56,672 nt of DNA from an uncultured Verrucomicrobiota bacterium (lineage in GTDB: Bacteria > Verrucomicrobiota > Verrucomicrobiia > Limisphaerales > UBA9464), in contig CAIVQH010000035.1 in NCBI GenBank assembly GCA_903907995.1, positions 1 through 56,672 on the forward strand, given 5' to 3'. A program made the position numbers and the translations under genes. How positions within the stretch are numbered: position 1 is the stretch's first letter; every line of letters begins with the position of its first letter. Under the pieces are notes generated by a model. That model was not told where the DNA came from. It worked only from the letters and a program-made list of their open reading frames with translations, and did not search any database. This document shows positions 1-56,672 of this stretch, one piece after another.

Positions 1-373
1 CGAGTTGGCTTAGGCGATAAATGGGATCAAGCGAGCCCGGAACTTGGGAAGGCTTATCCAAATAAAGTTCGTATTTTCCAAGATCTACACCTGTGCCGGG
101 AAGCATGCCTAACCCACCTGTCAGGGCCACGGGTGGTTTTGAGCCGCCCGGTGGGGTAACGTAAATCGTTGCTGCCGGAAATCCATCTGCCGTCAAACTC
201 CACCCTTGCAAGGCTTCACTGGCGGGTGCTCTCAAATAACCCGGAATAACGGGATCGGGTGTGGCGTGCGACAGATTGGGATGCTCGAAATCCAGATTCA
301 CGAAGTCGCCGGCCATCAGGGCCGATGACCAAAGTGCGGCGAAGGCAAGACAGGCGAAATAATGGATGTCCAT
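1..373 (-). CDS. Secreted protein, N-terminal part only (runs off left edge)
   Basis: Reading leftward from an ATG at 371-373, the frame stays open to base 1, giving about 124 residues with no stop. The product begins MDIHYFACLAFAALWSSALMAG, a short basic-poor but hydrophobic signal peptide with a plausible cleavage site after AMAG-like residues, followed by a segment beginning DFVNLDFEHPNL. Starts of this kind (signal peptide, then F-x-N-L-x-F-E) are typical of secreted proteins of Verrucomicrobia that often end in a PEP-CTERM anchor, but the C-terminus lies outside the window, so the family cannot be settled. It is divergent from the TPR gene at 891, with a 517-base spacer between them. Function unknown. 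Confidence 0.6.
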   Translation of the reverse strand, partial: MDIHYFACLAFAALWSSALMAGDFVNLDFEHPNLSHATPDPVIPGYLRAPASEALQGWSLTADGFPAATIYVTPPGGSKPPVALTGGLGMLPGTGVDLGKYELYLDKPSQVPGSLDPIYRLSQL

Positions 374-555
374 GGCTTCGTAGCAGCGCGATTCGGGTCA
401 ATTACTCCCTACCAATTCTAAGTTCTTGGCGTCGGAGGAACTGCATTTTCTGGGCTAAGTGTCGCTAATTTTGGCGAAGGCCCGCCTTTGGCAAGCCTTG
501 TTTGGCCATGGGCGCATCTTTCAACGGAGGGCAGCGTTGGGTTCCTGGTGCGTGG

Positions 556-629
556 TGGGGCGCGAGCGTCCGCGCGAGCCGGGCCGCCCCAGACCGAGGC
601 GGCCGTGGCTCCCAGGGACGCTCGCCCCA
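556..629. repeat. Nested inverted repeat, about 74 bases
   Basis: The outer arms are TGGGGCG-CG-AGCGTCC (556-571) and GGGACGCTCGCCCCA (615-629), which pair apart from a two-base bulge. Inside them GAGCC and GGCCGCC (576-588) pair with GGCGGCC and GGCTC (598-611). The result is a long, very GC-rich hairpin that can form on either strand. There is no T-run beside it, so it is not a classical terminator. It looks like a dispersed extragenic element; I recall GCGAGCGTCCC-type hairpins in verrucomicrobial spacers, but cannot verify copy number here. Confidence 0.6.
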
Positions 630-719
630 ACGGGTTTTCTTTCGGCCGCCAGCGCCAACTCTCGCCGGGCCCGATCAGGTTTGAAGGCTCGGGTGTGCAC
701 GGGAAATCATTGGGCCGGT

Positions 720-760
720 GCAGGTTGCAAACCTGCAATACGGCAGAATACAATTCTGCG
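720..760. repeat. Double-hairpin extragenic repeat
   Basis: Two small perfect hairpins stand side by side: GCAGGTT (720-726) with AACCTGC (730-736), and GCAGAAT (743-749) with ATTCTGC (753-759), each with a 3-base loop, joined by a short AATACG-like linker. The tandem GCAG...CTGC pattern resembles a short intergenic repeat I associate with Verrucomicrobia (recall, not verified). It lies 130 bases upstream of the TPR gene. Confidence 0.5.
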
Positions 761-890
761 CTACCTCCGCGCCGCGCCGCAGTTTGGGAATCAGCCGCCA
801 CCAACCACGGTGTCAAGATGTGCCCTTTGGCCATTTGGCCTGATGATTTGGCTCGCACTGCGCGCCGGGTTGGCGTCTGCTCAGACGACC

Positions 891-1748
891 ATGTGGCTTT
901 GCCGCGGCATATGTTTCCTGCTGTGTTTAAGCTTGTTCTCCGGTGCCGTGCGTGCCGCCGAGAGCAAGGCGGACGCGCATGAACGCATCCTGGAGATCTG
1001 GCACAAGGGGCAGTACACCAACGCCCTGACCGCCGCCAACGAGGCCATCGCCGCCGCGCCCAAGGAGGCCCGGCTCTGGCATTTGCGGGCGCAGATGCGG
1101 GCCATCCTGCACGACGACACGAACGCCCTGGCCGACCTTTCGGCAGCCCTCAAGCTGGAACCGGACTCGAGCTTCCTGATCCGCGAACGGGCCGTGGAAT
1201 ACTTCCGCCTGGGACGTTTCACCGATTCCGTCGCCGATTTTGACCGGCTCAACGAGCTGCTGCCCGCGATCGCGCCGCAGAACTGGCAGCGCGGCATTTC
1301 GCTCTACTACGCCAACCGCTTCGGCGAGGGGCGCAAGCAGTTCGAGCTGCACCAGACCGTGAATCCCGACGATGTCGAGAATGCCGTCTGGCATTTTCTC
1401 TGCACGGCGCGCGAGCAGGGTCTCGAGGCCGCCCGCAAGCAGCTCATCCCGATCGCCGGCGACACCCGCGTGCCGATGAAGGAAATCCACGACCTCTTCG
1501 CTGGCAAAGCCAAGCCCGAGGACGTGCTGGCCGCCGCCAAGGCCAATGACACCTCGCCGGAAGGCCAGCGGTACCAGAATTTCTACGCGCACCTGTACCT
1601 CGGCCTCTACTTCGAGGCGCTGGGGAACCAGAGCCTGGTCCGTGAACACATCCTGGCGGCCCTGCCGCTGGGCTCCCCGGAGGACTACATGACTGATGTG
1701 GCCCGGGTTCACGCGCAGCGCCTGCTGGCGTCCGCCCAATCCAAATAA
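891..1748 (+). CDS. Exported TPR-repeat protein (NlpI-like)
   Basis: The 285-residue product starts with a signal peptide (MWLCRGICFLLCLSLFSG, cleavage near VRAAES) and then carries tetratricopeptide-type helix pairs: residues about 30-65 (GQYTNALTAANEAIAAAP), 65-100 (ARLWHLRAQMRAI...NALADLSAALKLEPDS) and 100-135 (RERAVEYFRLGRFTDSVADFDRL), followed by less regular helices. The arrangement resembles NlpI-like lipoprotein adaptors, although no lipobox is seen. The start at 891 was chosen because it begins the signal peptide; the frame is open far upstream but with unconvincing sequence. Eight bases separate its stop from the methyltransferase gene, suggesting cotranscription. The role is probably protein-protein scaffolding in the periplasm (inference). 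Confidence 0.75.
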   Translation: MWLCRGICFLLCLSLFSGAVRAAESKADAHERILEIWHKGQYTNALTAANEAIAAAPKEARLWHLRAQMRAILHDDTNALADLSAALKLEPDSSFLIRERAVEYFRLGRFTDSVADFDRLNELLPAIAPQNWQRGISLYYANRFGEGRKQFELHQTVNPDDVENAVWHFLCTAREQGLEAARKQLIPIAGDTRVPMKEIHDLFAGKAKPEDVLAAAKANDTSPEGQRYQNFYAHLYLGLYFEALGNQSLVREHILAALPLGSPEDYMTDVARVHAQRLLASAQSK

Positions 1749-1756
1749 GCTTTTCC

Positions 1757-3841
1757 ATGAACTCCCGACCTGGCGGCGATCGCCGTCCCTCTTTCCGTCC
1801 TCCCTTCCGTGGCCCCCGTGACGATGCCGCCCCGGCGCCGGGTGGCCCGCGTCCGTACCGTGGCCCTGCCGGCCCGCGCGACAACTTCGGCCCGCCCCGC
1901 GACGGCCCTGGCCCCGGCGCACGTCCCTACCGCGGTCAGCCTTCGCGGGATAATTCCGGCCCTTCCCAAGGCGCGCCGCGTCCCTATGGGGCGCCGACCC
2001 CGCGCGATGATTTTGGCGGTCCACCGCGCGAGATGAAGGAACGGCTGAGCTTCCGTCCGGATGGTTCGAGTGACAGCCAGTGGCGCGAGCAGCGCGGCCC
2101 GCGTCCCGGCCGGCAGGAGCGCGATGCGATCAAGCGCGGCGAACGGCCGTTCTGGCGCGGCCAGTCCGAGGCCGGCCCGGCGGCTGGTCCTCAGGGAGGT
2201 TCCCCAGGCGGCCCGCCCGCCAGTCCGCAGCCCCGCTATCCCCGCCAGGAGCGGGCTGATTATGGGCATCGTCCGCCGCCGGCCCGCCGTGACGACGGTG
2301 GCTACCGCCAAGAGGCGCCCCGGCCCGCGGACCAGCGCCCGGCCCGTTCATTCCAACCCCGGCAGAACGAGGGTTTCGCACCGGAGGGCATCGCGCCGGA
2401 ACCGCGTCCCCCATCGAAATTTTCCGCCCCGCCGAGCGGACCGCGCCCATTTTACGACCGCTTCGCCCAGGGCCGGCCCATCCGGGCAAAAAGTGCGGCG
2501 AAGGCACCGCGTCCCCAGCCGGTGGAATCGGAAGTGGACGAGGATGACGACGACGTGATCGCCGACGAAACGCCCGTGGCGCCGAAAGCGCCTCAAGCGG
2601 CGGCCAAGTCCAAGCCCGCGAAAAAAGTTTCGCGCGAAAACCGCATTCCGCGCTCTGCCAAGAGCACTTATCAGGGACCGGCACCCACCGAGACGCAGAA
2701 AACTGTGCCGGAGCTGGTTGCGCGCATCATCAAGAAGGCGGGCACCGAAGTGGCCGCCGATCTGGCGCTCCGGCAGGAGCTGAAGCGCCGTCGCACGATT
2801 TCGCAGGAGGCCGCCGCGCAGGTGTCGCGGGGCGTGTTCCGCCATTTCCGCTGGCTCGGCTGGCTCAACCAGGACGCCGAGCCGGAGCTTCAAATGGCCC
2901 AGGCCAATGGGCTGGAAGAGGCCTTCCGCACCCGGCCAAACGAGATCAGCGACGCCGAGCTGCGCGCCAAGGCCGTGCCGGCGTGGACGTGGGATGTGCT
3001 TTCTGCGGATGCCCAGTGGCTGCGGGCGCTCCAGACGGAGCCGCAGCTGTGGCTGCGCGCCCGTCCGGGCCACCGCGACGCGCTGGCGGCCAAGCTGAAT
3101 GTAACCCGGCCCGGCCCGCTGCCGGACAGCCTCGTCTATGACGGGGGCGAGAACCTCTTCAAGAACCGTGCCTTCCAGAGCGGCGAATTTGAAATCCAGG
3201 ACCTCGGCTCGCAGGCGGTCGGTCTGCTTTGCGCGCCCGAACCGGGCCAGTTCTGGTGGGACGCCTGCGCCGGTGAAGGCGGCAAGACGCTCCACCTCGC
3301 CGATCTCATGCAGGGCAAGGGGCTGGTGTACGCGAGCGATCGCGCCGAGTGGCGGCTCGAACGCCTGCGGATGCGGGCCAGCCGCGCCCAGTGCTTCAAC
3401 TTCCGCGCCGTCACCTGGCAGGGCGGCCCCAAGCCGCCCACGAAGACGGCCTTCGACGGCATTCTCGTGGATGCCCCGTGTTCCGGCCTCGGCACCTGGT
3501 CGCGCAATCCCCATGCCCGTTGGACCACGACCCCGAAGGACGTGACCGAATTGGCCGTGCTCCAGCGCAGCCTGCTGGAAAATGTCGCTCCTTCGCTGAA
3601 GCCCGGTGGCCGGCTGTTCTATGCGGTCTGCACGCTGACCCGGGCCGAGACCACCGAGGTGGCCGACGCCTTCACGGCGCAGCATCCGGAATTTGAGCCG
3701 CTGCCGATGGTGAATCCGTTCGCCCCGGAATCGGCTCCCAGCCCGCAGCTCACCTTCTGGCCGCAGCAGACCGCCGGCAACGGCATGTTTGTCGCCGCGT
3801 GGCGGAAGAAAGCCGCCGAGCCTACTTCGCCGTCGGCGTAG
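1757..3841 (+). CDS. RsmB/NOL1-NOP2-Sun family RNA m5C methyltransferase with long disordered N-terminus
   Basis: The 694-residue product has two parts. Residues 1 to about 300 are low-complexity, dominated by Pro, Arg, Gly, Asp and Gln with recurring RPYRG/GPRPY motifs and an acidic patch (EVDEDDDDVI). The C-terminal part is a SAM-dependent RNA cytosine-5 methyltransferase: a SAM-site segment FWWDACAGEGGKTLHLADLM, then motif IV DAPCSG with Cys at about residue 575, and motif VI VCTLTRAE with Cys at about residue 625, the two cysteines used by this family. The N-terminal RNA-binding region of ordinary RsmB is reduced to a helical stretch at about 320-420. The substrate is probably rRNA or tRNA; which cytosine cannot be told. 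Its end overlaps the convergent ceramidase-like gene by 20 bases. Confidence 0.85.
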   Translation: MNSRPGGDRRPSFRPPFRGPRDDAAPAPGGPRPYRGPAGPRDNFGPPRDGPGPGARPYRGQPSRDNSGPSQGAPRPYGAPTPRDDFGGPPREMKERLSFRPDGSSDSQWREQRGPRPGRQERDAIKRGERPFWRGQSEAGPAAGPQGGSPGGPPASPQPRYPRQERADYGHRPPPARRDDGGYRQEAPRPADQRPARSFQPRQNEGFAPEGIAPEPRPPSKFSAPPSGPRPFYDRFAQGRPIRAKSAAKAPRPQPVESEVDEDDDDVIADETPVAPKAPQAAAKSKPAKKVSRENRIPRSAKSTYQGPAPTETQKTVPELVARIIKKAGTEVAADLALRQELKRRRTISQEAAAQVSRGVFRHFRWLGWLNQDAEPELQMAQANGLEEAFRTRPNEISDAELRAKAVPAWTWDVLSADAQWLRALQTEPQLWLRARPGHRDALAAKLNVTRPGPLPDSLVYDGGENLFKNRAFQSGEFEIQDLGSQAVGLLCAPEPGQFWWDACAGEGGKTLHLADLMQGKGLVYASDRAEWRLERLRMRASRAQCFNFRAVTWQGGPKPPTKTAFDGILVDAPCSGLGTWSRNPHARWTTTPKDVTELAVLQRSLLENVAPSLKPGGRLFYAVCTLTRAETTEVADAFTAQHPEFEPLPMVNPFAPESAPSPQLTFWPQQTAGNGMFVAAWRKKAAEPTSPSA

Positions 3842-5096
3842 GATTCTCCGCGATCAGCTTCAATGCCTCGTCGATCAGGATCTCACCGGTCCGTTCGCCT
3901 AGGCACGTGCGGCTGACGTACTCGTAGCGTTTGAAGCTCTGCCAATCGACCTCGGTGAGGATGTAGCCGAAGGCATCGTTGGTGAGCCCGAACAGGCAGT
4001 TCTGCTGCCCGTGCATCTTGCGCTTGAGGTAGTAGCCGATGTTCGGCAGCGCCTCGCCGGGGATGCTCAGGATCTGCGCGGTGCCCAGGTTCACGAGGTT
4101 GATCCGCGTCGTCACCTTGCCGTCGGCATCTGCCGGATAGCCGAGCGGTGAAGCGCGCATGATCGCGAGGAGCAGGGGGGACTCGACCGGGAACTTCACC
4201 ATCCGCGACGCGACGTGCAGCTTGGGATCGGCCTGGGCCGGGGCGTCCTGGATCACGCGCAACGATTCCTCGGCCAGCAGCCGGCCGATGCGCTGGCATT
4301 CCGCCCACGTGCGGTTCTCGCCCCCGCCCGCCTTGCGGTTGTCGGCGGTGACCATTCCACCCTGCGCGGAGTTCAGGAAAATGCCCGTGCCCGCGCCCAG
4401 TTCCGCTAGCCGTTCATAGAGCGGCCCGATGAGGTCCGGTGAGCAGATGCCGGCGTCGGACCCGATCACCTCGGGATGGACGGCATAGTTCACCAGCGTG
4501 GCGATGGGCTTGCCATCGGCCCCGATGGCCTGGAAGACATTCACGCGCGGGTCATAGAGCTCGGGCGCGTAGTAGTTGTAGGCGATCTGCCCGTGCGCCT
4601 CACCCGTGGCGATCTTCAGGGAGGCCGGGGCAAGCTTGGCGACCGCCTCGTTTACGGCGGTCGCCGCCTGCGTGACCACGAAGTCGAGATACTTCAGGTC
4701 GCCGCTCGTGCCGCCTTTGCCGTCGGGGAAGCAATAGGCATCAGGCGCGCTGTGCGTGTGCGTGGCCCCGATGAGGATGTTCTCGGCCGGAATATCCTTC
4801 ACCTGCTTCCGAATGCGGTCGCCGAGCACCGCGGGGAAGCCGAGGAAATCCACGCTGACGAAGGCCACGCGGGTGCCGTCCTGCTCCAAGACCAGTGCCC
4901 GCACGCTCAGTTCGCCCTGCTTTTGCTTCACGGGGTTTCCGGGCCCGATGCCACCGCTGACGGGCAGCAACGGGTCAGGGGTGACCTGGCGCGTGGCGAT
5001 GCCCGCACGAAAGGCGGCGTGGGCCGGCCAGGTGAAAAGCGTGACCAGCAGCAGGGAGAGCAACGGGGATTTCACGCGCAAAGGGTGGCTGGCCAT
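3822..5096 (-). CDS. Secreted neutral/alkaline ceramidase-like protein
   Basis: The 424-residue product starts at an ATG at 5096 that opens a clear signal peptide (MASHPLRVKSPLLSLLLVTL, cleaved near AHAAF); upstream codons in this frame come from a repeat element and are ignored. The mature protein resembles the N-terminal catalytic domain of neutral ceramidases: RAGIATRQVTPDP at the start, VSVDFLGFP, the histidine motif GATHTHSAPD, NYAVHPEVIG and an IFLNSAQGGM segment. It is shorter than full ceramidases, which carry an extra C-terminal domain. Family members hydrolyse amide bonds of ceramides, but many environmental bacterial homologues are uncharacterised, so the substrate is open. It follows ftsZ on the same strand but is separated by a hairpin repeat, so it is probably a separate unit. 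Confidence 0.75.
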   Translation of the reverse strand: MASHPLRVKSPLLSLLLVTLFTWPAHAAFRAGIATRQVTPDPLLPVSGGIGPGNPVKQKQGELSVRALVLEQDGTRVAFVSVDFLGFPAVLGDRIRKQVKDIPAENILIGATHTHSAPDAYCFPDGKGGTSGDLKYLDFVVTQAATAVNEAVAKLAPASLKIATGEAHGQIAYNYYAPELYDPRVNVFQAIGADGKPIATLVNYAVHPEVIGSDAGICSPDLIGPLYERLAELGAGTGIFLNSAQGGMVTADNRKAGGGENRTWAECQRIGRLLAEESLRVIQDAPAQADPKLHVASRMVKFPVESPLLLAIMRASPLGYPADADGKVTTRINLVNLGTAQILSIPGEALPNIGYYLKRKMHGQQNCLFGLTNDAFGYILTEVDWQSFKRYEYVSRTCLGERTGEILIDEALKLIAENPTPTAK

Positions 5097-5130
5097 CGGT
5101 GGAAAAGTCCACGCCCGTTTGAGCGAGAAG

Positions 5131-5224
5131 AAGGAACAACCAAGGAACAAAGGAACAAAGAGATACAATTTGGAAAACAGGAAAGCAGGAAAGGACAGTT
5201 CCATTCCTGTTTTCCTGTTTTCCA
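5131..5224. repeat. AT-rich extragenic repeat with 21-bp inverted repeat (copy A)
   Basis: Bases 5131-5168 are a run of GGAAC-AA/AAGGAACAA units (AAGGAACAAC, CAAGGAACAA, AGGAACAAAG, AGATACAA). They are followed by an inverted repeat: arm 5171-5191 (TGGAAAACAGGAAAGCAGGAA without its last base) and arm 5204-5224, pairing at 20 of 21 positions around a 12-base loop. The composition differs sharply from the neighbouring genes. A related element lies at 27958-28041. Lying just after the ftsZ stop, the hairpin may also end the dcw transcript, but no strong T-run follows it. Confidence 0.65.
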
Positions 5225-5237
5225 GATTCAATCCGAA

Positions 5238-6578
5238 TCAATTCAGCGCGATGCCGCGGCGGGCGTAGGTCGGCTCGTCGAGGTTTTCGCCGTTGCGCTT
5301 CACCGGTTCGGTTTTTTCGAAACGGCTGACGGATACGACGTCGAAATTGAACAGCGTCTGCTTGGCCTTGTTCCGGCGGAGCGGGTTGCGGACCTGCTTT
5401 CCGACCAGCGCCCGTTTTTGCGTTTCGCTGATTTCCGGGGCGGGCGGGACAAACTTGGAACTGCTGCGGTTCGCGGCGGAGTCTTCCGCCGTCGGATTCT
5501 CAAACTGCATCAGCGGCTCCGGCTCGCTCTCGGACGCAGACGTGCGGTTTTGCACGGGCTCGGCGGCGGCCGCCGCCGGTGCGGATGCGGCCGGGGGCAT
5601 CGCCCCGCCCCGGGTGGCGATCACGGTGAGCACCAGCCGGCCATCCAGGTCGGGATCGACGGCGGAGCCGGTGATGACCTGAGCATGGTCGCAGAGGCGC
5701 TGAAACTGGTTTTGTACTTCCTGCAATTCGTCGAAACGCAGGTCGGTTCCGCCCGCAATGGCGAGCAGCGCGGCATCGGCCTCCTCCAGCATCTGCCGGG
5801 TCTGCAGGAAGGGGTGTGCCTGGAGCTTCTCCAAGGCTTCCCGCACGCGGTTTGGCCCGCGCGCCTCCACGGTCGCGAAGACACTCTCCGCATGGCGGCC
5901 GCGCAGGAGGCGTTCCAAATCGGCGAAGCCGAGCGGATTGAGCGAAGGACGATGCAGCAGCCGCCACAGGCTGGCCACGCTCTGGGCCACGAGATCGTTG
6001 GCGGCGGCGAAGATCTCGGTGACGAGCGTCTTGTCGTCGAGCATCTGGGCCACGCCCTGGTTGGGCACGCAGATCACGGCATCGGCGGCACTGCGCAGGC
6101 TCTGCAGGCCCTCGGAGGCGTTGTTGTGGCGGAGCTGGCCCTCGTACTGGAAGGGCAGCACCGCCACCGCGAGCACCAGCGCCCCGGCCTCGCGGGCCAG
6201 GCGGGCGATCACCGGACCGGAACCGCCGCCTACGCCACCGCCCACGCCGGCGATCACGCAGACGAGACGGACATTGCCGAAGCGCTCCTTGAGCAGTGTG
6301 GCATCCGCTTCGGCCGCCTGGGTGCCCCGGGGGAGGTCGTTGCCGCAGCCTTCACGACGGGTGGATTTCACGCCGAAGTTCACCCGGTCGGTCACGGCCA
6401 GGCGACTGAGCGAGGCTGCATCCGTGTCGGCGATCAGGAACCGGGCGTTGCTGAGGCCGATGGCGGCGAGCCGTTCCACGATGGCCCCGCCGGCATGGCC
6501 GACGCCGGCCACGAGGAACTCGGTGACGGGCACTTCGGGCGTCGCGTCGGGCGGAAGCGGGTCAGGATGGGGGTTCAT
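5238..6578 (-). CDS. ftsZ: Divergent FtsZ (tubulin-like division GTPase homologue)
   Basis: The 446-residue product aligns along FtsZ: nucleotide-binding start FLVAGVGHAGGAIVERL (21-37), IADTDAASL (49-57), signature loop IAGVGGGVGGGSGPV (109-123), VPNQ (171-174), T7 loop region PSLNPLGFADLERLL (211-225), GGTDLRFDELQEV and SAVDPDLDGRLVLTVIATR. A poly-Ala/Pro/Glu linker follows, and the end LDEPTYARRGIALN matches the conserved C-terminal peptide that binds FtsA/ZipA-type partners. Oddities: the canonical GGGTGTG is GGGVGGG, and the T7 aspartate corresponding to E. coli D209 is Gly217, although the D212 equivalent is kept (D220). Family knowledge says these residues matter for GTP binding and hydrolysis, so activity may be altered. 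It is the last gene of the dcw cluster, 18 bases after ftsA. Confidence 0.88.
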   Translation of the reverse strand: MNPHPDPLPPDATPEVPVTEFLVAGVGHAGGAIVERLAAIGLSNARFLIADTDAASLSRLAVTDRVNFGVKSTRREGCGNDLPRGTQAAEADATLLKERFGNVRLVCVIAGVGGGVGGGSGPVIARLAREAGALVLAVAVLPFQYEGQLRHNNASEGLQSLRSAADAVICVPNQGVAQMLDDKTLVTEIFAAANDLVAQSVASLWRLLHRPSLNPLGFADLERLLRGRHAESVFATVEARGPNRVREALEKLQAHPFLQTRQMLEEADAALLAIAGGTDLRFDELQEVQNQFQRLCDHAQVITGSAVDPDLDGRLVLTVIATRGGAMPPAASAPAAAAAEPVQNRTSASESEPEPLMQFENPTAEDSAANRSSSKFVPPAPEISETQKRALVGKQVRNPLRRNKAKQTLFNFDVVSVSRFEKTEPVKRNGENLDEPTYARRGIALN

Positions 6579-6596
6579 GCGGCGGGCGGTTGGGGT

Positions 6597-7808
6597 TCAG
6601 CGGCGGAAAAGGTTCTGCAGCGTGCTCTTCAGGCCGAAGCGCGAGCGGGTGCGGGTCTGGAGCCGCATGGCCCCGTAACGCACCAGGCCGATGGCGGTGG
6701 CAAACTCGGGGTTGGCCAGCACATCCGCCGGGCCGGAGACGTTGTGCGTGTGCGCCCGGCCGACGGGCAGCTGGAAGGTGCGCTCGACGAGCGTCTCGAT
6801 GCCGTTCGTCCGCGCGCCGCCGCCGCAGAGCACCACGCCCGCGCGGGCCAGCGCAAAGGCCTCGGACTTCACCAGGTCCCGGGCGACGAGGTCGAGCGTC
6901 TCCTCCAGCCGCAGGGACATGATGCGGTGCATGTTCTCGACGCTGATGGTCTTGGACGCCTGGCCGGTCTCGCCGGGCAGCGTGTGCGTCGCCCCCTTCA
7001 CCGCCGGGTCGAAGATCGCGCAGCCGTGCTCGCGCTTCAGCTTCTCCGCCTGGTCGATGGGGATGCGCAGGCCGCAGGCGAGGTCGTTGGAAACGTGGTC
7101 GCCCCCGACGGCGAGCACGCCGGAGTGCCGGAGGATGCCTCCGTGGAAGAAGGCGTACTCGGTCGTGCCCGCGCCGAGGTCGAGCAGCACCACGCCCTGC
7201 TTCTTCTGCTCCGGCGTGAGCACCGCCAGCGCGGAGGCCAGGCCGTTGAACACGGGCTTCACCACGGAAATCTGCATGCCCTGAACCACGCGGCGCGCGG
7301 TCTCGATGCGGGAGGAGCGGCCCTGGATGACATGCACGCTGGCCTCCAGCACCCCGCCGACGAGGCCGAACGGGTGCTCGACGCCGGCCAGGTCGTCCAC
7401 CTTGAAATCCTGGCGCACGCTGTCGATGACCTCGTGCTCCGCCGGGCAGTTGAACTGTTTGGCGTTATTGACCGCGTCCACCACATCCTCGTGGGTGATG
7501 GTGCGGTCAAAGGAGGCGATGGGATGCACGCCCCGGCTGTCCACGCAGCGGATGTGGTTGCCGCTGATGCCGAGGTAAACCTCCTCGATCTCAACGTTGG
7601 CCTGCTGCTCCGCTTCGGCGAGCGCGACCCGGATGTCATCGCCGGCCTTGACCGTGTCGGTGATCTCGCCCTTGCGGACGCCGCGCGAGGTGCACTGGCC
7701 GATGCCGAGGATGGTCAGCTCGCCCTTCGCGCCGGCCTCACCGACGGCGGCGCAGACTTTGTGGGTGCCGATCTCGAGACCGACGATGATTTGGCCGGGA
7801 TCAAACAT
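6597..7808 (-). CDS. ftsA: Cell division protein FtsA (actin-like membrane anchor of FtsZ)
   Basis: The 403-residue actin-fold protein starts FDPGQIIVGLEIGTHKVCAAVGE (phosphate 1 loop), carries the SHS2 (1C) domain at about 85-165 (VEEVYLGISGNHIRC-like region), the phosphate 2 motif LLDLGAGTTEYAFF and adenosine motif VLCGGGARTNGIETL. It ends in LKSTLQNLFRR, an amphipathic helix of the type that inserts FtsA in the inner membrane. All expected motifs look intact, in contrast to its FtsZ partner. The ATG at 7808 overlaps the ftsQ end by 8 bases, indicating translational coupling. Confidence 0.95.
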   Translation of the reverse strand: MFDPGQIIVGLEIGTHKVCAAVGEAGAKGELTILGIGQCTSRGVRKGEITDTVKAGDDIRVALAEAEQQANVEIEEVYLGISGNHIRCVDSRGVHPIASFDRTITHEDVVDAVNNAKQFNCPAEHEVIDSVRQDFKVDDLAGVEHPFGLVGGVLEASVHVIQGRSSRIETARRVVQGMQISVVKPVFNGLASALAVLTPEQKKQGVVLLDLGAGTTEYAFFHGGILRHSGVLAVGGDHVSNDLACGLRIPIDQAEKLKREHGCAIFDPAVKGATHTLPGETGQASKTISVENMHRIMSLRLEETLDLVARDLVKSEAFALARAGVVLCGGGARTNGIETLVERTFQLPVGRAHTHNVSGPADVLANPEFATAIGLVRYGAMRLQTRTRSRFGLKSTLQNLFRR

Positions 7809-8769
7809 GGCGGGTGGGCTTTCGTTTGGGGCGGACGGTCCTGGGTGTGGGGTCGGGAGCGGAGGCGGGCGCGGCGCTGGCCTCGATCCATTTCAAGGGC
7901 GCGTTGCCGCGCACGCTGAGGTCGAGCGTGCCGATGGCATGGCCGCGGACGAGGGCCTGCTCATGCACGGCGCGCCATTCGCGGAGCTGCCGGTCGAAGT
8001 CCTCGCCCGCGAGCGTCACACGGGCGCCCTGGTTGCTCAGCACGACCAGCACGCCGGGCGAGGCAATGTCCACGGACAGCAGCTCGGTGACTCCGGCCAT
8101 GGCCGAGGCGTCAAAGCCGGCGATCAGCTTCAGGGCGCTCAGCACGCGCGGGTCCATCACGGTCTGGCCTGCCGAGAAGGTCACGGCCGCCATGCCGTTG
8201 AGCAGCGGCAGCGCGGCTTCGGCCTCGACGATTTCCGGGGGGGCGTGGCCGCGCTCGAAGGGAATGAGCACGTGGCCCGTGTCATCCAGCAGGAAGTAGC
8301 CCTGGACATCGCCCGCCGACGGCAGGAGCACCCGGGCCACCGGCACGCGCTCGCGGATGCCGATCCGCAGGGTGTCTGGAAATTCGAGCCGCACGGTCGC
8401 CTCCTCGATGCGCGGATGCCGCAGGAGCCGCTGACGCAGCACGTAGAGGTCGATGGTGAGCACGTTGCGTCCGGGCTGCACGCCCGCGAGGCGCCGGATC
8501 TCCTCCTCGGTCAGCACGCCGTCGCGGGTCACGATCAGCTGCCGGAGGGCGAGAGCATCGATCTGGTTGAGCCAGCGATCTCGGGCCGTCTGCCAAAGGA
8601 GGTTGCCGCCGAACCAGAGCGTGGCCAGCAGGGCCATGCTCAGGAGCGGCTTGAACCACCACGGGCGGCGCGTGCGCGGCACCACCGCGCCCTCACCGGT
8701 CTCGGCAAACAGCCGGAAACCGGCATCGCGTCGCCGGTTGCGGGATGAGTTTTGGAAGAGGCGGAACAT
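7801..8769 (-). CDS. ftsQ: Cell division protein FtsQ/DivIB-type with POTRA domain
   Basis: The 322-residue bitopic membrane protein has a basic cytoplasmic N-terminus, a single membrane segment at about 40-62 (FKPLLSMALLATLWFGGNLLW), then the POTRA-type region (LRQLIVTRDGVLTEEEIRRLAGVQPGRNVLTIDLYVLRQRLLRHP) and the FtsQ domain (EEATVRLEFPDTLRIGIRERVPVARVL). The C-terminus is Pro/Ala/Arg-rich. Family members scaffold the FtsL/FtsB subcomplex of the divisome in the periplasm. It lies 6 bases after ddl and overlaps ftsA, in the normal ddl-ftsQ-ftsA-ftsZ order. Confidence 0.9.
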   Translation of the reverse strand: MFRLFQNSSRNRRRDAGFRLFAETGEGAVVPRTRRPWWFKPLLSMALLATLWFGGNLLWQTARDRWLNQIDALALRQLIVTRDGVLTEEEIRRLAGVQPGRNVLTIDLYVLRQRLLRHPRIEEATVRLEFPDTLRIGIRERVPVARVLLPSAGDVQGYFLLDDTGHVLIPFERGHAPPEIVEAEAALPLLNGMAAVTFSAGQTVMDPRVLSALKLIAGFDASAMAGVTELLSVDIASPGVLVVLSNQGARVTLAGEDFDRQLREWRAVHEQALVRGHAIGTLDLSVRGNAPLKWIEASAAPASAPDPTPRTVRPKRKPTRHV

Positions 8770-8775
8770 GGCGTG

Positions 8776-9684
8776 CTAGGTCCGGGTGGAGCGCGCGAGC
8801 GCGAGTTCGATCATGCGCTGGCAAAGCTGGGGGAAACCGAGGCCGGCGGCGGCGGCGGCCTTGGGCAGCAGGCTGGTCTCGGTCATGCCCGGCAAGGTGT
8901 TGACCTCGAGCACGACCGGCGAGCCGTCGGCCTGCACCATCACGTCCACGCGACCGTAATCACGCCCGCCCACGGCCTGGAAAGCACCGAGAGCGGCGGC
9001 CTGGATACGGGCGGTCGTCGCCTCGTCGAAGGGCGCGGGGCAGAGGTACTCGGTGCGCCCGGCAGTATATTTGTTCGTGTAGTCGTAGGCTCCCTCGCGC
9101 GGGCGGACCTCCACGATGGGCAAGGCCTTGCCATCGAGGATGCCCACCGTGGTCTCGCGACCGACGATGCGCTCCTCCATCACGACCTCGCCGCCGAAGC
9201 GCAACGATTCGGCAAGCGCGGCAGGAAACTCCTCAACGCGGTCCACGAACTGCAAACCCACGCTGCTGCCCTGGCGGGTCGGTTTCAGCACCACGGGCGG
9301 CTGCCAGCCTTCGGGCCAGGGCATCACGGAATTGAAAACCGCGAACCGGGCCGTCGGCACGCCGGCGGCCAGGCAGCGGCGCTTGGTCACGACCTTGTCG
9401 AAGGCGAACAGGCTCGCGGCCACGCCGCAGCCGGTATAGGGCACGCCGAGCTGTTCCAGCTCGGCCTGCACGGTGCCGTCTTCGCCGTAAGTGCCGTGCA
9501 GCGCCAGCAGGACCGCCTCCGTTCCGGTGCCGAGTTTCAGCGCGCCCGGCAGCGGGTCCACCTCGTCCACCGTGTGGCCGAGCGACCGCAGCGCCTTGGC
9601 GACCGCCGCGCCGGAGCGGAGCGAAACCTCGCGTTCGGCGGAAGGTCCGCCGAGCAGCACGGTGAGATGGAGCGGCGCACTCAT
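8776..9684 (-). CDS. ddl: D-alanine--D-alanine ligase
   Basis: This 302-residue ATP-grasp enzyme makes D-Ala-D-Ala for the peptidoglycan stem peptide. Landmarks are the N-terminal LLGGPSAEREVSLRSG, the substrate loop LHGTYGEDGTVQAELE, the ATP-grasp segment VLKPTRQGSSVGLQFV, and the metal-binding end VLEVNTLPGMTETSLLPKA. Length and motifs match the standard DdlB type. Its ATG overlaps the murB stop by 4 bases, the usual coupling within this operon. Confidence 0.95.
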   Translation of the reverse strand: MSAPLHLTVLLGGPSAEREVSLRSGAAVAKALRSLGHTVDEVDPLPGALKLGTGTEAVLLALHGTYGEDGTVQAELEQLGVPYTGCGVAASLFAFDKVVTKRRCLAAGVPTARFAVFNSVMPWPEGWQPPVVLKPTRQGSSVGLQFVDRVEEFPAALAESLRFGGEVVMEERIVGRETTVGILDGKALPIVEVRPREGAYDYTNKYTAGRTEYLCPAPFDEATTARIQAAALGAFQAVGGRDYGRVDVMVQADGSPVVLEVNTLPGMTETSLLPKAAAAAGLGFPQLCQRMIELALARSTRT

Positions 9685-10661
9685 GACGGGTCTTCGCCGA
9701 CAATTTCCACCTCGGTCTCCAGTTCGATGCCGCGCGCCTCGCGGGCGCGGGTCTTCACGAGCTCGATCAGCGCGAGCACGTCGCTTGCGGTGGCGTTGCC
9801 GAGGTTCACGAAAAAGTTGGCGTGCACGTCGCTCACCATCGCGCCGCCGACTTTGGTGCCCTTGAGGCCCAGCTCATCAATGAGTTTGCCGGCGGGCTGC
9901 GTGGGCGAGGGATTCTTGAACGTGCAGCCGGCGCTCGGCTGGTTTGGCTGGGAATCCCACCGCTTGCGGCTGTAGGTGTCCATGCGGGCTTTCACCGTTT
10001 CCGCGTCGGTCACGGTGCCGCGGAGCACCGCGCCCACGGCGATGGCCTCGCGCAGCAGCGGGCAGGAACGGTAGGTGAACGCAACTTCGGCGACGGGGAC
10101 GTCGCGCACGGTGGCATCGCGCGTCACGTAGCGCAGGCGCTCCACCACGTCGAAGGTCCAGCTTTGCATCGCCCCCGCGTTCATGCGGAGCGCGCCACCC
10201 AGCGAGCCGGGGATGCCCTCAAGAAATTCCAGTCCGCCCAACCCTGCGCGCCGCGCCTCCGTGGCGATGAGCTTGAGCTTCGCGCCCGCGCCGGCGTGGA
10301 TGCGGTCCTCCTTCACCTCGATGGCGGAGAAGGCGGTGTGGGCGAGCGAGATCACGACTCCGCGGATGCCGCCGTCACGGATCAGCAGGTTCGAACCGCG
10401 ACCGAGCACGAAGAAGGGGACCTCCATCTGCCCGCAGATTTCGATCACGGTGCAGAGCGCGTGTTCGCAATCCGGTTCCACGTAGATGTCCGCCGGGCCG
10501 CCCACGCGCAGGGTGGTGCGCTTGGCCAATGGTTCGTCGCGGCGCAGCAGCGTTTCCAATGGCAGCGCGCCCTGCAGTTCCTCGAACAGGTCGAGCACCC
10601 GGATGGACCGTTCGGCATGGGATTCGGCCGCATTCGTGGGGTTGAACGGAACGAGATTCAT
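9681..10661 (-). CDS. murB: UDP-N-acetylenolpyruvoylglucosamine reductase MurB
   Basis: This 326-residue FAD enzyme reduces UDP-GlcNAc-enolpyruvate to UDP-MurNAc. Visible parts are TTLRVGGPADIYVEP, the FAD-binding FVLGRGSNLLIRDGGIRGVV, GIPGSLGGALRMNAGAM and the active-site stretch PSAGCTFKNP, where Cys takes the place of the Ser proton donor of E. coli MurB, a variant I believe is tolerated in the family. The C-terminus holds GTKVGGAMVSDVHANFFVN, typical of the type without the extra insertion. murC, often just before or fused to murB, is missing between murG and murB; the genes overlap by 4 bases, so nothing can be hidden there. Confidence 0.95.
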   Translation of the reverse strand: MNLVPFNPTNAAESHAERSIRVLDLFEELQGALPLETLLRRDEPLAKRTTLRVGGPADIYVEPDCEHALCTVIEICGQMEVPFFVLGRGSNLLIRDGGIRGVVISLAHTAFSAIEVKEDRIHAGAGAKLKLIATEARRAGLGGLEFLEGIPGSLGGALRMNAGAMQSWTFDVVERLRYVTRDATVRDVPVAEVAFTYRSCPLLREAIAVGAVLRGTVTDAETVKARMDTYSRKRWDSQPNQPSAGCTFKNPSPTQPAGKLIDELGLKGTKVGGAMVSDVHANFFVNLGNATASDVLALIELVKTRAREARGIELETEVEIVGEDPS

Positions 10662-11842
10662 CGGGCACCCTCCGGTTTGCCGGTGCCCATGACGTGGTCA
10701 GGTCGGGGAGTTGCCGGGGTCGCCGAGGCGAAACCGCGGTCCTTCACGTGCGCCATAATGCGGTCGGCAATTTCGGCGGCGGCGTTGGGGCGGTGGTTCC
10801 GCGCCATAGCGGCGGACATGATCTGCAACTGGCCGGGGTTATCGCAAAGCTCCGTCACGAGGCCGGCCAGTGATTGCGGGCTGGCCGACTGCTGTTCGAG
10901 CAGCACCGCGCCGCCAGTCTCGACGATGGCGTTGGCGTTGTGGAGTTGGTGATTGTCCGTCGCGGCGGGGAAGGGGACCAGGATCGCGGGCACCTGCATC
11001 GCGGCCAGTTCCGCGAGGGAGGACGCCCCACTACGGCTGACCGTCAGCGTGGCCGCCCCGAGCGGCAGCTCCATCTCGGAGCAGAAGGGCTGCACCCGCG
11101 CGCGGCGGCCCAGCGGTTCGTAAGCGGCCTTCACCGCGTCGTAATCCTGTGTGCCGGTCAGGTGGAAGAACTGGAGTTCTGGCAGCGCCGCCGTCAGCTG
11201 AGGCAGCGCGCCGACCATGAGCCGGTTGAGCCCGCTGGCCCCCTGGCTTCCGCCCACGATGAGCAGCAGCGGCTTGGCGGCGTTGAAACCCAGGGCGGCC
11301 CGCGCCCCGACTGCATCCATCGGGGAAAATTGCGGACGCACCGGCGTGCCGGTGACCGTTGCACGTTTCTGACGGAGCCGCCGGGTGGTGGCGGCGAAGC
11401 CGACGAAGCATTCGTCCACCCATGGGGCAAGCCAGCGGTTGGCCCGACCGGGAATCGTGTTCGACTCGTGGAGGAAGGTGACCGCCCCGGCGTTTTTCCC
11501 GGCGAAGACCGGCGGCGCGCTGGTGAAACCGCCCATGGCGAGGACCGCCTGCGGCGGCTGCGGCCCAAAGGCGTGTCGCGCGGCCCGCCAGGAGCGGAAG
11601 CTGGCCGCGACGAACCGCAGATAGTTGCGTCCGCTCAGGCCCACCGCCGGCAGCGTGACGATATCAAAGTCATTCGCCAGGCCACGAACCGCCTGCTGGT
11701 CCACTTCCTTGGGGGAAATGAGCAGGGTCACCCGGCTGCCGCGCGCGATCAGTTCCTGCCCGACCGCAAGACCGGGAAAGAGGTGGCCGCCGGTGCCGCC
11801 GCAGGCGATGGCTACTCGCAAGGCTGGCCGTTCCGGGTTCAT
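10658..11842 (-). CDS. murG: MurG, undecaprenyl-PP-MurNAc-pentapeptide GlcNAc transferase (lipid II synthesis)
   Basis: The 394-residue GT-B glycosyltransferase converts lipid I to lipid II at the inner face of the membrane. The N-terminal donor/acceptor loop ACGGTGGHLFPGLAVGQEL, the SGRNYLRFVAASFRSWRAAR region, LHESNTIPGRANRW and the second-domain VGGSQGASGLNRLM and VSRSGASSLAELAAMQVPAILVPFPAATDNHQ are all present. A C-terminal tail of about 25 residues (FASATPATPRPDHVMGTG) is an extension. ATGA overlaps couple it to ftsW upstream and murB downstream. Confidence 0.95.
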   Translation of the reverse strand: MNPERPALRVAIACGGTGGHLFPGLAVGQELIARGSRVTLLISPKEVDQQAVRGLANDFDIVTLPAVGLSGRNYLRFVAASFRSWRAARHAFGPQPPQAVLAMGGFTSAPPVFAGKNAGAVTFLHESNTIPGRANRWLAPWVDECFVGFAATTRRLRQKRATVTGTPVRPQFSPMDAVGARAALGFNAAKPLLLIVGGSQGASGLNRLMVGALPQLTAALPELQFFHLTGTQDYDAVKAAYEPLGRRARVQPFCSEMELPLGAATLTVSRSGASSLAELAAMQVPAILVPFPAATDNHQLHNANAIVETGGAVLLEQQSASPQSLAGLVTELCDNPGQLQIMSAAMARNHRPNAAAEIADRIMAHVKDRGFASATPATPRPDHVMGTGKPEGAR

Positions 11843-12963
11843 TCGGGCAGGTCGGTATCGAGGGTGTCGAAAGGATTGGTGGCGGACCGCTGGGACGAGG
11901 TCTCGGTCGCGCCCTGACGGGCCACGCTGACCAGCAGGCCGACCAGCGCCAGCATCAGCACCACGCCGGTGCCGCCGCGGCTGACAAACGGCAGGGGCAT
12001 GCCCTTGTTGGGCAGCAGGTCGGTCACCACGCCGAGGTTCACTGCGGCCTGCGCGGCGATCACGAAGGTGACGCCTCCGGCCAGCAGTGTGCCAAAGGCA
12101 TCGGGTGCCGCATGCGTGATCGTCGCCCCGCAGATCAGGATGACGACGAACACGCCCACGACGGCGAGGGTGAAGCCGAGGCCCAGTTCCTCACCGACCA
12201 CGGGGAAGATGAAGTCGGTGTGCTGTTCGGGAATGTTAAATTTGAAAGCGCCCCGGCCCAGCCCGGCACCGTCCACGCCACCCGCACCAAAGGCGTAAAG
12301 TGACTCCTGCACCTGCTGGTAGTCGTCCTTGTTCTGTTCCGGATGTATGAAGGCGTTCACGCGTTTCATCGCGTAGTCGCTGTTCATCACCAGCGCGGCA
12401 AAGCCGGCGGCGCAGAGCAGCGCCGGCAGCGTCACGTGCCACCAGCGGACGCCGGCCACGAGCATCAGGAGGAAGGTCACCAGCCCGAGCAGCAGCGTGG
12501 TGCCCTTGTCCGGCTCAACCAGGACCAGCGCGAGCGGCGGGGCGGCGATGGCGGCCATGCCGAGCACGCCGGAGAAAAAGTGGCCCATCCGGTGCGGGAA
12601 CCGGGCGCCGAACCAGGCCAGAGCCACCACCAGGCCGAGCTTGGCGAACTCGGAAGGCTGGATGCCGAAGAGCCAGCGCTGGGCGCCCTTCATGCTCGTG
12701 CCCAGTGGGGTGAGCGTGAGCAGCAGCAGCAGCACGCAGGCCCCGTAGAGCGGCCAGGCGAAGCGTTGCAGCAGGTGGTAGTCAATCCGCGCCATCACCC
12801 ACAGCGCCACGAAGCCGACCCCGCAGGCGATGGCCTGCTTCAGCACCCAGGTGTGGAGCAGTGAATCGCCACCCTTGAGCATGGTGGCGCTCGCGAGCAT
12901 CACCACGCTGAGGGCGACCAGCGAGCCGACGGCCAGCAGCAGGGTCGTGATGATGCGGTTCAT
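11839..12963 (-). CDS. ftsW: FtsW/SEDS family peptidoglycan glycosyltransferase
   Basis: The 374-residue product is a polytopic SEDS protein with about ten membrane segments. Characteristic stretches include KGAQRWLFGIQPSEFAKLGLVVALAWF, LVEPDKGTTLLLGLVTFLLMLVAG, EQHTDFIFPVVGEELGLGFTLAV and the C-terminal LPNKGMPLPFVSRGGTGVVLMLALVGLLVS. SEDS proteins polymerise lipid II together with a class B PBP such as the FtsI in this cluster. The gene starts directly after a terminator-like hairpin and T-run (12970-13020) with no visible Shine-Dalgarno sequence, which is unusual for a gene in the middle of an operon. Confidence 0.94.
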   Translation of the reverse strand: MNRIITTLLLAVGSLVALSVVMLASATMLKGGDSLLHTWVLKQAIACGVGFVALWVMARIDYHLLQRFAWPLYGACVLLLLLTLTPLGTSMKGAQRWLFGIQPSEFAKLGLVVALAWFGARFPHRMGHFFSGVLGMAAIAAPPLALVLVEPDKGTTLLLGLVTFLLMLVAGVRWWHVTLPALLCAAGFAALVMNSDYAMKRVNAFIHPEQNKDDYQQVQESLYAFGAGGVDGAGLGRGAFKFNIPEQHTDFIFPVVGEELGLGFTLAVVGVFVVILICGATITHAAPDAFGTLLAGGVTFVIAAQAAVNLGVVTDLLPNKGMPLPFVSRGGTGVVLMLALVGLLVSVARQGATETSSQRSATNPFDTLDTDLPE

Positions 12964-12969
12964 GATTTT

Positions 12970-13020
12970 AAAAAATGCGGCCGGTGCGCGCGCCGGCTGA
13001 GGTAGCCGGCGCGCGACCGG
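12970..13020 (-). terminator. Strong hairpin plus T-run inside the dcw cluster
   Basis: On the minus strand, just after the LysM gene, CCGGTCGCGCGCCGGCT (13020-13004) pairs with AGCCGGCGCGCG-C-ACCGG (12998-12981) with one bulged base and a 5-base loop. Five bases later comes TTTTTT (12975-12970), then AAAATC and the ftsW ATG. This is a classical intrinsic terminator layout. It either ends the mraZ-to-LysM transcript or acts as an attenuator controlling ftsW and the genes behind it. Confidence 0.75.
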
Positions 13021-13031
13021 AAGTTACGTCA

Positions 13032-13886
13032 TTACTTGGGCAGGCCCGCGCCGGTTGCGGGCGGCAGGGTCACCGTTGTGGGCGTCGCGACCGGAGCGGT
13101 CGGGGTCGGGGTTGCGGCCGGCGTGGGTTCGGTTGCCTTGCCCGGAATCTTCAGCTTCTGGCCAACCTTGATCTCATTCGATTTGAGACCGTTGGCGGCA
13201 CGGATGGCTTTCACGGTGGTGCCGTGCCGCTTCGCGATTTTGGTGAGGTTGTCACCGCCCTTGACGGTGTAGGTCGAGGTCTCGCCCATGGCGGCGGATT
13301 CGCCGGCGCTCTCCGTCGTCTTGTGGCCGACGGAAGCCGTGGTGGAGGAGCCGCTGCTGGCCGGGATCTGGATGGTCTGGCCGACCTTCAGCTTGCCGAG
13401 GTCCACGTTCGGGTTGGCCTCCTTCAGGGCCTTCAGCGTCACGCCGTGTTTCTTGGCGAGGTTTAAGGCGATGTCGCCCTTCTGAATCTTGTATTCGGAG
13501 GCGGACGTGGAGGCCGGCGTCGAATCAGGCGTCGTGGCCGGCGCGGCTGTGATGGGCGCCGGCTCAAAATTGGTGCCGATGGCCAGGGGCGGCAGGTTGG
13601 TGCCCCCGATGGGGCCGGCACCGAGCCCGGCGCCGTTGGTGGAAAGCCCGCCGATGATGGGCGAATTCGTGTCGTTCAGCATCGGGGACGTGTTGGTGAA
13701 GGTGTCCGCCAAGCCCCCCGTCTCGGCACCCTTGTTCTCCTCGCGCTTGCAGCCGAGGATCAGGAAGCCGCCGAGGACGACGGAATGCAGGAAGACGATC
13801 AGGCCCGCGACGTGGAGGGACGATTTGCTCTTGGCCTGCTTTTCCAGCAGCGAGCCTTGGGGTGCGAGTGGGTTCGGAGTGCTCAT
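13032..13886 (-). CDS. Membrane-anchored protein with two LysM domains
   Basis: The 284-residue product has a hydrophobic segment at 26-45 ([20 protein letters not shown]) ending LGC, which could be a membrane anchor or an imperfect lipobox. A Gly/Thr/Pro-rich linker follows, then LysM 1 at about 131-175 ([19 protein letters not shown]...) and LysM 2 at about 205-248 ([18 protein letters not shown]...), and a Pro/Thr/Ala-rich tail. LysM domains bind glycan strands of peptidoglycan. There is no attached hydrolase, so it is probably a binding or scaffold factor. It occupies the place between mraY and ftsW where murD is found in most dcw clusters. Confidence 0.85.
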
Positions 13887-14220
13887 GGTATTTCAGCGCC
13901 GCCTGGCGGCAGTATTCGAGGAATGGGTTGGTGAGGATTGACGCCGTGGTGGCTCCTCAAGCCACCACGACGCCAAAATTAAAGCTGCACAAACAGGGGC
14001 AGTCCCGCCGCTCCCACCACTCGTGGAAGCCACAGCCCGACCACGACGCGTCCGGCGCATGCCGGGCATCGTGGAATAACAGGCTGGAACAAAGGGGAAT
14101 TCGCACCGACCGCCGCCGCCGCGTCCATTGCCAACATGGCGGCCCGTATCGCCGCCAACGCGACGCATTAAACCGGGGTCGGACCGGGGTGCAAGGGGCG
14201 AAACGCACGCAATCACAGAA

Positions 14221-14255
14221 GCGGGGAGCGGGGAGCGGGGAGCGGGGAGCGGAAA
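14221..14255. repeat. Heptamer tandem repeat (GCGGGGA)n
   Basis: Four consecutive perfect copies of GCGGGGA occupy 14221-14248, followed by a degenerate GCGGAAA. Such a short unit is prone to slippage and may vary in copy number between strains. The unit also occurs as a decorative intergenic repeat in other bacterial genomes (recall only). Confidence 0.85.
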
Positions 14256-14285
14256 AGAGGTCACGTTACCGCCGGGCCGACGGCC

Positions 14286-14317
14286 AATTCGGAATTTGGA
14301 ATTTGGAATTCGAAATT
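14286..14317. repeat. GGAATTT-type short repeat next to the mraY stop
   Basis: The sequence AATTCGGAATTTGGAATTTGG and the following AATTCGAAATTT form two GGAATTT units flanked by AATTC, partly self-complementary (GAATTC and AAATTC/GAATTT pairs). It abuts the mraY stop codon and is AT-rich against a GC-rich background. It probably belongs to the widespread class of GGAATT/GGATTC extragenic repeats (inference). Confidence 0.55.
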
Positions 14318-15445
14318 TCATCGGACCTTCAGCGTGCTCAGCGCGACCACCGCGCAGAGGATTGCGACGATGTAAAACCGCGCCACAATCTTGGACTCGG
14401 CCAGACCCTTTTTCCGGAAATGGTGATGCAGCGGTGACATCAGGAATATGCGCCGGCCCTGCCCGTACTTCCGCTTGGTGATCTTGAACCAGCCCACCTG
14501 CAGCATCACGCTCACGGCTTCCGCCACGAAGACGCCGCCGGCGATGAACAGCACAAACGGCTGATGGATGAGCACCGCCATGAGGCCCAGCAACCCGCCG
14601 ATGGCCAGCGAGCCGGTGTCGCCCATGAACACCTCGGCCGGATGGCAGTTGAACCAGAGGAAGCCGAGACACGCCCCAATCAGGGCGGCGCATACGACCG
14701 TGAGTTCCGACGCGCCGGTCACGTGCGGCACGAGCAGATACTTCGCAAACACCGCGTTGCCCGCGATGTAGGTCATCACGAGAAACACCAGCGTGCAGAT
14801 CAGCGTGCAGCCGATGGCGAGGCCGTCCATGCCGTCCGTGAGGTTCACGGCATTGCTGCTGCCCACAATTGTAAACACCGTCAGCAGCCCGCCGAGGATC
14901 GGCAGCCCCACGAGCAGCGGCGCCTTGAGGAAGGGCACCTGGATCTCGCTGACCAGGGCCGTGGTGGAGGGCAGCCGCCAGAGGTACACCGCGATGAAGG
15001 CGGCCAGGAGGAACTGCGTGCAGAGCTTCACGCGCGACCTGGCACCCTCGGCGTCCTGCTTGGTCACCTTCAGCCAGTCGTCATAAAAACCGAGGCCCGC
15101 GAGCACGATGGTGGTCAGCGCGGTGAGGAGCACGAGCGGGTTCCACTGCGCCCAGAGGAGCACCGAGAGGTCCAGCGCCAGCACGATCAGGATTCCGCCC
15201 ATCGTGGGCGTGCCGCGCTTCGCCGTGTCGGCGGCGGCGGCCGAGGAGTCGGTCTGCCCCTCCTTCACGTCCTTGGGGCGGTAATCCTGCCGGAACTTGA
15301 GGTCGCTCAGCCAGGCGATGAGCCTGGGGCCGAGCAGCATCGAGAGCAGCAGCGCCGTGACGGCCGCGCCCGCGCTGCGGAAGGTGACGTATCGGAACAC
15401 CGACCACGGCGCAAACGGGAACAGTTCTGACAGGCGGTAAAGCAT
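14318..15445 (-). CDS. mraY: Phospho-N-acetylmuramoyl-pentapeptide transferase MraY
   Basis: The 375-residue polytopic membrane enzyme transfers phospho-MurNAc-pentapeptide to undecaprenyl phosphate to make lipid I. Signature elements are KRGTPTMGGILIVLALDLSVLLW, the catalytic acidic motif FYDDWLKVTKQ (Asp pair), NAVNLTDGMDGLAIG and the C-terminal MSPLHHHFRKKGLAESKIV with the three-histidine loop. Length is standard. It begins 3 bases after the murF stop. Confidence 0.96.
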   Translation of the reverse strand: MLYRLSELFPFAPWSVFRYVTFRSAGAAVTALLLSMLLGPRLIAWLSDLKFRQDYRPKDVKEGQTDSSAAAADTAKRGTPTMGGILIVLALDLSVLLWAQWNPLVLLTALTTIVLAGLGFYDDWLKVTKQDAEGARSRVKLCTQFLLAAFIAVYLWRLPSTTALVSEIQVPFLKAPLLVGLPILGGLLTVFTIVGSSNAVNLTDGMDGLAIGCTLICTLVFLVMTYIAGNAVFAKYLLVPHVTGASELTVVCAALIGACLGFLWFNCHPAEVFMGDTGSLAIGGLLGLMAVLIHQPFVLFIAGGVFVAEAVSVMLQVGWFKITKRKYGQGRRIFLMSPLHHHFRKKGLAESKIVARFYIVAILCAVVALSTLKVR

Positions 15446-15448
15446 GGT

Positions 15449-16858
15449 TCAGGCGGCGAGCAGGTCCCTCCGCAACCCGGTCTGTTTGATAATCACCTCC
15501 ACCAGCCGCTCGAGCCGGCTGGAACGCGAGGCCTTCACCAGCACCGTGTCGCCGGCACGCAGGTAATGCAGCAGCGCGGGGGCCGCCAGCTCCACGCCCG
15601 GGAAGGCGCAGGCGCGGTCCGTGCCGGCGGATTCGGCGGTGAGCACCGACCAGCGGCCCACGGCAAACACGGCGTCGATTCCCAGGCGGGCGGCCGCTCG
15701 ACCGACCTCCGCGTGCGCGGTCTCGGAGTGGCGGCCCAGTTCCGCCATATCGCCAAGCACCGCCACACGGCGGCCCGCACACGGGAGGTCGGAGAGCGTT
15801 TGCAGCGCCGCCAACATGGAGTCGGCATTCGCGTTGTAAGTGTCGTCCAGTACCCGGATGCCCGCGACCTCGCGGACATTGAGACGCTGTTTTGCAGGGA
15901 CAGAAACCGCCAGGCCGTCGCGGGCGTCGCCAGGCGACATGCCCAGCTCACAGACGACCGCCAGTCCTAACAGCGCGTTGGGAACTGAATGACGGCCTGG
16001 CAAAGGGATCGTGAATTCGCCGCACCATTCGGGTCGGGGTGCGGTCACGGAAAAGGTCGTGGCGGTCCACGTCATCTGGCGGATTTCAGCGCGCCATTCG
16101 TTGGCGGGACCAAAGCCGACCCGAACCACGCGCGCGCGGGTGCGGCCCGCGAGATGTTTCTGGAACGAACATTCGCCATTCAGCACCAGCACCCCCCCCT
16201 CGGCGGCGGCGGGCAGCAGTTGGGCCAGCGCACCTTCCTCGGCGGCGACGCCGGCGAGGTCGCCGAAAAATTCCAGATGCTCGCGGCCGATGCTGGTGAT
16301 GATGCCGATGCGCGGCGCGATCATCTCCACGAGCGGTGCCAGCTCGCCCGGATGGTTGGTGCCGGCCTCCAGCACGGCGGCGCCGTGCGTCGGCTCCAGT
16401 CGCAGCAGCGTGGCGGGCACGCCGATGTCGTTGTTGAAGCTTGCCTCGCTCCGTAGGGTGGGAAATTTGCGGGCCAGCAGGCTGGCCAGAATCTCCTTCG
16501 TGGTCGTTTTGCCATTGGAGCCGCCGACGCAGATCACCGGCAGGTCGAACTGCCGCCGATACGCCGCCGCGATCCGGCCATAGGCCGACCGGGTCTCCTC
16601 CACTATGATGGCCGGCGTCTGGGGCGGCAGTTTCGCCAGCTGGCTGCGCGCGATGACGACCGCTACCGCCCCTTTGGAGCGGACCTCCGCAAGAAAATCG
16701 TGGCCGTCAAACCGTTCACCGGACACGGCGACGAACAGGTCACCGGGCCGCACCTCCCGTGAGTCCGTGACCACGCGCGACACCATGGTTGCAGGAGAAA
16801 TCAGGAGCGATTCCCCGCCCGTGGCGGTCACAAAGAAGCTGAGGGGGCGCGGGTCCAT
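15449..16858 (-). CDS. murF: UDP-MurNAc-tripeptide--D-Ala-D-Ala ligase MurF
   Basis: The 469-residue Mur ligase adds the D-Ala-D-Ala dipeptide. The ATP P-loop is intact (VGGSNGKTTTKE, residues 111-122), with FNNDIGVPATLLRL, the metal-binding VLEAGTNHPGELA and GREHLEFFG segments, central-domain LPGRHSVPNALLGLAVV and the C-terminal DDTYNANADSMLAALQTL. It is the only fully preserved Mur ligase in this window and a useful internal comparison for the degenerate MurE-like protein. It is packed against the SIMPL gene (1 base) and mraY (3 bases). Confidence 0.95.
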   Translation of the reverse strand: MDPRPLSFFVTATGGESLLISPATMVSRVVTDSREVRPGDLFVAVSGERFDGHDFLAEVRSKGAVAVVIARSQLAKLPPQTPAIIVEETRSAYGRIAAAYRRQFDLPVICVGGSNGKTTTKEILASLLARKFPTLRSEASFNNDIGVPATLLRLEPTHGAAVLEAGTNHPGELAPLVEMIAPRIGIITSIGREHLEFFGDLAGVAAEEGALAQLLPAAAEGGVLVLNGECSFQKHLAGRTRARVVRVGFGPANEWRAEIRQMTWTATTFSVTAPRPEWCGEFTIPLPGRHSVPNALLGLAVVCELGMSPGDARDGLAVSVPAKQRLNVREVAGIRVLDDTYNANADSMLAALQTLSDLPCAGRRVAVLGDMAELGRHSETAHAEVGRAAARLGIDAVFAVGRWSVLTAESAGTDRACAFPGVELAAPALLHYLRAGDTVLVKASRSSRLERLVEVIIKQTGLRRDLLAA

Positions 16859-16859
16859 G

Positions 16860-17609
16860 TTACCTCATCGTGAACGCGGCGTTGACCACGGCGGTGATGG
16901 TTTTTTCGCGGCTCGTGGTGTCGTTGCGGCCTTCCCAGCTCGTCTCGCTGGAATAGAGCGGCGTGATCTGGAAGACGCCCATCTTGGCCGAGCGCAGCCC
17001 GCCGATGCTGCGTCCGCCCTGAACTGAAATCTGGTCGGCCCGCGCGCGGGCGTCCTTCGTCGCCTCGGCGAGCATTTCGACCTTGGCATCGCCGGCCTTG
17101 GTATAGACGAACTCCGGTGCGGCGGGCGCGAGCTGCACGCCCTGCTCGACGAGCGTGGCGGAGTCGCGGTCCAGCTGCATCACGCGGTCCACGTCGGCCG
17201 AGCGGATCTCGACCTTCTGCTCCAGCTTGTAGCCGACAATGTGCGTGCTGGAGGTTTCCCCGCCGTTGTTCTTGAGGGTCTGGCGTCCTTCCATCTCGTT
17301 GATCACGATCGGGGTGAACGTGTGGTTGGTGATGCCGCCGGCGGCGAAGAAGGCGGCCACCTTCGCGCGGTCCTCCTTCAGCCGCTGCTGCGCCTCGAGC
17401 AGCGTACCGGCGGTCACGTTGAAAGTGGCGCGCCACACGATGAAATCGGCCGTGACATTGCGGCGCGCGGAGCCGGTGACCGCGATGGAGTCGGAGTCCG
17501 CAATCTTGAGCCACGTGCGTGTGAAGAGCATCGCCGAAAGCACGAGGCCGGCGGCGAGGAACAGCCCGGCCAGCACCCCGAAGAGCTGGGGCCGGTAGGT
17601 GGCATTCAT
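16860..17609 (-). CDS. SIMPL-domain (DUF541) protein, membrane-anchored
   Basis: The 249-residue product starts with a membrane segment (PQLFGVLAGLFLAAGLVLSA) and continues with a SIMPL/DUF541 domain: SIAVTGSARRNVTADFIVW, LLEAQQRLKEDRAKVAAFF, DVDRVMQLDRDSATLVEQG and AEATKDARARADQISVQGG, ending near the predicted fold boundary. SIMPL proteins are periplasmic or membrane-attached and some are linked to oxidative stress or signalling, but there is no general biochemical role. ATG 17609 is preferred; a GTG at 17627 in frame would add MNATQP-like residues. Its place between the murE-like and murF genes is unusual and suggests an envelope function. Confidence 0.8.
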   Translation of the reverse strand: MNATYRPQLFGVLAGLFLAAGLVLSAMLFTRTWLKIADSDSIAVTGSARRNVTADFIVWRATFNVTAGTLLEAQQRLKEDRAKVAAFFAAGGITNHTFTPIVINEMEGRQTLKNNGGETSSTHIVGYKLEQKVEIRSADVDRVMQLDRDSATLVEQGVQLAPAAPEFVYTKAGDAKVEMLAEATKDARARADQISVQGGRSIGGLRSAKMGVFQITPLYSSETSWEGRNDTTSREKTITAVVNAAFTMR

Positions 17610-17634
17610 GGGCTGGGTGGCGTTCACAGGCGGT

Positions 17635-17724
17635 TCAGAGCATGGCCAGCAGGCAGAGCGCGCACAGCAGCACCTTGGCGGTGAATTCCCAGTTCCAATG
17701 GTGCGGGATCGGATTGGTGCTCAT
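17635..17724 (-). CDS. Micro-ORF, 29-residue single-span membrane peptide
   Basis: The ATG at 17724 opens a 29-codon frame encoding MSTNPIPHHWNWEFTAKVLL then CALCLLAML. A hydrophilic head with His/Trp is followed by about 14 hydrophobic residues reaching the C-terminus. It ends 7 bases before the alternative GTG start of the SIMPL gene, which fits an operon gene. Size and composition resemble tiny membrane subunits, but a peptide this short could arise by chance. Function unknown. Confidence 0.4.
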   Translation of the reverse strand: MSTNPIPHHWNWEFTAKVLLCALCLLAML

Positions 17725-17749
17725 GATTTGTGGTCCGGTTATAAGTAGG

Positions 17750-17818
17750 GCGCTGGCAGCCCGAGGATTTCCGTTACAACTCAGTTCCTCCGTCTCCATA
17801 GCCTCGGGCTGCCAGCGC
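17750..17818. repeat. Perfect 17-bp inverted repeat enclosing the murE-like stop codon
   Basis: GCGCTGGCAGCCCGAGG (17750-17766) and CCTCGGGCTGCCAGCGC (17802-17818) are perfect reverse complements separated by 35 bases. The right arm lies in the last codons of the murE-like gene and its stop codon (17774-17776) is in the loop. The RNA would form a very stable stem at the end of that message. No T-run follows, so it could be an mRNA stabiliser, a boundary element or a short mobile repeat. Confidence 0.8.
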
Positions 17819-19093
17819 TGAAATTGCGGTCGCATGGTCGTCGCAGGGCAGGACGGCCCCGCCGACCTCCTGGACGCGCCGGTGCGCCTTGCCCGCGATC
17901 ACCGCGACGTCGTCCGGTCCGGCGATCCGGATGGCGGCATGCACGGCGCGCTCACGGTTCGGTTCGAAGATGAACCGGGCGGCGGGCGCGGAACTCATCA
18001 TCTGGGCGGACAGCGCCATGACTGACTCGTGCCGCGGGTTGTCGGCGGTCACAAAAATGCGGTCGGCCGCCGAGGCGACGCGCCCCAGCTCGATCCGGGT
18101 GGCGGCGTCAAACTCGGCGGGAGCGCCGGTGACGAGCAGCAGGCGGCCCGGGCCACGCACGAGTTCGCGTGCCTCGGCCAGCACCGTCGCCAGCTCCGCC
18201 GGCGTATGTGCCGCATCCAGGAAGACACCGAATGGCTGGCCCGCATGGACAGGTTCCAGAAAGCCGGAAGTGGTCCGCAAAGTCTTCAGTGAGGCCAACA
18301 GTGGCTTGCGCGCCGCGCCGGCGGCGAGTGCCGCCTCGAACGCCTCGCGCAGGGCGAGGGCGTTGCCCCGGCCGGCCAGTGGTGCCAGCAGAAATCCATC
18401 CGACAACGGCAGGCGCAGGCCGCGCCAGGTCAGCACCGTGTCCGGGGCCAGCGGGCGGGATTCGGTCAGGGCGACCGCCCCGGCAAACTCAGTGCCGGCC
18501 AGATTGGTGCCGGTATTGCCCGTGAGTTCGATGACGGCAGAGTTGCCCCCGGCGCGCTCGTGCTGGGCGAGGAACGAGTGGAGTTCCAGGGCGTCCATTT
18601 TGGAGACGGGCCGGGGCAGGCGGCGGTCGCCGGCCTCGCAGCCAAGTTCACCGAGCAGGGCGACGTCACGTCCGGTGGCGCGCAGCAGCCGGGCAAGCAG
18701 GGTCGCGACATTCGAGGAATGGCGGCGGGTTCCGGGAGCCGCTTTGTCGGGCGCCTCGACGATGAACAGTTCGAGCCGTTGCGCGGCGTTGCCGAAGAGC
18801 GCCGAAGCCGCCTCCGCGTAGGCCGCGTGGGCGTCCGCGACTTCCAGGCGCGGCAGGTTCGGCGGCAGCATCGTGTCCGGCTCGCAGATGATGGCGGCCG
18901 CCCCGCGCTCGGCGGCGGCGAAGACCTGGTACGGGTTCGCCCCGCGCGATTCCGGCAGCAGGCAGAAGACGAAGCCGGGCTCGACGCTGCGCGCGTCGTG
19001 CGTGACGCCGTGCACCAGCCGCTCGCCCACACCCCGCGCGGCGAGGCGAGCGTTGCTTAATTTGCGGGCGAAACTGGAGAGGGGCAGTTGCAT
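17774..19093 (-). CDS. Degenerate MurE-like Mur ligase homologue, P-loop lost
   Basis: The 439-residue product sits exactly where murE is expected (after ftsI) and starts at the ATG 19093, 1 base after the ftsI stop. MurE landmarks kept: the N-terminal domain (VTHDARSVEPGFVFCLLP, residues 30-47; GAAAIICEP), GRDVALLGELG at 141-151, MDALELHSFLA, the C-terminal LDAAHTPAEL (292-301; normally DYAHTPDAL) and TADNPRHES (349-357; the DNPR motif that reads meso-diaminopimelate). Lost: the TGTNGKT P-loop, replaced by EAPDKAAPGTRRHSS (113-127), the H-L-D metal/ATP segment with about 70 residues of the core domain, and GKGHE, which reads GKAHRR. Ligase activity looks impossible; a substrate-binding or structural role is possible (inference). 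Confidence 0.8.
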   Translation of the reverse strand: MQLPLSSFARKLSNARLAARGVGERLVHGVTHDARSVEPGFVFCLLPESRGANPYQVFAAAERGAAAIICEPDTMLPPNLPRLEVADAHAAYAEAASALFGNAAQRLELFIVEAPDKAAPGTRRHSSNVATLLARLLRATGRDVALLGELGCEAGDRRLPRPVSKMDALELHSFLAQHERAGGNSAVIELTGNTGTNLAGTEFAGAVALTESRPLAPDTVLTWRGLRLPLSDGFLLAPLAGRGNALALREAFEAALAAGAARKPLLASLKTLRTTSGFLEPVHAGQPFGVFLDAAHTPAELATVLAEARELVRGPGRLLLVTGAPAEFDAATRIELGRVASAADRIFVTADNPRHESVMALSAQMMSSAPAARFIFEPNRERAVHAAIRIAGPDDVAVIAGKAHRRVQEVGGAVLPCDDHATAISALAARGYGDGGTEL

Positions 19094-19094
19094 G

Positions 19095-21176
19095 TCAGGG
19101 ACGGGCGGCGAGATGGGTGGCACCGCCGGCCGGCAGGACCATGGCAGTGGTGTCGTTGGTGCGGGGCGTCGGGGGCAGAGCGAGATAGCTGCCGACTTCC
19201 TGGCCGATCTTGGCGAAAAGCGGGGCGCAGGCCTTGCCGCCATAGGAGGCCTTGCCCTTCAGGGTCGGCTCGTCGGCGGCCAGCATGATGCAGACTTCCG
19301 GGTTTTCCGCCGGGAAGAAGCCGACGAACGAGGCGTAATAACGGTCGGCCGCATACACTTTCCGGACCGGGTCCCATTTCTTGGCCGTGCCGGTCTTGCC
19401 GGCCACGTCGAAGTCCGCCAGCGCCGCCAGCTTACCGGTGCCGACCACCACCACCCGGCGCATGGCGCGGATCATCTGGTGGGCGGTTTCCGGCCGGATG
19501 ACCTGCCGCACCGCGTGAGGTTCAAACTGGCGGACGGTTTTCCCGTCCGCGGTCGTGAGCCGGCGGACCAGGTGCGGCTCCATCAGCATGCCGTCGTTCG
19601 CGATGGCGGCGGCGGCCATGGCCGTCTGCAGCGGGGTTGCATACAGGCCATACCCGAAGGGCAAACTGCTGGAGGTGAGCCCGTCCCAGCGGGGGATGCC
19701 GCCGCCGTGCTCGCCGCCGCATTCAATGCCGGTGCGGGCGAGGAAACCGAAATTGCGGATGTAGGGCAGAAGCGAATTGGTGCCGACCTGCAGACCGAGC
19801 TTCACGGCCCCCACGTTGCTGGAGTGGGCAAAGGCATCTTCCACCGTCGTGAGGCCGATGTTTTCACCCTGATCGTCACGGATCACGCGGCGGGTGCCGG
19901 GCACGTTCCAGCGGCCACCTTCGCAGTTGATCGGCTGTTCCAGACTGACCAGCCCCAGATCCAGCGCGGCGGAATAGGTGACCATCTTGAAGGTCGAACC
20001 CGGTTCGGACGGCTGCATGATCGCACGGTTCTGCAGCACCTCGAGCGAGGAGACATGGCGGGTGTTCGGGTTCCACGTCGGCCGGTTGGCCAGGGCGAGG
20101 ATTTCACCCGTGCGGGGCCGCAGGACGATGGCGCTGATGCTCTTCGGGTTGAGCGTGCGCATCGCGTCGTCCAGCACATCCTCGACGATTGCCTGGATGT
20201 TCGCGTCCAGGGTCAGAACCACGTTGAGACCGTCCGTCGGCGGGATTTCCTGCTGCCGCAGCGGCACCAGCTCACGGCCGCCGGCGCGGCGGGTTTCGAT
20301 CATGCCGTGCGAACCCTGCAGCTCGCGGTCGAACCGCTGCTCAATGCCGGAGGCTCCCAGAAGTTTGACCGGCAGACGCACGCCGGGGGCGGGAACTTCG
20401 CTGCTGTTGGTGGCGTAACCGAGGACGTGGGCGGCCCGGTGGTCGAGGGGGTAGCGCCGCAGCTCCACGATCTCGGGATACAGCCCGGCGACGCGACACT
20501 CGTTGGCATTGCTGCGCACGAGCGCGATCTCCGTGTTCAAGGTCTTGAACTGCGCCTTGGTCTGGCGCGACAGGCGCAGGCGCTCGGGCAGGTTCCACCA
20601 GGGCAGCGCCTTCCTGGCCGTGTCTCTGGCCGTGATCAGGTTGCTCTTGGTCGTGGCCAGCTCGATTTCACGCTGATAGCGGTTGGTCGTGAAGAAGGCC
20701 TCCAGCGCCATCCACCGCTCCATCGGCAGGTTGGTGAAGACGCCGTTGTTGTGCCGCATGCGCTCGCGCTGGCCAAGCTGCGGGATTCTCACCTGGCCAT
20801 TGGTCACCCATTTGTTGGTAACTGCCTGAAGGTAGAGCGAGGGCTTTAGCCGGGTGAGCACCTCGGACTCCGGGAGTCCGACATAGGGTGCGACGATATG
20901 GGCCACCTCCGGCGAGAACTCACCCACCTTCAGGGGGTCGGCCCGGACTGTGACCGCGAACTCCGAGAGCAGGAGCGGAACGCCGTTGGCATCCAGCACC
21001 GAACCGCGCCGCGCCGGGCGCATCACCCGGCGCAACGTGGCGTCGGCCGAATGCTCGGAAGGATGGGCGGGCTGGATCGCCTGCACAAACACGAGCCGAC
21101 CGGCGAGCACGGCAAAGCCCACACAGTACAGGGCAACAATGCCCCATAGGCGTCGGGTTTGGCTGGTCGGGTTCAT
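19095..21176 (-). CDS. ftsI: Class B penicillin-binding protein FtsI/PBP3 (peptidoglycan transpeptidase)
   Basis: The 693-residue protein has an N-terminal membrane segment (WGIVALYCVGFAVLAGRLVFV), a long non-catalytic PBP dimer domain with an inserted helical stretch, and a transpeptidase domain. The catalytic motifs are SxxK at about residue 394 (GSTFK), SxN at about 452 (SSN) and KTG at about 594 (GKTGTAKKW). It forms septal cross-links together with FtsW. The ATG at 21176 is preferred, just after the ftsL-like stop; the frame extends upstream to 21233, but that part overlaps ftsL and lacks a signal-like start. Confidence 0.94.
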   Translation of the reverse strand: MNPTSQTRRLWGIVALYCVGFAVLAGRLVFVQAIQPAHPSEHSADATLRRVMRPARRGSVLDANGVPLLLSEFAVTVRADPLKVGEFSPEVAHIVAPYVGLPESEVLTRLKPSLYLQAVTNKWVTNGQVRIPQLGQRERMRHNNGVFTNLPMERWMALEAFFTTNRYQREIELATTKSNLITARDTARKALPWWNLPERLRLSRQTKAQFKTLNTEIALVRSNANECRVAGLYPEIVELRRYPLDHRAAHVLGYATNSSEVPAPGVRLPVKLLGASGIEQRFDRELQGSHGMIETRRAGGRELVPLRQQEIPPTDGLNVVLTLDANIQAIVEDVLDDAMRTLNPKSISAIVLRPRTGEILALANRPTWNPNTRHVSSLEVLQNRAIMQPSEPGSTFKMVTYSAALDLGLVSLEQPINCEGGRWNVPGTRRVIRDDQGENIGLTTVEDAFAHSSNVGAVKLGLQVGTNSLLPYIRNFGFLARTGIECGGEHGGGIPRWDGLTSSSLPFGYGLYATPLQTAMAAAAIANDGMLMEPHLVRRLTTADGKTVRQFEPHAVRQVIRPETAHQMIRAMRRVVVVGTGKLAALADFDVAGKTGTAKKWDPVRKVYAADRYYASFVGFFPAENPEVCIMLAADEPTLKGKASYGGKACAPLFAKIGQEVGSYLALPPTPRTNDTTAMVLPAGGATHLAARP

Positions 21177-21177
21177 G

Positions 21178-21585
21178 TCAGCGGGTGGCGGTGGCCAGGG
21201 TCGGGCCGGTACGAACCGGCGTACGCCGCTCATTTTCCACCGGCACGGGAACCGGAAGCGGCAAGGGGCCGGAGGCCGGCAGGGTTAGGAAAAGACGTTG
21301 GGACGGGCTCACATTCACCAGACCCAGATCCAGTTCCTGCATGCGCTGACGGAGCTGAGCAGGTGACGAGAGCTGCGCCTGCAGCACACGCTGCTGCTGG
21401 ACGGCGGTCGCCAGTTCCTGCGCGCGGCGTTCCAACACCACGACCTGCTCGCCCAGGCGCTGATGTGCCTTGCGTTGCAGCACATAGCCCAGCGTCATGC
21501 CCGCCATCGCGCAGACCGCGAAGAGCACGAACCCGAAGGTCTGCCAGCGGAGCGCCCGGACATCGCGTTTTTGGTTCTTGGCCAT
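21178..21585 (-). CDS. ftsL: FtsL-like bitopic division protein
   Basis: The 135-residue product has the size, position (between rsmH and ftsI) and topology of FtsL: a basic N-terminus (MAKNQKRDVRALRW), one membrane span (TFGFVLFAVCAMAGMTLGYVL, about 16-36) and a heptad-rich coiled coil (HQRLGEQVVVLERRAQELATAV) in the periplasmic part. FtsL sequences are poorly conserved, so the call rests on context and architecture. The C-terminus is Pro-rich. It is 2 bases from rsmH and overlaps no start of ftsI. Confidence 0.75.
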   Translation of the reverse strand: MAKNQKRDVRALRWQTFGFVLFAVCAMAGMTLGYVLQRKAHQRLGEQVVVLERRAQELATAVQQQRVLQAQLSSPAQLRQRMQELDLGLVNVSPSQRLFLTLPASGPLPLPVPVPVENERRTPVRTGPTLATATR

Positions 21586-21587
21586 GG

Positions 21588-22535
21588 TCAGAGCTTGGTG
21601 ATCACCCGCAGCTGGGCGCTACGGGAGCGGGGGTTGGCGGTGAGTTCCTCTTCGGTCGGCAGGATGGGTTTGCGGGTGACGAGCTGGGCGCGGGGCGCGC
21701 GGGGGATGCGCACGTGCGGCAGGTCTTCCTCGCCGGCGGGCACATCGTAGTCGCGCGCCTCGTTACGCATGAAATCCTTCACGATCCGGTCTTCGCCGGA
21801 ATGAAAGGTGATGACGGCGAACACGCTCCCCGGAGCCAGCATCTGCAGGACGCCGGCCAAGCCGCGCTGCAAGACCACCGTCTCGTCGTTGACCGCGATG
21901 CGCAGGGCCTGGAAGGGCTTGGTCGCGGGGTCGGCCTTGCGCCCATGGCGCGGGCATTCCCGCGCAATACACGCCGCCAGCTGCTTCGTTGTCTCAAACT
22001 TCCGCATCTTCCGCTCCCGTTCAATGGCCCGCGCGATCCGCCGCGCGTCCCGCTCACCGTTTTCCCAAAAAATCCGGGCCAGTTCCGCGACCGGCCACTC
22101 GTTCACCACCTGCGCCGCCGTCACCGGGTTGTCCGGCGACATCCGCATGTCGAGCGGCCCGTCCTGCTGGAAGCTGAACCCGCGCGCCGCCGTATCGAGC
22201 TGGTGGGAACTGACCCCCAGATCCAGCAGCGCGCCGGCACAGCTTCCCGCCGGCACCCAGTCCGCCGCCGCGGCGAAATTCATCTGTCGCAGCTCAAAAC
22301 GCCCCGAGTAGGCCTGCAACCGCTCAGCCGCCGCCGCGATGGCGCTCGGATCCTGATCGCAGGCGTACAGGCGACCCGTCGGGGAACTGGCCTCCAGGAT
22401 CGCCGCGCTGTGCCCAGCTCCACCACAGGTGCCGTCGAAATAGCTCGCGCCGTCCCGGGGACGCAGCGCCGCCAGGGTTTCGGCCAGCAATACCGGGCGG
22501 TGGGCAAAAGGTGGGGTTGGGTTCACGCATGGCAC
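21588..22535 (-). CDS. rsmH: 16S rRNA m4C1402 methyltransferase RsmH (MraW)
   Basis: The 315-residue SAM-dependent enzyme methylates N4 of C1402 in 16S rRNA. Diagnostic stretches are HRPVLLAETLAALRP, YFDGTCGGAGHSAAIL (SAM loop), GALLDLGVSSHQLD and GFSFQQDGPLDMRM, and the C-terminal FHSGEDRIVKDFMRNEARD. There is no ATG start: GTG at 22535 (product PCVNPTPPF) or GTG at 22526 (NPTPPF). I keep 22535, but 22526 is equally possible as neither has a clear Shine-Dalgarno sequence. Confidence 0.95.
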   Translation of the reverse strand: MPCVNPTPPFAHRPVLLAETLAALRPRDGASYFDGTCGGAGHSAAILEASSPTGRLYACDQDPSAIAAAAERLQAYSGRFELRQMNFAAAADWVPAGSCAGALLDLGVSSHQLDTAARGFSFQQDGPLDMRMSPDNPVTAAQVVNEWPVAELARIFWENGERDARRIARAIERERKMRKFETTKQLAACIARECPRHGRKADPATKPFQALRIAVNDETVVLQRGLAGVLQMLAPGSVFAVITFHSGEDRIVKDFMRNEARDYDVPAGEEDLPHVRIPRAPRAQLVTRKPILPTEEELTANPRSRSAQLRVITKL

Positions 22536-22540
22536 CGGGG

Positions 22541-23053
22541 TCAGTCGAGTTTGACCACCTGGCCGGCTTTGTTCCGGTCCCGCAGCCGCCTCCAGGCATG
22601 ATCCTGGTTGTCATTGGTCGGCGCGGCCGGAGGGGTCTGAAAAAGCACTTTGGGGTCGCGACGTTCGACCACGGTCAGGCTGTCGTCGTCGCGCAGGCTG
22701 TTCTGCAAGGGGCGGACGTTTTGCAGCCGGAATTCGCCCTGGACCAGCCGTCCATCCACTCGCCGACGGTTGCCACCCCACAGCCAACCGAAAAAGCTAT
22801 GTTTTGGTTTTAAAATTGAATCAGCAAACGTTAACGTAGAGGCAGGTTTAGTCGATACCGCTTGGTCGGCGGGCTTCACCGGGTCCGTTGCCGCCTTGGC
22901 GTTGGCCGAGGAAAACAAGCCTGTGTCGGCGGTGTTACCGATAACGGGCTGTTTAAACATAGGCACGAGGCCAGGTTCGGCCGTTCGGTAAGCGGGTTTG
23001 CGACCCAAGCCCACCATGCTGCGCCCCACTGCGAATAGATTGGACAAGCCCAT
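22541..23053 (-). CDS. Unknown protein between mraZ and rsmH
   Basis: The 170-residue product is not recognised. It has a weakly hydrophobic start (MGLSNLFAVGRSMVGLGRKP), a low-complexity Ala/Lys/Ser/Thr middle (SANAKAATDPVKPADQAVST) and a basic, hydrophilic end with FFGWLWGGNRRRVDGRLV and NSLRDDDSLTVVERRDPKV. There is no signal peptide, membrane span or known domain. The ATG at 23053 is 3 bases after the mraZ stop and its end is 5 bases before rsmH, so it is clearly an operon member. Local AT content rises at 22800-22830 compared with its neighbours. Confidence 0.6.
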   Translation of the reverse strand: MGLSNLFAVGRSMVGLGRKPAYRTAEPGLVPMFKQPVIGNTADTGLFSSANAKAATDPVKPADQAVSTKPASTLTFADSILKPKHSFFGWLWGGNRRRVDGRLVQGEFRLQNVRPLQNSLRDDDSLTVVERRDPKVLFQTPPAAPTNDNQDHAWRRLRDRNKAGQVVKLD

Positions 23054-23056
23054 AGG

Positions 23057-23590
23057 TCAGATCAGTTTTTCGTAGGCCTCTGCGGCGAGAGCGTCATCCG
23101 CCTTGGTGCATTTCTCGAACGTGGCGGGATCCCAGATTTCAAAGTGACTGCCGGCACCGGCAAAGTGAGCCTCCTTATCGAGGCCGATCTGCGCGGCCAT
23201 TTTGGGTGGCAGGCACAGGCGGCCGGCCGGATCGATGGTCAATTCATACGAATTATGGAAAATTTTGCGCCGCAGCGCCGCCACCTGCCGGTTTCCCAGG
23301 CTCTGGCGTTCCATCTTGTCGAGCATCGCGTCGAACTGTTTGGGCGTGAGCCCCAGGATGTAGGCGAATTCCCGTTCCGGTTGGAGGTGCGGGTGCGGCC
23401 ACATCACGAGGGTGTACTTCGTTTCCGGATTGGGCGGACGCCAGTTGGCCGGAAACTGCACCCGCTTCTGGCCGTCGAGCTTATGGTCAAAATTCCATGT
23501 AAACCGCTGTTCGCCCGACGGCACAAACGCAGACGCAGATACCCCAGCGGCGGGGGAACTCTCGTTGGCGTTGGTGGTCGATTCGGACAT
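23057..23590 (-). CDS. mraZ: MraZ, dcw cluster transcription regulator
   Basis: The 177-residue protein has the two SpoVT/AbrB-like half-domains of MraZ: HKLDGQKRVQFPANW at about 33-47 and ELTIDPAGRLCLPPKMA at about 110-126, in a frame longer than E. coli MraZ (152) because of a disordered N-terminal 30 residues (ESTTNANESSPAAGVSA). MraZ binds direct repeats upstream of the dcw operon and represses it in model bacteria. Here it is the first gene of the cluster, as usual, and presumably acts on the region 23591-23923. Confidence 0.93.
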   Translation of the reverse strand: MSESTTNANESSPAAGVSASAFVPSGEQRFTWNFDHKLDGQKRVQFPANWRPPNPETKYTLVMWPHPHLQPEREFAYILGLTPKQFDAMLDKMERQSLGNRQVAALRRKIFHNSYELTIDPAGRLCLPPKMAAQIGLDKEAHFAGAGSHFEIWDPATFEKCTKADDALAAEAYEKLI

Positions 23591-23923
23591 GGCCTGCGTG
23601 ACTATTTTCTACTGAACGCCCCTTTTTTCCACTAGTGGCCGGAAACTGCAATGATTTTCGTGTTTTTTGAGCTTGCCAACTTGCTCACAATACGTGGCTT
23701 CATGCCTACGGGTAACCTCTCCAGTGAATGCCAGCCGGGCGAATCAACCTGCTGAATCGCAACGTGAAGTGCAATATTCGCGGAGTATGTTCAGGTGGTG
23801 AATAACTGGTGGATAACTGTTAACAAAAGCACAGTGGGGCAAATTGGGGTGGAACCGCCGGTGTGAGCCGTCTCACGAAGCTTTGCTAGTCGCTCCGGTG
23901 CCAAAGGATTAGTTTCGGGCGTC
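23591..23923. other. 333-base divergent spacer between mraZ and queA
   Basis: This is the promoter region for both the dcw cluster (leftward) and queA (rightward). It is more AT-rich than the genes around it. Two features stand out: a tandem 11-base repeat at 23798-23819 (listed separately) and TGGGG repeated at 23835-23839 and 23845-23849, a 10-base step like known MraZ boxes (TGGGN with 5-base spacers), but on the strand opposite to mraZ transcription. I could not identify confident -35/-10 pairs. Confidence 0.55.
23798..23819 (-). promoter_or_regulatory. Tandem DnaA-box-like / operator-like repeat
   Basis: GTGAATAACTG (23798-23808) is followed at once by GTGGATAACTG (23809-23819). On the minus strand these read TTATTCACC and TTATCCACC, each one mismatch away from the DnaA box TTATNCACA. 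The spacing and the position 210 bases before mraZ fit either a DnaA-linked control of the division genes or a binding site for another regulator such as MraZ (inference). Confidence 0.4.
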
Positions 23924-25003
23924 GTGCTGACTGCTGAATTCGACTATTTGCTGCCCCCGGAACTGATCGCACAGCATCCGGCCCCCCGACGGGATGGTTC
24001 CCGGTTGCTGGTGCTGAAGCGTCCGGCAGGCTCCGTTGAGCATCATGCCTTTAGCACCCTTCCGAGTTTTCTGAAGCCGGGAGACTTGCTGGTGCTGAAC
24101 AACTCACGGGTGATTCCCGCCCGGCTCCGGGGCTTCAAGCCCGATACCGGGGGCGAGATCGAAATTCTGCTGCTGGAAGAAAATGGCCCGCTCGACTGGT
24201 GGGTGATGTTGCGTCCGGGCAAACGCGTCCGACCGGGGACCAAAATCATCTTCCGCAGTCTTGATGGTCAGATATCGCCACTCCAAGCCGAGGTTCTGGC
24301 CAAGAACGAGGAAGGTCATTGCCGCCTGCGGTTCTCAGGTGTGGCCGACTTTTCCGCCGCGCTCTCCGCTTTGGGGGAAATGCCGTTGCCGCCCTACATC
24401 AGCCGCAGCCAGCCGGCCACCGGGGCGGAAGACCGTTCCCGCTACCAGACTGTGTTTGCCCGGCATGACGGTTCGGTGGCGGCCCCTACGGCCGGGCTGC
24501 ATTTCACCGATGAATTGCTCGCCTCGTTACGTGCCGGTGGCATCGGCGTCGAGTTTGTGACCCTGCACGTCGGGCACGGGACCTTTGCGCCGGTTAAGGC
24601 CGGGCGGGTCGAGGAACACGTGATGCACGAGGAACGGTTTGAGGTGCCGCCCGAAACGGCCGCTGCCGTGAATCTCGCCTGCGCGGAAGGCCGCCGGGTC
24701 ATCGCCGTCGGCACGACCAGCGTGCGCGTACTTGAAAGCGTCGCCCGGGAACACGGCGGCAAATTGGTGGCCGGGCCGGGCCGGACCCGCATTTTTCTGC
24801 ACCCGCCTGCGACCTTCTCGGTGGTGGATGCCCTACTGACCAATTTTCACCTGCCCCAGAGCACGCTGCTGATGCTGGTGAGCGCCCTGGTTGCGCCGGG
24901 GGAGCATCCCCGAGGTCGTGATCTGCTGCTGGCCGCCTATGCGGAGGCCGTGCGGGAGAACTACCGGTTTTTCAGCTACGGCGACGCGATGCTGATCCTA
25001 TGA
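23924..25003 (+). CDS. queA: S-adenosylmethionine:tRNA ribosyltransferase-isomerase QueA
   Basis: The 359-residue enzyme makes epoxyqueuosine in tRNA by transferring and isomerising the ribosyl moiety of SAM. The start is GTG at 23924 (product LTAEFDYLLPPELIAQHPA). Family segments include LNNSRVIPARLRG, GGEIEILLLEE, VAAPTAGLHFTDELLASL, VTLHVGHGTFAPV, RRVIAVGTTSVRVLES and TNFHLPQSTLLMLVSAL. Full length. Its stop overlaps the start of the RibD_C gene (ATGA), so the two are cotranscribed. Confidence 0.95.
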   Translation: MLTAEFDYLLPPELIAQHPAPRRDGSRLLVLKRPAGSVEHHAFSTLPSFLKPGDLLVLNNSRVIPARLRGFKPDTGGEIEILLLEENGPLDWWVMLRPGKRVRPGTKIIFRSLDGQISPLQAEVLAKNEEGHCRLRFSGVADFSAALSALGEMPLPPYISRSQPATGAEDRSRYQTVFARHDGSVAAPTAGLHFTDELLASLRAGGIGVEFVTLHVGHGTFAPVKAGRVEEHVMHEERFEVPPETAAAVNLACAEGRRVIAVGTTSVRVLESVAREHGGKLVAGPGRTRIFLHPPATFSVVDALLTNFHLPQSTLLMLVSALVAPGEHPRGRDLLLAAYAEAVRENYRFFSYGDAMLIL

Positions 25004-25707
25004 GCACTGCGCCTGAACGACCGTTCGTCTTGGTCAACATGGCCATGACAGCCGATGGCAAGATCGCCACGGCCAATCGCGCCGTGACCACCTTTGGCAG
25101 CGCGCGGGATGCTCGGCATCTCTATGAACTCCGCGCCACGGCGGACGCAATCCTGTGCGGCGCACGCACGGTCGAGGAAACCGGCGCCACACTCGGCAAT
25201 GGCGGCGAAATCCACCGACGCGCCCGGTTGCGGCGCGGCCTGGCGGAGTATCCCGTTCGCGTCATTGCCAGCGAGTCCGCGTCGATTTCGTCTTCGGCGG
25301 CCATCTGGCAGAAGAGCTTCTCACCCGTTGTCGTGCTGGCCGGAGGCACGGCCAGCAAACGGAATGTGAGCCGCCTGACAAAGCTGGGCGCACACGTGTG
25401 GGTCGCTGCCGGTGCGGAGGTTGATCTGGCGCTGATGTTGGGCCGGTTGCGCTCCGAGTTCGGCGTGCGGCGGCTCCTCTGCGAAGGCGGCGGCGGGTTG
25501 AATGACGCACTCTTCCGGGCAGGCCTGGTGGATGAGCTCCACCTCACCCTGTGCCCGCGAATTTTCGGGGGACGCCAGTCGCCGACCATTGCCGACGGTC
25601 TCGGCTTTCCGCGATTGGCCGACGCTGCTTTGTTCGAGCTGAAATCCGCCAAGCGCCACGGCGACGAGCTGTTCTTGGTCTATCGCGCCGTGCGTCCGAC
25701 AGGCTGA
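25000..25707 (+). CDS. RibD C-terminal-domain reductase (standalone)
   Basis: The 235-residue protein is a dihydrofolate-reductase-like fold of the RibD_C type, which in riboflavin synthesis reduces the ribosyl group of the pyrimidine intermediate with NADPH. Visible are FVLVNMAMTADGKIAT at the start, LYELRATADAILCGARTVE, FSPVVVLAGGT, VRRLLCEGGGGLNDALF and LVDELHLTLCPRIFGG. There is no deaminase domain and no neighbouring rib gene, so it may be a general RibD-like reductase rather than part of the riboflavin pathway. Overlaps queA by 4 bases; its end lies 6 bases from the convergent esterase gene. Confidence 0.82.
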   Translation: MSTAPERPFVLVNMAMTADGKIATANRAVTTFGSARDARHLYELRATADAILCGARTVEETGATLGNGGEIHRRARLRRGLAEYPVRVIASESASISSSAAIWQKSFSPVVVLAGGTASKRNVSRLTKLGAHVWVAAGAEVDLALMLGRLRSEFGVRRLLCEGGGGLNDALFRAGLVDELHLTLCPRIFGGRQSPTIADGLGFPRLADAALFELKSAKRHGDELFLVYRAVRPTG

Positions 25708-25713
25708 GCGGAA

Positions 25714-26616
25714 CTACTTTTTCAGTCCGCGCAGTTGCTCGTCAAACCAGTCCGCGAAGAGCACCACATCCTTGTCCAGGCCGGGCCAGCCGTGATCCAG
25801 TCCGGGCTTGCGGATGAGTTTCACCGGGGCCTTCACGCCGGCCTCCTCGCATTTCTTCACGAAGATCTCGGCCTGATAGATGGGCACGAGCTTGTCGGCC
25901 TCGCCGTGGATGATGAGCGTGGGCGGCATGTCCGCCTTCACGAAATTGATCGGTGAAATTTCCTTCCCGTACACCGCCCGGCTCTCGGCCGTATCGCTGC
26001 GCGGGCCAAAGGCGGGCTTGAAATTGGCCAGCACGCCGACGCCCACCGCGTCGTCACCCGGCGCGCGCCAGTTCAGGTAATCGGTCGGCGGGAAGAAGCA
26101 GGCCACGGCCTGCACCGCACTGGATTCGCGGTCAATGGGATCGGGGGCATCGGCCTTTCCGGGACCGCCCTGCGTACCCATCGTCAGGGACAGATGTCCG
26201 CCCGCGCTGGCGCCGAAGATGCCGAACCCGTCGGGCTTCACGCCGTATTCGGCCGCGTGATGGCGCACGAAGCGGATGGCGCGATGGATGTCCTGGGTGA
26301 TCTCCGGGATGGTGAACTTCGGCTGCGACCCATGCACCACACCGAAGACGGTATAGCCCCGGTCCAGCACCGGACTGAGCAGCCCGCCCTTGAGCGAGCC
26401 ATCCAGCGACTCATGGCTGGAGAAGAACCCTCCCGACACCATGAAAATCACCCCGTAGCCGTTGGACTTCGCGGGCCGGATGACATCCAGCGTCAGCGCG
26501 ACGCCGGATTTGCGCCCGTAAATAACCTCTGTCCGGGTGTAAGCGGATTGGTCTTCCGCGCGGCCGGCGGAAACGCCGAGCAACAACATGCAACAGGCGA
26601 GAAGGAGGGAACGCAT
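25714..26616 (-). CDS. Exported alpha/beta hydrolase (esterase-like)
   Basis: The 300-residue protein has a signal peptide (MRSLLLACCMLLLGVSAGRA) and an alpha/beta-hydrolase domain: a YGVIFMVSGGFFSSHE oxyanion region, VVHGSQPKFTIPEITQDIHRAIRFVRHHA, the nucleophile elbow GASAGGH (Ser at about 147), the acid region MPPTLIIHGEADKLVP and the histidine near KPGLDHGWPG. Such BD-FAE-like esterases act on acetylated sugars or related esters; the substrate cannot be told. An extragenic repeat array lies just upstream (26660-26775). Confidence 0.85.
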   Translation of the reverse strand: MRSLLLACCMLLLGVSAGRAEDQSAYTRTEVIYGRKSGVALTLDVIRPAKSNGYGVIFMVSGGFFSSHESLDGSLKGGLLSPVLDRGYTVFGVVHGSQPKFTIPEITQDIHRAIRFVRHHAAEYGVKPDGFGIFGASAGGHLSLTMGTQGGPGKADAPDPIDRESSAVQAVACFFPPTDYLNWRAPGDDAVGVGVLANFKPAFGPRSDTAESRAVYGKEISPINFVKADMPPTLIIHGEADKLVPIYQAEIFVKKCEEAGVKAPVKLIRKPGLDHGWPGLDKDVVLFADWFDEQLRGLKK

Positions 26617-26659
26617 GGGCCGAGGATGCCGGCCTGAACCTGCGCCGCAAGTCCTGCCT

Positions 26660-26775
26660 CTCGATCTTGCTCCTGCTCGTGATCTTGCTCCTGCTCGTGA
26701 TCTTGCTCTCTCGGTCGCTGCTGAATGTGGGTGGAGTCAGGTCAAGAGTAAGAGCATGAGCAGGAATAAGATTCG
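26660..26775. repeat. CTTGCTCCTGCTCGTGAT tandem and inverted repeat
   Basis: The unit GATCTTGCTCCTGCTCGT occurs twice in tandem and a third time partly (GATCTTGCTCTC) at 26662-26710. A weaker inverted copy lies at 26743-26773 (GAGTAAGAGCATGAGCAGG on the plus strand); against one unit it pairs at about 22 of 27 positions. The region is the spacer between the esterase start and the S41-like gene end and has no supported gene. Confidence 0.6.
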
Positions 26776-26814
26776 GACACGGAGCCTTCGATTGGTCCGT
26801 CCCGCCAGCTTGCG

Positions 26815-27840
26815 TCAAGGCGCGCGAACGACGCTCAGCCCCTTGAGCAAATCCACTGCCCGAGCCAGTACCGGGTCACGGATCACCCTTGGCAACTCCA
26901 CCGGTGCGCCCGAGGTATTGGTCACAGCCTCCACCGATTTTCCCTCCTGCCGGGCGCGCACCAGGTCGGCTTCAGTCAGTTTTTTCCGAACCTTGGGCGC
27001 GGCGGCGAGCCGGTTCGTGCCGAGGTTGGCGCTACCCAGCGCGAGCGCAAAAGGATCGGCGAGATACGACCGCTCCGTTTCGGTCCGGACGATCACCGGG
27101 ATATCGGGCACCACGCCGCCGGCCGGCAGGGGCACCCCGTCACCGGTCAGCACGGGCGTCACGGCCAGGCGGAGCTGCCGGCCGTTGGAGAGGGCAAATT
27201 CGCGATAGAGGCTGGCCTCGCCCGCCGTCGTGCCGCCAAGCACCAGCGCCACACCCGCGTGGCGCAGGCCGGCCGCCACGGCTTCGGCCGCGCCCCGCGT
27301 TTCGTGGTTCACGAGCACCGCCAGCGGTTGGCTGAACGCATTGGTCTTGGCGGTGGAGACGAAGGGGCCTTCACCCCAGTCGAGCACCTTCTGCCCACCG
27401 GACAGGAACTGGTCCACCACCTGCGCCGCCGTGGCAAAATCCCTGCCGCCGGCGAAGCGCAGGTCGATCACCAGGCCCTTGAGCTGATTGGTGGCGGCCG
27501 CCTTGGCGAGCGCTGACGCCAGCCGTGTCGCCACGCCGCCGCTCACCTCGCCGAGCCGCACGTAGCCATAGCCACCCTCAAACGTGGTGGTGACGGGCAG
27601 CAGGTCCGCCGGAGGCTCGTTGGTGACCGGCTGGTCGGTGAACTGGGCCCGTCCGCCGAGCTGCTGGACGAGGCCTTCGACGGCCATTTCGTTCAGTTTG
27701 GCGGCGTCGAGCGAGGTGAGATTGGTGCGAACCAGCTCGAACACCTCACTGAACGGCGGCGCCTCGGCCGCCCGGGTGGACGGAAGCGGGTGCGCCAGCA
27801 GCGCCAGCAGAACAGGGAGCCATCGGAACCGGATCGTCAT
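26815..27840 (-). CDS. Exported S41 (C-terminal processing) peptidase homologue, catalytic residues lost
   Basis: The 341-residue protein starts with a signal peptide (MTIRFRWLPVLLALLAHPLP, cleavage near STRAAEA) and has the tail-specific protease fold: FEGGYGYVRLGEVSGGVA, LKGLVIDLRFAGGRDFATA, then the active-site region VLVNHETRGAAEAVAAGLRH and VLGGTTAGEASLY. In active S41 proteases the nucleophile Ser lies three residues before a conserved Glu and the Lys 25 residues later (TFGKG). Here these positions are Gly183 and Glu208, at exactly that spacing, so the Ser-Lys dyad is gone. No PDZ domain is present. It is probably a non-catalytic, perhaps peptide-binding, protein. The ATG 27840 begins the signal peptide; codons further upstream belong to a repeat. 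Confidence 0.75.
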   Translation of the reverse strand: MTIRFRWLPVLLALLAHPLPSTRAAEAPPFSEVFELVRTNLTSLDAAKLNEMAVEGLVQQLGGRAQFTDQPVTNEPPADLLPVTTTFEGGYGYVRLGEVSGGVATRLASALAKAAATNQLKGLVIDLRFAGGRDFATAAQVVDQFLSGGQKVLDWGEGPFVSTAKTNAFSQPLAVLVNHETRGAAEAVAAGLRHAGVALVLGGTTAGEASLYREFALSNGRQLRLAVTPVLTGDGVPLPAGGVVPDIPVIVRTETERSYLADPFALALGSANLGTNRLAAAPKVRKKLTEADLVRARQEGKSVEAVTNTSGAPVELPRVIRDPVLARAVDLLKGLSVVRAP

Positions 27841-28163
27841 CGCGCAAAGGTTATCGGCCACGGCCCGCCGTCGCGCAACGAAACTTCGCCATGCCTCCGT
27901 GCCGGCTAATCGGGACATCGGTAATCGCGCATTTTCCCCCGTGAAGATCCGAGGGGAGGGAAAAACAACAAAGATACAAAGAACCCCAAAAACCTCCTGC
28001 CAGGCCTGACTTCCCTTGTTACCTCGTTCCTTTGTTGTTCCAACTCGTGCCCGCAGGCCGTCCAAAATTCCGTGGCCTCCGTGGCTGGGCTTGAGCATCC
28101 GGCGATGACGTTGAAAAGATACGAACCAACAATAACCGGCAGATTGCTGGCGGTTGACCAACG
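27841..28163. other. Divergent 323-base spacer, contains a repeat element
   Basis: This spacer separates the S41-like gene (minus) from the propeller/EF-hand gene (plus). Apart from the inverted-repeat element at 27958-28041 I see no gene. Promoters for both genes should be here but none is convincing. Confidence 0.6.
27958..28041. repeat. AT-rich extragenic inverted repeat (copy B)
   Basis: The left arm (27958-27984, GGGAAAAACAACAAAGATAC and on) pairs imperfectly with the right arm (28018-28041, reverse complement GGAACAACAAAGGAACGAGG and on). The right-arm complement closely matches GGAACAACCAAGGAACAAAGG in copy A at 5131-5160, and both carry an ACAAAGA(GA)TACAA motif. The shared unit makes the two elements members of one family. 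Confidence 0.6.
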
Positions 28164-30020
28164 GTGGTTTCCCCCGCAGCTTGGGCACGCTTGTCTCGTC
28201 CCGTTATCTTCCTGCTGCTCGTCCTCGCGGTCTTCGCGGGGCGTGCCGACGTTTCCGTCCAGAAACCGACCAACGCCGTCCCGGCGGACGCCTTTGTGCT
28301 GCACCGTTTCGAACTGGTGCCGCCGTTTGTCGCCCCCCGCCTGATCGGGGCGCAGTTTCCGCCGGCGATTCCGATGGCTTCCGTGGAGGCGATGGCGTTC
28401 AGCGAGGGGCGGCTGTGGCTGAGTGCGCGCCCGCGCGGGGCTACCGCTCTGCCGGACGGGGCCGGCAAGCTCTGGGTCTTCACGCTCGATTCCAATGTGC
28501 TCGAACCCGTCGGCGGTGTGCTGGAGCCGCGCATGGTCAATGCGCTGCACGCCGCGGGCGGCCGTCTGTGGCTCGGGGTGGATGGCGGAGCGGCCCGCTT
28601 CAACCCGGAGACGCGGGGGGTGGATACCTTCGGCACGGCCCGCGGGCTCAGCGCCACGAACCTTCTTGGCTTTGTCGACATGGATGCCGGTCTGTTGACG
28701 CTTGGCCAATCCGGAGGTCTCTACAGCCTGGCACGCGGGGCGGCCAACTTCACGCGGCTGAGTCCCCCCGCACCCACCGAGAACCTGCGCGAGTCCGACC
28801 CATGGCGCTTCTTCGCCGGCTCCCGCGATTGGTTGCTGGCCGCCAGTGATCACGCGATCGCCAACCGGAACATCCGGGGGACGCAATGGCTGCCGCTAAA
28901 GGATGAGCTGGGACGCAATTCACCGCGACTGGAGCCGCCGACCCTCCGCTGTGCGGCGGGGGATGGTGATGGCGGCTTCTGGCTGGGCAGCGATGCCGGC
29001 CTGCATTGGCTGAACCCGGACAATGGCGGCGTGGAGAACCGTTTCGTCCCCGTCGGAGTCACCGTGCCGGGCGGCCTGGGGATTGCACTGGCGCCCGGCT
29101 TCCAAGTCTCGGCCGCCGGTTATGTCATGGCCCGCACGCGGGTCATGGCCGGGGTGCGCGACCGCATGCGTCTGCGCGCTCGGCTGGCTCGCGCCGGGGC
29201 CGATGCAGGACTCACCCTTAGTCCGGTGGTGCCCATGAGCCGGCTGCCGGGTGGTGTGACCGCGCTCCTGCAGGACAACGCCTTTCTCTGGGTCGCCACG
29301 ACCGACGGGGCCAATACCAACCGTGCCCGCCTGCTGCTCCTGCACACGCCCAGCCGGCGCTGGGTCGGCTGGTTCTTGGTCGGCTCACCGGTGCGGAGCC
29401 TCGCGGCCAACGACCGCTTCCTCTGGCTGGGACTCGATGTGACCCGCGCCCCGGCGGGGACGCCGCTGATCGCGCTGGAGAAGCTGCCTCTCACCGGCGT
29501 GCCGCCGGTCCGTTGGACGCCCGATGCGCTGAAACCCGAGGAACTCGGCACCAAACTGGCGTCCCTGTCGGTCAAGGAGCGGGCCATCTATGCCTTCTTC
29601 GGCGGCGAACCGGCCAAGGTCGTCGAGCTGCTGGCGCCGGACGGCCAGGCCCGCGAAGGCATCGATGCCGAATCACTGTTCCTACTCGCCTTTGCGCATG
29701 ATGCCACCGGGCTGGGGCAGCCGGAGCGGCTCGACCAGTTCCTGGCGCAGCTGCGCACCCAATTCCCCGACAGCCTGTTCACGGAGATCGCCGACAGCGT
29801 GCGCCCGGTCGCGCGCGCGGCGGCCCCCAAGGAGCCCGCCGGCGAGACGGTGGCGGAAGTCATTGCGCGCCGTGACCTGGACGGTGACGGCAAACTGAAC
29901 CCGATCGAGTTCAAGCTGTGGCGCGGCCCCACCGCCGATTTCAAGGCCGCTGATAAAAACGGCGACGGTCAGGTTGACACGGCGGAGCTGGAAGCGGTCC
30001 TCAAGTCAGTGCCGCATTAA
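28164..30020 (+). CDS. Exported beta-propeller-like protein with C-terminal EF-hand pair
   Basis: The 618-residue protein uses a GTG start at 28164 (product VSPAAWARLS), followed by a hydrophobic export segment (RPVIFLLLVLAVFAGRADV). The middle carries repeated propeller-type blades of the two-component-regulator type: GRLWLSARPRGATAL, GRLWLGVDGGAARFNPETRG, GGFWLGSDAGLHWLNPDNGG, FLWVATTDGANTNRAR and DRFLWLGLDV. The C-terminus has two EF-hand loops, DLDGDGKLNPIEF (about 572-584) and DKNGDGQVDTAEL (about 597-609), with all calcium ligands. Exported EF-hand proteins are common in Planctomycetes and Verrucomicrobia; the function is unknown, possibly calcium-dependent binding. Confidence 0.75.
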   Translation: MVSPAAWARLSRPVIFLLLVLAVFAGRADVSVQKPTNAVPADAFVLHRFELVPPFVAPRLIGAQFPPAIPMASVEAMAFSEGRLWLSARPRGATALPDGAGKLWVFTLDSNVLEPVGGVLEPRMVNALHAAGGRLWLGVDGGAARFNPETRGVDTFGTARGLSATNLLGFVDMDAGLLTLGQSGGLYSLARGAANFTRLSPPAPTENLRESDPWRFFAGSRDWLLAASDHAIANRNIRGTQWLPLKDELGRNSPRLEPPTLRCAAGDGDGGFWLGSDAGLHWLNPDNGGVENRFVPVGVTVPGGLGIALAPGFQVSAAGYVMARTRVMAGVRDRMRLRARLARAGADAGLTLSPVVPMSRLPGGVTALLQDNAFLWVATTDGANTNRARLLLLHTPSRRWVGWFLVGSPVRSLAANDRFLWLGLDVTRAPAGTPLIALEKLPLTGVPPVRWTPDALKPEELGTKLASLSVKERAIYAFFGGEPAKVVELLAPDGQAREGIDAESLFLLAFAHDATGLGQPERLDQFLAQLRTQFPDSLFTEIADSVRPVARAAAPKEPAGETVAEVIARRDLDGDGKLNPIEFKLWRGPTADFKAADKNGDGQVDTAELEAVLKSVPH

Positions 30021-30057
30021 GGAAGCCGGACGAGGCCGTCATGACGGCGTCGCATGA

Positions 30058-30477
30058 TTATTGTGACAACCGAACATGTGATGCCAGGCATGCTTCCACC
30101 GTCGAAGTGGGATTTCCCTGTCTGGCAATCTGATCCAATTGCGCTTTGGATAGCACATACTGCCCCTGTGGCATCTGCTTGTAATATGGCGGGCTTTGAG
30201 GATTGAGCATGATCCAAATTCGCCCGCCGGAGAGAGCTGGCAGGCAGATGATCGTACGATCTTGGACGTTGGTGAATTCGAGGTTCGAAATGGGTGAGCT
30301 GCGATGATCGCCTTCAAGGCCCTGGAGCATCCCCCATTCATGCTTTTCACCGAATGATTCGCGTCGATCGCCCATTCCGATGGACCAGGAATGCAAAACC
30401 CAGCCGCCGGCCGCGGCCAGCGCCACCATCATCGTCCCAACAACGGTCAGGTACCAGGAACCGCAGGCTCTGTTCAT
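30058..30477 (-). CDS. Hypothetical membrane-anchored protein
   Basis: The 139-residue product begins MNRACGSWYLTVVGTMMVAL then AAAGGWVLHSW, a single hydrophobic N-terminal segment that acts as signal or anchor, followed by a soluble domain with TIICLPALSGGRIWIMLNP, YYKQMPQGQYVLSKAQLDQIAR. No known family was recognised. GTG 30483 would add two residues; ATG 30477 is preferred. The gene is somewhat less GC-rich than its neighbours, which could point to recent acquisition, but the signal is weak. Confidence 0.45.
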   Translation of the reverse strand: MNRACGSWYLTVVGTMMVALAAAGGWVLHSWSIGMGDRRESFGEKHEWGMLQGLEGDHRSSPISNLEFTNVQDRTIICLPALSGGRIWIMLNPQSPPYYKQMPQGQYVLSKAQLDQIARQGNPTSTVEACLASHVRLSQ

Positions 30478-30511
30478 GGACACAATTGGGTTTAGGGTGT
30501 CCGACGATGGT

Positions 30512-30793
30512 TCACAGCGTCCCTGCTTCGAGTTCTTCCAAATAGATGAACTCGGGCGCTTGCACGCCGGCTTCGGCGCGAATCCTCACCAGTCGGGGCG
30601 ACTCAAAGAAACGGCGCGCATCATCGTGCGAGGTCCAGACGGAGAAATGGACGATGCGGTTGGGATCACCGGCATACCGGAGGACCTGGTAGGACCGCTC
30701 GCCTGCTTCCCGACGGATACTGGCCGCGCCGTCGAAAATCTTCTTCCAGGCTTCGTAGTCCTGGACTTCGTGTATGATCAATACATGGGGCAT
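30512..30793 (-). CDS. ABM-domain-like small protein (antibiotic biosynthesis monooxygenase fold)
   Basis: The 93-residue protein starts MPHVLIIHEVQDYEAWKKIF, a beta strand then helix, and continues HFSVWTSHDDARRFFESPRLVRI, the pattern of dimeric ferredoxin-like ABM proteins, which include monooxygenases and heme-degrading enzymes as well as stress proteins without known substrate. It lies 34 bases from the next gene upstream (minus strand), whose product is unknown. The substrate cannot be told. Confidence 0.6.
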   Translation of the reverse strand: MPHVLIIHEVQDYEAWKKIFDGAASIRREAGERSYQVLRYAGDPNRIVHFSVWTSHDDARRFFESPRLVRIRAEAGVQAPEFIYLEELEAGTL

Positions 30794-30836
30794 AAGAAAA
30801 GGGCATCAACCTCGGCGTGCAGGGCGACCAGGGCGT

Positions 30837-31382
30837 TTATTTCTTCCCGCTGGCCGGCATCTTTTCGTCCGTCCGCTTTACCGGCCGACCCTTCAGCTTC
30901 TTCGCCACTTTCCGGGCCCAGGCCGGGGGATGACGTGGGATTTTCTGTTTTACGATCCCTTCCCACTCGTGTTCGGCGGGCCACACCGCCCACTCGATGT
31001 TCAGTCCCAGGTCTGCGACCAGGCGCAGCAAACTGGCCGGGATAGTGTCCCATTGCATTCCCTTGGTCCGTCGGTAGCTGACAAACTCAAGGCTGAAATC
31101 GGTGACCCCCGCGGTGTCCCGCAGCCGGCTTAGTTCCTGGGCGTGCTTGATCAGGAATTCCTCCACCCGTTTCATGTGCCAGGAGGACCGTCGATTCACG
31201 TCGGCAATATAAAGTGTGAAGCCTGAGAGGCGGGGCTTGCGCCGGCGCTTGCTGCTGCGGAAAAGCGGCGGGTCATCCCGGCGCCAGACCGAGTCGGGTT
31301 CCAGGGCGCTCCGTTCAAAAAAGCGGTCGACATCGAATTTCCGCCCCGTCGCGCTCAGCACACTATAATAACAGCCGGGCAT
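30837..31382 (-). CDS. Hypothetical protein (weak DUF4279 resemblance)
   Basis: The 181-residue product starts MPGCYYSVLSATGRKFDVDRFF, then SVWRRDDPPLFRSSKRRRKP and SWHMKRVEEFLIKHAQELSR. The opening Y-S-x-x-S-x-x-G-x-x-F-D and the S-x-W-x-x-G/D pattern recall DUF4279, proteins of unknown function, but the match is weak. The C-terminus is strongly basic (ARKVAKKLKGRPVKRTDEK). The ATG at 31382 is chosen because the upstream frame is implausible. It lies 29 bases downstream of recJ. Confidence 0.45.
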   Translation of the reverse strand: MPGCYYSVLSATGRKFDVDRFFERSALEPDSVWRRDDPPLFRSSKRRRKPRLSGFTLYIADVNRRSSWHMKRVEEFLIKHAQELSRLRDTAGVTDFSLEFVSYRRTKGMQWDTIPASLLRLVADLGLNIEWAVWPAEHEWEGIVKQKIPRHPPAWARKVAKKLKGRPVKRTDEKMPASGKK

Positions 31383-31411
31383 ATCTTGGAGGCACTTAGT
31401 TGGGAGGTTGT

Positions 31412-33130
31412 TCAGGCGGAGGGCCGCCAGTCCAGAAACTTCAGGCGAACGTTGCGGCGGCCGTTGAATTCGTCCACCTGCGGCACGGCGGCAATGTCGA
31501 ACGTGCCCCGCGGCGGTGCCTCCTTCACGGCCCCCCACCACAGCGCATCGGCCTGCGCCACGCCGTCGGTGAGGCGGAACTTCCAGTGCTGCTGCTCGCG
31601 GCCGAGCTTTTGCGGTGGTTGGGTGAGCGTGAGGCGCGGGATCACGAACTGCAGCGGCGGATTCTGCTGCCCGTAAGGTTCGAGCCGGGTGAGTTCGTCC
31701 AGGCGCTCGAAGGTCAGCTCGCGCAGCGGCACCTCGGCGTCGAGCCGCAGTTCGGGCACGAGCAGATCCGGCGGCAGCGCGGTGCGGGCGGCGGCGTTGA
31801 GCCGGTCGCGAAAGGCATCGACATTGGTGGGCGCGAGCGTCACGCCGGCGGCCATCGCGTGACCGCCATGCCGGACCAACAGGTCGGAGCAGTCGCGCAG
31901 CGCGGCGGCGAGATCGAAGCCCGCAATGCTCCGGCCCGAGCCGCGCCAGAGTTCATTGTCGCCGCCGAGAATGATCGTGGGCCGGTAAAATTCGCGCAGC
32001 ACGCGCGAGGCGACGATGCCCACCACGCCGATGTGCCAGAGCAATTGCCCCTCCACGATCACGAAGTCGCGGACCGGATCGAATCGGGCGCGGACCTGGG
32101 CGATCACGTCGTCGGCCATCCGTTTCTCGATGGACTGCCGTTCGCGGTTGGTCGAATCCAGCGCCTGCGCGAGTGGCATCGCGGTTTCCAGGTCGGGGGC
32201 GAGCAGCAGTTCCAGCGCGGCCTCGGCGGTTTCGAGCCGGCCGGCCGCGTTGAGCCGGGGCGCCAACTGGAAGCCCACCTCATACACCCCCACGGGCGAC
32301 TTGGTCTGGGCGATCTCCTTGAGCGCTACCAATCCGGGCCGCGTCGTCACATCGAGGCGCTCCAGCCCCGCGCTGACGAGGATGCGGTTTTCGCCAATGA
32401 GCGGAACGAGGTCCGCCACCGTGCCGAGCGCAACGAGGTCGAGGAACGGCTTCAGGTCAAACTTCACGAAACCGTCCAGCCCGAGTTCACGACCATGCTT
32501 GACGATGCCGTGCAGAAACTTGAAGGCCAGGCCGGCGGAGCAGAGCTCACGGAAGCTCGGTTCGTTTGGCGCGGACAGATGCGGGTTGACGAGCGCATAC
32601 GCCGCCGGCGCGGGGGAACTGACCTGGTGATGGTCGAGCACCACCACATCCACGTCCCGCTCCTGCAGCCATCGGATCTGCTCGGTGGCGGTGGAGCCGC
32701 AATCCACCGCGACGAGCAGGGAGATGTTGAAGCGGTCGAGGCAGTTTTCCACGCCCGTCTGGCTCAGGCCGTAGCCCTCGTCCATGCGGTGCGGGAGATA
32801 ATGACAGACCTTCCAGCCGAGTTCCGAAAGGCCGGTTTCCAGGATGGTCGTGGCGGTCACGCCGTCCACGTCGTAATCGCCGAAGATCAGGAAGGTTTCC
32901 CCGGCCTCGCGGGCGGCAAAGAGGCGCTCGACCGCACGGGCAAGGTTCGGCAGCAGGAACGGATCGGCGAGCGACTTCAGGCGCGGATCGAGAAAGGTCC
33001 GTGTTTCACCAGGTTCCGTGTGGCCCCGGTTCACGAGGCACTGGGCCAGGAGGGCACTGATGCCCAGTTCGGCAGCCAGTGGGGCGGTGAGCAGCGGACG
33101 TGGGGGCGCGAGCAGCCAGCGGTTCTTCAT
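31412..33130 (-). CDS. recJ: Single-stranded-DNA-specific exonuclease RecJ
   Basis: The 572-residue nuclease degrades single-stranded DNA 5' to 3' in recombination and mismatch repair. The DHH domain shows the metal motifs FLIFGDYDVDGVTATTIL (residues about 98-115) and VVLDHHQVSSP, the middle DLVPLIGENRILVSAGL and NAAGRLETAEAAL, and the DHHA1 part MAAGVTLAPTNVDAFRDRL. A C-terminal OB-like domain (LRELTFERLDELTRLEPYG) completes the usual length. The 3-base end overlaps the TerC start region, so the two are probably cotranscribed. Confidence 0.93.
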   Translation of the reverse strand: MKNRWLLAPPRPLLTAPLAAELGISALLAQCLVNRGHTEPGETRTFLDPRLKSLADPFLLPNLARAVERLFAAREAGETFLIFGDYDVDGVTATTILETGLSELGWKVCHYLPHRMDEGYGLSQTGVENCLDRFNISLLVAVDCGSTATEQIRWLQERDVDVVVLDHHQVSSPAPAAYALVNPHLSAPNEPSFRELCSAGLAFKFLHGIVKHGRELGLDGFVKFDLKPFLDLVALGTVADLVPLIGENRILVSAGLERLDVTTRPGLVALKEIAQTKSPVGVYEVGFQLAPRLNAAGRLETAEAALELLLAPDLETAMPLAQALDSTNRERQSIEKRMADDVIAQVRARFDPVRDFVIVEGQLLWHIGVVGIVASRVLREFYRPTIILGGDNELWRGSGRSIAGFDLAAALRDCSDLLVRHGGHAMAAGVTLAPTNVDAFRDRLNAAARTALPPDLLVPELRLDAEVPLRELTFERLDELTRLEPYGQQNPPLQFVIPRLTLTQPPQKLGREQQHWKFRLTDGVAQADALWWGAVKEAPPRGTFDIAAVPQVDEFNGRRNVRLKFLDWRPSA

Positions 33131-34104
33131 CGGGAAGGACCGCCTTCCCGCCGCCGTTCAATCCAGCCGATTATCAGAGATGCAACCACCGACGTGAAGA
33201 TGATGCCGGCGACCAGGGCGAGCGAGACATTCGTCAGCGATTCGCCCAGCCACGCCTTGAGCCAGGGCGCGGCCAGCATCTTCAGGCCGATCAGCACGAG
33301 CACCAGCGACAGGCCGTACTTCAGCAGCCGGAAGTAGCCGAGCGCGCTGGCGAGCACGAAGTAGAGCGAGCGCAGGCCGAGGAGCGCGAAGACGTTCGAG
33401 GTGAAGATGAGGAATGCGTCGCTGGTGACGCCGAAGATCGCCGGGATGGAATCCATCGCGAACACGACGTCGGTTGTCTCCACCATCACGAGCACCAGCG
33501 TGAGCGGCGTGAACAGGCGGCGTCCGCCCAGGAACGTGACGAAGCGCTCGCCGGCGAACTGGTCCGTCATCGGGCAGAACTTGCGCACGAGCTGCACCGC
33601 CGGATTGTCCTCAGGGTCCACCGCCGGGTCCTCGCCCGCCCGCATCATCTTGACCCCGGAATAGACGAGGAACACGCCCATTGCATACAGCAGCCAGTGG
33701 AACTGGTGGATCAGCACCGCCCCGGTGGTGATCAGCACGCCGCGCATGATCAGGGCGCCGAGGATGCCCCAGAACAGCACCCGGTGCTGCCATTCCTGCG
33801 GCACCGCGAAATAGCGGAAGATGAGCGCGATGACGAAGACGTTGTCCATCGACAGCGACAGCTCGACCAGGTAGCCGGTCACGAACGTCGCCGTGTCGCC
33901 GGGCTTCCAGCCCCCGATGAACCTCGGGGCGATCTCGAAGGCGAAGGCGAAGGCCGCCAGCGCCCACAGGGCGGTCCAGGCCAGCGCCTCCCGGAGGACG
34001 ACCCGCCGGCCCGACTTGTGCAGCACGCCGAGATCCACCGCCAGCGCGACGAGCACAAATGCGGTGAAAGCGATCCAATGCCAGTGGGTGACCAACGCCA
34101 ACAC
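33127..34104 (-). CDS. TerC-family integral membrane protein (Alx-like)
   Basis: The 325-residue protein has about eight or nine membrane segments and TerC signature residues: VALAVDLGVLHK, VTGYLVELSLSMDNVFVIALIF (acidic Asp of the N-D pair), VLFWGILGALIMRG, VMVETTDVVFAMDSIPAIFGVT (second acidic motif) and FTSNVFALLGLRSLYFVLA. TerC-family proteins are linked to tellurite resistance and manganese/metal export and, in Alx, to alkaline response; I infer a metal-ion efflux or metallation role. It overlaps recJ by 4 bases. Confidence 0.88.
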   Translation of the reverse strand: MLALVTHWHWIAFTAFVLVALAVDLGVLHKSGRRVVLREALAWTALWALAAFAFAFEIAPRFIGGWKPGDTATFVTGYLVELSLSMDNVFVIALIFRYFAVPQEWQHRVLFWGILGALIMRGVLITTGAVLIHQFHWLLYAMGVFLVYSGVKMMRAGEDPAVDPEDNPAVQLVRKFCPMTDQFAGERFVTFLGGRRLFTPLTLVLVMVETTDVVFAMDSIPAIFGVTSDAFLIFTSNVFALLGLRSLYFVLASALGYFRLLKYGLSLVLVLIGLKMLAAPWLKAWLGESLTNVSLALVAGIIFTSVVASLIIGWIERRREGGPSR

Positions 34105-34178
34105 GGGCGGGACGATACTGGTGAAGCGGCGGGTTTCCAGTAGAGCCGTGCGGAAATTTTCCCCGCAGGCCCGCCGGA

Positions 34179-34931
34179 TTATTCGTCGCGGTCCTCGTCC
34201 TCGCCCGATTCCACCGTCTCCTGCTGGAGCAGGATTTCGCTGGCGACCACCGGATCAATGCTCCAGCGCCGCGCGAGGAGGATCACGCGCTCGGTGTTGT
34301 GCAGCTCGGGCGGGATGTCGCCGTAGCGCATCGGTTCCGGCTCCTCCGCATAGGCCCGGCAACGGAGCCCGAGGAGTTTTTCCTCCAGCGTCATCCGGCC
34401 CTCGTTCCACAGCGTTTCGCCCGCCCAGCCGTAGGCGCGCGTGACCCGCCCGTCATCAAGCCGGGCCCACGTGTGGAAGTTCAGCACGCGATCCGCCGAA
34501 TAGAAATGCAGCTCGCCCAGGGCAGTGCTGGCGCGCGTGAGAAAACGGTACGCCGCGTCCACATCCTGCGCAGGGTCGGGCACGTTGGCACCGATCACCA
34601 GTGTCCAGCCATCCACGGGCGGCGAGACGAACAGGTTGCGGCTGCGGCAGTGGGCCAGGGCGTCAGACCACGGGAAGACCGGCTGGTTTGCCACGCTGAA
34701 GACCTCCCGGACCAGCGCGGTGTTGGTGCTGCGCACCGCCAGCCAGCGGGGCGGCATGGGAAAGGGGACCGGACGACGCCGCGCGGTAGTGAGGGGGACA
34801 AGGGGATCGAGTTGACGGTTCTGCCGCCGGACGCGGCGCCGGTCGAAGCGGTAGAGGACGAAAAAGGCCAGGCCCACTACCAAGACCAGCAGCACCAAGA
34901 GCAACAGCAGCCAGACGACCACCTGATCCAT
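34179..34931 (-). CDS. Hypothetical single-span membrane protein
   Basis: The 250-residue product starts MDQVVVWLLLLLVLLVLVVG then LAFFVLYRFDRRRVRRQ, a membrane span plus a basic stop-transfer region, leaving a cytoplasmic domain of about 220 residues (LGELHFYSADRVLNFHTWARLDDGRVTRAYGWAGETLW) with no recognised motif. The C-terminus is acidic (VESGEDEDRDE). The repeated form of an internal Trp-rich domain is reminiscent of a stress or adaptor protein, but no family can be named. Confidence 0.5.
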   Translation of the reverse strand: MDQVVVWLLLLLVLLVLVVGLAFFVLYRFDRRRVRRQNRQLDPLVPLTTARRRPVPFPMPPRWLAVRSTNTALVREVFSVANQPVFPWSDALAHCRSRNLFVSPPVDGWTLVIGANVPDPAQDVDAAYRFLTRASTALGELHFYSADRVLNFHTWARLDDGRVTRAYGWAGETLWNEGRMTLEEKLLGLRCRAYAEEPEPMRYGDIPPELHNTERVILLARRWSIDPVVASEILLQQETVESGEDEDRDE

Positions 34932-34976
34932 GGACCTCTCCTAAACCTGATCCGGCCGCTTCGCAACCGCCATTTG

Positions 34977-35912
34977 TCAGGGAAGGGGAGTTGTCCGGGC
35001 CGCCGCGAAGAGCCGGTACCATTCCTCGCGGCTCAGGCGGATGTCCTCCGCCTTGGCGAGCGCCTGAATGTCGGCAGGGTTGGTCGAGCCCACGACGGGG
35101 AGGATTTCGGCGGGATGCTTCAGCAGCCAGGCCAGCGCGAGGATGGCGCGTGTCGTCCCGTGTTCGTGTGCGAGAGCGTCGAGCACCTTGAGGACGGCAG
35201 CTGGCTGGTAAATCCGCTGAGAAGGCAGCAGCCCGTGGACGCGGTTGCCCAGCAGGCCGCCGGCGAGGGGGCTCCACGCCATTGGTGTCATGCCGCGGGC
35301 GAGGCACTGATCGAGCGTGCTGTTTTCGAGCGCCACCGTTTGCAGCAGGCTGATCTCAACCTGGTTCACTACCAGTGGCAGCGGGCAGAGCGCCTGCAAC
35401 AGCTCCACCTGGGCCGGGCTGAAGTTGCTGACGCCGAACTCGCGCACCTTGCCCGCATCGCGGAGCTGCAGGAACGCGCCCGCAACCTCGTGCGGGTTCA
35501 TCAGGTAATCCGGCCGGTGAAGCATCAGCAGGTCGATGGTCTCGACCCCGAGCCGGCGCAGCGATCCCTCGACACTGGAGACGATGTAGTCGCTGCTGAA
35601 ATCGTAGCGATACGGCGCGCCCGGCGGTGAATCGGGCAGCCGGATGCCGCATTTTGTCGCGATTAGCAGCCGCGCGCGCAGGCCGGGCGTTTCGAGCAGC
35701 GCCTCGCCGAAGATCTCCTCGCTCCGGCCGCCGCAGTAGATGTCAGCGAGATCAAACAGCGTATAGCCGGCCTCGACGGCGGCGTGGACCGCGCGTTTGC
35801 CGGGTTCGCTGGAAGTGACCGGCGGTTGGCCTTCCGAGCCACCGAGCCGCCAGCAGCCGTAGGCCAGGCGGGAACTGATGAGCGAACTGCGGCCGAGGCG
35901 GAGAGTTTTCAT
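34977..35912 (-). CDS. Aldo/keto reductase
   Basis: The 311-residue oxidoreductase is an NADPH-dependent (alpha/beta)8 barrel enzyme. Landmarks: MKTLRLGRSSLISSRLAYGCWRL at the start, VEAGYTLFDLADIYCGGRSEEIFGEAL (catalytic Asp and Tyr region), LLIATKCGIRLPD (Lys), YDFSSDYIVSSVEGSLRRLGVETIDLLMLHRPD (His) and VNQVEISLLQTVALENSTL. The ATG 35912 is preferred to an upstream start. The reduced substrate is unknown. Confidence 0.88.
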   Translation of the reverse strand: MKTLRLGRSSLISSRLAYGCWRLGGSEGQPPVTSSEPGKRAVHAAVEAGYTLFDLADIYCGGRSEEIFGEALLETPGLRARLLIATKCGIRLPDSPPGAPYRYDFSSDYIVSSVEGSLRRLGVETIDLLMLHRPDYLMNPHEVAGAFLQLRDAGKVREFGVSNFSPAQVELLQALCPLPLVVNQVEISLLQTVALENSTLDQCLARGMTPMAWSPLAGGLLGNRVHGLLPSQRIYQPAAVLKVLDALAHEHGTTRAILALAWLLKHPAEILPVVGSTNPADIQALAKAEDIRLSREEWYRLFAAARTTPLP

Positions 35913-35981
35913 GACGGAGGGAGGAACGGTGCGCGGGATGCGAAACGACCGGAAGTGCAAATGCGCTGGTGACTTGGGCCT

Positions 35982-36461
35982 TTAGCTCACCGACACCACC
36001 TTGAACTCCCGTTTCGCCCCGCCGAATTCTAGTTTGAGCTTTTCACCCGCCTTGTGGCCCATCAGTTGCCCGCCGAGCGGCGATTGCGGGGTCATCACGG
36101 TGATCTCATGGCCATCATGCTCCACCTCGGTACCGCCGGCCCGGGGGCCGATGAGGTAGAAGCTGCGGTCCTTGCCCGCGAGCAGTTCGACCAGCGCACC
36201 CACGTCGATCGGGGCGGTCGGGATGAAATGGCGGCCCACGAGCGCGCGGAACTCGTGCAGCGACTGCTCCAGCTCCGCCACCTGCTTGGCCTGGCCGCGC
36301 GCGAGGTACGAGGCTTCCAGCCCACGGGTGTCGTATTTGTTCTCCGCCTTGCTATGGGGGTCGGTCGCTTCGGAGTGAGCAGAACGGGCGGCCCGGCGAT
36401 AGAGCTCCAACTCTTCGGTAAGCTTGGCGATGATCAGGTTGATGACGGTGTCTTTGTTCAC
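35982..36461 (-). CDS. GreA/GreB C-terminal-domain transcription elongation factor-like protein
   Basis: The 159-residue product has a GTG start at 36461 (NKDTVINLIIAKLTEELELYRRAARSAHSEATDP), a predicted N-terminal coiled coil that is shorter than in GreA, and a C-terminal FKBP-like Gre domain: PIDVGALVELLAGKDRSFYLIGPRAGGTEVEHDGHEI and TPQSPLGGQLMGHKAGEKLKLEFGGAKREFKVVSV. Gre factors rescue stalled RNA polymerase by stimulating transcript cleavage. The short coiled coil means its activity may differ from GreA (inference). Confidence 0.75.
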   Translation of the reverse strand: MNKDTVINLIIAKLTEELELYRRAARSAHSEATDPHSKAENKYDTRGLEASYLARGQAKQVAELEQSLHEFRALVGRHFIPTAPIDVGALVELLAGKDRSFYLIGPRAGGTEVEHDGHEITVMTPQSPLGGQLMGHKAGEKLKLEFGGAKREFKVVSVS

Positions 36462-36487
36462 GGAAAAAATTCTGGGCGCGGATGAAA

Positions 36488-36509
36488 GCCCCCGCCACCG
36501 GCCGGGGGC
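36488..36509 (-). terminator. Candidate hairpin after the MOSC gene
   Basis: GCCCCCGG...CCGGGGGC-type arms (36488-36509) pair in 6-8 bases. On the minus strand only TTTC follows, so termination is weak. It lies between the MOSC stop and the Gre-like start. Confidence 0.3.
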
Positions 36510-36547
36510 AATCGTGGAGTCGCGAGTTTCGGGATGCGGGATTCGAC

Positions 36548-37105
36548 TCAGAGCTTCCGGATCCGGTCCCCGAGCTGGACGCCGCCTGCCTGTACCACCT
36601 TGGCGTTCACACCGCGCAGGCGCAACGCGCGGCCTTCGGGCGAGTTCACAAACTTCAGCGCATCGGGGCCGAAACGCTTTGAAAACTTTGAGCATCCGGT
36701 GTGCGGCTCCTCGGTGATCTCGATGACGGCGCCGCCAATCTGCAGGCGCCGGCCGGCAGGCAGGTTGGCCATGCTTAGATCCAGATCGACTACCAGATTG
36801 TCCCCGGCCAGCGGCCAGCGCTCCTGGGGCCCGGCAATCAAGGCGGCGGTGCGGGCGTTGAGCAGGGTGAGCTGGGTGTCGGGATTCCGGCGGCCGTCGG
36901 GAAGCTTCCGGGTCGCGTGCTTTGCCCAGCGGTCGCCGACCAGGCCGGCCTCGGGCGAGAGTTCGGCAAGGTCGGGCAGTTGCCGCAGTTCCCGGTCAGG
37001 GCGGACGACGATCATCAACAGCGGGCCCTCATGGGCGGGGGCCTGCCGGACTTCGGCAAGGCCGGCGATCAGCTCGGCGGTGGACAGATGACGTTCCTGA
37101 GTCAC
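36548..37105 (-). CDS. MOSC-domain protein
   Basis: The 185-residue product begins at a GTG (37105) with TQERHLSTAELIAGLAEVRQ. It contains a MOSC domain: EAGLVGDRWAKHATRKLPDGRR, QLTLLNARTAALI, GDNLVVDLDLSMANLPAGRRLQIG and the conserved Cys in EEPHTGCSKFSKRFG (about residue 134), which ligates the molybdenum cofactor or accepts sulfur in relatives. Its role is probably in sulfur or molybdenum-cofactor chemistry, with the partner unknown. Confidence 0.75.
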   Translation of the reverse strand: MTQERHLSTAELIAGLAEVRQAPAHEGPLLMIVVRPDRELRQLPDLAELSPEAGLVGDRWAKHATRKLPDGRRNPDTQLTLLNARTAALIAGPQERWPLAGDNLVVDLDLSMANLPAGRRLQIGGAVIEITEEPHTGCSKFSKRFGPDALKFVNSPEGRALRLRGVNAKVVQAGGVQLGDRIRKL

Positions 37106-37315
37106 AGCGCGGAATGGTCCATGGCTGCCCTGGAAATGCCAGCGCCGGCTGATGGCGAAGGGCGCGGTCTCCTTCGGGGCGACGCGCCGGTTTCGGATTT
37201 GAATTTGGGAAAACGGATGGCGTCTGCCTTGACCTGCTGTCTTTTTTCCAAGTCAGATCAATGCCGCTTTTCCTGAAGATTGTCTTCGGCCAATTCCTGC
37301 TCCATCCTCCATCCG

Positions 37316-38332
37316 ATGAAACCACTGCGCCTGCTTTTCAGCCTCGTCGCGTCCTCGCTGCTGCTCCAAGCCGGGGACTGGGTCACCTACAATCCGCCCG
37401 CCGGCAAGGCCAACGGCAAGTCCGTCGTCCTGATCAGCGGCGACGAGGAATATCGCTCCGAAGAAGGCCTGCCGCAGCTCGCCAAGATCCTCAGCCAGCA
37501 CAACGGTTTCAAATGCACCGTCGTTTTCTCAGTGGGCAAGTCTGGCGAGATCGAGCCGAACCTGCACAACAATGAACCGGGCCTCGAAGCGCTCGATTCT
37601 GCCGACCTGTGCATCATGCTCCTGCGCTTCCGCGAATGGCCCGATGACCAGATGAAGCACTTCGTGGACTACTACCTCGCCGGCAAGCCCATCATCGCGC
37701 TGCGCACGAGCACCCACGCCTTCAGCTACGACGGCAAGAGCACCAGCGCCTACAAGAAGTTCTCGTGGTCCTCGGGCGAATGGAAGGGCGGCTTCGGCAA
37801 GCAGGTCCTCGGCGAGACGTGGGTGAACCATTGGGGCTCGCACAAACACGAGGCCACGCGCGGCGTGATCGATGAGGCCGCCAAAAAGTTGCCCATCTTC
37901 CACGGCGTCGATGGCATCTTCGGCACCACCGACGTGTACGAGGCGTATCCGCCGGCTGATGCCACCATCCTCGTGCGCGGTCAGGTGCTGAAGGGCATGG
38001 AGCCGACCGATGCGCCCGCCGATTACAAGAAGAAGACCGCGTCCGGCGTGGAGCAGGGCATCAATGATCCGATGCAGGTCATCGCCTGGTTGCGCGAGCC
38101 GAAGAACGAGGCGGGCAAGGTGAACAAGACCTTCACGACCACGATGGGCGCGGCAACTGACCTGCAGAGCGAGGGACTGCGCCGCCTGATCGTCAACACG
38201 GCCTACGATTTTGTCGGCCTCAAGGTGCCAGCCAAGGCCGACGTGAGCATCGTGGGCGAATTCAAGCCGACGATGTACGGCTTCGACGGGTACGTGAAGG
38301 GCGTGAAGCCCTCCGATCACGAGCTGAAGTAA
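37316..38332 (+). CDS. Secreted ThuA-like protein
   Basis: The 338-residue product begins with a signal peptide (MKPLRLLFSLVASSLLLQAG). The body resembles ThuA-like glutamine-amidotransferase folds found in secreted sugar-metabolism proteins of Planctomycetes and Verrucomicrobia: VVLISGDEEYRSEEGLPQLAKIL, LDSADLCIMLLRFREWPDDQMKHFVDYYLAGKPIIALRTSTHAF, VNHWGSHKHEATRGV and DVYEAYPPADATILVRGQVL. Substrate and enzyme activity are unclear. A good intrinsic terminator follows its stop. Confidence 0.7.
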   Translation: MKPLRLLFSLVASSLLLQAGDWVTYNPPAGKANGKSVVLISGDEEYRSEEGLPQLAKILSQHNGFKCTVVFSVGKSGEIEPNLHNNEPGLEALDSADLCIMLLRFREWPDDQMKHFVDYYLAGKPIIALRTSTHAFSYDGKSTSAYKKFSWSSGEWKGGFGKQVLGETWVNHWGSHKHEATRGVIDEAAKKLPIFHGVDGIFGTTDVYEAYPPADATILVRGQVLKGMEPTDAPADYKKKTASGVEQGINDPMQVIAWLREPKNEAGKVNKTFTTTMGAATDLQSEGLRRLIVNTAYDFVGLKVPAKADVSIVGEFKPTMYGFDGYVKGVKPSDHELK

Positions 38333-38353
38333 TTTTGGTGAACATTTTCACCG

Positions 38354-38390
38354 GGGCGGGTTTTCCAACACTGGAGAATCCGCCCTTTTT
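38354..38390 (+). terminator. Intrinsic terminator of the ThuA-like gene
   Basis: GGGCGGGTTTTCC (38354-38366) pairs with GGAGAATCCGCCC (38373-38385) around an AACACT loop, followed by TTTTT. It lies 21 bases after the ThuA-like stop. The convergent hrpA-like gene ends at 38393, and the minus strand has no T-run, so termination acts on the plus strand only. Confidence 0.8.
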
Positions 38391-38392
38391 GT

Positions 38393-41300
38393 TTACCCCG
38401 CGTGCCGGATGCGGGTGAGCAGTTCGTCCAGCCGTTTGGCCGAGGCGGGCTGGGCCGTGCCCAGCTCCTGTGCGAAGAGCGACACCTTAAACTCTTCCAG
38501 CAGCCAGCGGTACTCGGCGGCGGCGCGACGGCCCTCGTCCGACTTCGGCGGCGCGGCCTGCAACCGTTGCCACGCCTCCTGATACGGCGCGACCTGCCGG
38601 GCGCGTTCCTTTTCCTTCGGCGGATTGGCCTCCGCGCGCTCGGCCCGCAGCAGGAGTGCCTTGAGGTAACGGGAAAGATGGTGCAGACGGGCGAAGGGCG
38701 TCGCTTCGAGAAAGTGCCGTGGCACCAAGGCCACGAGTTCGGCGGCGAGCGGATTTATGCTCGCGCCCACCGGTTTTTGTCCCAGCTGCCTCAGGTCATT
38801 CAGCGTGCGCGGCTTGGCAGTTGGGGTGGCGGCCGGCGTCGGGGAACCCACCCGCTGCCTTACCTGCCGTCGCAATTCCAGGATGGTGCCGACCCGGTCA
38901 ATCAGCTGCATGGCAAGCCCGGCCATCTGCTGACGCGTTTCTTCCGCGGCCGCGCGGAACTTCGCCTCGGTCAATGGCGTGGGTGCCACCTCGGGCAGGA
39001 CGTGACGCTTCAGGCATAGCAGGGCCGTCTCGCGCAGCTCGTCGCCGGCGCCGCCGCATTCCGCGTAGAGCGAATCATGGCGGACGAGCGCGCGCAGATC
39101 CCGCTCCAGCCAGGCGAAATCCTTCTGCAGCGCCAGTTCCACCAGCCGGCCCACGCCGCCGATGCTGGCCTCGCGCGCGGCCGCCTGACTGCGGAAGAGC
39201 CGCACGCACACGCCACCGTCTTCGAGCACCAGTCCCGGCCACGCGTACACCGGCAGGCTGGTGTCGGCGCTCACGGTGATGCGTTCGGGTAGATCACCGA
39301 AGTTCCACCCGGTCACCGCCGGCCGTTCCCACTGCTGGGCTGCCTTTCGCCAGGCCGGGTCCTGCGTCGCCGTGGGCGGGGCTTGGATGGCCGCCTTGGC
39401 GACCTTGTCCCGCAGTTCGCCGAGGTCGCGCCCGGCGACGATGGTCTTGCGGTCCGCCCCGACCAGCTCGTAGCGCGGTCGCAGGTGTGCGGGCAGCGCC
39501 TCGGGCCGCCATGACGTTACCGGCACTTCGACCGCGTAGCGTTCGTGGATGAAGCGGCTGAGCGCCTGCGTCAGCGAGGCGGCCCCGATCGGCAGCTCGC
39601 GGACGATCTCCGCGACCTTCGGACCGAAGGGCTGCAACTCCCGGCGCAAGGCCTTGGGCAGCGAACCCAGCAGCTCGGTGATCTGCTCGGTGCGCAGGCC
39701 GGGAACCGACCACTCCAGGCTCGCGCCGGGCGTCGAGCGGACCATTTCGGCGGGCAGCTTAATCGTGACGCCATCCCAATCCTCGCCCGGCGCGTACGCA
39801 TAATTGAGCGCGATGGGCTGGCCGCCGACCGCGACCGCATCGGGAAACGCCTGCGCGTCGTAATGCAGCGCAAGATCGCCCACGAGATCCGTCTCCTCGG
39901 CGAAGAGCGCCGCCGCTGCCTTCGCGTCGTGCAGGAAGCGGTTCAGTTCGTCGCGCGACGAAATCTTCTCGAGGTGTTTCGCGTAAAATTTGAACAGCGC
40001 TTCGTCAAGGTCGCCGAGATCGTAGCGGCGCACCCGGGTCTGCCAGTTCTCGATCTTCTGGCGCACGGCCCGGTTGTGCTCAAGAAAACGGTACTGCGGC
40101 GGAAAGGCCACCGGACTGGGAGCGGCGGGCGTCTGGAGGCTCCGGCGCATCTCCACGCGTTCGTCCTTGGCGTCCCCTTCGTCGTCCGCGTGCCGGCCCC
40201 CGGAGCCGGCCATCAGTTCCTCCTCGACCAGCGCGGCACGGATGAAGATCGCCGTGGCCTCCTTGGGATAGAGATTTCCGAACGCCACCTTGCGCCGGCG
40301 CACTTCGAGGCCGTGCAGCGTGGTCACTTCCTCGGCCAGCACGCGGCCGGTGGTCGCGCTCCACTGCGGATTGAGCAGCGTGACCTTGCAGAGATGCGGG
40401 GCGAGTTCGGCGATCCACTCCGGATCGATGCCGCCGAGGGTCCGCGCGAAGAGCTGCGAGGTTTCGACGATCTCGCCGGCCACGATCCATTCCGGCTGCG
40501 ATGACTTGGGCTTGGGCGGGGCGCCTTTTTCTGGCCGGGCCTGGCGTCCCTTCACCGGCCGTTCGCCGCGCTCGTAGAGGGCCGAGCCAGGGAAGACCGC
40601 CAGCAGCCGGTTGCCCGAGGTCTTGAAGACGTTGCGCTCCTCGTGCCGCGCGACGTGCCCCAGCAGACCGGTGAGGATGGAGCGATGTATGGCCGCGTAG
40701 TCGGCGTTGCTCTCGTTGAGCTTTACGGTCGCGACATTCTCCAGCGCCCCGTGCAGCTGCGCGTGCAGGTCCTGCCACTCGCGCATGCGGGTGTAGCTGA
40801 GGAAGTGCTGCCGGCAGAACTTACGCCGCGCGCCCTGTGTGCGGATGGATTCCCACTGGTCGTGGACGGCGTCCCAGATGTTCAGCAGCGCGAGGAAGTC
40901 CGACTGCGGATTGCTGAAGCGTTTGTGCGCCGCATCCGCCGCCTCGCGCTGGTCGAGCGGGCGTTCGCGCGGGTCCTGGATGCTCAGTCCGGCGGCGATG
41001 ATAAGCAGCTCGCGGGTGGCGTGCTCGTGCTGCGACTGGAGCAGCATCCGACCGAGCGTCGGATCGATCGGCAGCCGCGCGAGCTGCTGGCCAAGGGCGG
41101 TCATCTCGCGGTGGTCGTCGAGCGCGCCGAGCTCCTGCAACAGCACGAAGCCGCTCGCGATGGCGGCGGGCGTCGGCGGGTTGACGAAGGGGAAGGTCTC
41201 GATGTCGCCGAGCCGGAAGGCCATCATCCGCAGGATCACCTCCGCGAGGTTGGACCGCTGGATTTCCGGCTGCGTGTAGGGCGGCCGGGCGTTGAAGTCT

Positions 41301-42565
41301 TCCTCGGAATAGAGGCGGATGCAGATGCCATCCGACACGCGGCCGGCGCGGCCCTTGCGCTGGTTTGCGCTGCTTTGCGAGACCGGCTCAACCGGCAATC
41401 GCTTCGTGCGCGTGCGCGGGTTGTAGCGGCTCATGCGGGCGAGGCCGGCGTCCACGACGTAGCGGATGCCGGGGATCGTCAGCGAGGTCTCCGCGATGTT
41501 GGTCGCGATGATCACCTTGCGGAGGGACGACGACGCGAAGACCCGCTGCTGGTCGCCCGCGCTCAGGCGTCCATAGAGCGGAATGATCTCGGCATCGCCG
41601 CCGAAGCGCCCCTGCAGCAGGTCGCCCGTCTCCCGGATGTCGCGCTCGCCGGGCATGAAGATCAGCACGTCGCCTTCGGAGGATTCGTAGAGGATGCGTT
41701 CAACGGCGCGCGCGGCCGCTTCGATGAAAGTGATGTCGTCTTCGTTGGCATCGTCCTCGTTCTCGCCGGCCTTGCCTTGGCCGAACGGCGCGTAAACGAC
41801 CTCCACGGGGAACATCCGTCCCGACACCTCGATGATGGGTGCATTGTCGAAGTGCCGCGAGAAGGCCGCCGTGTCGATCGTGGCCGAGGTGACGATCAGC
41901 TTCAGGTCGGCGCGGCGCTTCAGCAGGCCCTTCAGGTAGCCGAGCAGGAAGTCGATGTTCAGGCTGCGCTCGTGGGCCTCGTCGATGATGAGCGCGTTGT
42001 AGTCCGACAGGTCCGGGTCGCCCTGCGTCTCCGCGAGCAGGATGCCGTCGGTCATCAGCTTGATGTACGTCTCCGGGCTGGAGCGGTCGTCGAAGCGGAT
42101 CTTGCAGCCGACTTCGCGCCCCCAGTTCACGCCCAGCTCCTCGGCGATGCGTTGCGAGATGGATAGGGCGGCGACGCGGCGCGGCTGGGTACAACCGATC
42201 TTTGCCTCGATGCCCAGGCCGGCCTCGAGACACATCTTGGGGATTTGCGTAGTCTTGCCCGAGCCGGTCTCGCCCGCGATGACCACGACCTGATGGGCGC
42301 GGATGGCGGCGATGAGGTCGTCCTTGCGCGCGGTGATGGGCAGGTCCGGCGCGTAGGTGACGGCCGGCACGTGGATGCGACGCAGTTCGCGAAGTTCGGC
42401 CGACTGGCGCGCCTGCACCAACAAGCGCTCCAGCACCGCATCGTGGCGTTCCGCGTGGTGGTGGTCGCGCAACAGGCGCACCAGCCGCGAGCCCAGGCGC
42501 ACCCAGTCGTGCGTCAGGCAGCGCGGCAGGAGCGCCTTCAGTTCATCAATGCGTGCGTCAACCAT
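38393..42565 (-). CDS. hrpA: HrpA-type DEAH-box RNA helicase
   Basis: The 1390-residue protein is a large DEAH/RHA helicase of the length of E. coli HrpA (about 1300). Motifs: Walker A GETGSGKTT (98-106), TQPRRVAALS, DEAH (195-198), SATI (227-230), then the winged-helix, HA2 and OB-fold regions (FVLLQELGALDDHREMTALGQQLARLPIDPTLGRMLL) and a long C-terminal extension with DUF3418-like content. The role in E. coli HrpA is in ribosome rescue and mRNA processing, which is extrapolated here. It stands alone, without same-strand neighbours nearby. Confidence 0.92.
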   Translation of the reverse strand: MVDARIDELKALLPRCLTHDWVRLGSRLVRLLRDHHHAERHDAVLERLLVQARQSAELRELRRIHVPAVTYAPDLPITARKDDLIAAIRAHQVVVIAGETGSGKTTQIPKMCLEAGLGIEAKIGCTQPRRVAALSISQRIAEELGVNWGREVGCKIRFDDRSSPETYIKLMTDGILLAETQGDPDLSDYNALIIDEAHERSLNIDFLLGYLKGLLKRRADLKLIVTSATIDTAAFSRHFDNAPIIEVSGRMFPVEVVYAPFGQGKAGENEDDANEDDITFIEAAARAVERILYESSEGDVLIFMPGERDIRETGDLLQGRFGGDAEIIPLYGRLSAGDQQRVFASSSLRKVIIATNIAETSLTIPGIRYVVDAGLARMSRYNPRTRTKRLPVEPVSQSSANQRKGRAGRVSDGICIRLYSEEDFNARPPYTQPEIQRSNLAEVILRMMAFRLGDIETFPFVNPPTPAAIASGFVLLQELGALDDHREMTALGQQLARLPIDPTLGRMLLQSQHEHATRELLIIAAGLSIQDPRERPLDQREAADAAHKRFSNPQSDFLALLNIWDAVHDQWESIRTQGARRKFCRQHFLSYTRMREWQDLHAQLHGALENVATVKLNESNADYAAIHRSILTGLLGHVARHEERNVFKTSGNRLLAVFPGSALYERGERPVKGRQARPEKGAPPKPKSSQPEWIVAGEIVETSQLFARTLGGIDPEWIAELAPHLCKVTLLNPQWSATTGRVLAEEVTTLHGLEVRRRKVAFGNLYPKEATAIFIRAALVEEELMAGSGGRHADDEGDAKDERVEMRRSLQTPAAPSPVAFPPQYRFLEHNRAVRQKIENWQTRVRRYDLGDLDEALFKFYAKHLEKISSRDELNRFLHDAKAAAALFAEETDLVGDLALHYDAQAFPDAVAVGGQPIALNYAYAPGEDWDGVTIKLPAEMVRSTPGASLEWSVPGLRTEQITELLGSLPKALRRELQPFGPKVAEIVRELPIGAASLTQALSRFIHERYAVEVPVTSWRPEALPAHLRPRYELVGADRKTIVAGRDLGELRDKVAKAAIQAPPTATQDPAWRKAAQQWERPAVTGWNFGDLPERITVSADTSLPVYAWPGLVLEDGGVCVRLFRSQAAAREASIGGVGRLVELALQKDFAWLERDLRALVRHDSLYAECGGAGDELRETALLCLKRHVLPEVAPTPLTEAKFRAAAEETRQQMAGLAMQLIDRVGTILELRRQVRQRVGSPTPAATPTAKPRTLNDLRQLGQKPVGASINPLAAELVALVPRHFLEATPFARLHHLSRYLKALLLRAERAEANPPKEKERARQVAPYQEAWQRLQAAPPKSDEGRRAAAEYRWLLEEFKVSLFAQELGTAQPASAKRLDELLTRIRHAG

Positions 42566-42728
42566 TTCGGGCCGCGCAGCATGACGGAAAAAACGGCCGA
42601 GGGGAATCCGGCAATGTGCCGCCGAACGGCCGGACCGTTGGCCGGCCGGGCCAAGACAGGCCGGGCCGGGTGAAAATAGCCCTGAGCTTCAGCGCTGAGT
42701 CTGCTCAGTCATTCACAGAATGCCAGCC

Positions 42729-42751
42729 GGGACGGCAGAACTTGCCGTCCC
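42729..42751. repeat. Short perfect hairpin in the hrpA upstream spacer
   Basis: GGGACGGCA (42729-42737) and TGCCGTCCC (42743-42751) are perfect complements around a 5-base loop. The 244-base spacer 42566-42809 also holds CTGAGC...GCTCAG-type pairings. Without a T-run it is probably an extragenic repeat, not a terminator. Confidence 0.5.
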
Positions 42752-42809
42752 GTGCACCTTGTGATCGTCGCTTGAATCCAGCCGCAAGGCCGGACGCGAG
42801 AGGTGCCGC

Positions 42810-43391
42810 CTATTTGAACATGACCTCGGCCTTGGGGTCGTCGTGGTAGACGGCGGTGTGGCCGGGTTCCCATTTGCCCTTCTTCAGATACTCCGCAGCA
42901 ACGCCATAAGTGCCATCGGCGCGGATGATGGTGACGGCCTTCACCTCGGTCACGCCGTCGGCATCACCGGTGACCCGCTCCAAGGTGGCGAACTTGTTTC
43001 CGGTAATGACCAGGGTGCCTTCGGTTTCGTAACCGGCCGTGGTGAAGTAGCGGTAGACGAGGCTGTTCTTTTCCTTGCTCCAGTAGATCATGGTTTCACT
43101 CCCGTAAGCGCCCTGGTTGACCGAGTGCAGGATGCGCACAGCCTCACCGTTCAGCGCCCGTTCCCAACGCGCGATGTCCTCAGCGGGCTTCTCTCCGGGC
43201 TTCTGCGCTCCGGGGGTCTTGAACTCGCCCCGCCAAGTCTTGCCGAGCAGCGAGCGGAGAGGTTCGAGGTGCGGATTGAGCGGACCTGCCGTGGTGTGGT
43301 CGGCAGCGGCAAGGCGCAGGGTGAGCGCCAGAACGCCGCCCAGACAGGCGAGCCGAGCGAGCATGCGGGCGATGGCGGAAGATGAGTTCAT
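42810..43391 (-). CDS. Secreted hypothetical protein (lipocalin-like resemblance)
   Basis: The 193-residue product has a signal peptide (SSAIARMLARLACLGGVLAL, cleavage near RLAAADH) and a body rich in beta strands: HLEPLRSLLGKTWRGEF, ARWERALNGEAVRILHSVNQG, ETMIYWSKEKNSLVYRYF and ETEGTLVITGNKFATLERVTGDADG. This matches proteins of the DUF1579/lipocalin-like sort found exported in soil bacteria, whose function is unknown. It lies 125 bases upstream of the histidine kinase on the same strand. Confidence 0.55.
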   Translation of the reverse strand: MNSSSAIARMLARLACLGGVLALTLRLAAADHTTAGPLNPHLEPLRSLLGKTWRGEFKTPGAQKPGEKPAEDIARWERALNGEAVRILHSVNQGAYGSETMIYWSKEKNSLVYRYFTTAGYETEGTLVITGNKFATLERVTGDADGVTEVKAVTIIRADGTYGVAAEYLKKGKWEPGHTAVYHDDPKAEVMFK

Positions 43392-43515
43392 GGAAGGATG
43401 CGTTGTGAGGTGCGATTGAAATCAGGCAGGCAGACCAGAGATGGGCTGCAAACTGCCCATTTTTTCCCGCGTTTCAAGCCGTATCCGCGAGGAAACCTTT
43501 TCCGATCCGTACCAC

Positions 43516-46500
43516 TCAGGCCAGGATTTCTCCCCCGAGGTCAAAGTAGAAGGTGGCGCCCTGACCGACGGCCGCCTCGGCCCAGATGCGTCCTCCGTGG
43601 CGATGGATGATCCTTTGCACGATGGCCAGGCCGACACCAGTTCCCTCGTAATCTTCGACCCGATGCAGGCGCTGGAACACGCCGAACAGCTTGTTCACGT
43701 AACGCATGTCGAAACCGGTGCCGTTGTCGCGGACGAAATAGATGTTCCGGCCTCCCTCGTGCCGGCAGCCCACTTCGATGACCGCCGGCTGCCGGTCGCG
43801 GGTGTATTTCAGGGCGTTCGAGAGGAGGTTGATCCAGACCTGCCGCAGCAGGGACGGATCGCCATGGCAGGCGGGGAGATTGCCGATATGCAGCTCCAAC
43901 GGCCGGTTCCGTTGCTGCGGCTCAAAGATGGCCAGGGCCTCGCGCACCAGCAGCTCCGGATCGACCGTCTGGCGGCTCACCGGCTGCCGGTTCAGGCGGG
44001 AGAAACTGAGCAGATCGTCAATCAGAATGCCCATCCGTTGCGCCCCTTGGCGGATGGTCTGCAGATATCGCCGGCCATCCTCGGAGAGCACCGGGCCGCA
44101 TTCCTCCAGCAAGGCGTAGGAAAATCCATCCACCGCCCGGAGCGGCGACCTCAGGTCATGCGATACCGTGTAGGTAAATGCCTCCAACTCCCGGTTGGAG
44201 GCGACAAGCTCGGCGGTGCGATCAAGGACTTTCTGCTCCAGCCCGGAGTTGAGCCGCAGGATTTCGGCTTCCGCCTGTTTGCGGGCGGTGATGTCGGTGG
44301 TGGTCAGGAAGGCCAGTGACTTGCCGGTGGCATAATGCACCACCGAACCGGAATAGCTGAAAATCCGTTCCCACTGCTGGTCCCGCCGCCGCACTCGCAG
44401 CTCCAGACCACGTAACAGTTCCCCGCGACGGATCCGGGCCAATGGCCATTGATCGGGCGGCAAGACCGGACCGTCCAAAGCCGAGATTTCAAAAATATAG
44501 GGAAAATCAGGCTGCTGGCGCCGGCCCTCCTCCGGGCTGGCAAACCCGATCAGTTTCAGGCCGGCCGTGTTCCAGTGCAACAGGCTGCCGTCGAGCTCGG
44601 CAATGACCAGGCCCTCGGTGAGATTTTCCACGACCGCGTGCAGTCGTGCCTGGCTTTCCTGCAACGCCGCTTCCGTCCGTTTGAGTTCGGTGATGTCAAC
44701 GGTTACGGCCAGGACCGCCGGCTTCCGGGTGTCGAGCGACCGGAACGGTATCTTCGTGGTCTGCAGAATGTGGACGACACCATCCGCCGCAGTGAACGTC
44801 TCATAGGGAATGAACTTGGGCTGTCCGCAGTCGATGACTTCCCGGTCGTCCTCCAGATAGCGCAATGCCTCGGTGGCGTTCGGGGTCAGCTCCATCTGGG
44901 TTTTGCCTTCGATCTCAGCGGGTGATTTGCGGAAGTGATCGGCAAGTGCCTGGTTCACGAGCAGGAAACGTCCGTCGCGGTCCTTGGCGAAGATGGAGAT
45001 GGGCACCAGGTTGATGATCTGCCGAAGCTGCTCCTCGCTGCCGGCGAGCGTGGTGTTGAGGTGCTCCAGTTCCGCCGTGCGTTCCCGCACCCGACGCTCC
45101 AGTTCGTCATTGGTCTCCCGCAACGAGGCTTCCATGCGACGCAGCTCCGTAACGTCGCGGGCGGTGGCATACATCAGCCCGCCCGGCTGGGGCGTTGACC
45201 GCCAGGACAGCACGCGCCAGGAGCCGTCCTTGTGCCGGTAGCGATTGTCGAAGCGCAGCACCTTCTCACCCCGCTCCACCTGCCGCTCGACTTCAAGCAG
45301 TGTGGCGACCCGGTCGTCCGGATGGACGAATTCAATGAAGGGTCGCGCGAGGAATTCCGCCACGCTCCAGCCGAGAATGTCCGTGATGGCCGGGCTCACG
45401 CGCTTGAAATAGCCATCCGCGCTGGCAATGCAGAGGACATCCAGCGAGAGCGTGAAGAAGCGGTCCAGCTCGCCCATGGCGGCCGATAGCTTCGACTCGG
45501 CCGCCCGTTCCTCACTTACATCCCGGAACACCAGCACCACGCCCAGAATGCGCCCGTCCGCATCGCGGATCGGCGCGGCACTGTCGGCAATGGCGCGTCG
45601 GGTGCGGTTACGCGCGATGAGCACGGTGTGGTTGGCCAGCCCCTGGATTTCGCCTGTGGCCAGCACGTTATCCACCGGGATCATCGCCGGCGCTCCGGTT
45701 TCCTCATGAACGATGTGAAACACCTCGGCCACCGGCCGGTTCTGCGCCTCGGCCTGCGTCCAGCCCGTAAGTTCCTCCGCCACCCGGTTCATGCGGGTGA
45801 TGTTGCCGTTGGTATCCGTGGCCAGCACCGCGTCACCGATGGACTGTAATGTTACGGCAAGACTTTCCTCGCTGCGGCGGAGGGCCTTTTCGGCCTGCCG
45901 GCGGACAACATCCGACCGGTGGAGCAGGACGGAAATCCACCAGATCACCAGGGTGAAAAGGAAGCTGTTCAGAAAGAAGAACAACCATCGGGCAAACTCG
46001 GTATTGTAAAATCCCGCCTTGCGACAGGCGATGGTGAGCAGGCCGTTTATCAGGGGAATGATCGTGGGTGCCAGCAGCAGGCGGCGGGCGACCACACCGC
46101 CCGGGGTCGGGCTGCGGATGATCTGGATCAGGCCCCGGTCGGGGCGGGCGCAGAGCAGCCCGATACCCAGCGCCGCGAAGGCCAGCGCGGAATGCAGGGC
46201 CATCGCCGGATTGGGCAGGATGGAAGTCCATCCATAGAAGGAGGGCATCTTGCACGTGTATCCAATCAGCGCCAGCAAGGTGATCTGGATCGGGATGACC
46301 ATCAGCAGGTCCACCGGCCATCGTCCCACCCGGGTTCGCACATCCAGGAACAGCAAGGACAGGCCGACAAACAGAAAGTTGATCGCGGAGAGAATCGAAG
46401 GCCGACCAGGAGCCGATCCGCCCAAGGCGAGTGTGCTTTGCCCGAAGAAAAGCTGGTCAATGCCCGGTTCCCAGCCCCAGAGGGATTCCCCGAAGGTGAG

Positions 46501-46776
46501 CCCACCAAGGAGTACGACGAGGACTGCGAGGGCCTGCCCGGCCCTTCGCCTTGCGGGTCCCGCCTGTGCCTCGCCCAGCAGCCCCAGCGACAGTCCCGAC
46601 AGCAGGAAGCCGACGGCCGTGTTGGGAACCATCAGCGGAAATCCGGACAGAACGCTCTTCAGCGCGGAAATGTCGAGCGCCCACCCCAGCAGCACGGCGC
46701 CGCCCACCAGCGCGGTGCAAGCGCCCAGGACGCGAGGCAGCCAGCCGGGCCATGGTCGGCCACCGGATTCGCTCAT
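43516..46776 (-). CDS. Membrane-anchored four-PAS sensor histidine kinase
   Basis: The 1086-residue protein has an N-terminal membrane domain with several spans (LPRVLGACTALVGGAVLLGW through about residue 285), then four PAS domains at about 300-420 (DAVLATDTNGNITRMNRV), 435-560 (LDVLCIASADGYFKRVSP), 590-700 (VPISIFAKDRDGRFLLVN) and 720-830 (EGLVIAELDGSLLHWN), with short coiled coils between them. The kinase core has the phosphoacceptor H873 in YTVSHDLRSPLRAV, the N box LLSNALKYTRDRQ, G1 VRDNGTGFDM and G2 YEGTGVGLAI. No receiver domain or response-regulator gene is next to it, so the partner is unknown. PAS-rich sensors of this type often detect redox or light, but no cofactor site is obvious. 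Confidence 0.88.
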   Translation of the reverse strand: MSESGGRPWPGWLPRVLGACTALVGGAVLLGWALDISALKSVLSGFPLMVPNTAVGFLLSGLSLGLLGEAQAGPARRRAGQALAVLVVLLGGLTFGESLWGWEPGIDQLFFGQSTLALGGSAPGRPSILSAINFLFVGLSLLFLDVRTRVGRWPVDLLMVIPIQITLLALIGYTCKMPSFYGWTSILPNPAMALHSALAFAALGIGLLCARPDRGLIQIIRSPTPGGVVARRLLLAPTIIPLINGLLTIACRKAGFYNTEFARWLFFFLNSFLFTLVIWWISVLLHRSDVVRRQAEKALRRSEESLAVTLQSIGDAVLATDTNGNITRMNRVAEELTGWTQAEAQNRPVAEVFHIVHEETGAPAMIPVDNVLATGEIQGLANHTVLIARNRTRRAIADSAAPIRDADGRILGVVLVFRDVSEERAAESKLSAAMGELDRFFTLSLDVLCIASADGYFKRVSPAITDILGWSVAEFLARPFIEFVHPDDRVATLLEVERQVERGEKVLRFDNRYRHKDGSWRVLSWRSTPQPGGLMYATARDVTELRRMEASLRETNDELERRVRERTAELEHLNTTLAGSEEQLRQIINLVPISIFAKDRDGRFLLVNQALADHFRKSPAEIEGKTQMELTPNATEALRYLEDDREVIDCGQPKFIPYETFTAADGVVHILQTTKIPFRSLDTRKPAVLAVTVDITELKRTEAALQESQARLHAVVENLTEGLVIAELDGSLLHWNTAGLKLIGFASPEEGRRQQPDFPYIFEISALDGPVLPPDQWPLARIRRGELLRGLELRVRRRDQQWERIFSYSGSVVHYATGKSLAFLTTTDITARKQAEAEILRLNSGLEQKVLDRTAELVASNRELEAFTYTVSHDLRSPLRAVDGFSYALLEECGPVLSEDGRRYLQTIRQGAQRMGILIDDLLSFSRLNRQPVSRQTVDPELLVREALAIFEPQQRNRPLELHIGNLPACHGDPSLLRQVWINLLSNALKYTRDRQPAVIEVGCRHEGGRNIYFVRDNGTGFDMRYVNKLFGVFQRLHRVEDYEGTGVGLAIVQRIIHRHGGRIWAEAAVGQGATFYFDLGGEILA

Positions 46777-46992
46777 GGGTCAATCCTCATCGGCATGGAA
46801 CCGTTGCCACCAGACAACCGACGAGAAACGTCGTCGTTGTTCTTGGATGACTGGACCACGGATTTATAGGCTCCGGAGACCGCTTTGCGCAATACGAGCC
46901 TGAGCCGAAGCCCGCATCAGTGGCCAATGCGTCACCCGGAACAGGCAGAGCAGTTCCACATGACCAACGCAGTTCACCCGGCTTCACGCCTC

Positions 46993-49900
46993 TCAGGGAA
47001 TCGCTCTGAGCCGGATAAACTGGTTGCCGACCGCCGTCATGGCCACATCCAGTGACAGGCGAGTGCCATCACCGGCAACCGGCGGCACCACCTGCGTCCA
47101 GGTATTCGAATCCAGGCTGGCGGCCGATTCCACGACATAACGGGTGCCGATGACGCTGCTCCATTCCAGATGCAGGGTTCCGGACACGGCGACGCTCCCA
47201 TCGAGGCGCAGACGGGCCACGTTGGCGGCGCCGGGTGTGGGCTGTGTTTGGAAGAGCAGGGTGGGCCCGCCGTCCGGCGAGCGTCCCTCACTGACGTCGG
47301 GCGACTGCGGGCCGAACGTGACGGTATCCACCGGGGTTCCGTCCGGGGCGAACAGGCCGATGGCCTCGCCCTTGGCCGACAGCTGGAAATTGACATGCAG
47401 GTCCGGCACGTCGGGCGCATTCAAGGCGGGCAGGCCGTCTGCCCAGACGAGCAGCCGTCCCCCCGGCTCGATTCCGTATCCTGCCGGAATCTTGAACTGG
47501 GCCGGCTGGGAAAGGGTGTCGGTGAGGTAATATCCCGAAAGGTCGGCGCTGGTCGGGCCGGCGTTGTAGAGTTCGAACCAGTCACTGAAGCGGTTGCCGC
47601 CGCCGGCATGGTCCGCCACAAAGGTGGCATTGTCGGCCATCCATTCATTGATGAACACCTGGGGCAGGCTGGAAACGGCTCCGGTGTAAAGCACGGTGCC
47701 GCCGGCGTTGAGGCCTGGAATCACCGCGCCCTGCGGGTCCAGCGCCGTGAAGGCAAGGACGTTGGTCGCCTGGAGCAGGGTTACACTGGCAGACCAGTTC
47801 GTCACCGAAGTCCATGTCACCGGGACCACCACCCCGTTCACCTGGATGGACTTCACGCCGATCGGCGCGGAGCCGGTCACCGTCAGCGGGCTGGTGGCCG
47901 TGGTCGCGGGCAGGGCGGGGGCGATGGCAAACGGCACGGCCAGCTGGTCGAGCTGCGCCTGGAGCGCGATCCGCCGGTCGTTGAACCAAGTCTTCACCGC
48001 GTCCGGCGCGGTCAGTGTGGACCCGTCACAATAGCGGATGCCATTTGCGACATAAGAGGCATAGCGCGCCGCCAGCTGGGGCTCGTACTGGTTCGCGCGC
48101 AGCGGTCCGGCGACGGCCCGCTGGATCGCGCGGAAGTAGGCGCGCCGGAACGGCGGATGGTTGTACATCCGGGTCACCGTCGGATCGCTGGCCACGAAGA
48201 GCGGCCCCGTCTTGGCGGTGTAGGTTGGATTGAAGTTGGGGGCCGCGAGCATGAGCCAGTCGAGGTCGAACATGTAGATCTGCCATTTTCCCAGCTTGGG
48301 CTTGTAGGCGTACATGTTCTTGCCGATGACGTGGCCCCAGCTGTCGAAGTTGTTGATGATGTGCTCGGCGGCAAAGATGCCCATCCACTCCTCCACATCC
48401 ACGAGCGCGTCCGTCTGCTGGGTGTACTGGGTGATGTCCGCGACATTCACGGCCGTCACCAGATCGAAGATGTTCGTGTAATTGTTGGGGTCCGAACCTG
48501 CGCGCTTGTTCCAGTTCCAACGATAGCGCGCCAGCTTCTTTGCGCCGCCGGTGGTGGTGAACACCTGCAGGGTGGGCTCCGGATCGGCGACAAGCGAGCC
48601 CCCGTCGCTGAATTCAAACCCCCGGTCCACCTTGAAGAAGTCACCGTTCGAATCGGCCGGCATCCACGCCTTCAGGAATTCCGAGGCGGGCTGGTTGACC
48701 GCCTCAAAGATGGTGCCGCGCTGGTCGTCGGTCACCCCATTGAGGTGAAGCCGGACCGCGTAACGGTAGCAGGTGGGCAGGGCCATCTTGCCCGCCATCC
48801 AGTAGGCCATCTGTTCCTGCAGCGCGGTCGTTTCATTCCCGTGCCCGCCGGGCCAGTCGAGCACCATGTCGGCGTTGCCCAGGAGGACATCGTCATCCGG
48901 AAAGGTGATGCTGTAGCCGCAACGGCCGCAGTTGGGGCCGCAGTACCCCGGCGCTATGTAGGGGCTGCCGGCATAGAGGACCTTGGTGTTGTGAATGACC
49001 CGCTGGTTCCCGAGCACGAAGGTGCAGTCGAGCGGCGTGTTGTTCAGCTTGCTGCGCGAATCCCACGCGCTGAAATTGGCCTGCGTGACCCAGACCCGGT
49101 AGAGGGGGATGTTGCCGGAGGGCTGCTGCTCGCCAAAGCGGATCAGCGCCTCGCCGGTAGAGTCGGCCGACGGATAGCGCGTGATCGCATTGCCCGTGGC
49201 GGCAGGGCTGTCCTGGGCTGTCACCGTATAGGCCACCAGCATGCCGGCTGGTTGGGCGGGGATGGTGCCGGTGTAAATGCCGTCTCCGGCCACGGCGTCT
49301 CCGCCGGTGCCATCATCGGTCATGGCAACCGATTTCACCGTGGTGGCCGGATCAAGTCGGTAGTTCACCCGCACCAGGGGGTTGGCCACGAGCGAGCTGA
49401 TCCGCGCCGTGACGCGGACCGGCTGCTGGTCCGCCGGCAACACCGGCGCATGCGTGACCTCGCGGATTCCCGGCGGCGCGGCCGCCTGGAAACGGCTGTT
49501 CGGCGAACCGGGCGTGCCGGCCGAGACCGGCAGATTCATGGCCCCGGGTGCCTCCATCCAGTTGCCCCGGATGCGCAACAGGAGCGTGGGTGAACCCCGG
49601 AGCCAGCGGGCCTGCGCCTTGATGGTCACGACCGTTCCCTGCCGGACGGCCGAGGTCAGCGGGCTGCGGACGCGGTTGACCTGGTTGTCGCCCCGCTCCA
49701 CCGCCCGCAGGTGGAGCGCCTGGTTGCTCTGAAATCCGCCGGTCGTTTCGAGCGAGCTCGTGACCATCGTTCCCTCGGCCGTCCACCCGGTCAGGCCGGT
49801 CTCGAAGGTTCCGTTGGCGATCAGGTTGACCCCCTTGTCATCGCGGACCTCGAGGTTGTCGATGAGCGCCTCGCCCGTGCCTTGCAGGAGAATCTGGAGC

Positions 49901-52900
49901 GAATCACCGGTCGTGCTCCCGTTGTCGATGGTTCCCGTGGCGGAGATCGGGGTCCAGGCCGCCTTGGCGGTCTCGTCACTGTCCGCCCAGCTCGAGGCGA
50001 ACTCCGGATCGGCGTCCGGGTTGACCAGTTCCAGGCTGCTTCCGCCGCCAGCGGTCCATTTTCCCCACCGTCCACCCGTGGCATAGGTCGCCTCGGAAAC
50101 CACGACCGGAATCTGGTTCGTCGTCGCCGGATTCCCGGCGGAAGCGGGCTGGGTAAACTGTTCCGGGCGGGCGAGCGCCAGTCGTTCGCCGCCGTGTACC
50201 AGGCTGCCGGAGAAATCGCCGACCACCGCCGTCGCACCCAGCTCCGGATGGCTCGCCCGCAGACGGGCCGAATTCCGGCTCACCGCCACATATCCGTGCG
50301 CCGGCAGGATCGTGGGTGAGGGGAATATGAACTGGATGCCGGCGGTGAACTGCCAGCCGCCCAGGTCAACCGGGGCGGCCGTCCGGTTGTAAAGCTCCAC
50401 GAACTGGTCGTCATTGTTGCCCGAAATGGGATCGGCGAGGATTTCGTTGATCACCACGTCGCCGAGCAGGCGCGGGGCGTTGGCGGCACCCGGCGTCGGA
50501 GCCGCGAGGGTTCGCCACAGCGCCGAACCATCCGGACACCGCCCAAAGGCCGTCTGGTCCGCCTGCGCCTCGTAGCGGATCGCATCGAGCACCCGCGTCT
50601 GGGCGGGATTGCGCAGGTAGATCGTGCCCCCGGTGGCGCTCAGGGCAAATCCGAGCTTACTCTGGTCCAGCGCCAAATGCCCGTTGGCAGGAATGGTCGT
50701 CCCGGCAGGGAGGATATAGCCGTCGGTGTCGGGCCGGTCGCTCAGCACGCAGCCCGAGGCGTCGAGCGGGGCGGGGGAGGCATTGTAAAGCTCGATGAAA
50801 TCGCCCGGTCCGGCTTCCGTGTGCGCCACAAATTCGTTGATCACCAGTCCGCGCAAGGCCTCCGCGCCAACTCCGTCCAATGCACCCGGTGATCCGCCCA
50901 CCCGGTCGCTCAGGGCCCAAGCTCTGGGATTCGCTTCGCCCAAAGACGGGCGCACCAGCACGAGCGAGTGACCGCCACCGTCCGCCGCCGCGGGCCAGGG
51001 CGGCTGGCCGTCGTACACCACCTCGAGGAACACCGCCCCGACTGGATTCCGCAGCTGAACCTTGCCCGACGAATTCGAAAGATTCCCGGTGTACGGGCCA
51101 AATACATTGGTGGCTCCTTGGATTCGGGAAAGGTCAGCCGGATTCCGGGCCACGGCGAGATACGCACCCGGTCCCAAAAATGTTCCGGGCGGAAACGTGT
51201 AATGGATGTCGCCGTCGATGCGGTATCCCCCCACGTCCTCCGGTATGCCCTGGGTGTTGAACAGCTCCACAAACTCCAGCTGGCTTTTCCCGTCCGCCCC
51301 GGGAAACCCGGGATGGGTGCCCGGATGATACATGATCTCGGAGATGACCAGGCCCGTCTTGCGGCTGCTTTGGGCCATCGGTTCCAAGGTGGGGACGCCC
51401 GTTTCCAAGGCGGACTGGAGCACATCGCCCAGTTCCCGGAACGAGGCGAACGCGGGCGTTGATGGATTGTGCGACGCCACGGCCATGCCGAAGGACACCT
51501 GGGCCGACATGGCGATCACCGCCTGGCCCAGGACCGTCCAGGTCCGGCCATCCCGCGAGCCGTAGCCCGTGAAGGTGTTTCCCACACGCTGCAGGCGCAG
51601 CCAGGTGTCAGGGTAATTGACCGGATAGGTGCCGGACTGGGTGATCGCAGCCCCATCCGTGTTGCGCGACTTGAACAGCGCACCCGAGATGGACGGCGTG
51701 GCGAGGACGAATGCCATCTTGGAGTTCGCGTTCAGGGAATCACGGGCCATCAGGCCGGCCTCCGTCCAGGCGTCGGACCCCACCATTTGGGCGACCCGCA
51801 CCCGCACGTCGAAGTTCCCCGACTTTGGCTGGTAGCCGAACTGCAACTGGTCCGCCGTGCCCAGCGCCCCGGTGCCTTCGCCCCGCAGATCGTAGCCGCC
51901 GGCGACGGGGGTGATCGATCCGTCGGGCGTGGGCGAGCCCACATCACCCGAGGCATAGATCGTGGCGTGGAACTCGACCGCGGTTCCTGACGCCACCGGC
52001 ACCGTCCCGGTGCAGGCATCCGACAGGTTGCTGACCTTGAGCGAATAGGTGACCCCCTCGGTTTGGGGTGCCGTAGTCAGCAGGACCTCCAGGCCATCGG
52101 GAGAAACCTGGACCGACTGGACCGCCAGCGGTTGGGCACCCTGAAGGATCTGGTAATTCGCGGGATTCACCGCCGAGACCGCCGAGATCGGCTTGGTGAA
52201 GACGAGGTGGACTCCCGCCAACCCACCGGCACTCTCCACGACCGCCAGGGCCGGTGGGACCGGGTCCACCGTCACATGGAGGGCCGCCGCGCGGCTGGTG
52301 GCCTCGTTGGTGGCCCCCGCCACGACATTGCGAATGCGGACCTGGAACGTCGCGCTGTCATCGGACAGCGAGGCGGAGGAAATGGTCACCGCCGGATTCG
52401 TGGCCCCGGCAATTGGGTTGGTCCCGCGAAACCACTGGAATTGGTGCGGCGGCGTCCCGTCATAGCCCACCTTGAACGTGGCCGGCGCGCAGGCCGTCAC
52501 CGCCAGATCGGCCGGCTGGTTGGTGATGATCACCGGGCCCGCGTGGAAAACCGGAACGGCGGCTGGCGTGACCGTGATTTGCGGCAGCCCGGCGGCCTTG
52601 ATCAGCACATAATCCACATCGAATTCGGCGGTGCCGGCCGAGCTGCCGGCGGCGATGCCGGCCAGGCCGGTCAGGATGGATCGGCCACCGTAGTTCCATG
52701 TCTGCCAAGTCGTGGGCTCGGCCGTCGTACCGTCGGCCGGCCAGATTTTGGCGAACATGTCCGCTGTCACGCCCCCGATCGTCGCGCCCGGATCCTGGCG
52801 CAGCCGCACCCAGTACCAGGTGTTGAGCTGCCACGAAAACCCGTAGCCCGGACCCCAGGCCCGGAAGTCATCCAGAAAGGACAGATGCCGCCCGGTCTGC

Positions 52901-53328
52901 CCCTCCATGGCGCCATCACGGAAATGGAAGTTGATGCCCACGCCCAGCGACGGGTCCACGGCCACGGCCACGCCACCACGGGCCTGATCGCCCGTGCCGA
53001 ACTGCAGGACGCGCATCCGGGCCAGCACCTCCTGCACCTGGGGATCGTACGTGGCGCCGGAGTAAACGAGGTGGTTGGGGTCACCATTGGCGGTGGCCAC
53101 GTGCAGGAAGCCGTTGCCGACGGAGAAAACGTCATCTGCGCTCCCCGCCCGGCTCCAGCCGCTGGCGAGCGTGGTCCCGTTGAAATCGTCCTGAAATCCG
53201 TTCACCACCGTCCCCACCTCGACCGGGCCAACCACTTGCGCCTGAACGCTGCAAAGCCGGGAGTGGAGGAGAACCAGGGTGAGCAGGAGGCCGACTCCGA
53301 ACCGGCGGACAAAAGCACAGGATCGCAT
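46993..53328 (-). CDS. Large secreted lamin-tail (LTD) and CotH-kinase domain protein, 2111 residues
   Basis: The signal peptide opens at 53328 (MRSCAFVRRFGVGLLLTLVL, cleavage near SVQAQ). Order of domains: an N-terminal lectin-like jelly roll (DDFNGTTLASGWSRAG), an Ig-like unit with FQWFRGTNPIAGATNP, a second jelly roll (GSDAWTEAGLMARDS), three lamin-tail domains starting LVISEIMYHPG, LVINEFVAHTE and VVINEILADPI, a carbohydrate-binding-like section (NGTFETGLTGWTAEG), a CotH-type kinase domain (VWVTQANFSAWDSRSKLN, NNFDSWGHVIGKNMYAY, YMFDLDWLM), a fourth lamin-tail domain (VFINEWMADNATF) and a short C-terminal VVESAASLDSNTWTQV module. CotH kinases phosphorylate spore-coat proteins in Bacillus; the role in a secreted scaffold like this is unknown. 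The protein may be a surface or secreted adhesin/enzyme (inference). Confidence 0.82.
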   Translation of the reverse strand: MRSCAFVRRFGVGLLLTLVLLHSRLCSVQAQVVGPVEVGTVVNGFQDDFNGTTLASGWSRAGSADDVFSVGNGFLHVATANGDPNHLVYSGATYDPQVQEVLARMRVLQFGTGDQARGGVAVAVDPSLGVGINFHFRDGAMEGQTGRHLSFLDDFRAWGPGYGFSWQLNTWYWVRLRQDPGATIGGVTADMFAKIWPADGTTAEPTTWQTWNYGGRSILTGLAGIAAGSSAGTAEFDVDYVLIKAAGLPQITVTPAAVPVFHAGPVIITNQPADLAVTACAPATFKVGYDGTPPHQFQWFRGTNPIAGATNPAVTISSASLSDDSATFQVRIRNVVAGATNEATSRAAALHVTVDPVPPALAVVESAGGLAGVHLVFTKPISAVSAVNPANYQILQGAQPLAVQSVQVSPDGLEVLLTTAPQTEGVTYSLKVSNLSDACTGTVPVASGTAVEFHATIYASGDVGSPTPDGSITPVAGGYDLRGEGTGALGTADQLQFGYQPKSGNFDVRVRVAQMVGSDAWTEAGLMARDSLNANSKMAFVLATPSISGALFKSRNTDGAAITQSGTYPVNYPDTWLRLQRVGNTFTGYGSRDGRTWTVLGQAVIAMSAQVSFGMAVASHNPSTPAFASFRELGDVLQSALETGVPTLEPMAQSSRKTGLVISEIMYHPGTHPGFPGADGKSQLEFVELFNTQGIPEDVGGYRIDGDIHYTFPPGTFLGPGAYLAVARNPADLSRIQGATNVFGPYTGNLSNSSGKVQLRNPVGAVFLEVVYDGQPPWPAAADGGGHSLVLVRPSLGEANPRAWALSDRVGGSPGALDGVGAEALRGLVINEFVAHTEAGPGDFIELYNASPAPLDASGCVLSDRPDTDGYILPAGTTIPANGHLALDQSKLGFALSATGGTIYLRNPAQTRVLDAIRYEAQADQTAFGRCPDGSALWRTLAAPTPGAANAPRLLGDVVINEILADPISGNNDDQFVELYNRTAAPVDLGGWQFTAGIQFIFPSPTILPAHGYVAVSRNSARLRASHPELGATAVVGDFSGSLVHGGERLALARPEQFTQPASAGNPATTNQIPVVVSEATYATGGRWGKWTAGGGSSLELVNPDADPEFASSWADSDETAKAAWTPISATGTIDNGSTTGDSLQILLQGTGEALIDNLEVRDDKGVNLIANGTFETGLTGWTAEGTMVTSSLETTGGFQSNQALHLRAVERGDNQVNRVRSPLTSAVRQGTVVTIKAQARWLRGSPTLLLRIRGNWMEAPGAMNLPVSAGTPGSPNSRFQAAAPPGIREVTHAPVLPADQQPVRVTARISSLVANPLVRVNYRLDPATTVKSVAMTDDGTGGDAVAGDGIYTGTIPAQPAGMLVAYTVTAQDSPAATGNAITRYPSADSTGEALIRFGEQQPSGNIPLYRVWVTQANFSAWDSRSKLNNTPLDCTFVLGNQRVIHNTKVLYAGSPYIAPGYCGPNCGRCGYSITFPDDDVLLGNADMVLDWPGGHGNETTALQEQMAYWMAGKMALPTCYRYAVRLHLNGVTDDQRGTIFEAVNQPASEFLKAWMPADSNGDFFKVDRGFEFSDGGSLVADPEPTLQVFTTTGGAKKLARYRWNWNKRAGSDPNNYTNIFDLVTAVNVADITQYTQQTDALVDVEEWMGIFAAEHIINNFDSWGHVIGKNMYAYKPKLGKWQIYMFDLDWLMLAAPNFNPTYTAKTGPLFVASDPTVTRMYNHPPFRRAYFRAIQRAVAGPLRANQYEPQLAARYASYVANGIRYCDGSTLTAPDAVKTWFNDRRIALQAQLDQLAVPFAIAPALPATTATSPLTVTGSAPIGVKSIQVNGVVVPVTWTSVTNWSASVTLLQATNVLAFTALDPQGAVIPGLNAGGTVLYTGAVSSLPQVFINEWMADNATFVADHAGGGNRFSDWFELYNAGPTSADLSGYYLTDTLSQPAQFKIPAGYGIEPGGRLLVWADGLPALNAPDVPDLHVNFQLSAKGEAIGLFAPDGTPVDTVTFGPQSPDVSEGRSPDGGPTLLFQTQPTPGAANVARLRLDGSVAVSGTLHLEWSSVIGTRYVVESAASLDSNTWTQVVPPVAGDGTRLSLDVAMTAVGNQFIRLRAIP

Positions 53329-53659
53329 GATGACAGGGTTTTGAGAAACGACAGGGCGCAGGTGAGTCGACAAAGGATTGACGGTGAACTTCCCCAAACC
53401 TTAGCAAACCGGGGACCAAGTTTCCACGCCGTAATCCTTGAAACCGCGATCACCGATCGTGTCCGGAACGTGAATCCTTCCAATTGGGCGGCGGGCGATC
53501 TGGATGCTCAGCAAGCTTCGGGCTGGGCCGGATAGCCTGTGGCCCAATGGTTTCGTGGAAAATCAGTCCCAACAAGTGCCGGGACAAAGGCTTGAACCGG
53601 GTCGCGGGCACGCGAACGACAACCAACCACCGTCAGAGAGCCACTAAGCCGGCCCACGA
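53329..53659. other. 331-base gap between CotH protein and anti-sigma factor
   Basis: No gene is supported. The stretch has a possible weak stem (TGGGCC...GGCCCA at about 53523-53545) but nothing resembling a terminator or a repeated element. Frames crossing it have no domain and low coding appearance. Confidence 0.5.
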
Positions 53660-54403
53660 TCACTTTTCCAGCAGTCCGGCCAGTTCCTCCAGCTCGGTCG
53701 GGTTCAGGTCGGACACAAGGCAATAGTGCATGCCTTTGGCAGTGAAGCGGATGACGGAGAAGCCGCGACGGGCCTCCGTTTCGTGTTTCATCGGGCCGGT
53801 CGCGGGCCAGACAAAGACGTTGATCAGGTGTTTGTTACGCCGATACACCAACCCGGCCACGGCGCGGCCATCCAAGTAGTCCAGCCGTCCACCGATGAGC
53901 GGGAAGTTTAGCGCCGCGAAGTCTTGGACGTCCGGTGCGAAGTCCAGTTTGCCATCGAACCACGGCTTGACGGTGTGCCGGTCACTGGACGCCACATCCA
54001 TGAGGTGGTCGGCCTGGAGCGAGCGGACGTGATTTGCGACCACCTCGTTCAACTGGGTGTCGTGCTCGGAAATGCCGGTGGGCCGCAGACTGACCACCGC
54101 CAGCGCCGTCGCCGCCAGCCCAAGCGCCAGCCACTTCCACAGCCACTGAAGCGGGACTATGGGGCGAGGAGCTTCCGGTTCCAAATCACGCACGAATTGC
54201 CGCACATCGGTCCGCAGCGAAGCGGGTGCCCGGTAATTGAGGTCGGCACTCCGCAAGGCAGTGCGCAGCGCTCGTAGCGACGCGTCTTCCGCGGCGCAGG
54301 CGGCGCAGGATTTCAGATGTCGCCCGAATTCGAGACTGTTCGCCGCATCGAGTTCACCGTCGGCGTGGGCGTGGAGCAGCAGGCGGGCTTCGGCGCAGTT
54401 CAT
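53660..54403 (-). CDS. Zinc-finger anti-sigma factor (ECF regulator)
   Basis: The 247-residue membrane protein has the anti-sigma zinc-finger motif: Cys3, then H-x3-C-x2-C in GRHLKSCAACAAED (about 28-41), in the usual zf-HC2 order. A membrane span follows (LWKWLALGLAATALAVVSL, about 88-106), then a periplasmic domain that probably senses a signal. Anti-sigma factors hold the sigma factor at the membrane until released. The ATG overlaps the sigma gene stop by 4 bases, making it a clear sigma/anti-sigma pair. Confidence 0.85.
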   Translation of the reverse strand: MNCAEARLLLHAHADGELDAANSLEFGRHLKSCAACAAEDASLRALRTALRSADLNYRAPASLRTDVRQFVRDLEPEAPRPIVPLQWLWKWLALGLAATALAVVSLRPTGISEHDTQLNEVVANHVRSLQADHLMDVASSDRHTVKPWFDGKLDFAPDVQDFAALNFPLIGGRLDYLDGRAVAGLVYRRNKHLINVFVWPATGPMKHETEARRGFSVIRFTAKGMHYCLVSDLNPTELEELAGLLEK

Positions 54404-54915
54404 GGGCTGTCTCCTTTCCTGGCGAAATGGTTTTGCAACTGCCGTCGTGCGCGGGCGAGCCGCGACATGACGGTGCCGACCGGCACCTCGGCAATCTCGG
54501 CAATCTCCTTGTAGGAGAGGCCTTCCAGCTCGCGCAGCACAATCGCCTCGCGGAATTCCAAGGGGAGTGCCTCCAGCGCGGCCCGCAAGGCATTCCGGTC
54601 CGCACCATGAAGCGCGCCGGCGGCGACGGCGGGATCCTCCAGTTCGGCGATTTCATCGTCATCGATCGAAACGACCGCGCGTGGCCGGTTCTTTTTCAGC
54701 CAGGAAAACGCGGTGTTGCGGACGATGGCCAGGAGCCATGCCCGCGCGTCGCCACCCCGATGCCCGCCGATGAAGCGGAACGCGCGCACGCACGCCTCCT
54801 GCGCAATGTCCTCGGCGTCGTGGTCGTTGCCGGCCAGCCAGCGCGCGAGGTTGTAGGCCGCATCCAGGTGCGGCAGGACAACCCGCTCAAAATGCTCCGG
54901 TTCGGTGGCGCTCAC
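54400..54915 (-). CDS. ECF sigma-70 family sigma factor
   Basis: The 171-residue protein has region 2 (LDAAYNLARWLAGNDHDAEDIAQEACVRAFRFI), a Pro-rich linker and region 4 (PLEFREAIVLRELEGLSYKEIAEIAEVPVGTVMSRLARARRQL), the standard ECF length. The start is GTG at 54915 (product SATEPEHFER), preceded by GGAAGC, a plausible Shine-Dalgarno site. It is divergent from the phosphoesterase gene, and a palindromic promoter element sits between them, so it likely drives both. Confidence 0.9.
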   Translation of the reverse strand: MSATEPEHFERVVLPHLDAAYNLARWLAGNDHDAEDIAQEACVRAFRFIGGHRGGDARAWLLAIVRNTAFSWLKKNRPRAVVSIDDDEIAELEDPAVAAGALHGADRNALRAALEALPLEFREAIVLRELEGLSYKEIAEIAEVPVGTVMSRLARARRQLQNHFARKGDSP

Positions 54916-54952
54916 GATTCGCTTCCGTTTCCTCCAGACTGCGCGGCCGGCG

Positions 54953-54976
54953 ATTTTATTCCCGGCGGAATAAAAT
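54953..54976. promoter_or_regulatory. Palindrome with divergent ECF-like promoter elements
   Basis: ATTTTATTCC (54953-54962), a CGGC spacer and GGAATAAAAT (54967-54976) form a perfect palindrome. On each strand it opens with GGAAT, a -35-like ECF element; GTCT follows 17 bases later on the plus strand (54989-54992) and 18 bases later on the minus strand (54939-54936). This layout would drive the sigma gene leftward and the phosphoesterase rightward from one site. It could instead be an operator. A second candidate, GGAAC at 55003-55007, lies nearer to the phosphoesterase gene. Confidence 0.55.
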
Positions 54977-55045
54977 GTTTTCTCCCGGGTCTTGGACGCG
55001 ACGGAACTGACCGTCGGTATCAAACATCAATCGCATTGCTCAAAC

Positions 55046-56020
55046 ATGAAAACGAACAAGGGAACCATTCTCCATGACCACAACCGCGACGGCCTCGACC
55101 GGCGCGGCTTTCTCCAGTGCATGGCCTGGGCGGGAACGGGAATGCTGTGGACGGTCCGGGGTGGGCTGCTCGGGTCGGCGCTGCTGCCCTCGGCCGCTCG
55201 GGCGGCGGACGCGGCCGGGACAACCAGGGGCAGCTTCAGCTTTGTGCAGATCAGCGACTCGCACATCGGCTTCAACAAGGAGGGCATCAACACGGACGTG
55301 GCCGGGACGCTCCAGGAAGCCATCGCCCGCATCAATGCGCTGCCGGAACGGCCGGACTTCGTTTTGCACACGGGTGACCTGACGCATCTCGCCAGCGCCG
55401 ACGAGTTCGACACGCTCGACCAGCTTTTGAAGGGCGTGAAGACGCAGCAGATCTTTTTTGTGCCGGGCGAGCATGACGTCACCGGTGACGATGGAAAACT
55501 CTACCGCGAACGGTTCGGGAAAAACTCCAAAGGCGCCGGCTGGTACAGCTTCGACCATCACGGCATCCACTTCGTCGGCCTCGTCAACGTCGTGGACATC
55601 CAGCAGAATGGCCTCGGCGCGCTTGGCCGGGAGCAGCTGGCCTGGCTGGCCGACGATCTGCGCGACCGCTCCGCGGAAACGCCGATTGTCATCTTCGCGC
55701 ACATTCCGCTGTGGGAGGTCTATCCACAATGGGGCTGGGGCACGAACGATGGGGCGCAGGCGCTGGCGTTGCTGAAGCGGTTCGGCTCGGTGACGGTGCT
55801 CAACGGCCACATCCATCAGACGATGAAAAAGGTCGAGGGCGGAGTGACCTTTCACACCGCCAGGTCCACCGCGTTCGCGCAACCGTTACCTGGCACCGCA
55901 CCCAAACCCGGCCCGATGAAGATCGAGTCGGCCAAACTGCGCGAGCACCTCGGGATCACCGAGGTGAACTACGTCGAAGGAACCCGTTCGCTGGCAATCG
56001 TGGATTCGGCCCTCCTCTGA
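55046..56020 (+). CDS. Tat-exported metallophosphoesterase
   Basis: The 324-residue protein starts with a Tat signal: DGLDRRGFLQCMAWAGTGML (twin-arginine RRGF motif) followed by a hydrophobic stretch and AARAADA. The body is a calcineurin-like phosphoesterase: FVQISDSHIGF (Asp and His metal ligands), VLHTGDLTHLAS (GD), a GEHDVTG segment in place of the usual GNHD, VIFAHIPLWE and LNGHIHQTMKK (GHxH). It binds a dinuclear metal centre after folding in the cytoplasm. The substrate is unknown. It is downstream of the palindromic promoter and 13 bases before the cytochrome gene. Confidence 0.85.
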   Translation: MKTNKGTILHDHNRDGLDRRGFLQCMAWAGTGMLWTVRGGLLGSALLPSAARAADAAGTTRGSFSFVQISDSHIGFNKEGINTDVAGTLQEAIARINALPERPDFVLHTGDLTHLASADEFDTLDQLLKGVKTQQIFFVPGEHDVTGDDGKLYRERFGKNSKGAGWYSFDHHGIHFVGLVNVVDIQQNGLGALGREQLAWLADDLRDRSAETPIVIFAHIPLWEVYPQWGWGTNDGAQALALLKRFGSVTVLNGHIHQTMKKVEGGVTFHTARSTAFAQPLPGTAPKPGPMKIESAKLREHLGITEVNYVEGTRSLAIVDSALL

Positions 56021-56033
56021 CCCCTTGCATGAA

Positions 56034-56396
56034 ATGAAGAGACACCCGTTCCCGGTGCTCACCCCCGCCCCCCTGCTCTTGGTCCTGCTCATGCTCTCGC
56101 TCGTCCTGGCCGCGACCGTTTTGTCTTCCTGTACTCCAAGCCAGCCCGGCGTCCGCCGCAAAGGCGAACCCGACGCTCCGATCGGACGTACCCTGTTCCT
56201 GAAGAACTGCGCCCACTGCCACGGGGCGGACGCGCATGGTGACGAAGGGCCGGATCTGCACAACCTCGACTGGACAGACGAGCAGATCACCGCCCGCATC
56301 CGCAACGGCAAGAAAGGCCAGATGACCGCGTTTGCGGACAAATTGTCGCCCGAACAAATAGGCCAGCTCAAAGATTACGTGAGGACGCTAAAGTAG
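56034..56396 (+). CDS. Lipoprotein c-type cytochrome
   Basis: The 120-residue product starts MKRHPFPVLTP with a long hydrophobic segment (LLLVLLMLSLVLAATVLSSC) whose Cys after LSS is a lipobox, so it is probably attached to the membrane. The heme-binding motif CAHCH lies at about residues 55-59 (LFLKNCAHCHGADAHG), with a Met candidate for the sixth ligand in KGQMTAF. It is a small class I-like cytochrome c and presumably carries one electron. TTG at 56025 is an alternative start. It is probably cotranscribed with the phosphoesterase. Confidence 0.82.
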   Translation: MKRHPFPVLTPAPLLLVLLMLSLVLAATVLSSCTPSQPGVRRKGEPDAPIGRTLFLKNCAHCHGADAHGDEGPDLHNLDWTDEQITARIRNGKKGQMTAFADKLSPEQIGQLKDYVRTLK

Positions 56397-56536
56397 TGCA
56401 TGCTTGGCTTGAAGCTCTTGCGCGTTGCCGGAACATCCGAATCCAGAGGAAAACGGTTTCACTTTGGCTTCGTACGTCTGGCCAGTGCCACGGGTGTTGC
56501 CTCAGCACGGCGGCATTTTTGAATTAACCGTTCCTA
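56397..56536. other. Short spacer before the IS element
   Basis: About 140 bases with no gene or clear terminator between the cytochrome stop and the presumed IS left end. It becomes more AT-rich near 56510-56536 (ATTTTTGAATTAACCG). Confidence 0.4.
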
Positions 56537-56672
56537 GTATCGTGTAACACATTTTATTTCGCATTGCTTCGGCCGAGTGGCGGGGGTTTGCTCGGGGCAT
56601 GGCCAATCGATACCGAGTGACGCTGACCGGGGCGGAACGCGACCAGCTCACCGAACTGACCCGCAAAGGCCG
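56537..56672 (+). mobile_element. IS630-family element, left end, truncated by window edge
   Basis: A TA dinucleotide at 56535-56536, the usual IS630 target, is followed by GTATCGTGTAACAC, a plausible terminal inverted repeat, and then by a transposase start at 56599. The rest lies beyond the window, so the right end and its repeat cannot be checked. The boundary at 56537 is inferred. Confidence 0.5.
56599..56672 (+). CDS. IS630-like transposase, N-terminal part only
   Basis: An ATG at 56599 opens a frame to the window end with MANRYRVTLTGAERDQLTEL then TRKG, the typical start of the helix-turn-helix DNA-binding domain of IS630 transposases (family knowledge). Only 24 residues are visible, so the catalytic DDE domain cannot be checked. 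Confidence 0.65.
   Translation, partial: MANRYRVTLTGAERDQLTELTRKG

Follow-up and report, generated by a model that had tools for sequence, protein, structure and literature searches.

The gene that stands in the murE position of the dcw cluster of an uncultured Verrucomicrobiota bacterium (Limisphaerales; UBA9464) encodes, as judged from its sequence, a MurE pseudoenzyme, in which the fold is predicted to be kept and neither the ATP-binding loop nor the Mg/carbamoyl-lysine centre is left. The gene is part of the window, which is the whole stretch of DNA that was analysed and comprises 56,672 nt (contig CAIVQH010000035.1, assembly GCA_903907995.1). Apart from a few exceptions in draft data, no MurC, no MurD and no working MurE were found in the family of this bacterium. 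The chances appear evenly balanced that the order is abandoning the MurC-MurD-MurE ladder altogether, with the wall tripeptide attached en bloc by Mpl, which would make its members either the first known peptidoglycan-peptide scavengers or the bearers of an undiscovered tripeptide synthase, and with dead MurE and decaying MurD serving as non-catalytic parts of a Mur assembly. MurE, known also from Verrucomicrobium spinosum, is the UDP-MurNAc-L-Ala-D-Glu:meso-DAP ligase. The MurC-MurD-MurE ladder has long been held indispensable for peptidoglycan, and the enzymes MurC to MurF are treated as essential antibiotic targets.

The murE-like gene and its product

The cluster has the order mraZ-rsmH-ftsL-ftsI-murE-like-SIMPL-murF-mraY-(LysM-like)-ftsW-murG-murB-ddl-ftsQ-ftsA-ftsZ, several of the names being presumed, and the murE-like gene lies directly after ftsI, where the initial annotation had placed it (Table 1). 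A longer frame of the same ORF begins at 19243, inside ftsI. Neither murC nor murD was found in the cluster of the window. Several genera have a SIMPL/DUF541 gene that separates murE-like (or ftsI) from murF, as does a distant family (L185); others have none at that place. Elsewhere in the window, positions 46993-53397 encode a secreted-looking protein of 2134 aa, with parts that appear to be lamin-tail and CotH-like.

Table 1. Features of the murE-like gene, its product and the surrounding cluster in the window
Feature	Position	Strand	Evidence
murE-like gene (putative pseudoenzyme), 439 aa, ATG at 19093, murE position after ftsI	17774..19093	-	ORF, Pfam, NCBIfam, alignment, predicted model
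ftsI (transpeptidase), directly upstream of murE-like	19095..21233	-	PF00905 2.9e-67
SIMPL/DUF541 protein, between murE-like and murF	16860..17627	-	PF04402 2.6e-19; position shared by several relatives
murF, P-loop intact	15449..16858	-	TIGR01143, 377 vs cut-off 288.6 bits
mraY	14318..15445	-	TIGR00445
LysM-like protein gene (presumed name), between mraY and ftsW, no murD found there	13032..13886	-	ORF; same place in relatives
ftsW, murG, murB, ddl (presumed names); cluster goes on without murC	8776..12963	-	ORFs; same order in relatives
EAPDKAAPGTRRHSS, residues 113-127, at MurE P-loop GTNGKT site (E. coli 116-121)	18713..18757	-	alignment with E. coli MurE and 33 order MurE
Junction after about residue 211; DHLD/carbamoyl-lysine stretch of middle domain missing	18450..18470	-	alignment; stretch length
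AHTP, residues 295-298, kept in window protein	18200..18211	-	His kept in 2/30 family loci
DNPR, residues 351-354, kept in window protein	18032..18043	-	Arg kept in 17/30 family loci
GKAHRR, residues 401-406, MurE has GKGHE	17876..17893	-	Gly-Lys kept in 30/30 family loci

The Pfam models recognise Mur_ligase_C in the murE-like protein (1.5e-18) and an N-terminal domain that remains sub-threshold (15.1 bits against a cut-off of 21), with no match to the middle domain, Mur_ligase_M. The protein scores 163.4 bits with the NCBIfam murE model TIGR01085, which is under the cut-off of 257.3, a value that fails to part dead from live MurE since it is exceeded by four P-loop-less MurE of families f15 and f57, two of them on their own and the other two once pieces are added.

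Relatives were sought with the window protein in 50 genomes from nine genera of the family and were present in 37 of these, belonging to seven genera. Thirty of the loci were read, the window's own included, and the loci of the other seven genomes were left out. The proteins were aligned with E. coli MurE (NC_000913.3, numbered with Met) and with a comparison set, selected by high score, of 33 MurE from this order, all of which keep GTNGKT. The initial annotation had described a replaced P-loop, a missing H-L-D core stretch and a GKGHE motif altered to GKAHRR in the window, and the alignment bears out all three. The sequence EAPDKAAPGTRRHSS occupies the GTNGKT site, and across the family the P-loop is present in none of the 30 loci and its lysine is lost in every one, so that the survey of relatives proposed at that stage found the loss to be conserved. 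The DHLD columns (E. coli 210-213) are gaps in 29/30 loci and Lys225 is a gap in all 30, whilst the middle stretch (E. coli 128-300) measures 101-125 aa in the family as against 171-173. Arg390 is likewise lost in 30/30. The AHTP and DNPR motifs, which had also been listed, are indeed present in the window protein but are not conserved across the family (Table 1). With the ATP-binding loop and the Mg/carbamoyl-lysine centre lost, the protein should be unable to add diaminopimelate.

The predicted model has the MurE fold, with a mean pLDDT of 84.3 (14 sequences), and among the re-examined Foldseek matches, to which the fold comparison is confined, it superposes on E. coli MurE with a Z of 33 (2.8 A over 406 residues) and on the plastid protein PAP11 (9epc) with a Z of 33 over 334. 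The sequence relatives in the PDB are MurE enzymes, a MurE-MurF fusion (the best, 2.2e-28), MurF and the plant plastid MurE-like PAP11. The window protein is hence homologous to MurE and is predicted to adopt its three-domain Mur fold. With the E. coli ligase it shares the place after ftsI, the homology, the predicted fold and part of DNPR and GKGHE; unlike the ligase, it is without the P-loop, the DHLD/carbamoyl-lysine stretch and R390, and falls under the curated cut-off. The stretch EPVHAGQP is invariant in 14/14 murE-like sequences, and a recognisable N-terminal domain is missing in nine sequences, all of genus g7.

Mur ligases in the family and the order

The genome to which the window belongs is a draft of 60 contigs that is 95.67% complete. 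It contains three PF08245 proteins, MurF, Mpl and FolC; no murE over the cut-off was found anywhere in it, nor any MurC, MurD or MurI. The idea that the gene is a decaying paralogue of a functional MurE encoded elsewhere is therefore not supported for this draft genome. Within the 50 family genomes the number of PF08245 proteins is exactly three in 36, one or two in ten (six of which are <90% complete) and four or five in four. The extra proteins of G047 and G041 resemble MurF (28-34%) and are apparently the products of accessory genes, and the coordinates of those of G009 and G023 indicate partial matches at the ends of contigs. The accessory Mur-ligase-M genes (L105 and L107 in G047; L108 in G041:C237) are perhaps part of a separate peptide-making cluster, the neighbours of L108 being presumably ATP-grasp genes. 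That MurC and MurD are simply too divergent to be seen is unlikely for the family, given the PF08245 search at E<=0.001. The glutamate racemase MurI is over the cut-off in 0/50 family genomes, with a match of any kind in 4/50, of which that in G037 is partial (107 bits) and at a contig end. All such absence calls rest on curated models and draft genomes.

The order was sampled with 156 genomes carrying 62 family labels (limits of E<=1e-60 for murD and Mpl, E<=1e-95 for murC and E<=1e-10 for murI). Over the cut-offs, murE is found in 73 genomes, murD in 91, murC in 38 and murI in 42; Mpl is found in 144 at E<=1e-60 and in 139 over its cut-off. The murE count is an overestimate, because nine MurE read from families f57, f15 and f33 are also without a P-loop and four of these pass the cut-off. 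When only genomes that are >=90% complete and <=5% contaminated are considered (n=92), 33 of them, from 17 families, are without MurC, MurD, MurE and MurI by the curated models, yet have Mpl. Of the remainder, 17 retain MurD and Mpl alone, 14 possess the complete set, and other combinations occur in 28. Mpl accompanies 51 of the 53 such genomes without murE over the cut-off, the exceptions being G145 and G162, the latter of which, with no Mpl match and no MurE over the cut-off, keeps a MurD.

A tree of 51 chosen taxa was built from MurF, MraY, RsmH and FtsW with FastTree and midpoint rooting (support >=0.9 at 37/48 nodes; RsmH missing in 18 taxa and FtsW in two). Counted as irreversible, the losses of MurE on this tree number seven and those of MurD also seven, numbers that depend on the tree and its root. 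Five of the seven MurE losses have left a dead protein behind, namely one in f1, two in f15 and one each in f33 and f57.

MurD was read from one genome per family, and from four in f57. Its P-loop is altered to GTNGKG in f22 and f60, to GTNGKE in f43 and to GTNGRG in f8, and a lysine that we take, from its position, to be the carbamoylated one is replaced in f22, f60, f43, f8, f57, f33 and f51. The MurD of f2 and f6 have other motif changes, and that of f21 looks intact. Several MurDs of the order hence appear to be decaying too, which makes MurD a second such Mur ligase. Both the altered P-loop and the lysine replacement occur in the products of the MurD genes L178 (G070), L180 (G108), L181 (G164) and L186 (G091), whose genomes gave no match to MurC or MurE. 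In G147 (L211; f15) and G088 (L187; f40), all MurE motifs are intact, MurC and MurD both stay under their cut-offs and the cluster contains no murD. The substrate of these MurE would have to come from elsewhere, and the presence of an intact MurE without MurC and MurD indicates that the picture is not one of a simple one-step switch.

Mpl and possible sources of the tripeptide

The Mpl of the window's own genome (contig C31) passes the TIGR01081 equivalog model with a score of 437.7 against a cut-off of 388.7, and stays under the murC cut-off (314 against 335). It contains a P-loop and the (S/T)AFFDKRSK signature, as defined in the available part of PMC3060825. The 23 family loci that match this Mpl, itself included, are 69-100% identical, with GTHGKT in 23/23 and the AFFDKRSK signature in 21/23. 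A stretch of 25 bases, 24 of them identical, is shared between the window (14294-14318, in the region of the mraY 3' end) and the mpl frame of the same genome (L127 9295-9319), and would suggest the insertion of an interspersed repeat into mpl.

For the Psychrobacter Mpl, the accessible text of PMC3060825 gives 260 per min with the tripeptide, its preferred substrate, compared with 0.7 for L-Ala and 1.4 for L-Ala-D-Glu; it also describes complementation of murC(ts) in E. coli by mpl in multicopy. In that text Mpl is a non-essential recycling enzyme that operates beside MurC-E, whereas here it is the sole ligase found that could charge UDP-MurNAc with a peptide. The explanation to which we incline, with somewhat better than even confidence, is that Mpl attaches a preformed stem tripeptide to UDP-MurNAc and that MurF then completes the product, so that MurC, MurD and MurE are dispensable and dead MurE is kept in a non-catalytic capacity. 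If Mpl carries the flux, each of the three ligases would become redundant and could disappear in whatever order, in line with the patchy pattern of their loss alongside a nearly constant Mpl and MurF. Against such a bypass it counts that no source of the tripeptide was found, and that net growth on a recycling ligase would require tripeptide supplied from outside or made anew. The supply could come from scavenged peptidoglycan peptides or from a novel ligase, and these are alternative tripeptide sources within the Mpl bypass rather than competitors to it.

The first source would make these bacteria peptidoglycan-peptide auxotrophs, dependent on L-Ala-D-Glu-DAP peptides that come from the cell walls of other bacteria and are charged by Mpl. 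This is a serious possibility, although one that we hold at somewhat less than even. It is favoured by the retention of Mpl where MurC, MurD, MurE and MurI are not found, and it has a precedent in Tannerella forsythia, which, in the portion of PMC5388701 available, no longer carries out early steps of peptidoglycan synthesis and relies on fragments for the sugar MurNAc. That organism differs in lacking sugar rather than peptide steps and in its use of AmpG (same portion of PMC5388701), which was not found in the family here: no AmpG (TIGR00901) is over the cut-off in the 50 family genomes and there are seven weak matches, with a model that is narrow, since it is over the cut-off in only 2/14 control genomes. 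A peptide-binding protein is not universal either, as there is one SBP_bac_5 protein in the window's own genome and none in G035, which has the same losses. As a marker of salvage this protein was rejected as not discriminating, being found in 77/92 of the good order genomes and in 6/7 family genomes. Moreover, one would hardly expect an auxotrophy to be shared by the genomes with these losses, which range from 2.3 to 8.8 Mb and come from 24 of the 62 families sampled. The absence of MurI is weak support for salvage, because DapF can make D-Glu in Chlamydia trachomatis and the same has been proposed for other PVC bacteria without MurI (PMC5885031, as far as its text is available), and the loss of MurI was accordingly given up as proof.

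The second source, which is held more tentatively, is a de novo route in which a novel non-Mur ligase, for example an ATP-grasp enzyme plus an epimerase, makes the free tripeptide for Mpl to attach. Such a route would account for net growth better than salvage does, as well as for the near-universal Mpl (144/156) and for the loss of MurC, MurD and MurE in various orders. What speaks against it is that no candidate gene was seen in the surroundings of mpl; by eye, no operon partner is conserved between genera in the loci inspected, although neighbours recur inside genus g1.

In the consulted part of a 2025 study, Verrucomicrobiota is stated to encode all dcw genes and probably to divide canonically, and the mur genes of V. 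spinosum are essential (PMC12283558). What that part of PMC12283558 states would be contradicted by a lineage that keeps MurF, MraY, MurG, FtsW and FtsI but yields no MurC, no MurD and no active MurE. No published description of this combined loss was seen among the matches listed from the open-access literature (titles and the starts of abstracts). For the Mpl bypass, whether Mpl can replace the ladder becomes a directly testable question.

Retention of the dead MurE

The murE-like gene is under purifying selection, as is its neighbour murF. By the Nei-Gojobori method dN/dS is 0.056-0.291 for murE-like and 0.067-0.309 for murF over the same ten chosen pairs, which are not independent and are uncorrected for codon bias; the dN/dS check suggested in the initial annotation thus came out on the side of selection. 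The frames are open in 30/30 loci from seven genera, that of L039 being cut by the end of its contig. Taken together, the P-loop loss, the dN/dS values and the predicted fold make the protein, as judged from its sequence, a pseudoenzyme under selection.

An alternative is slow decay, whereby dead MurE is a functionless relic that is held by its place in the cluster, for instance through coupling to ftsI, and is on its way to being lost. The gene was not found in 13/50 family genomes searched with the window protein, and in six clusters read from such genomes (L091-L096) it is cleanly absent whilst murF stays, which implies that its role is dispensable in some genera; the nine g7 sequences without a recognisable N-terminal domain point the same way. 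Against this stand the open frames, a dN/dS as low as that of murF and the invariance of stretches such as EPVHAGQP, and slow decay is judged unlikely.

It is proposed instead that dead MurE is retained for a function that requires no catalysis. The selection, the predicted intact fold and the invariance of EPVHAGQP and of the GK in GKGHE point to what is probably a structural role. A role as a diaminopimelate-binding scaffold is weakened by the DNPR arginine being found in only 17/30 loci, by Arg390 being found in none and by the nine g7 sequences, from which it also follows that the conserved function is unlikely to be the binding of UDP-MurNAc. The protein may be a scaffold or regulator, as the initial annotation had suggested. 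Most likely the protein would be a structural partner of MurF or of a Mur assembly, as its position, fold and selection suggest. Selective maintenance of dead Mur ligases would mean that this enzyme family also serves non-catalytic roles.

Two known systems provide parallels. PAP11/MurE-like of the plant plastid RNA polymerase (8r5o, 9epc, 8w9z) is a MurE-fold protein that has become a subunit of another complex; it is among both the sequence and the fold matches of the window protein, and the likeness is one of sequence and fold only. It differs in being eukaryotic, in its length of 768-774 aa and in being part of an RNA polymerase. The MurE-MurF fusion (8f5d) demonstrates that a permanent pairing of MurE with MurF is possible. 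In contrast to that fused enzyme, the protein here is separate from MurF and without the catalytic residues, and a SIMPL gene lies between the murE-like gene and murF.

An assembly artefact or frameshift, by which the true gene has a P-loop or MurC, MurD and MurE sit in gaps, could appeal to the draft state of the window's own genome but has a negligible probability and is refuted for the family as a whole, since the P-loop-less state recurs in 30/30 family loci from separate assemblies, with replacements that differ between genera and so reflect no shared error, murC and murD are absent from unbroken clusters and most family genomes have no further PF08245 protein. The initial annotation had already dismissed sequencing error on the grounds of the intact P-loop in the neighbouring MurF, which recurs in all 28 family loci examined. 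One locus with the family cluster and its dead MurE (L083) comes from a record titled Akkermansia muciniphila, which is probably mislabelled.
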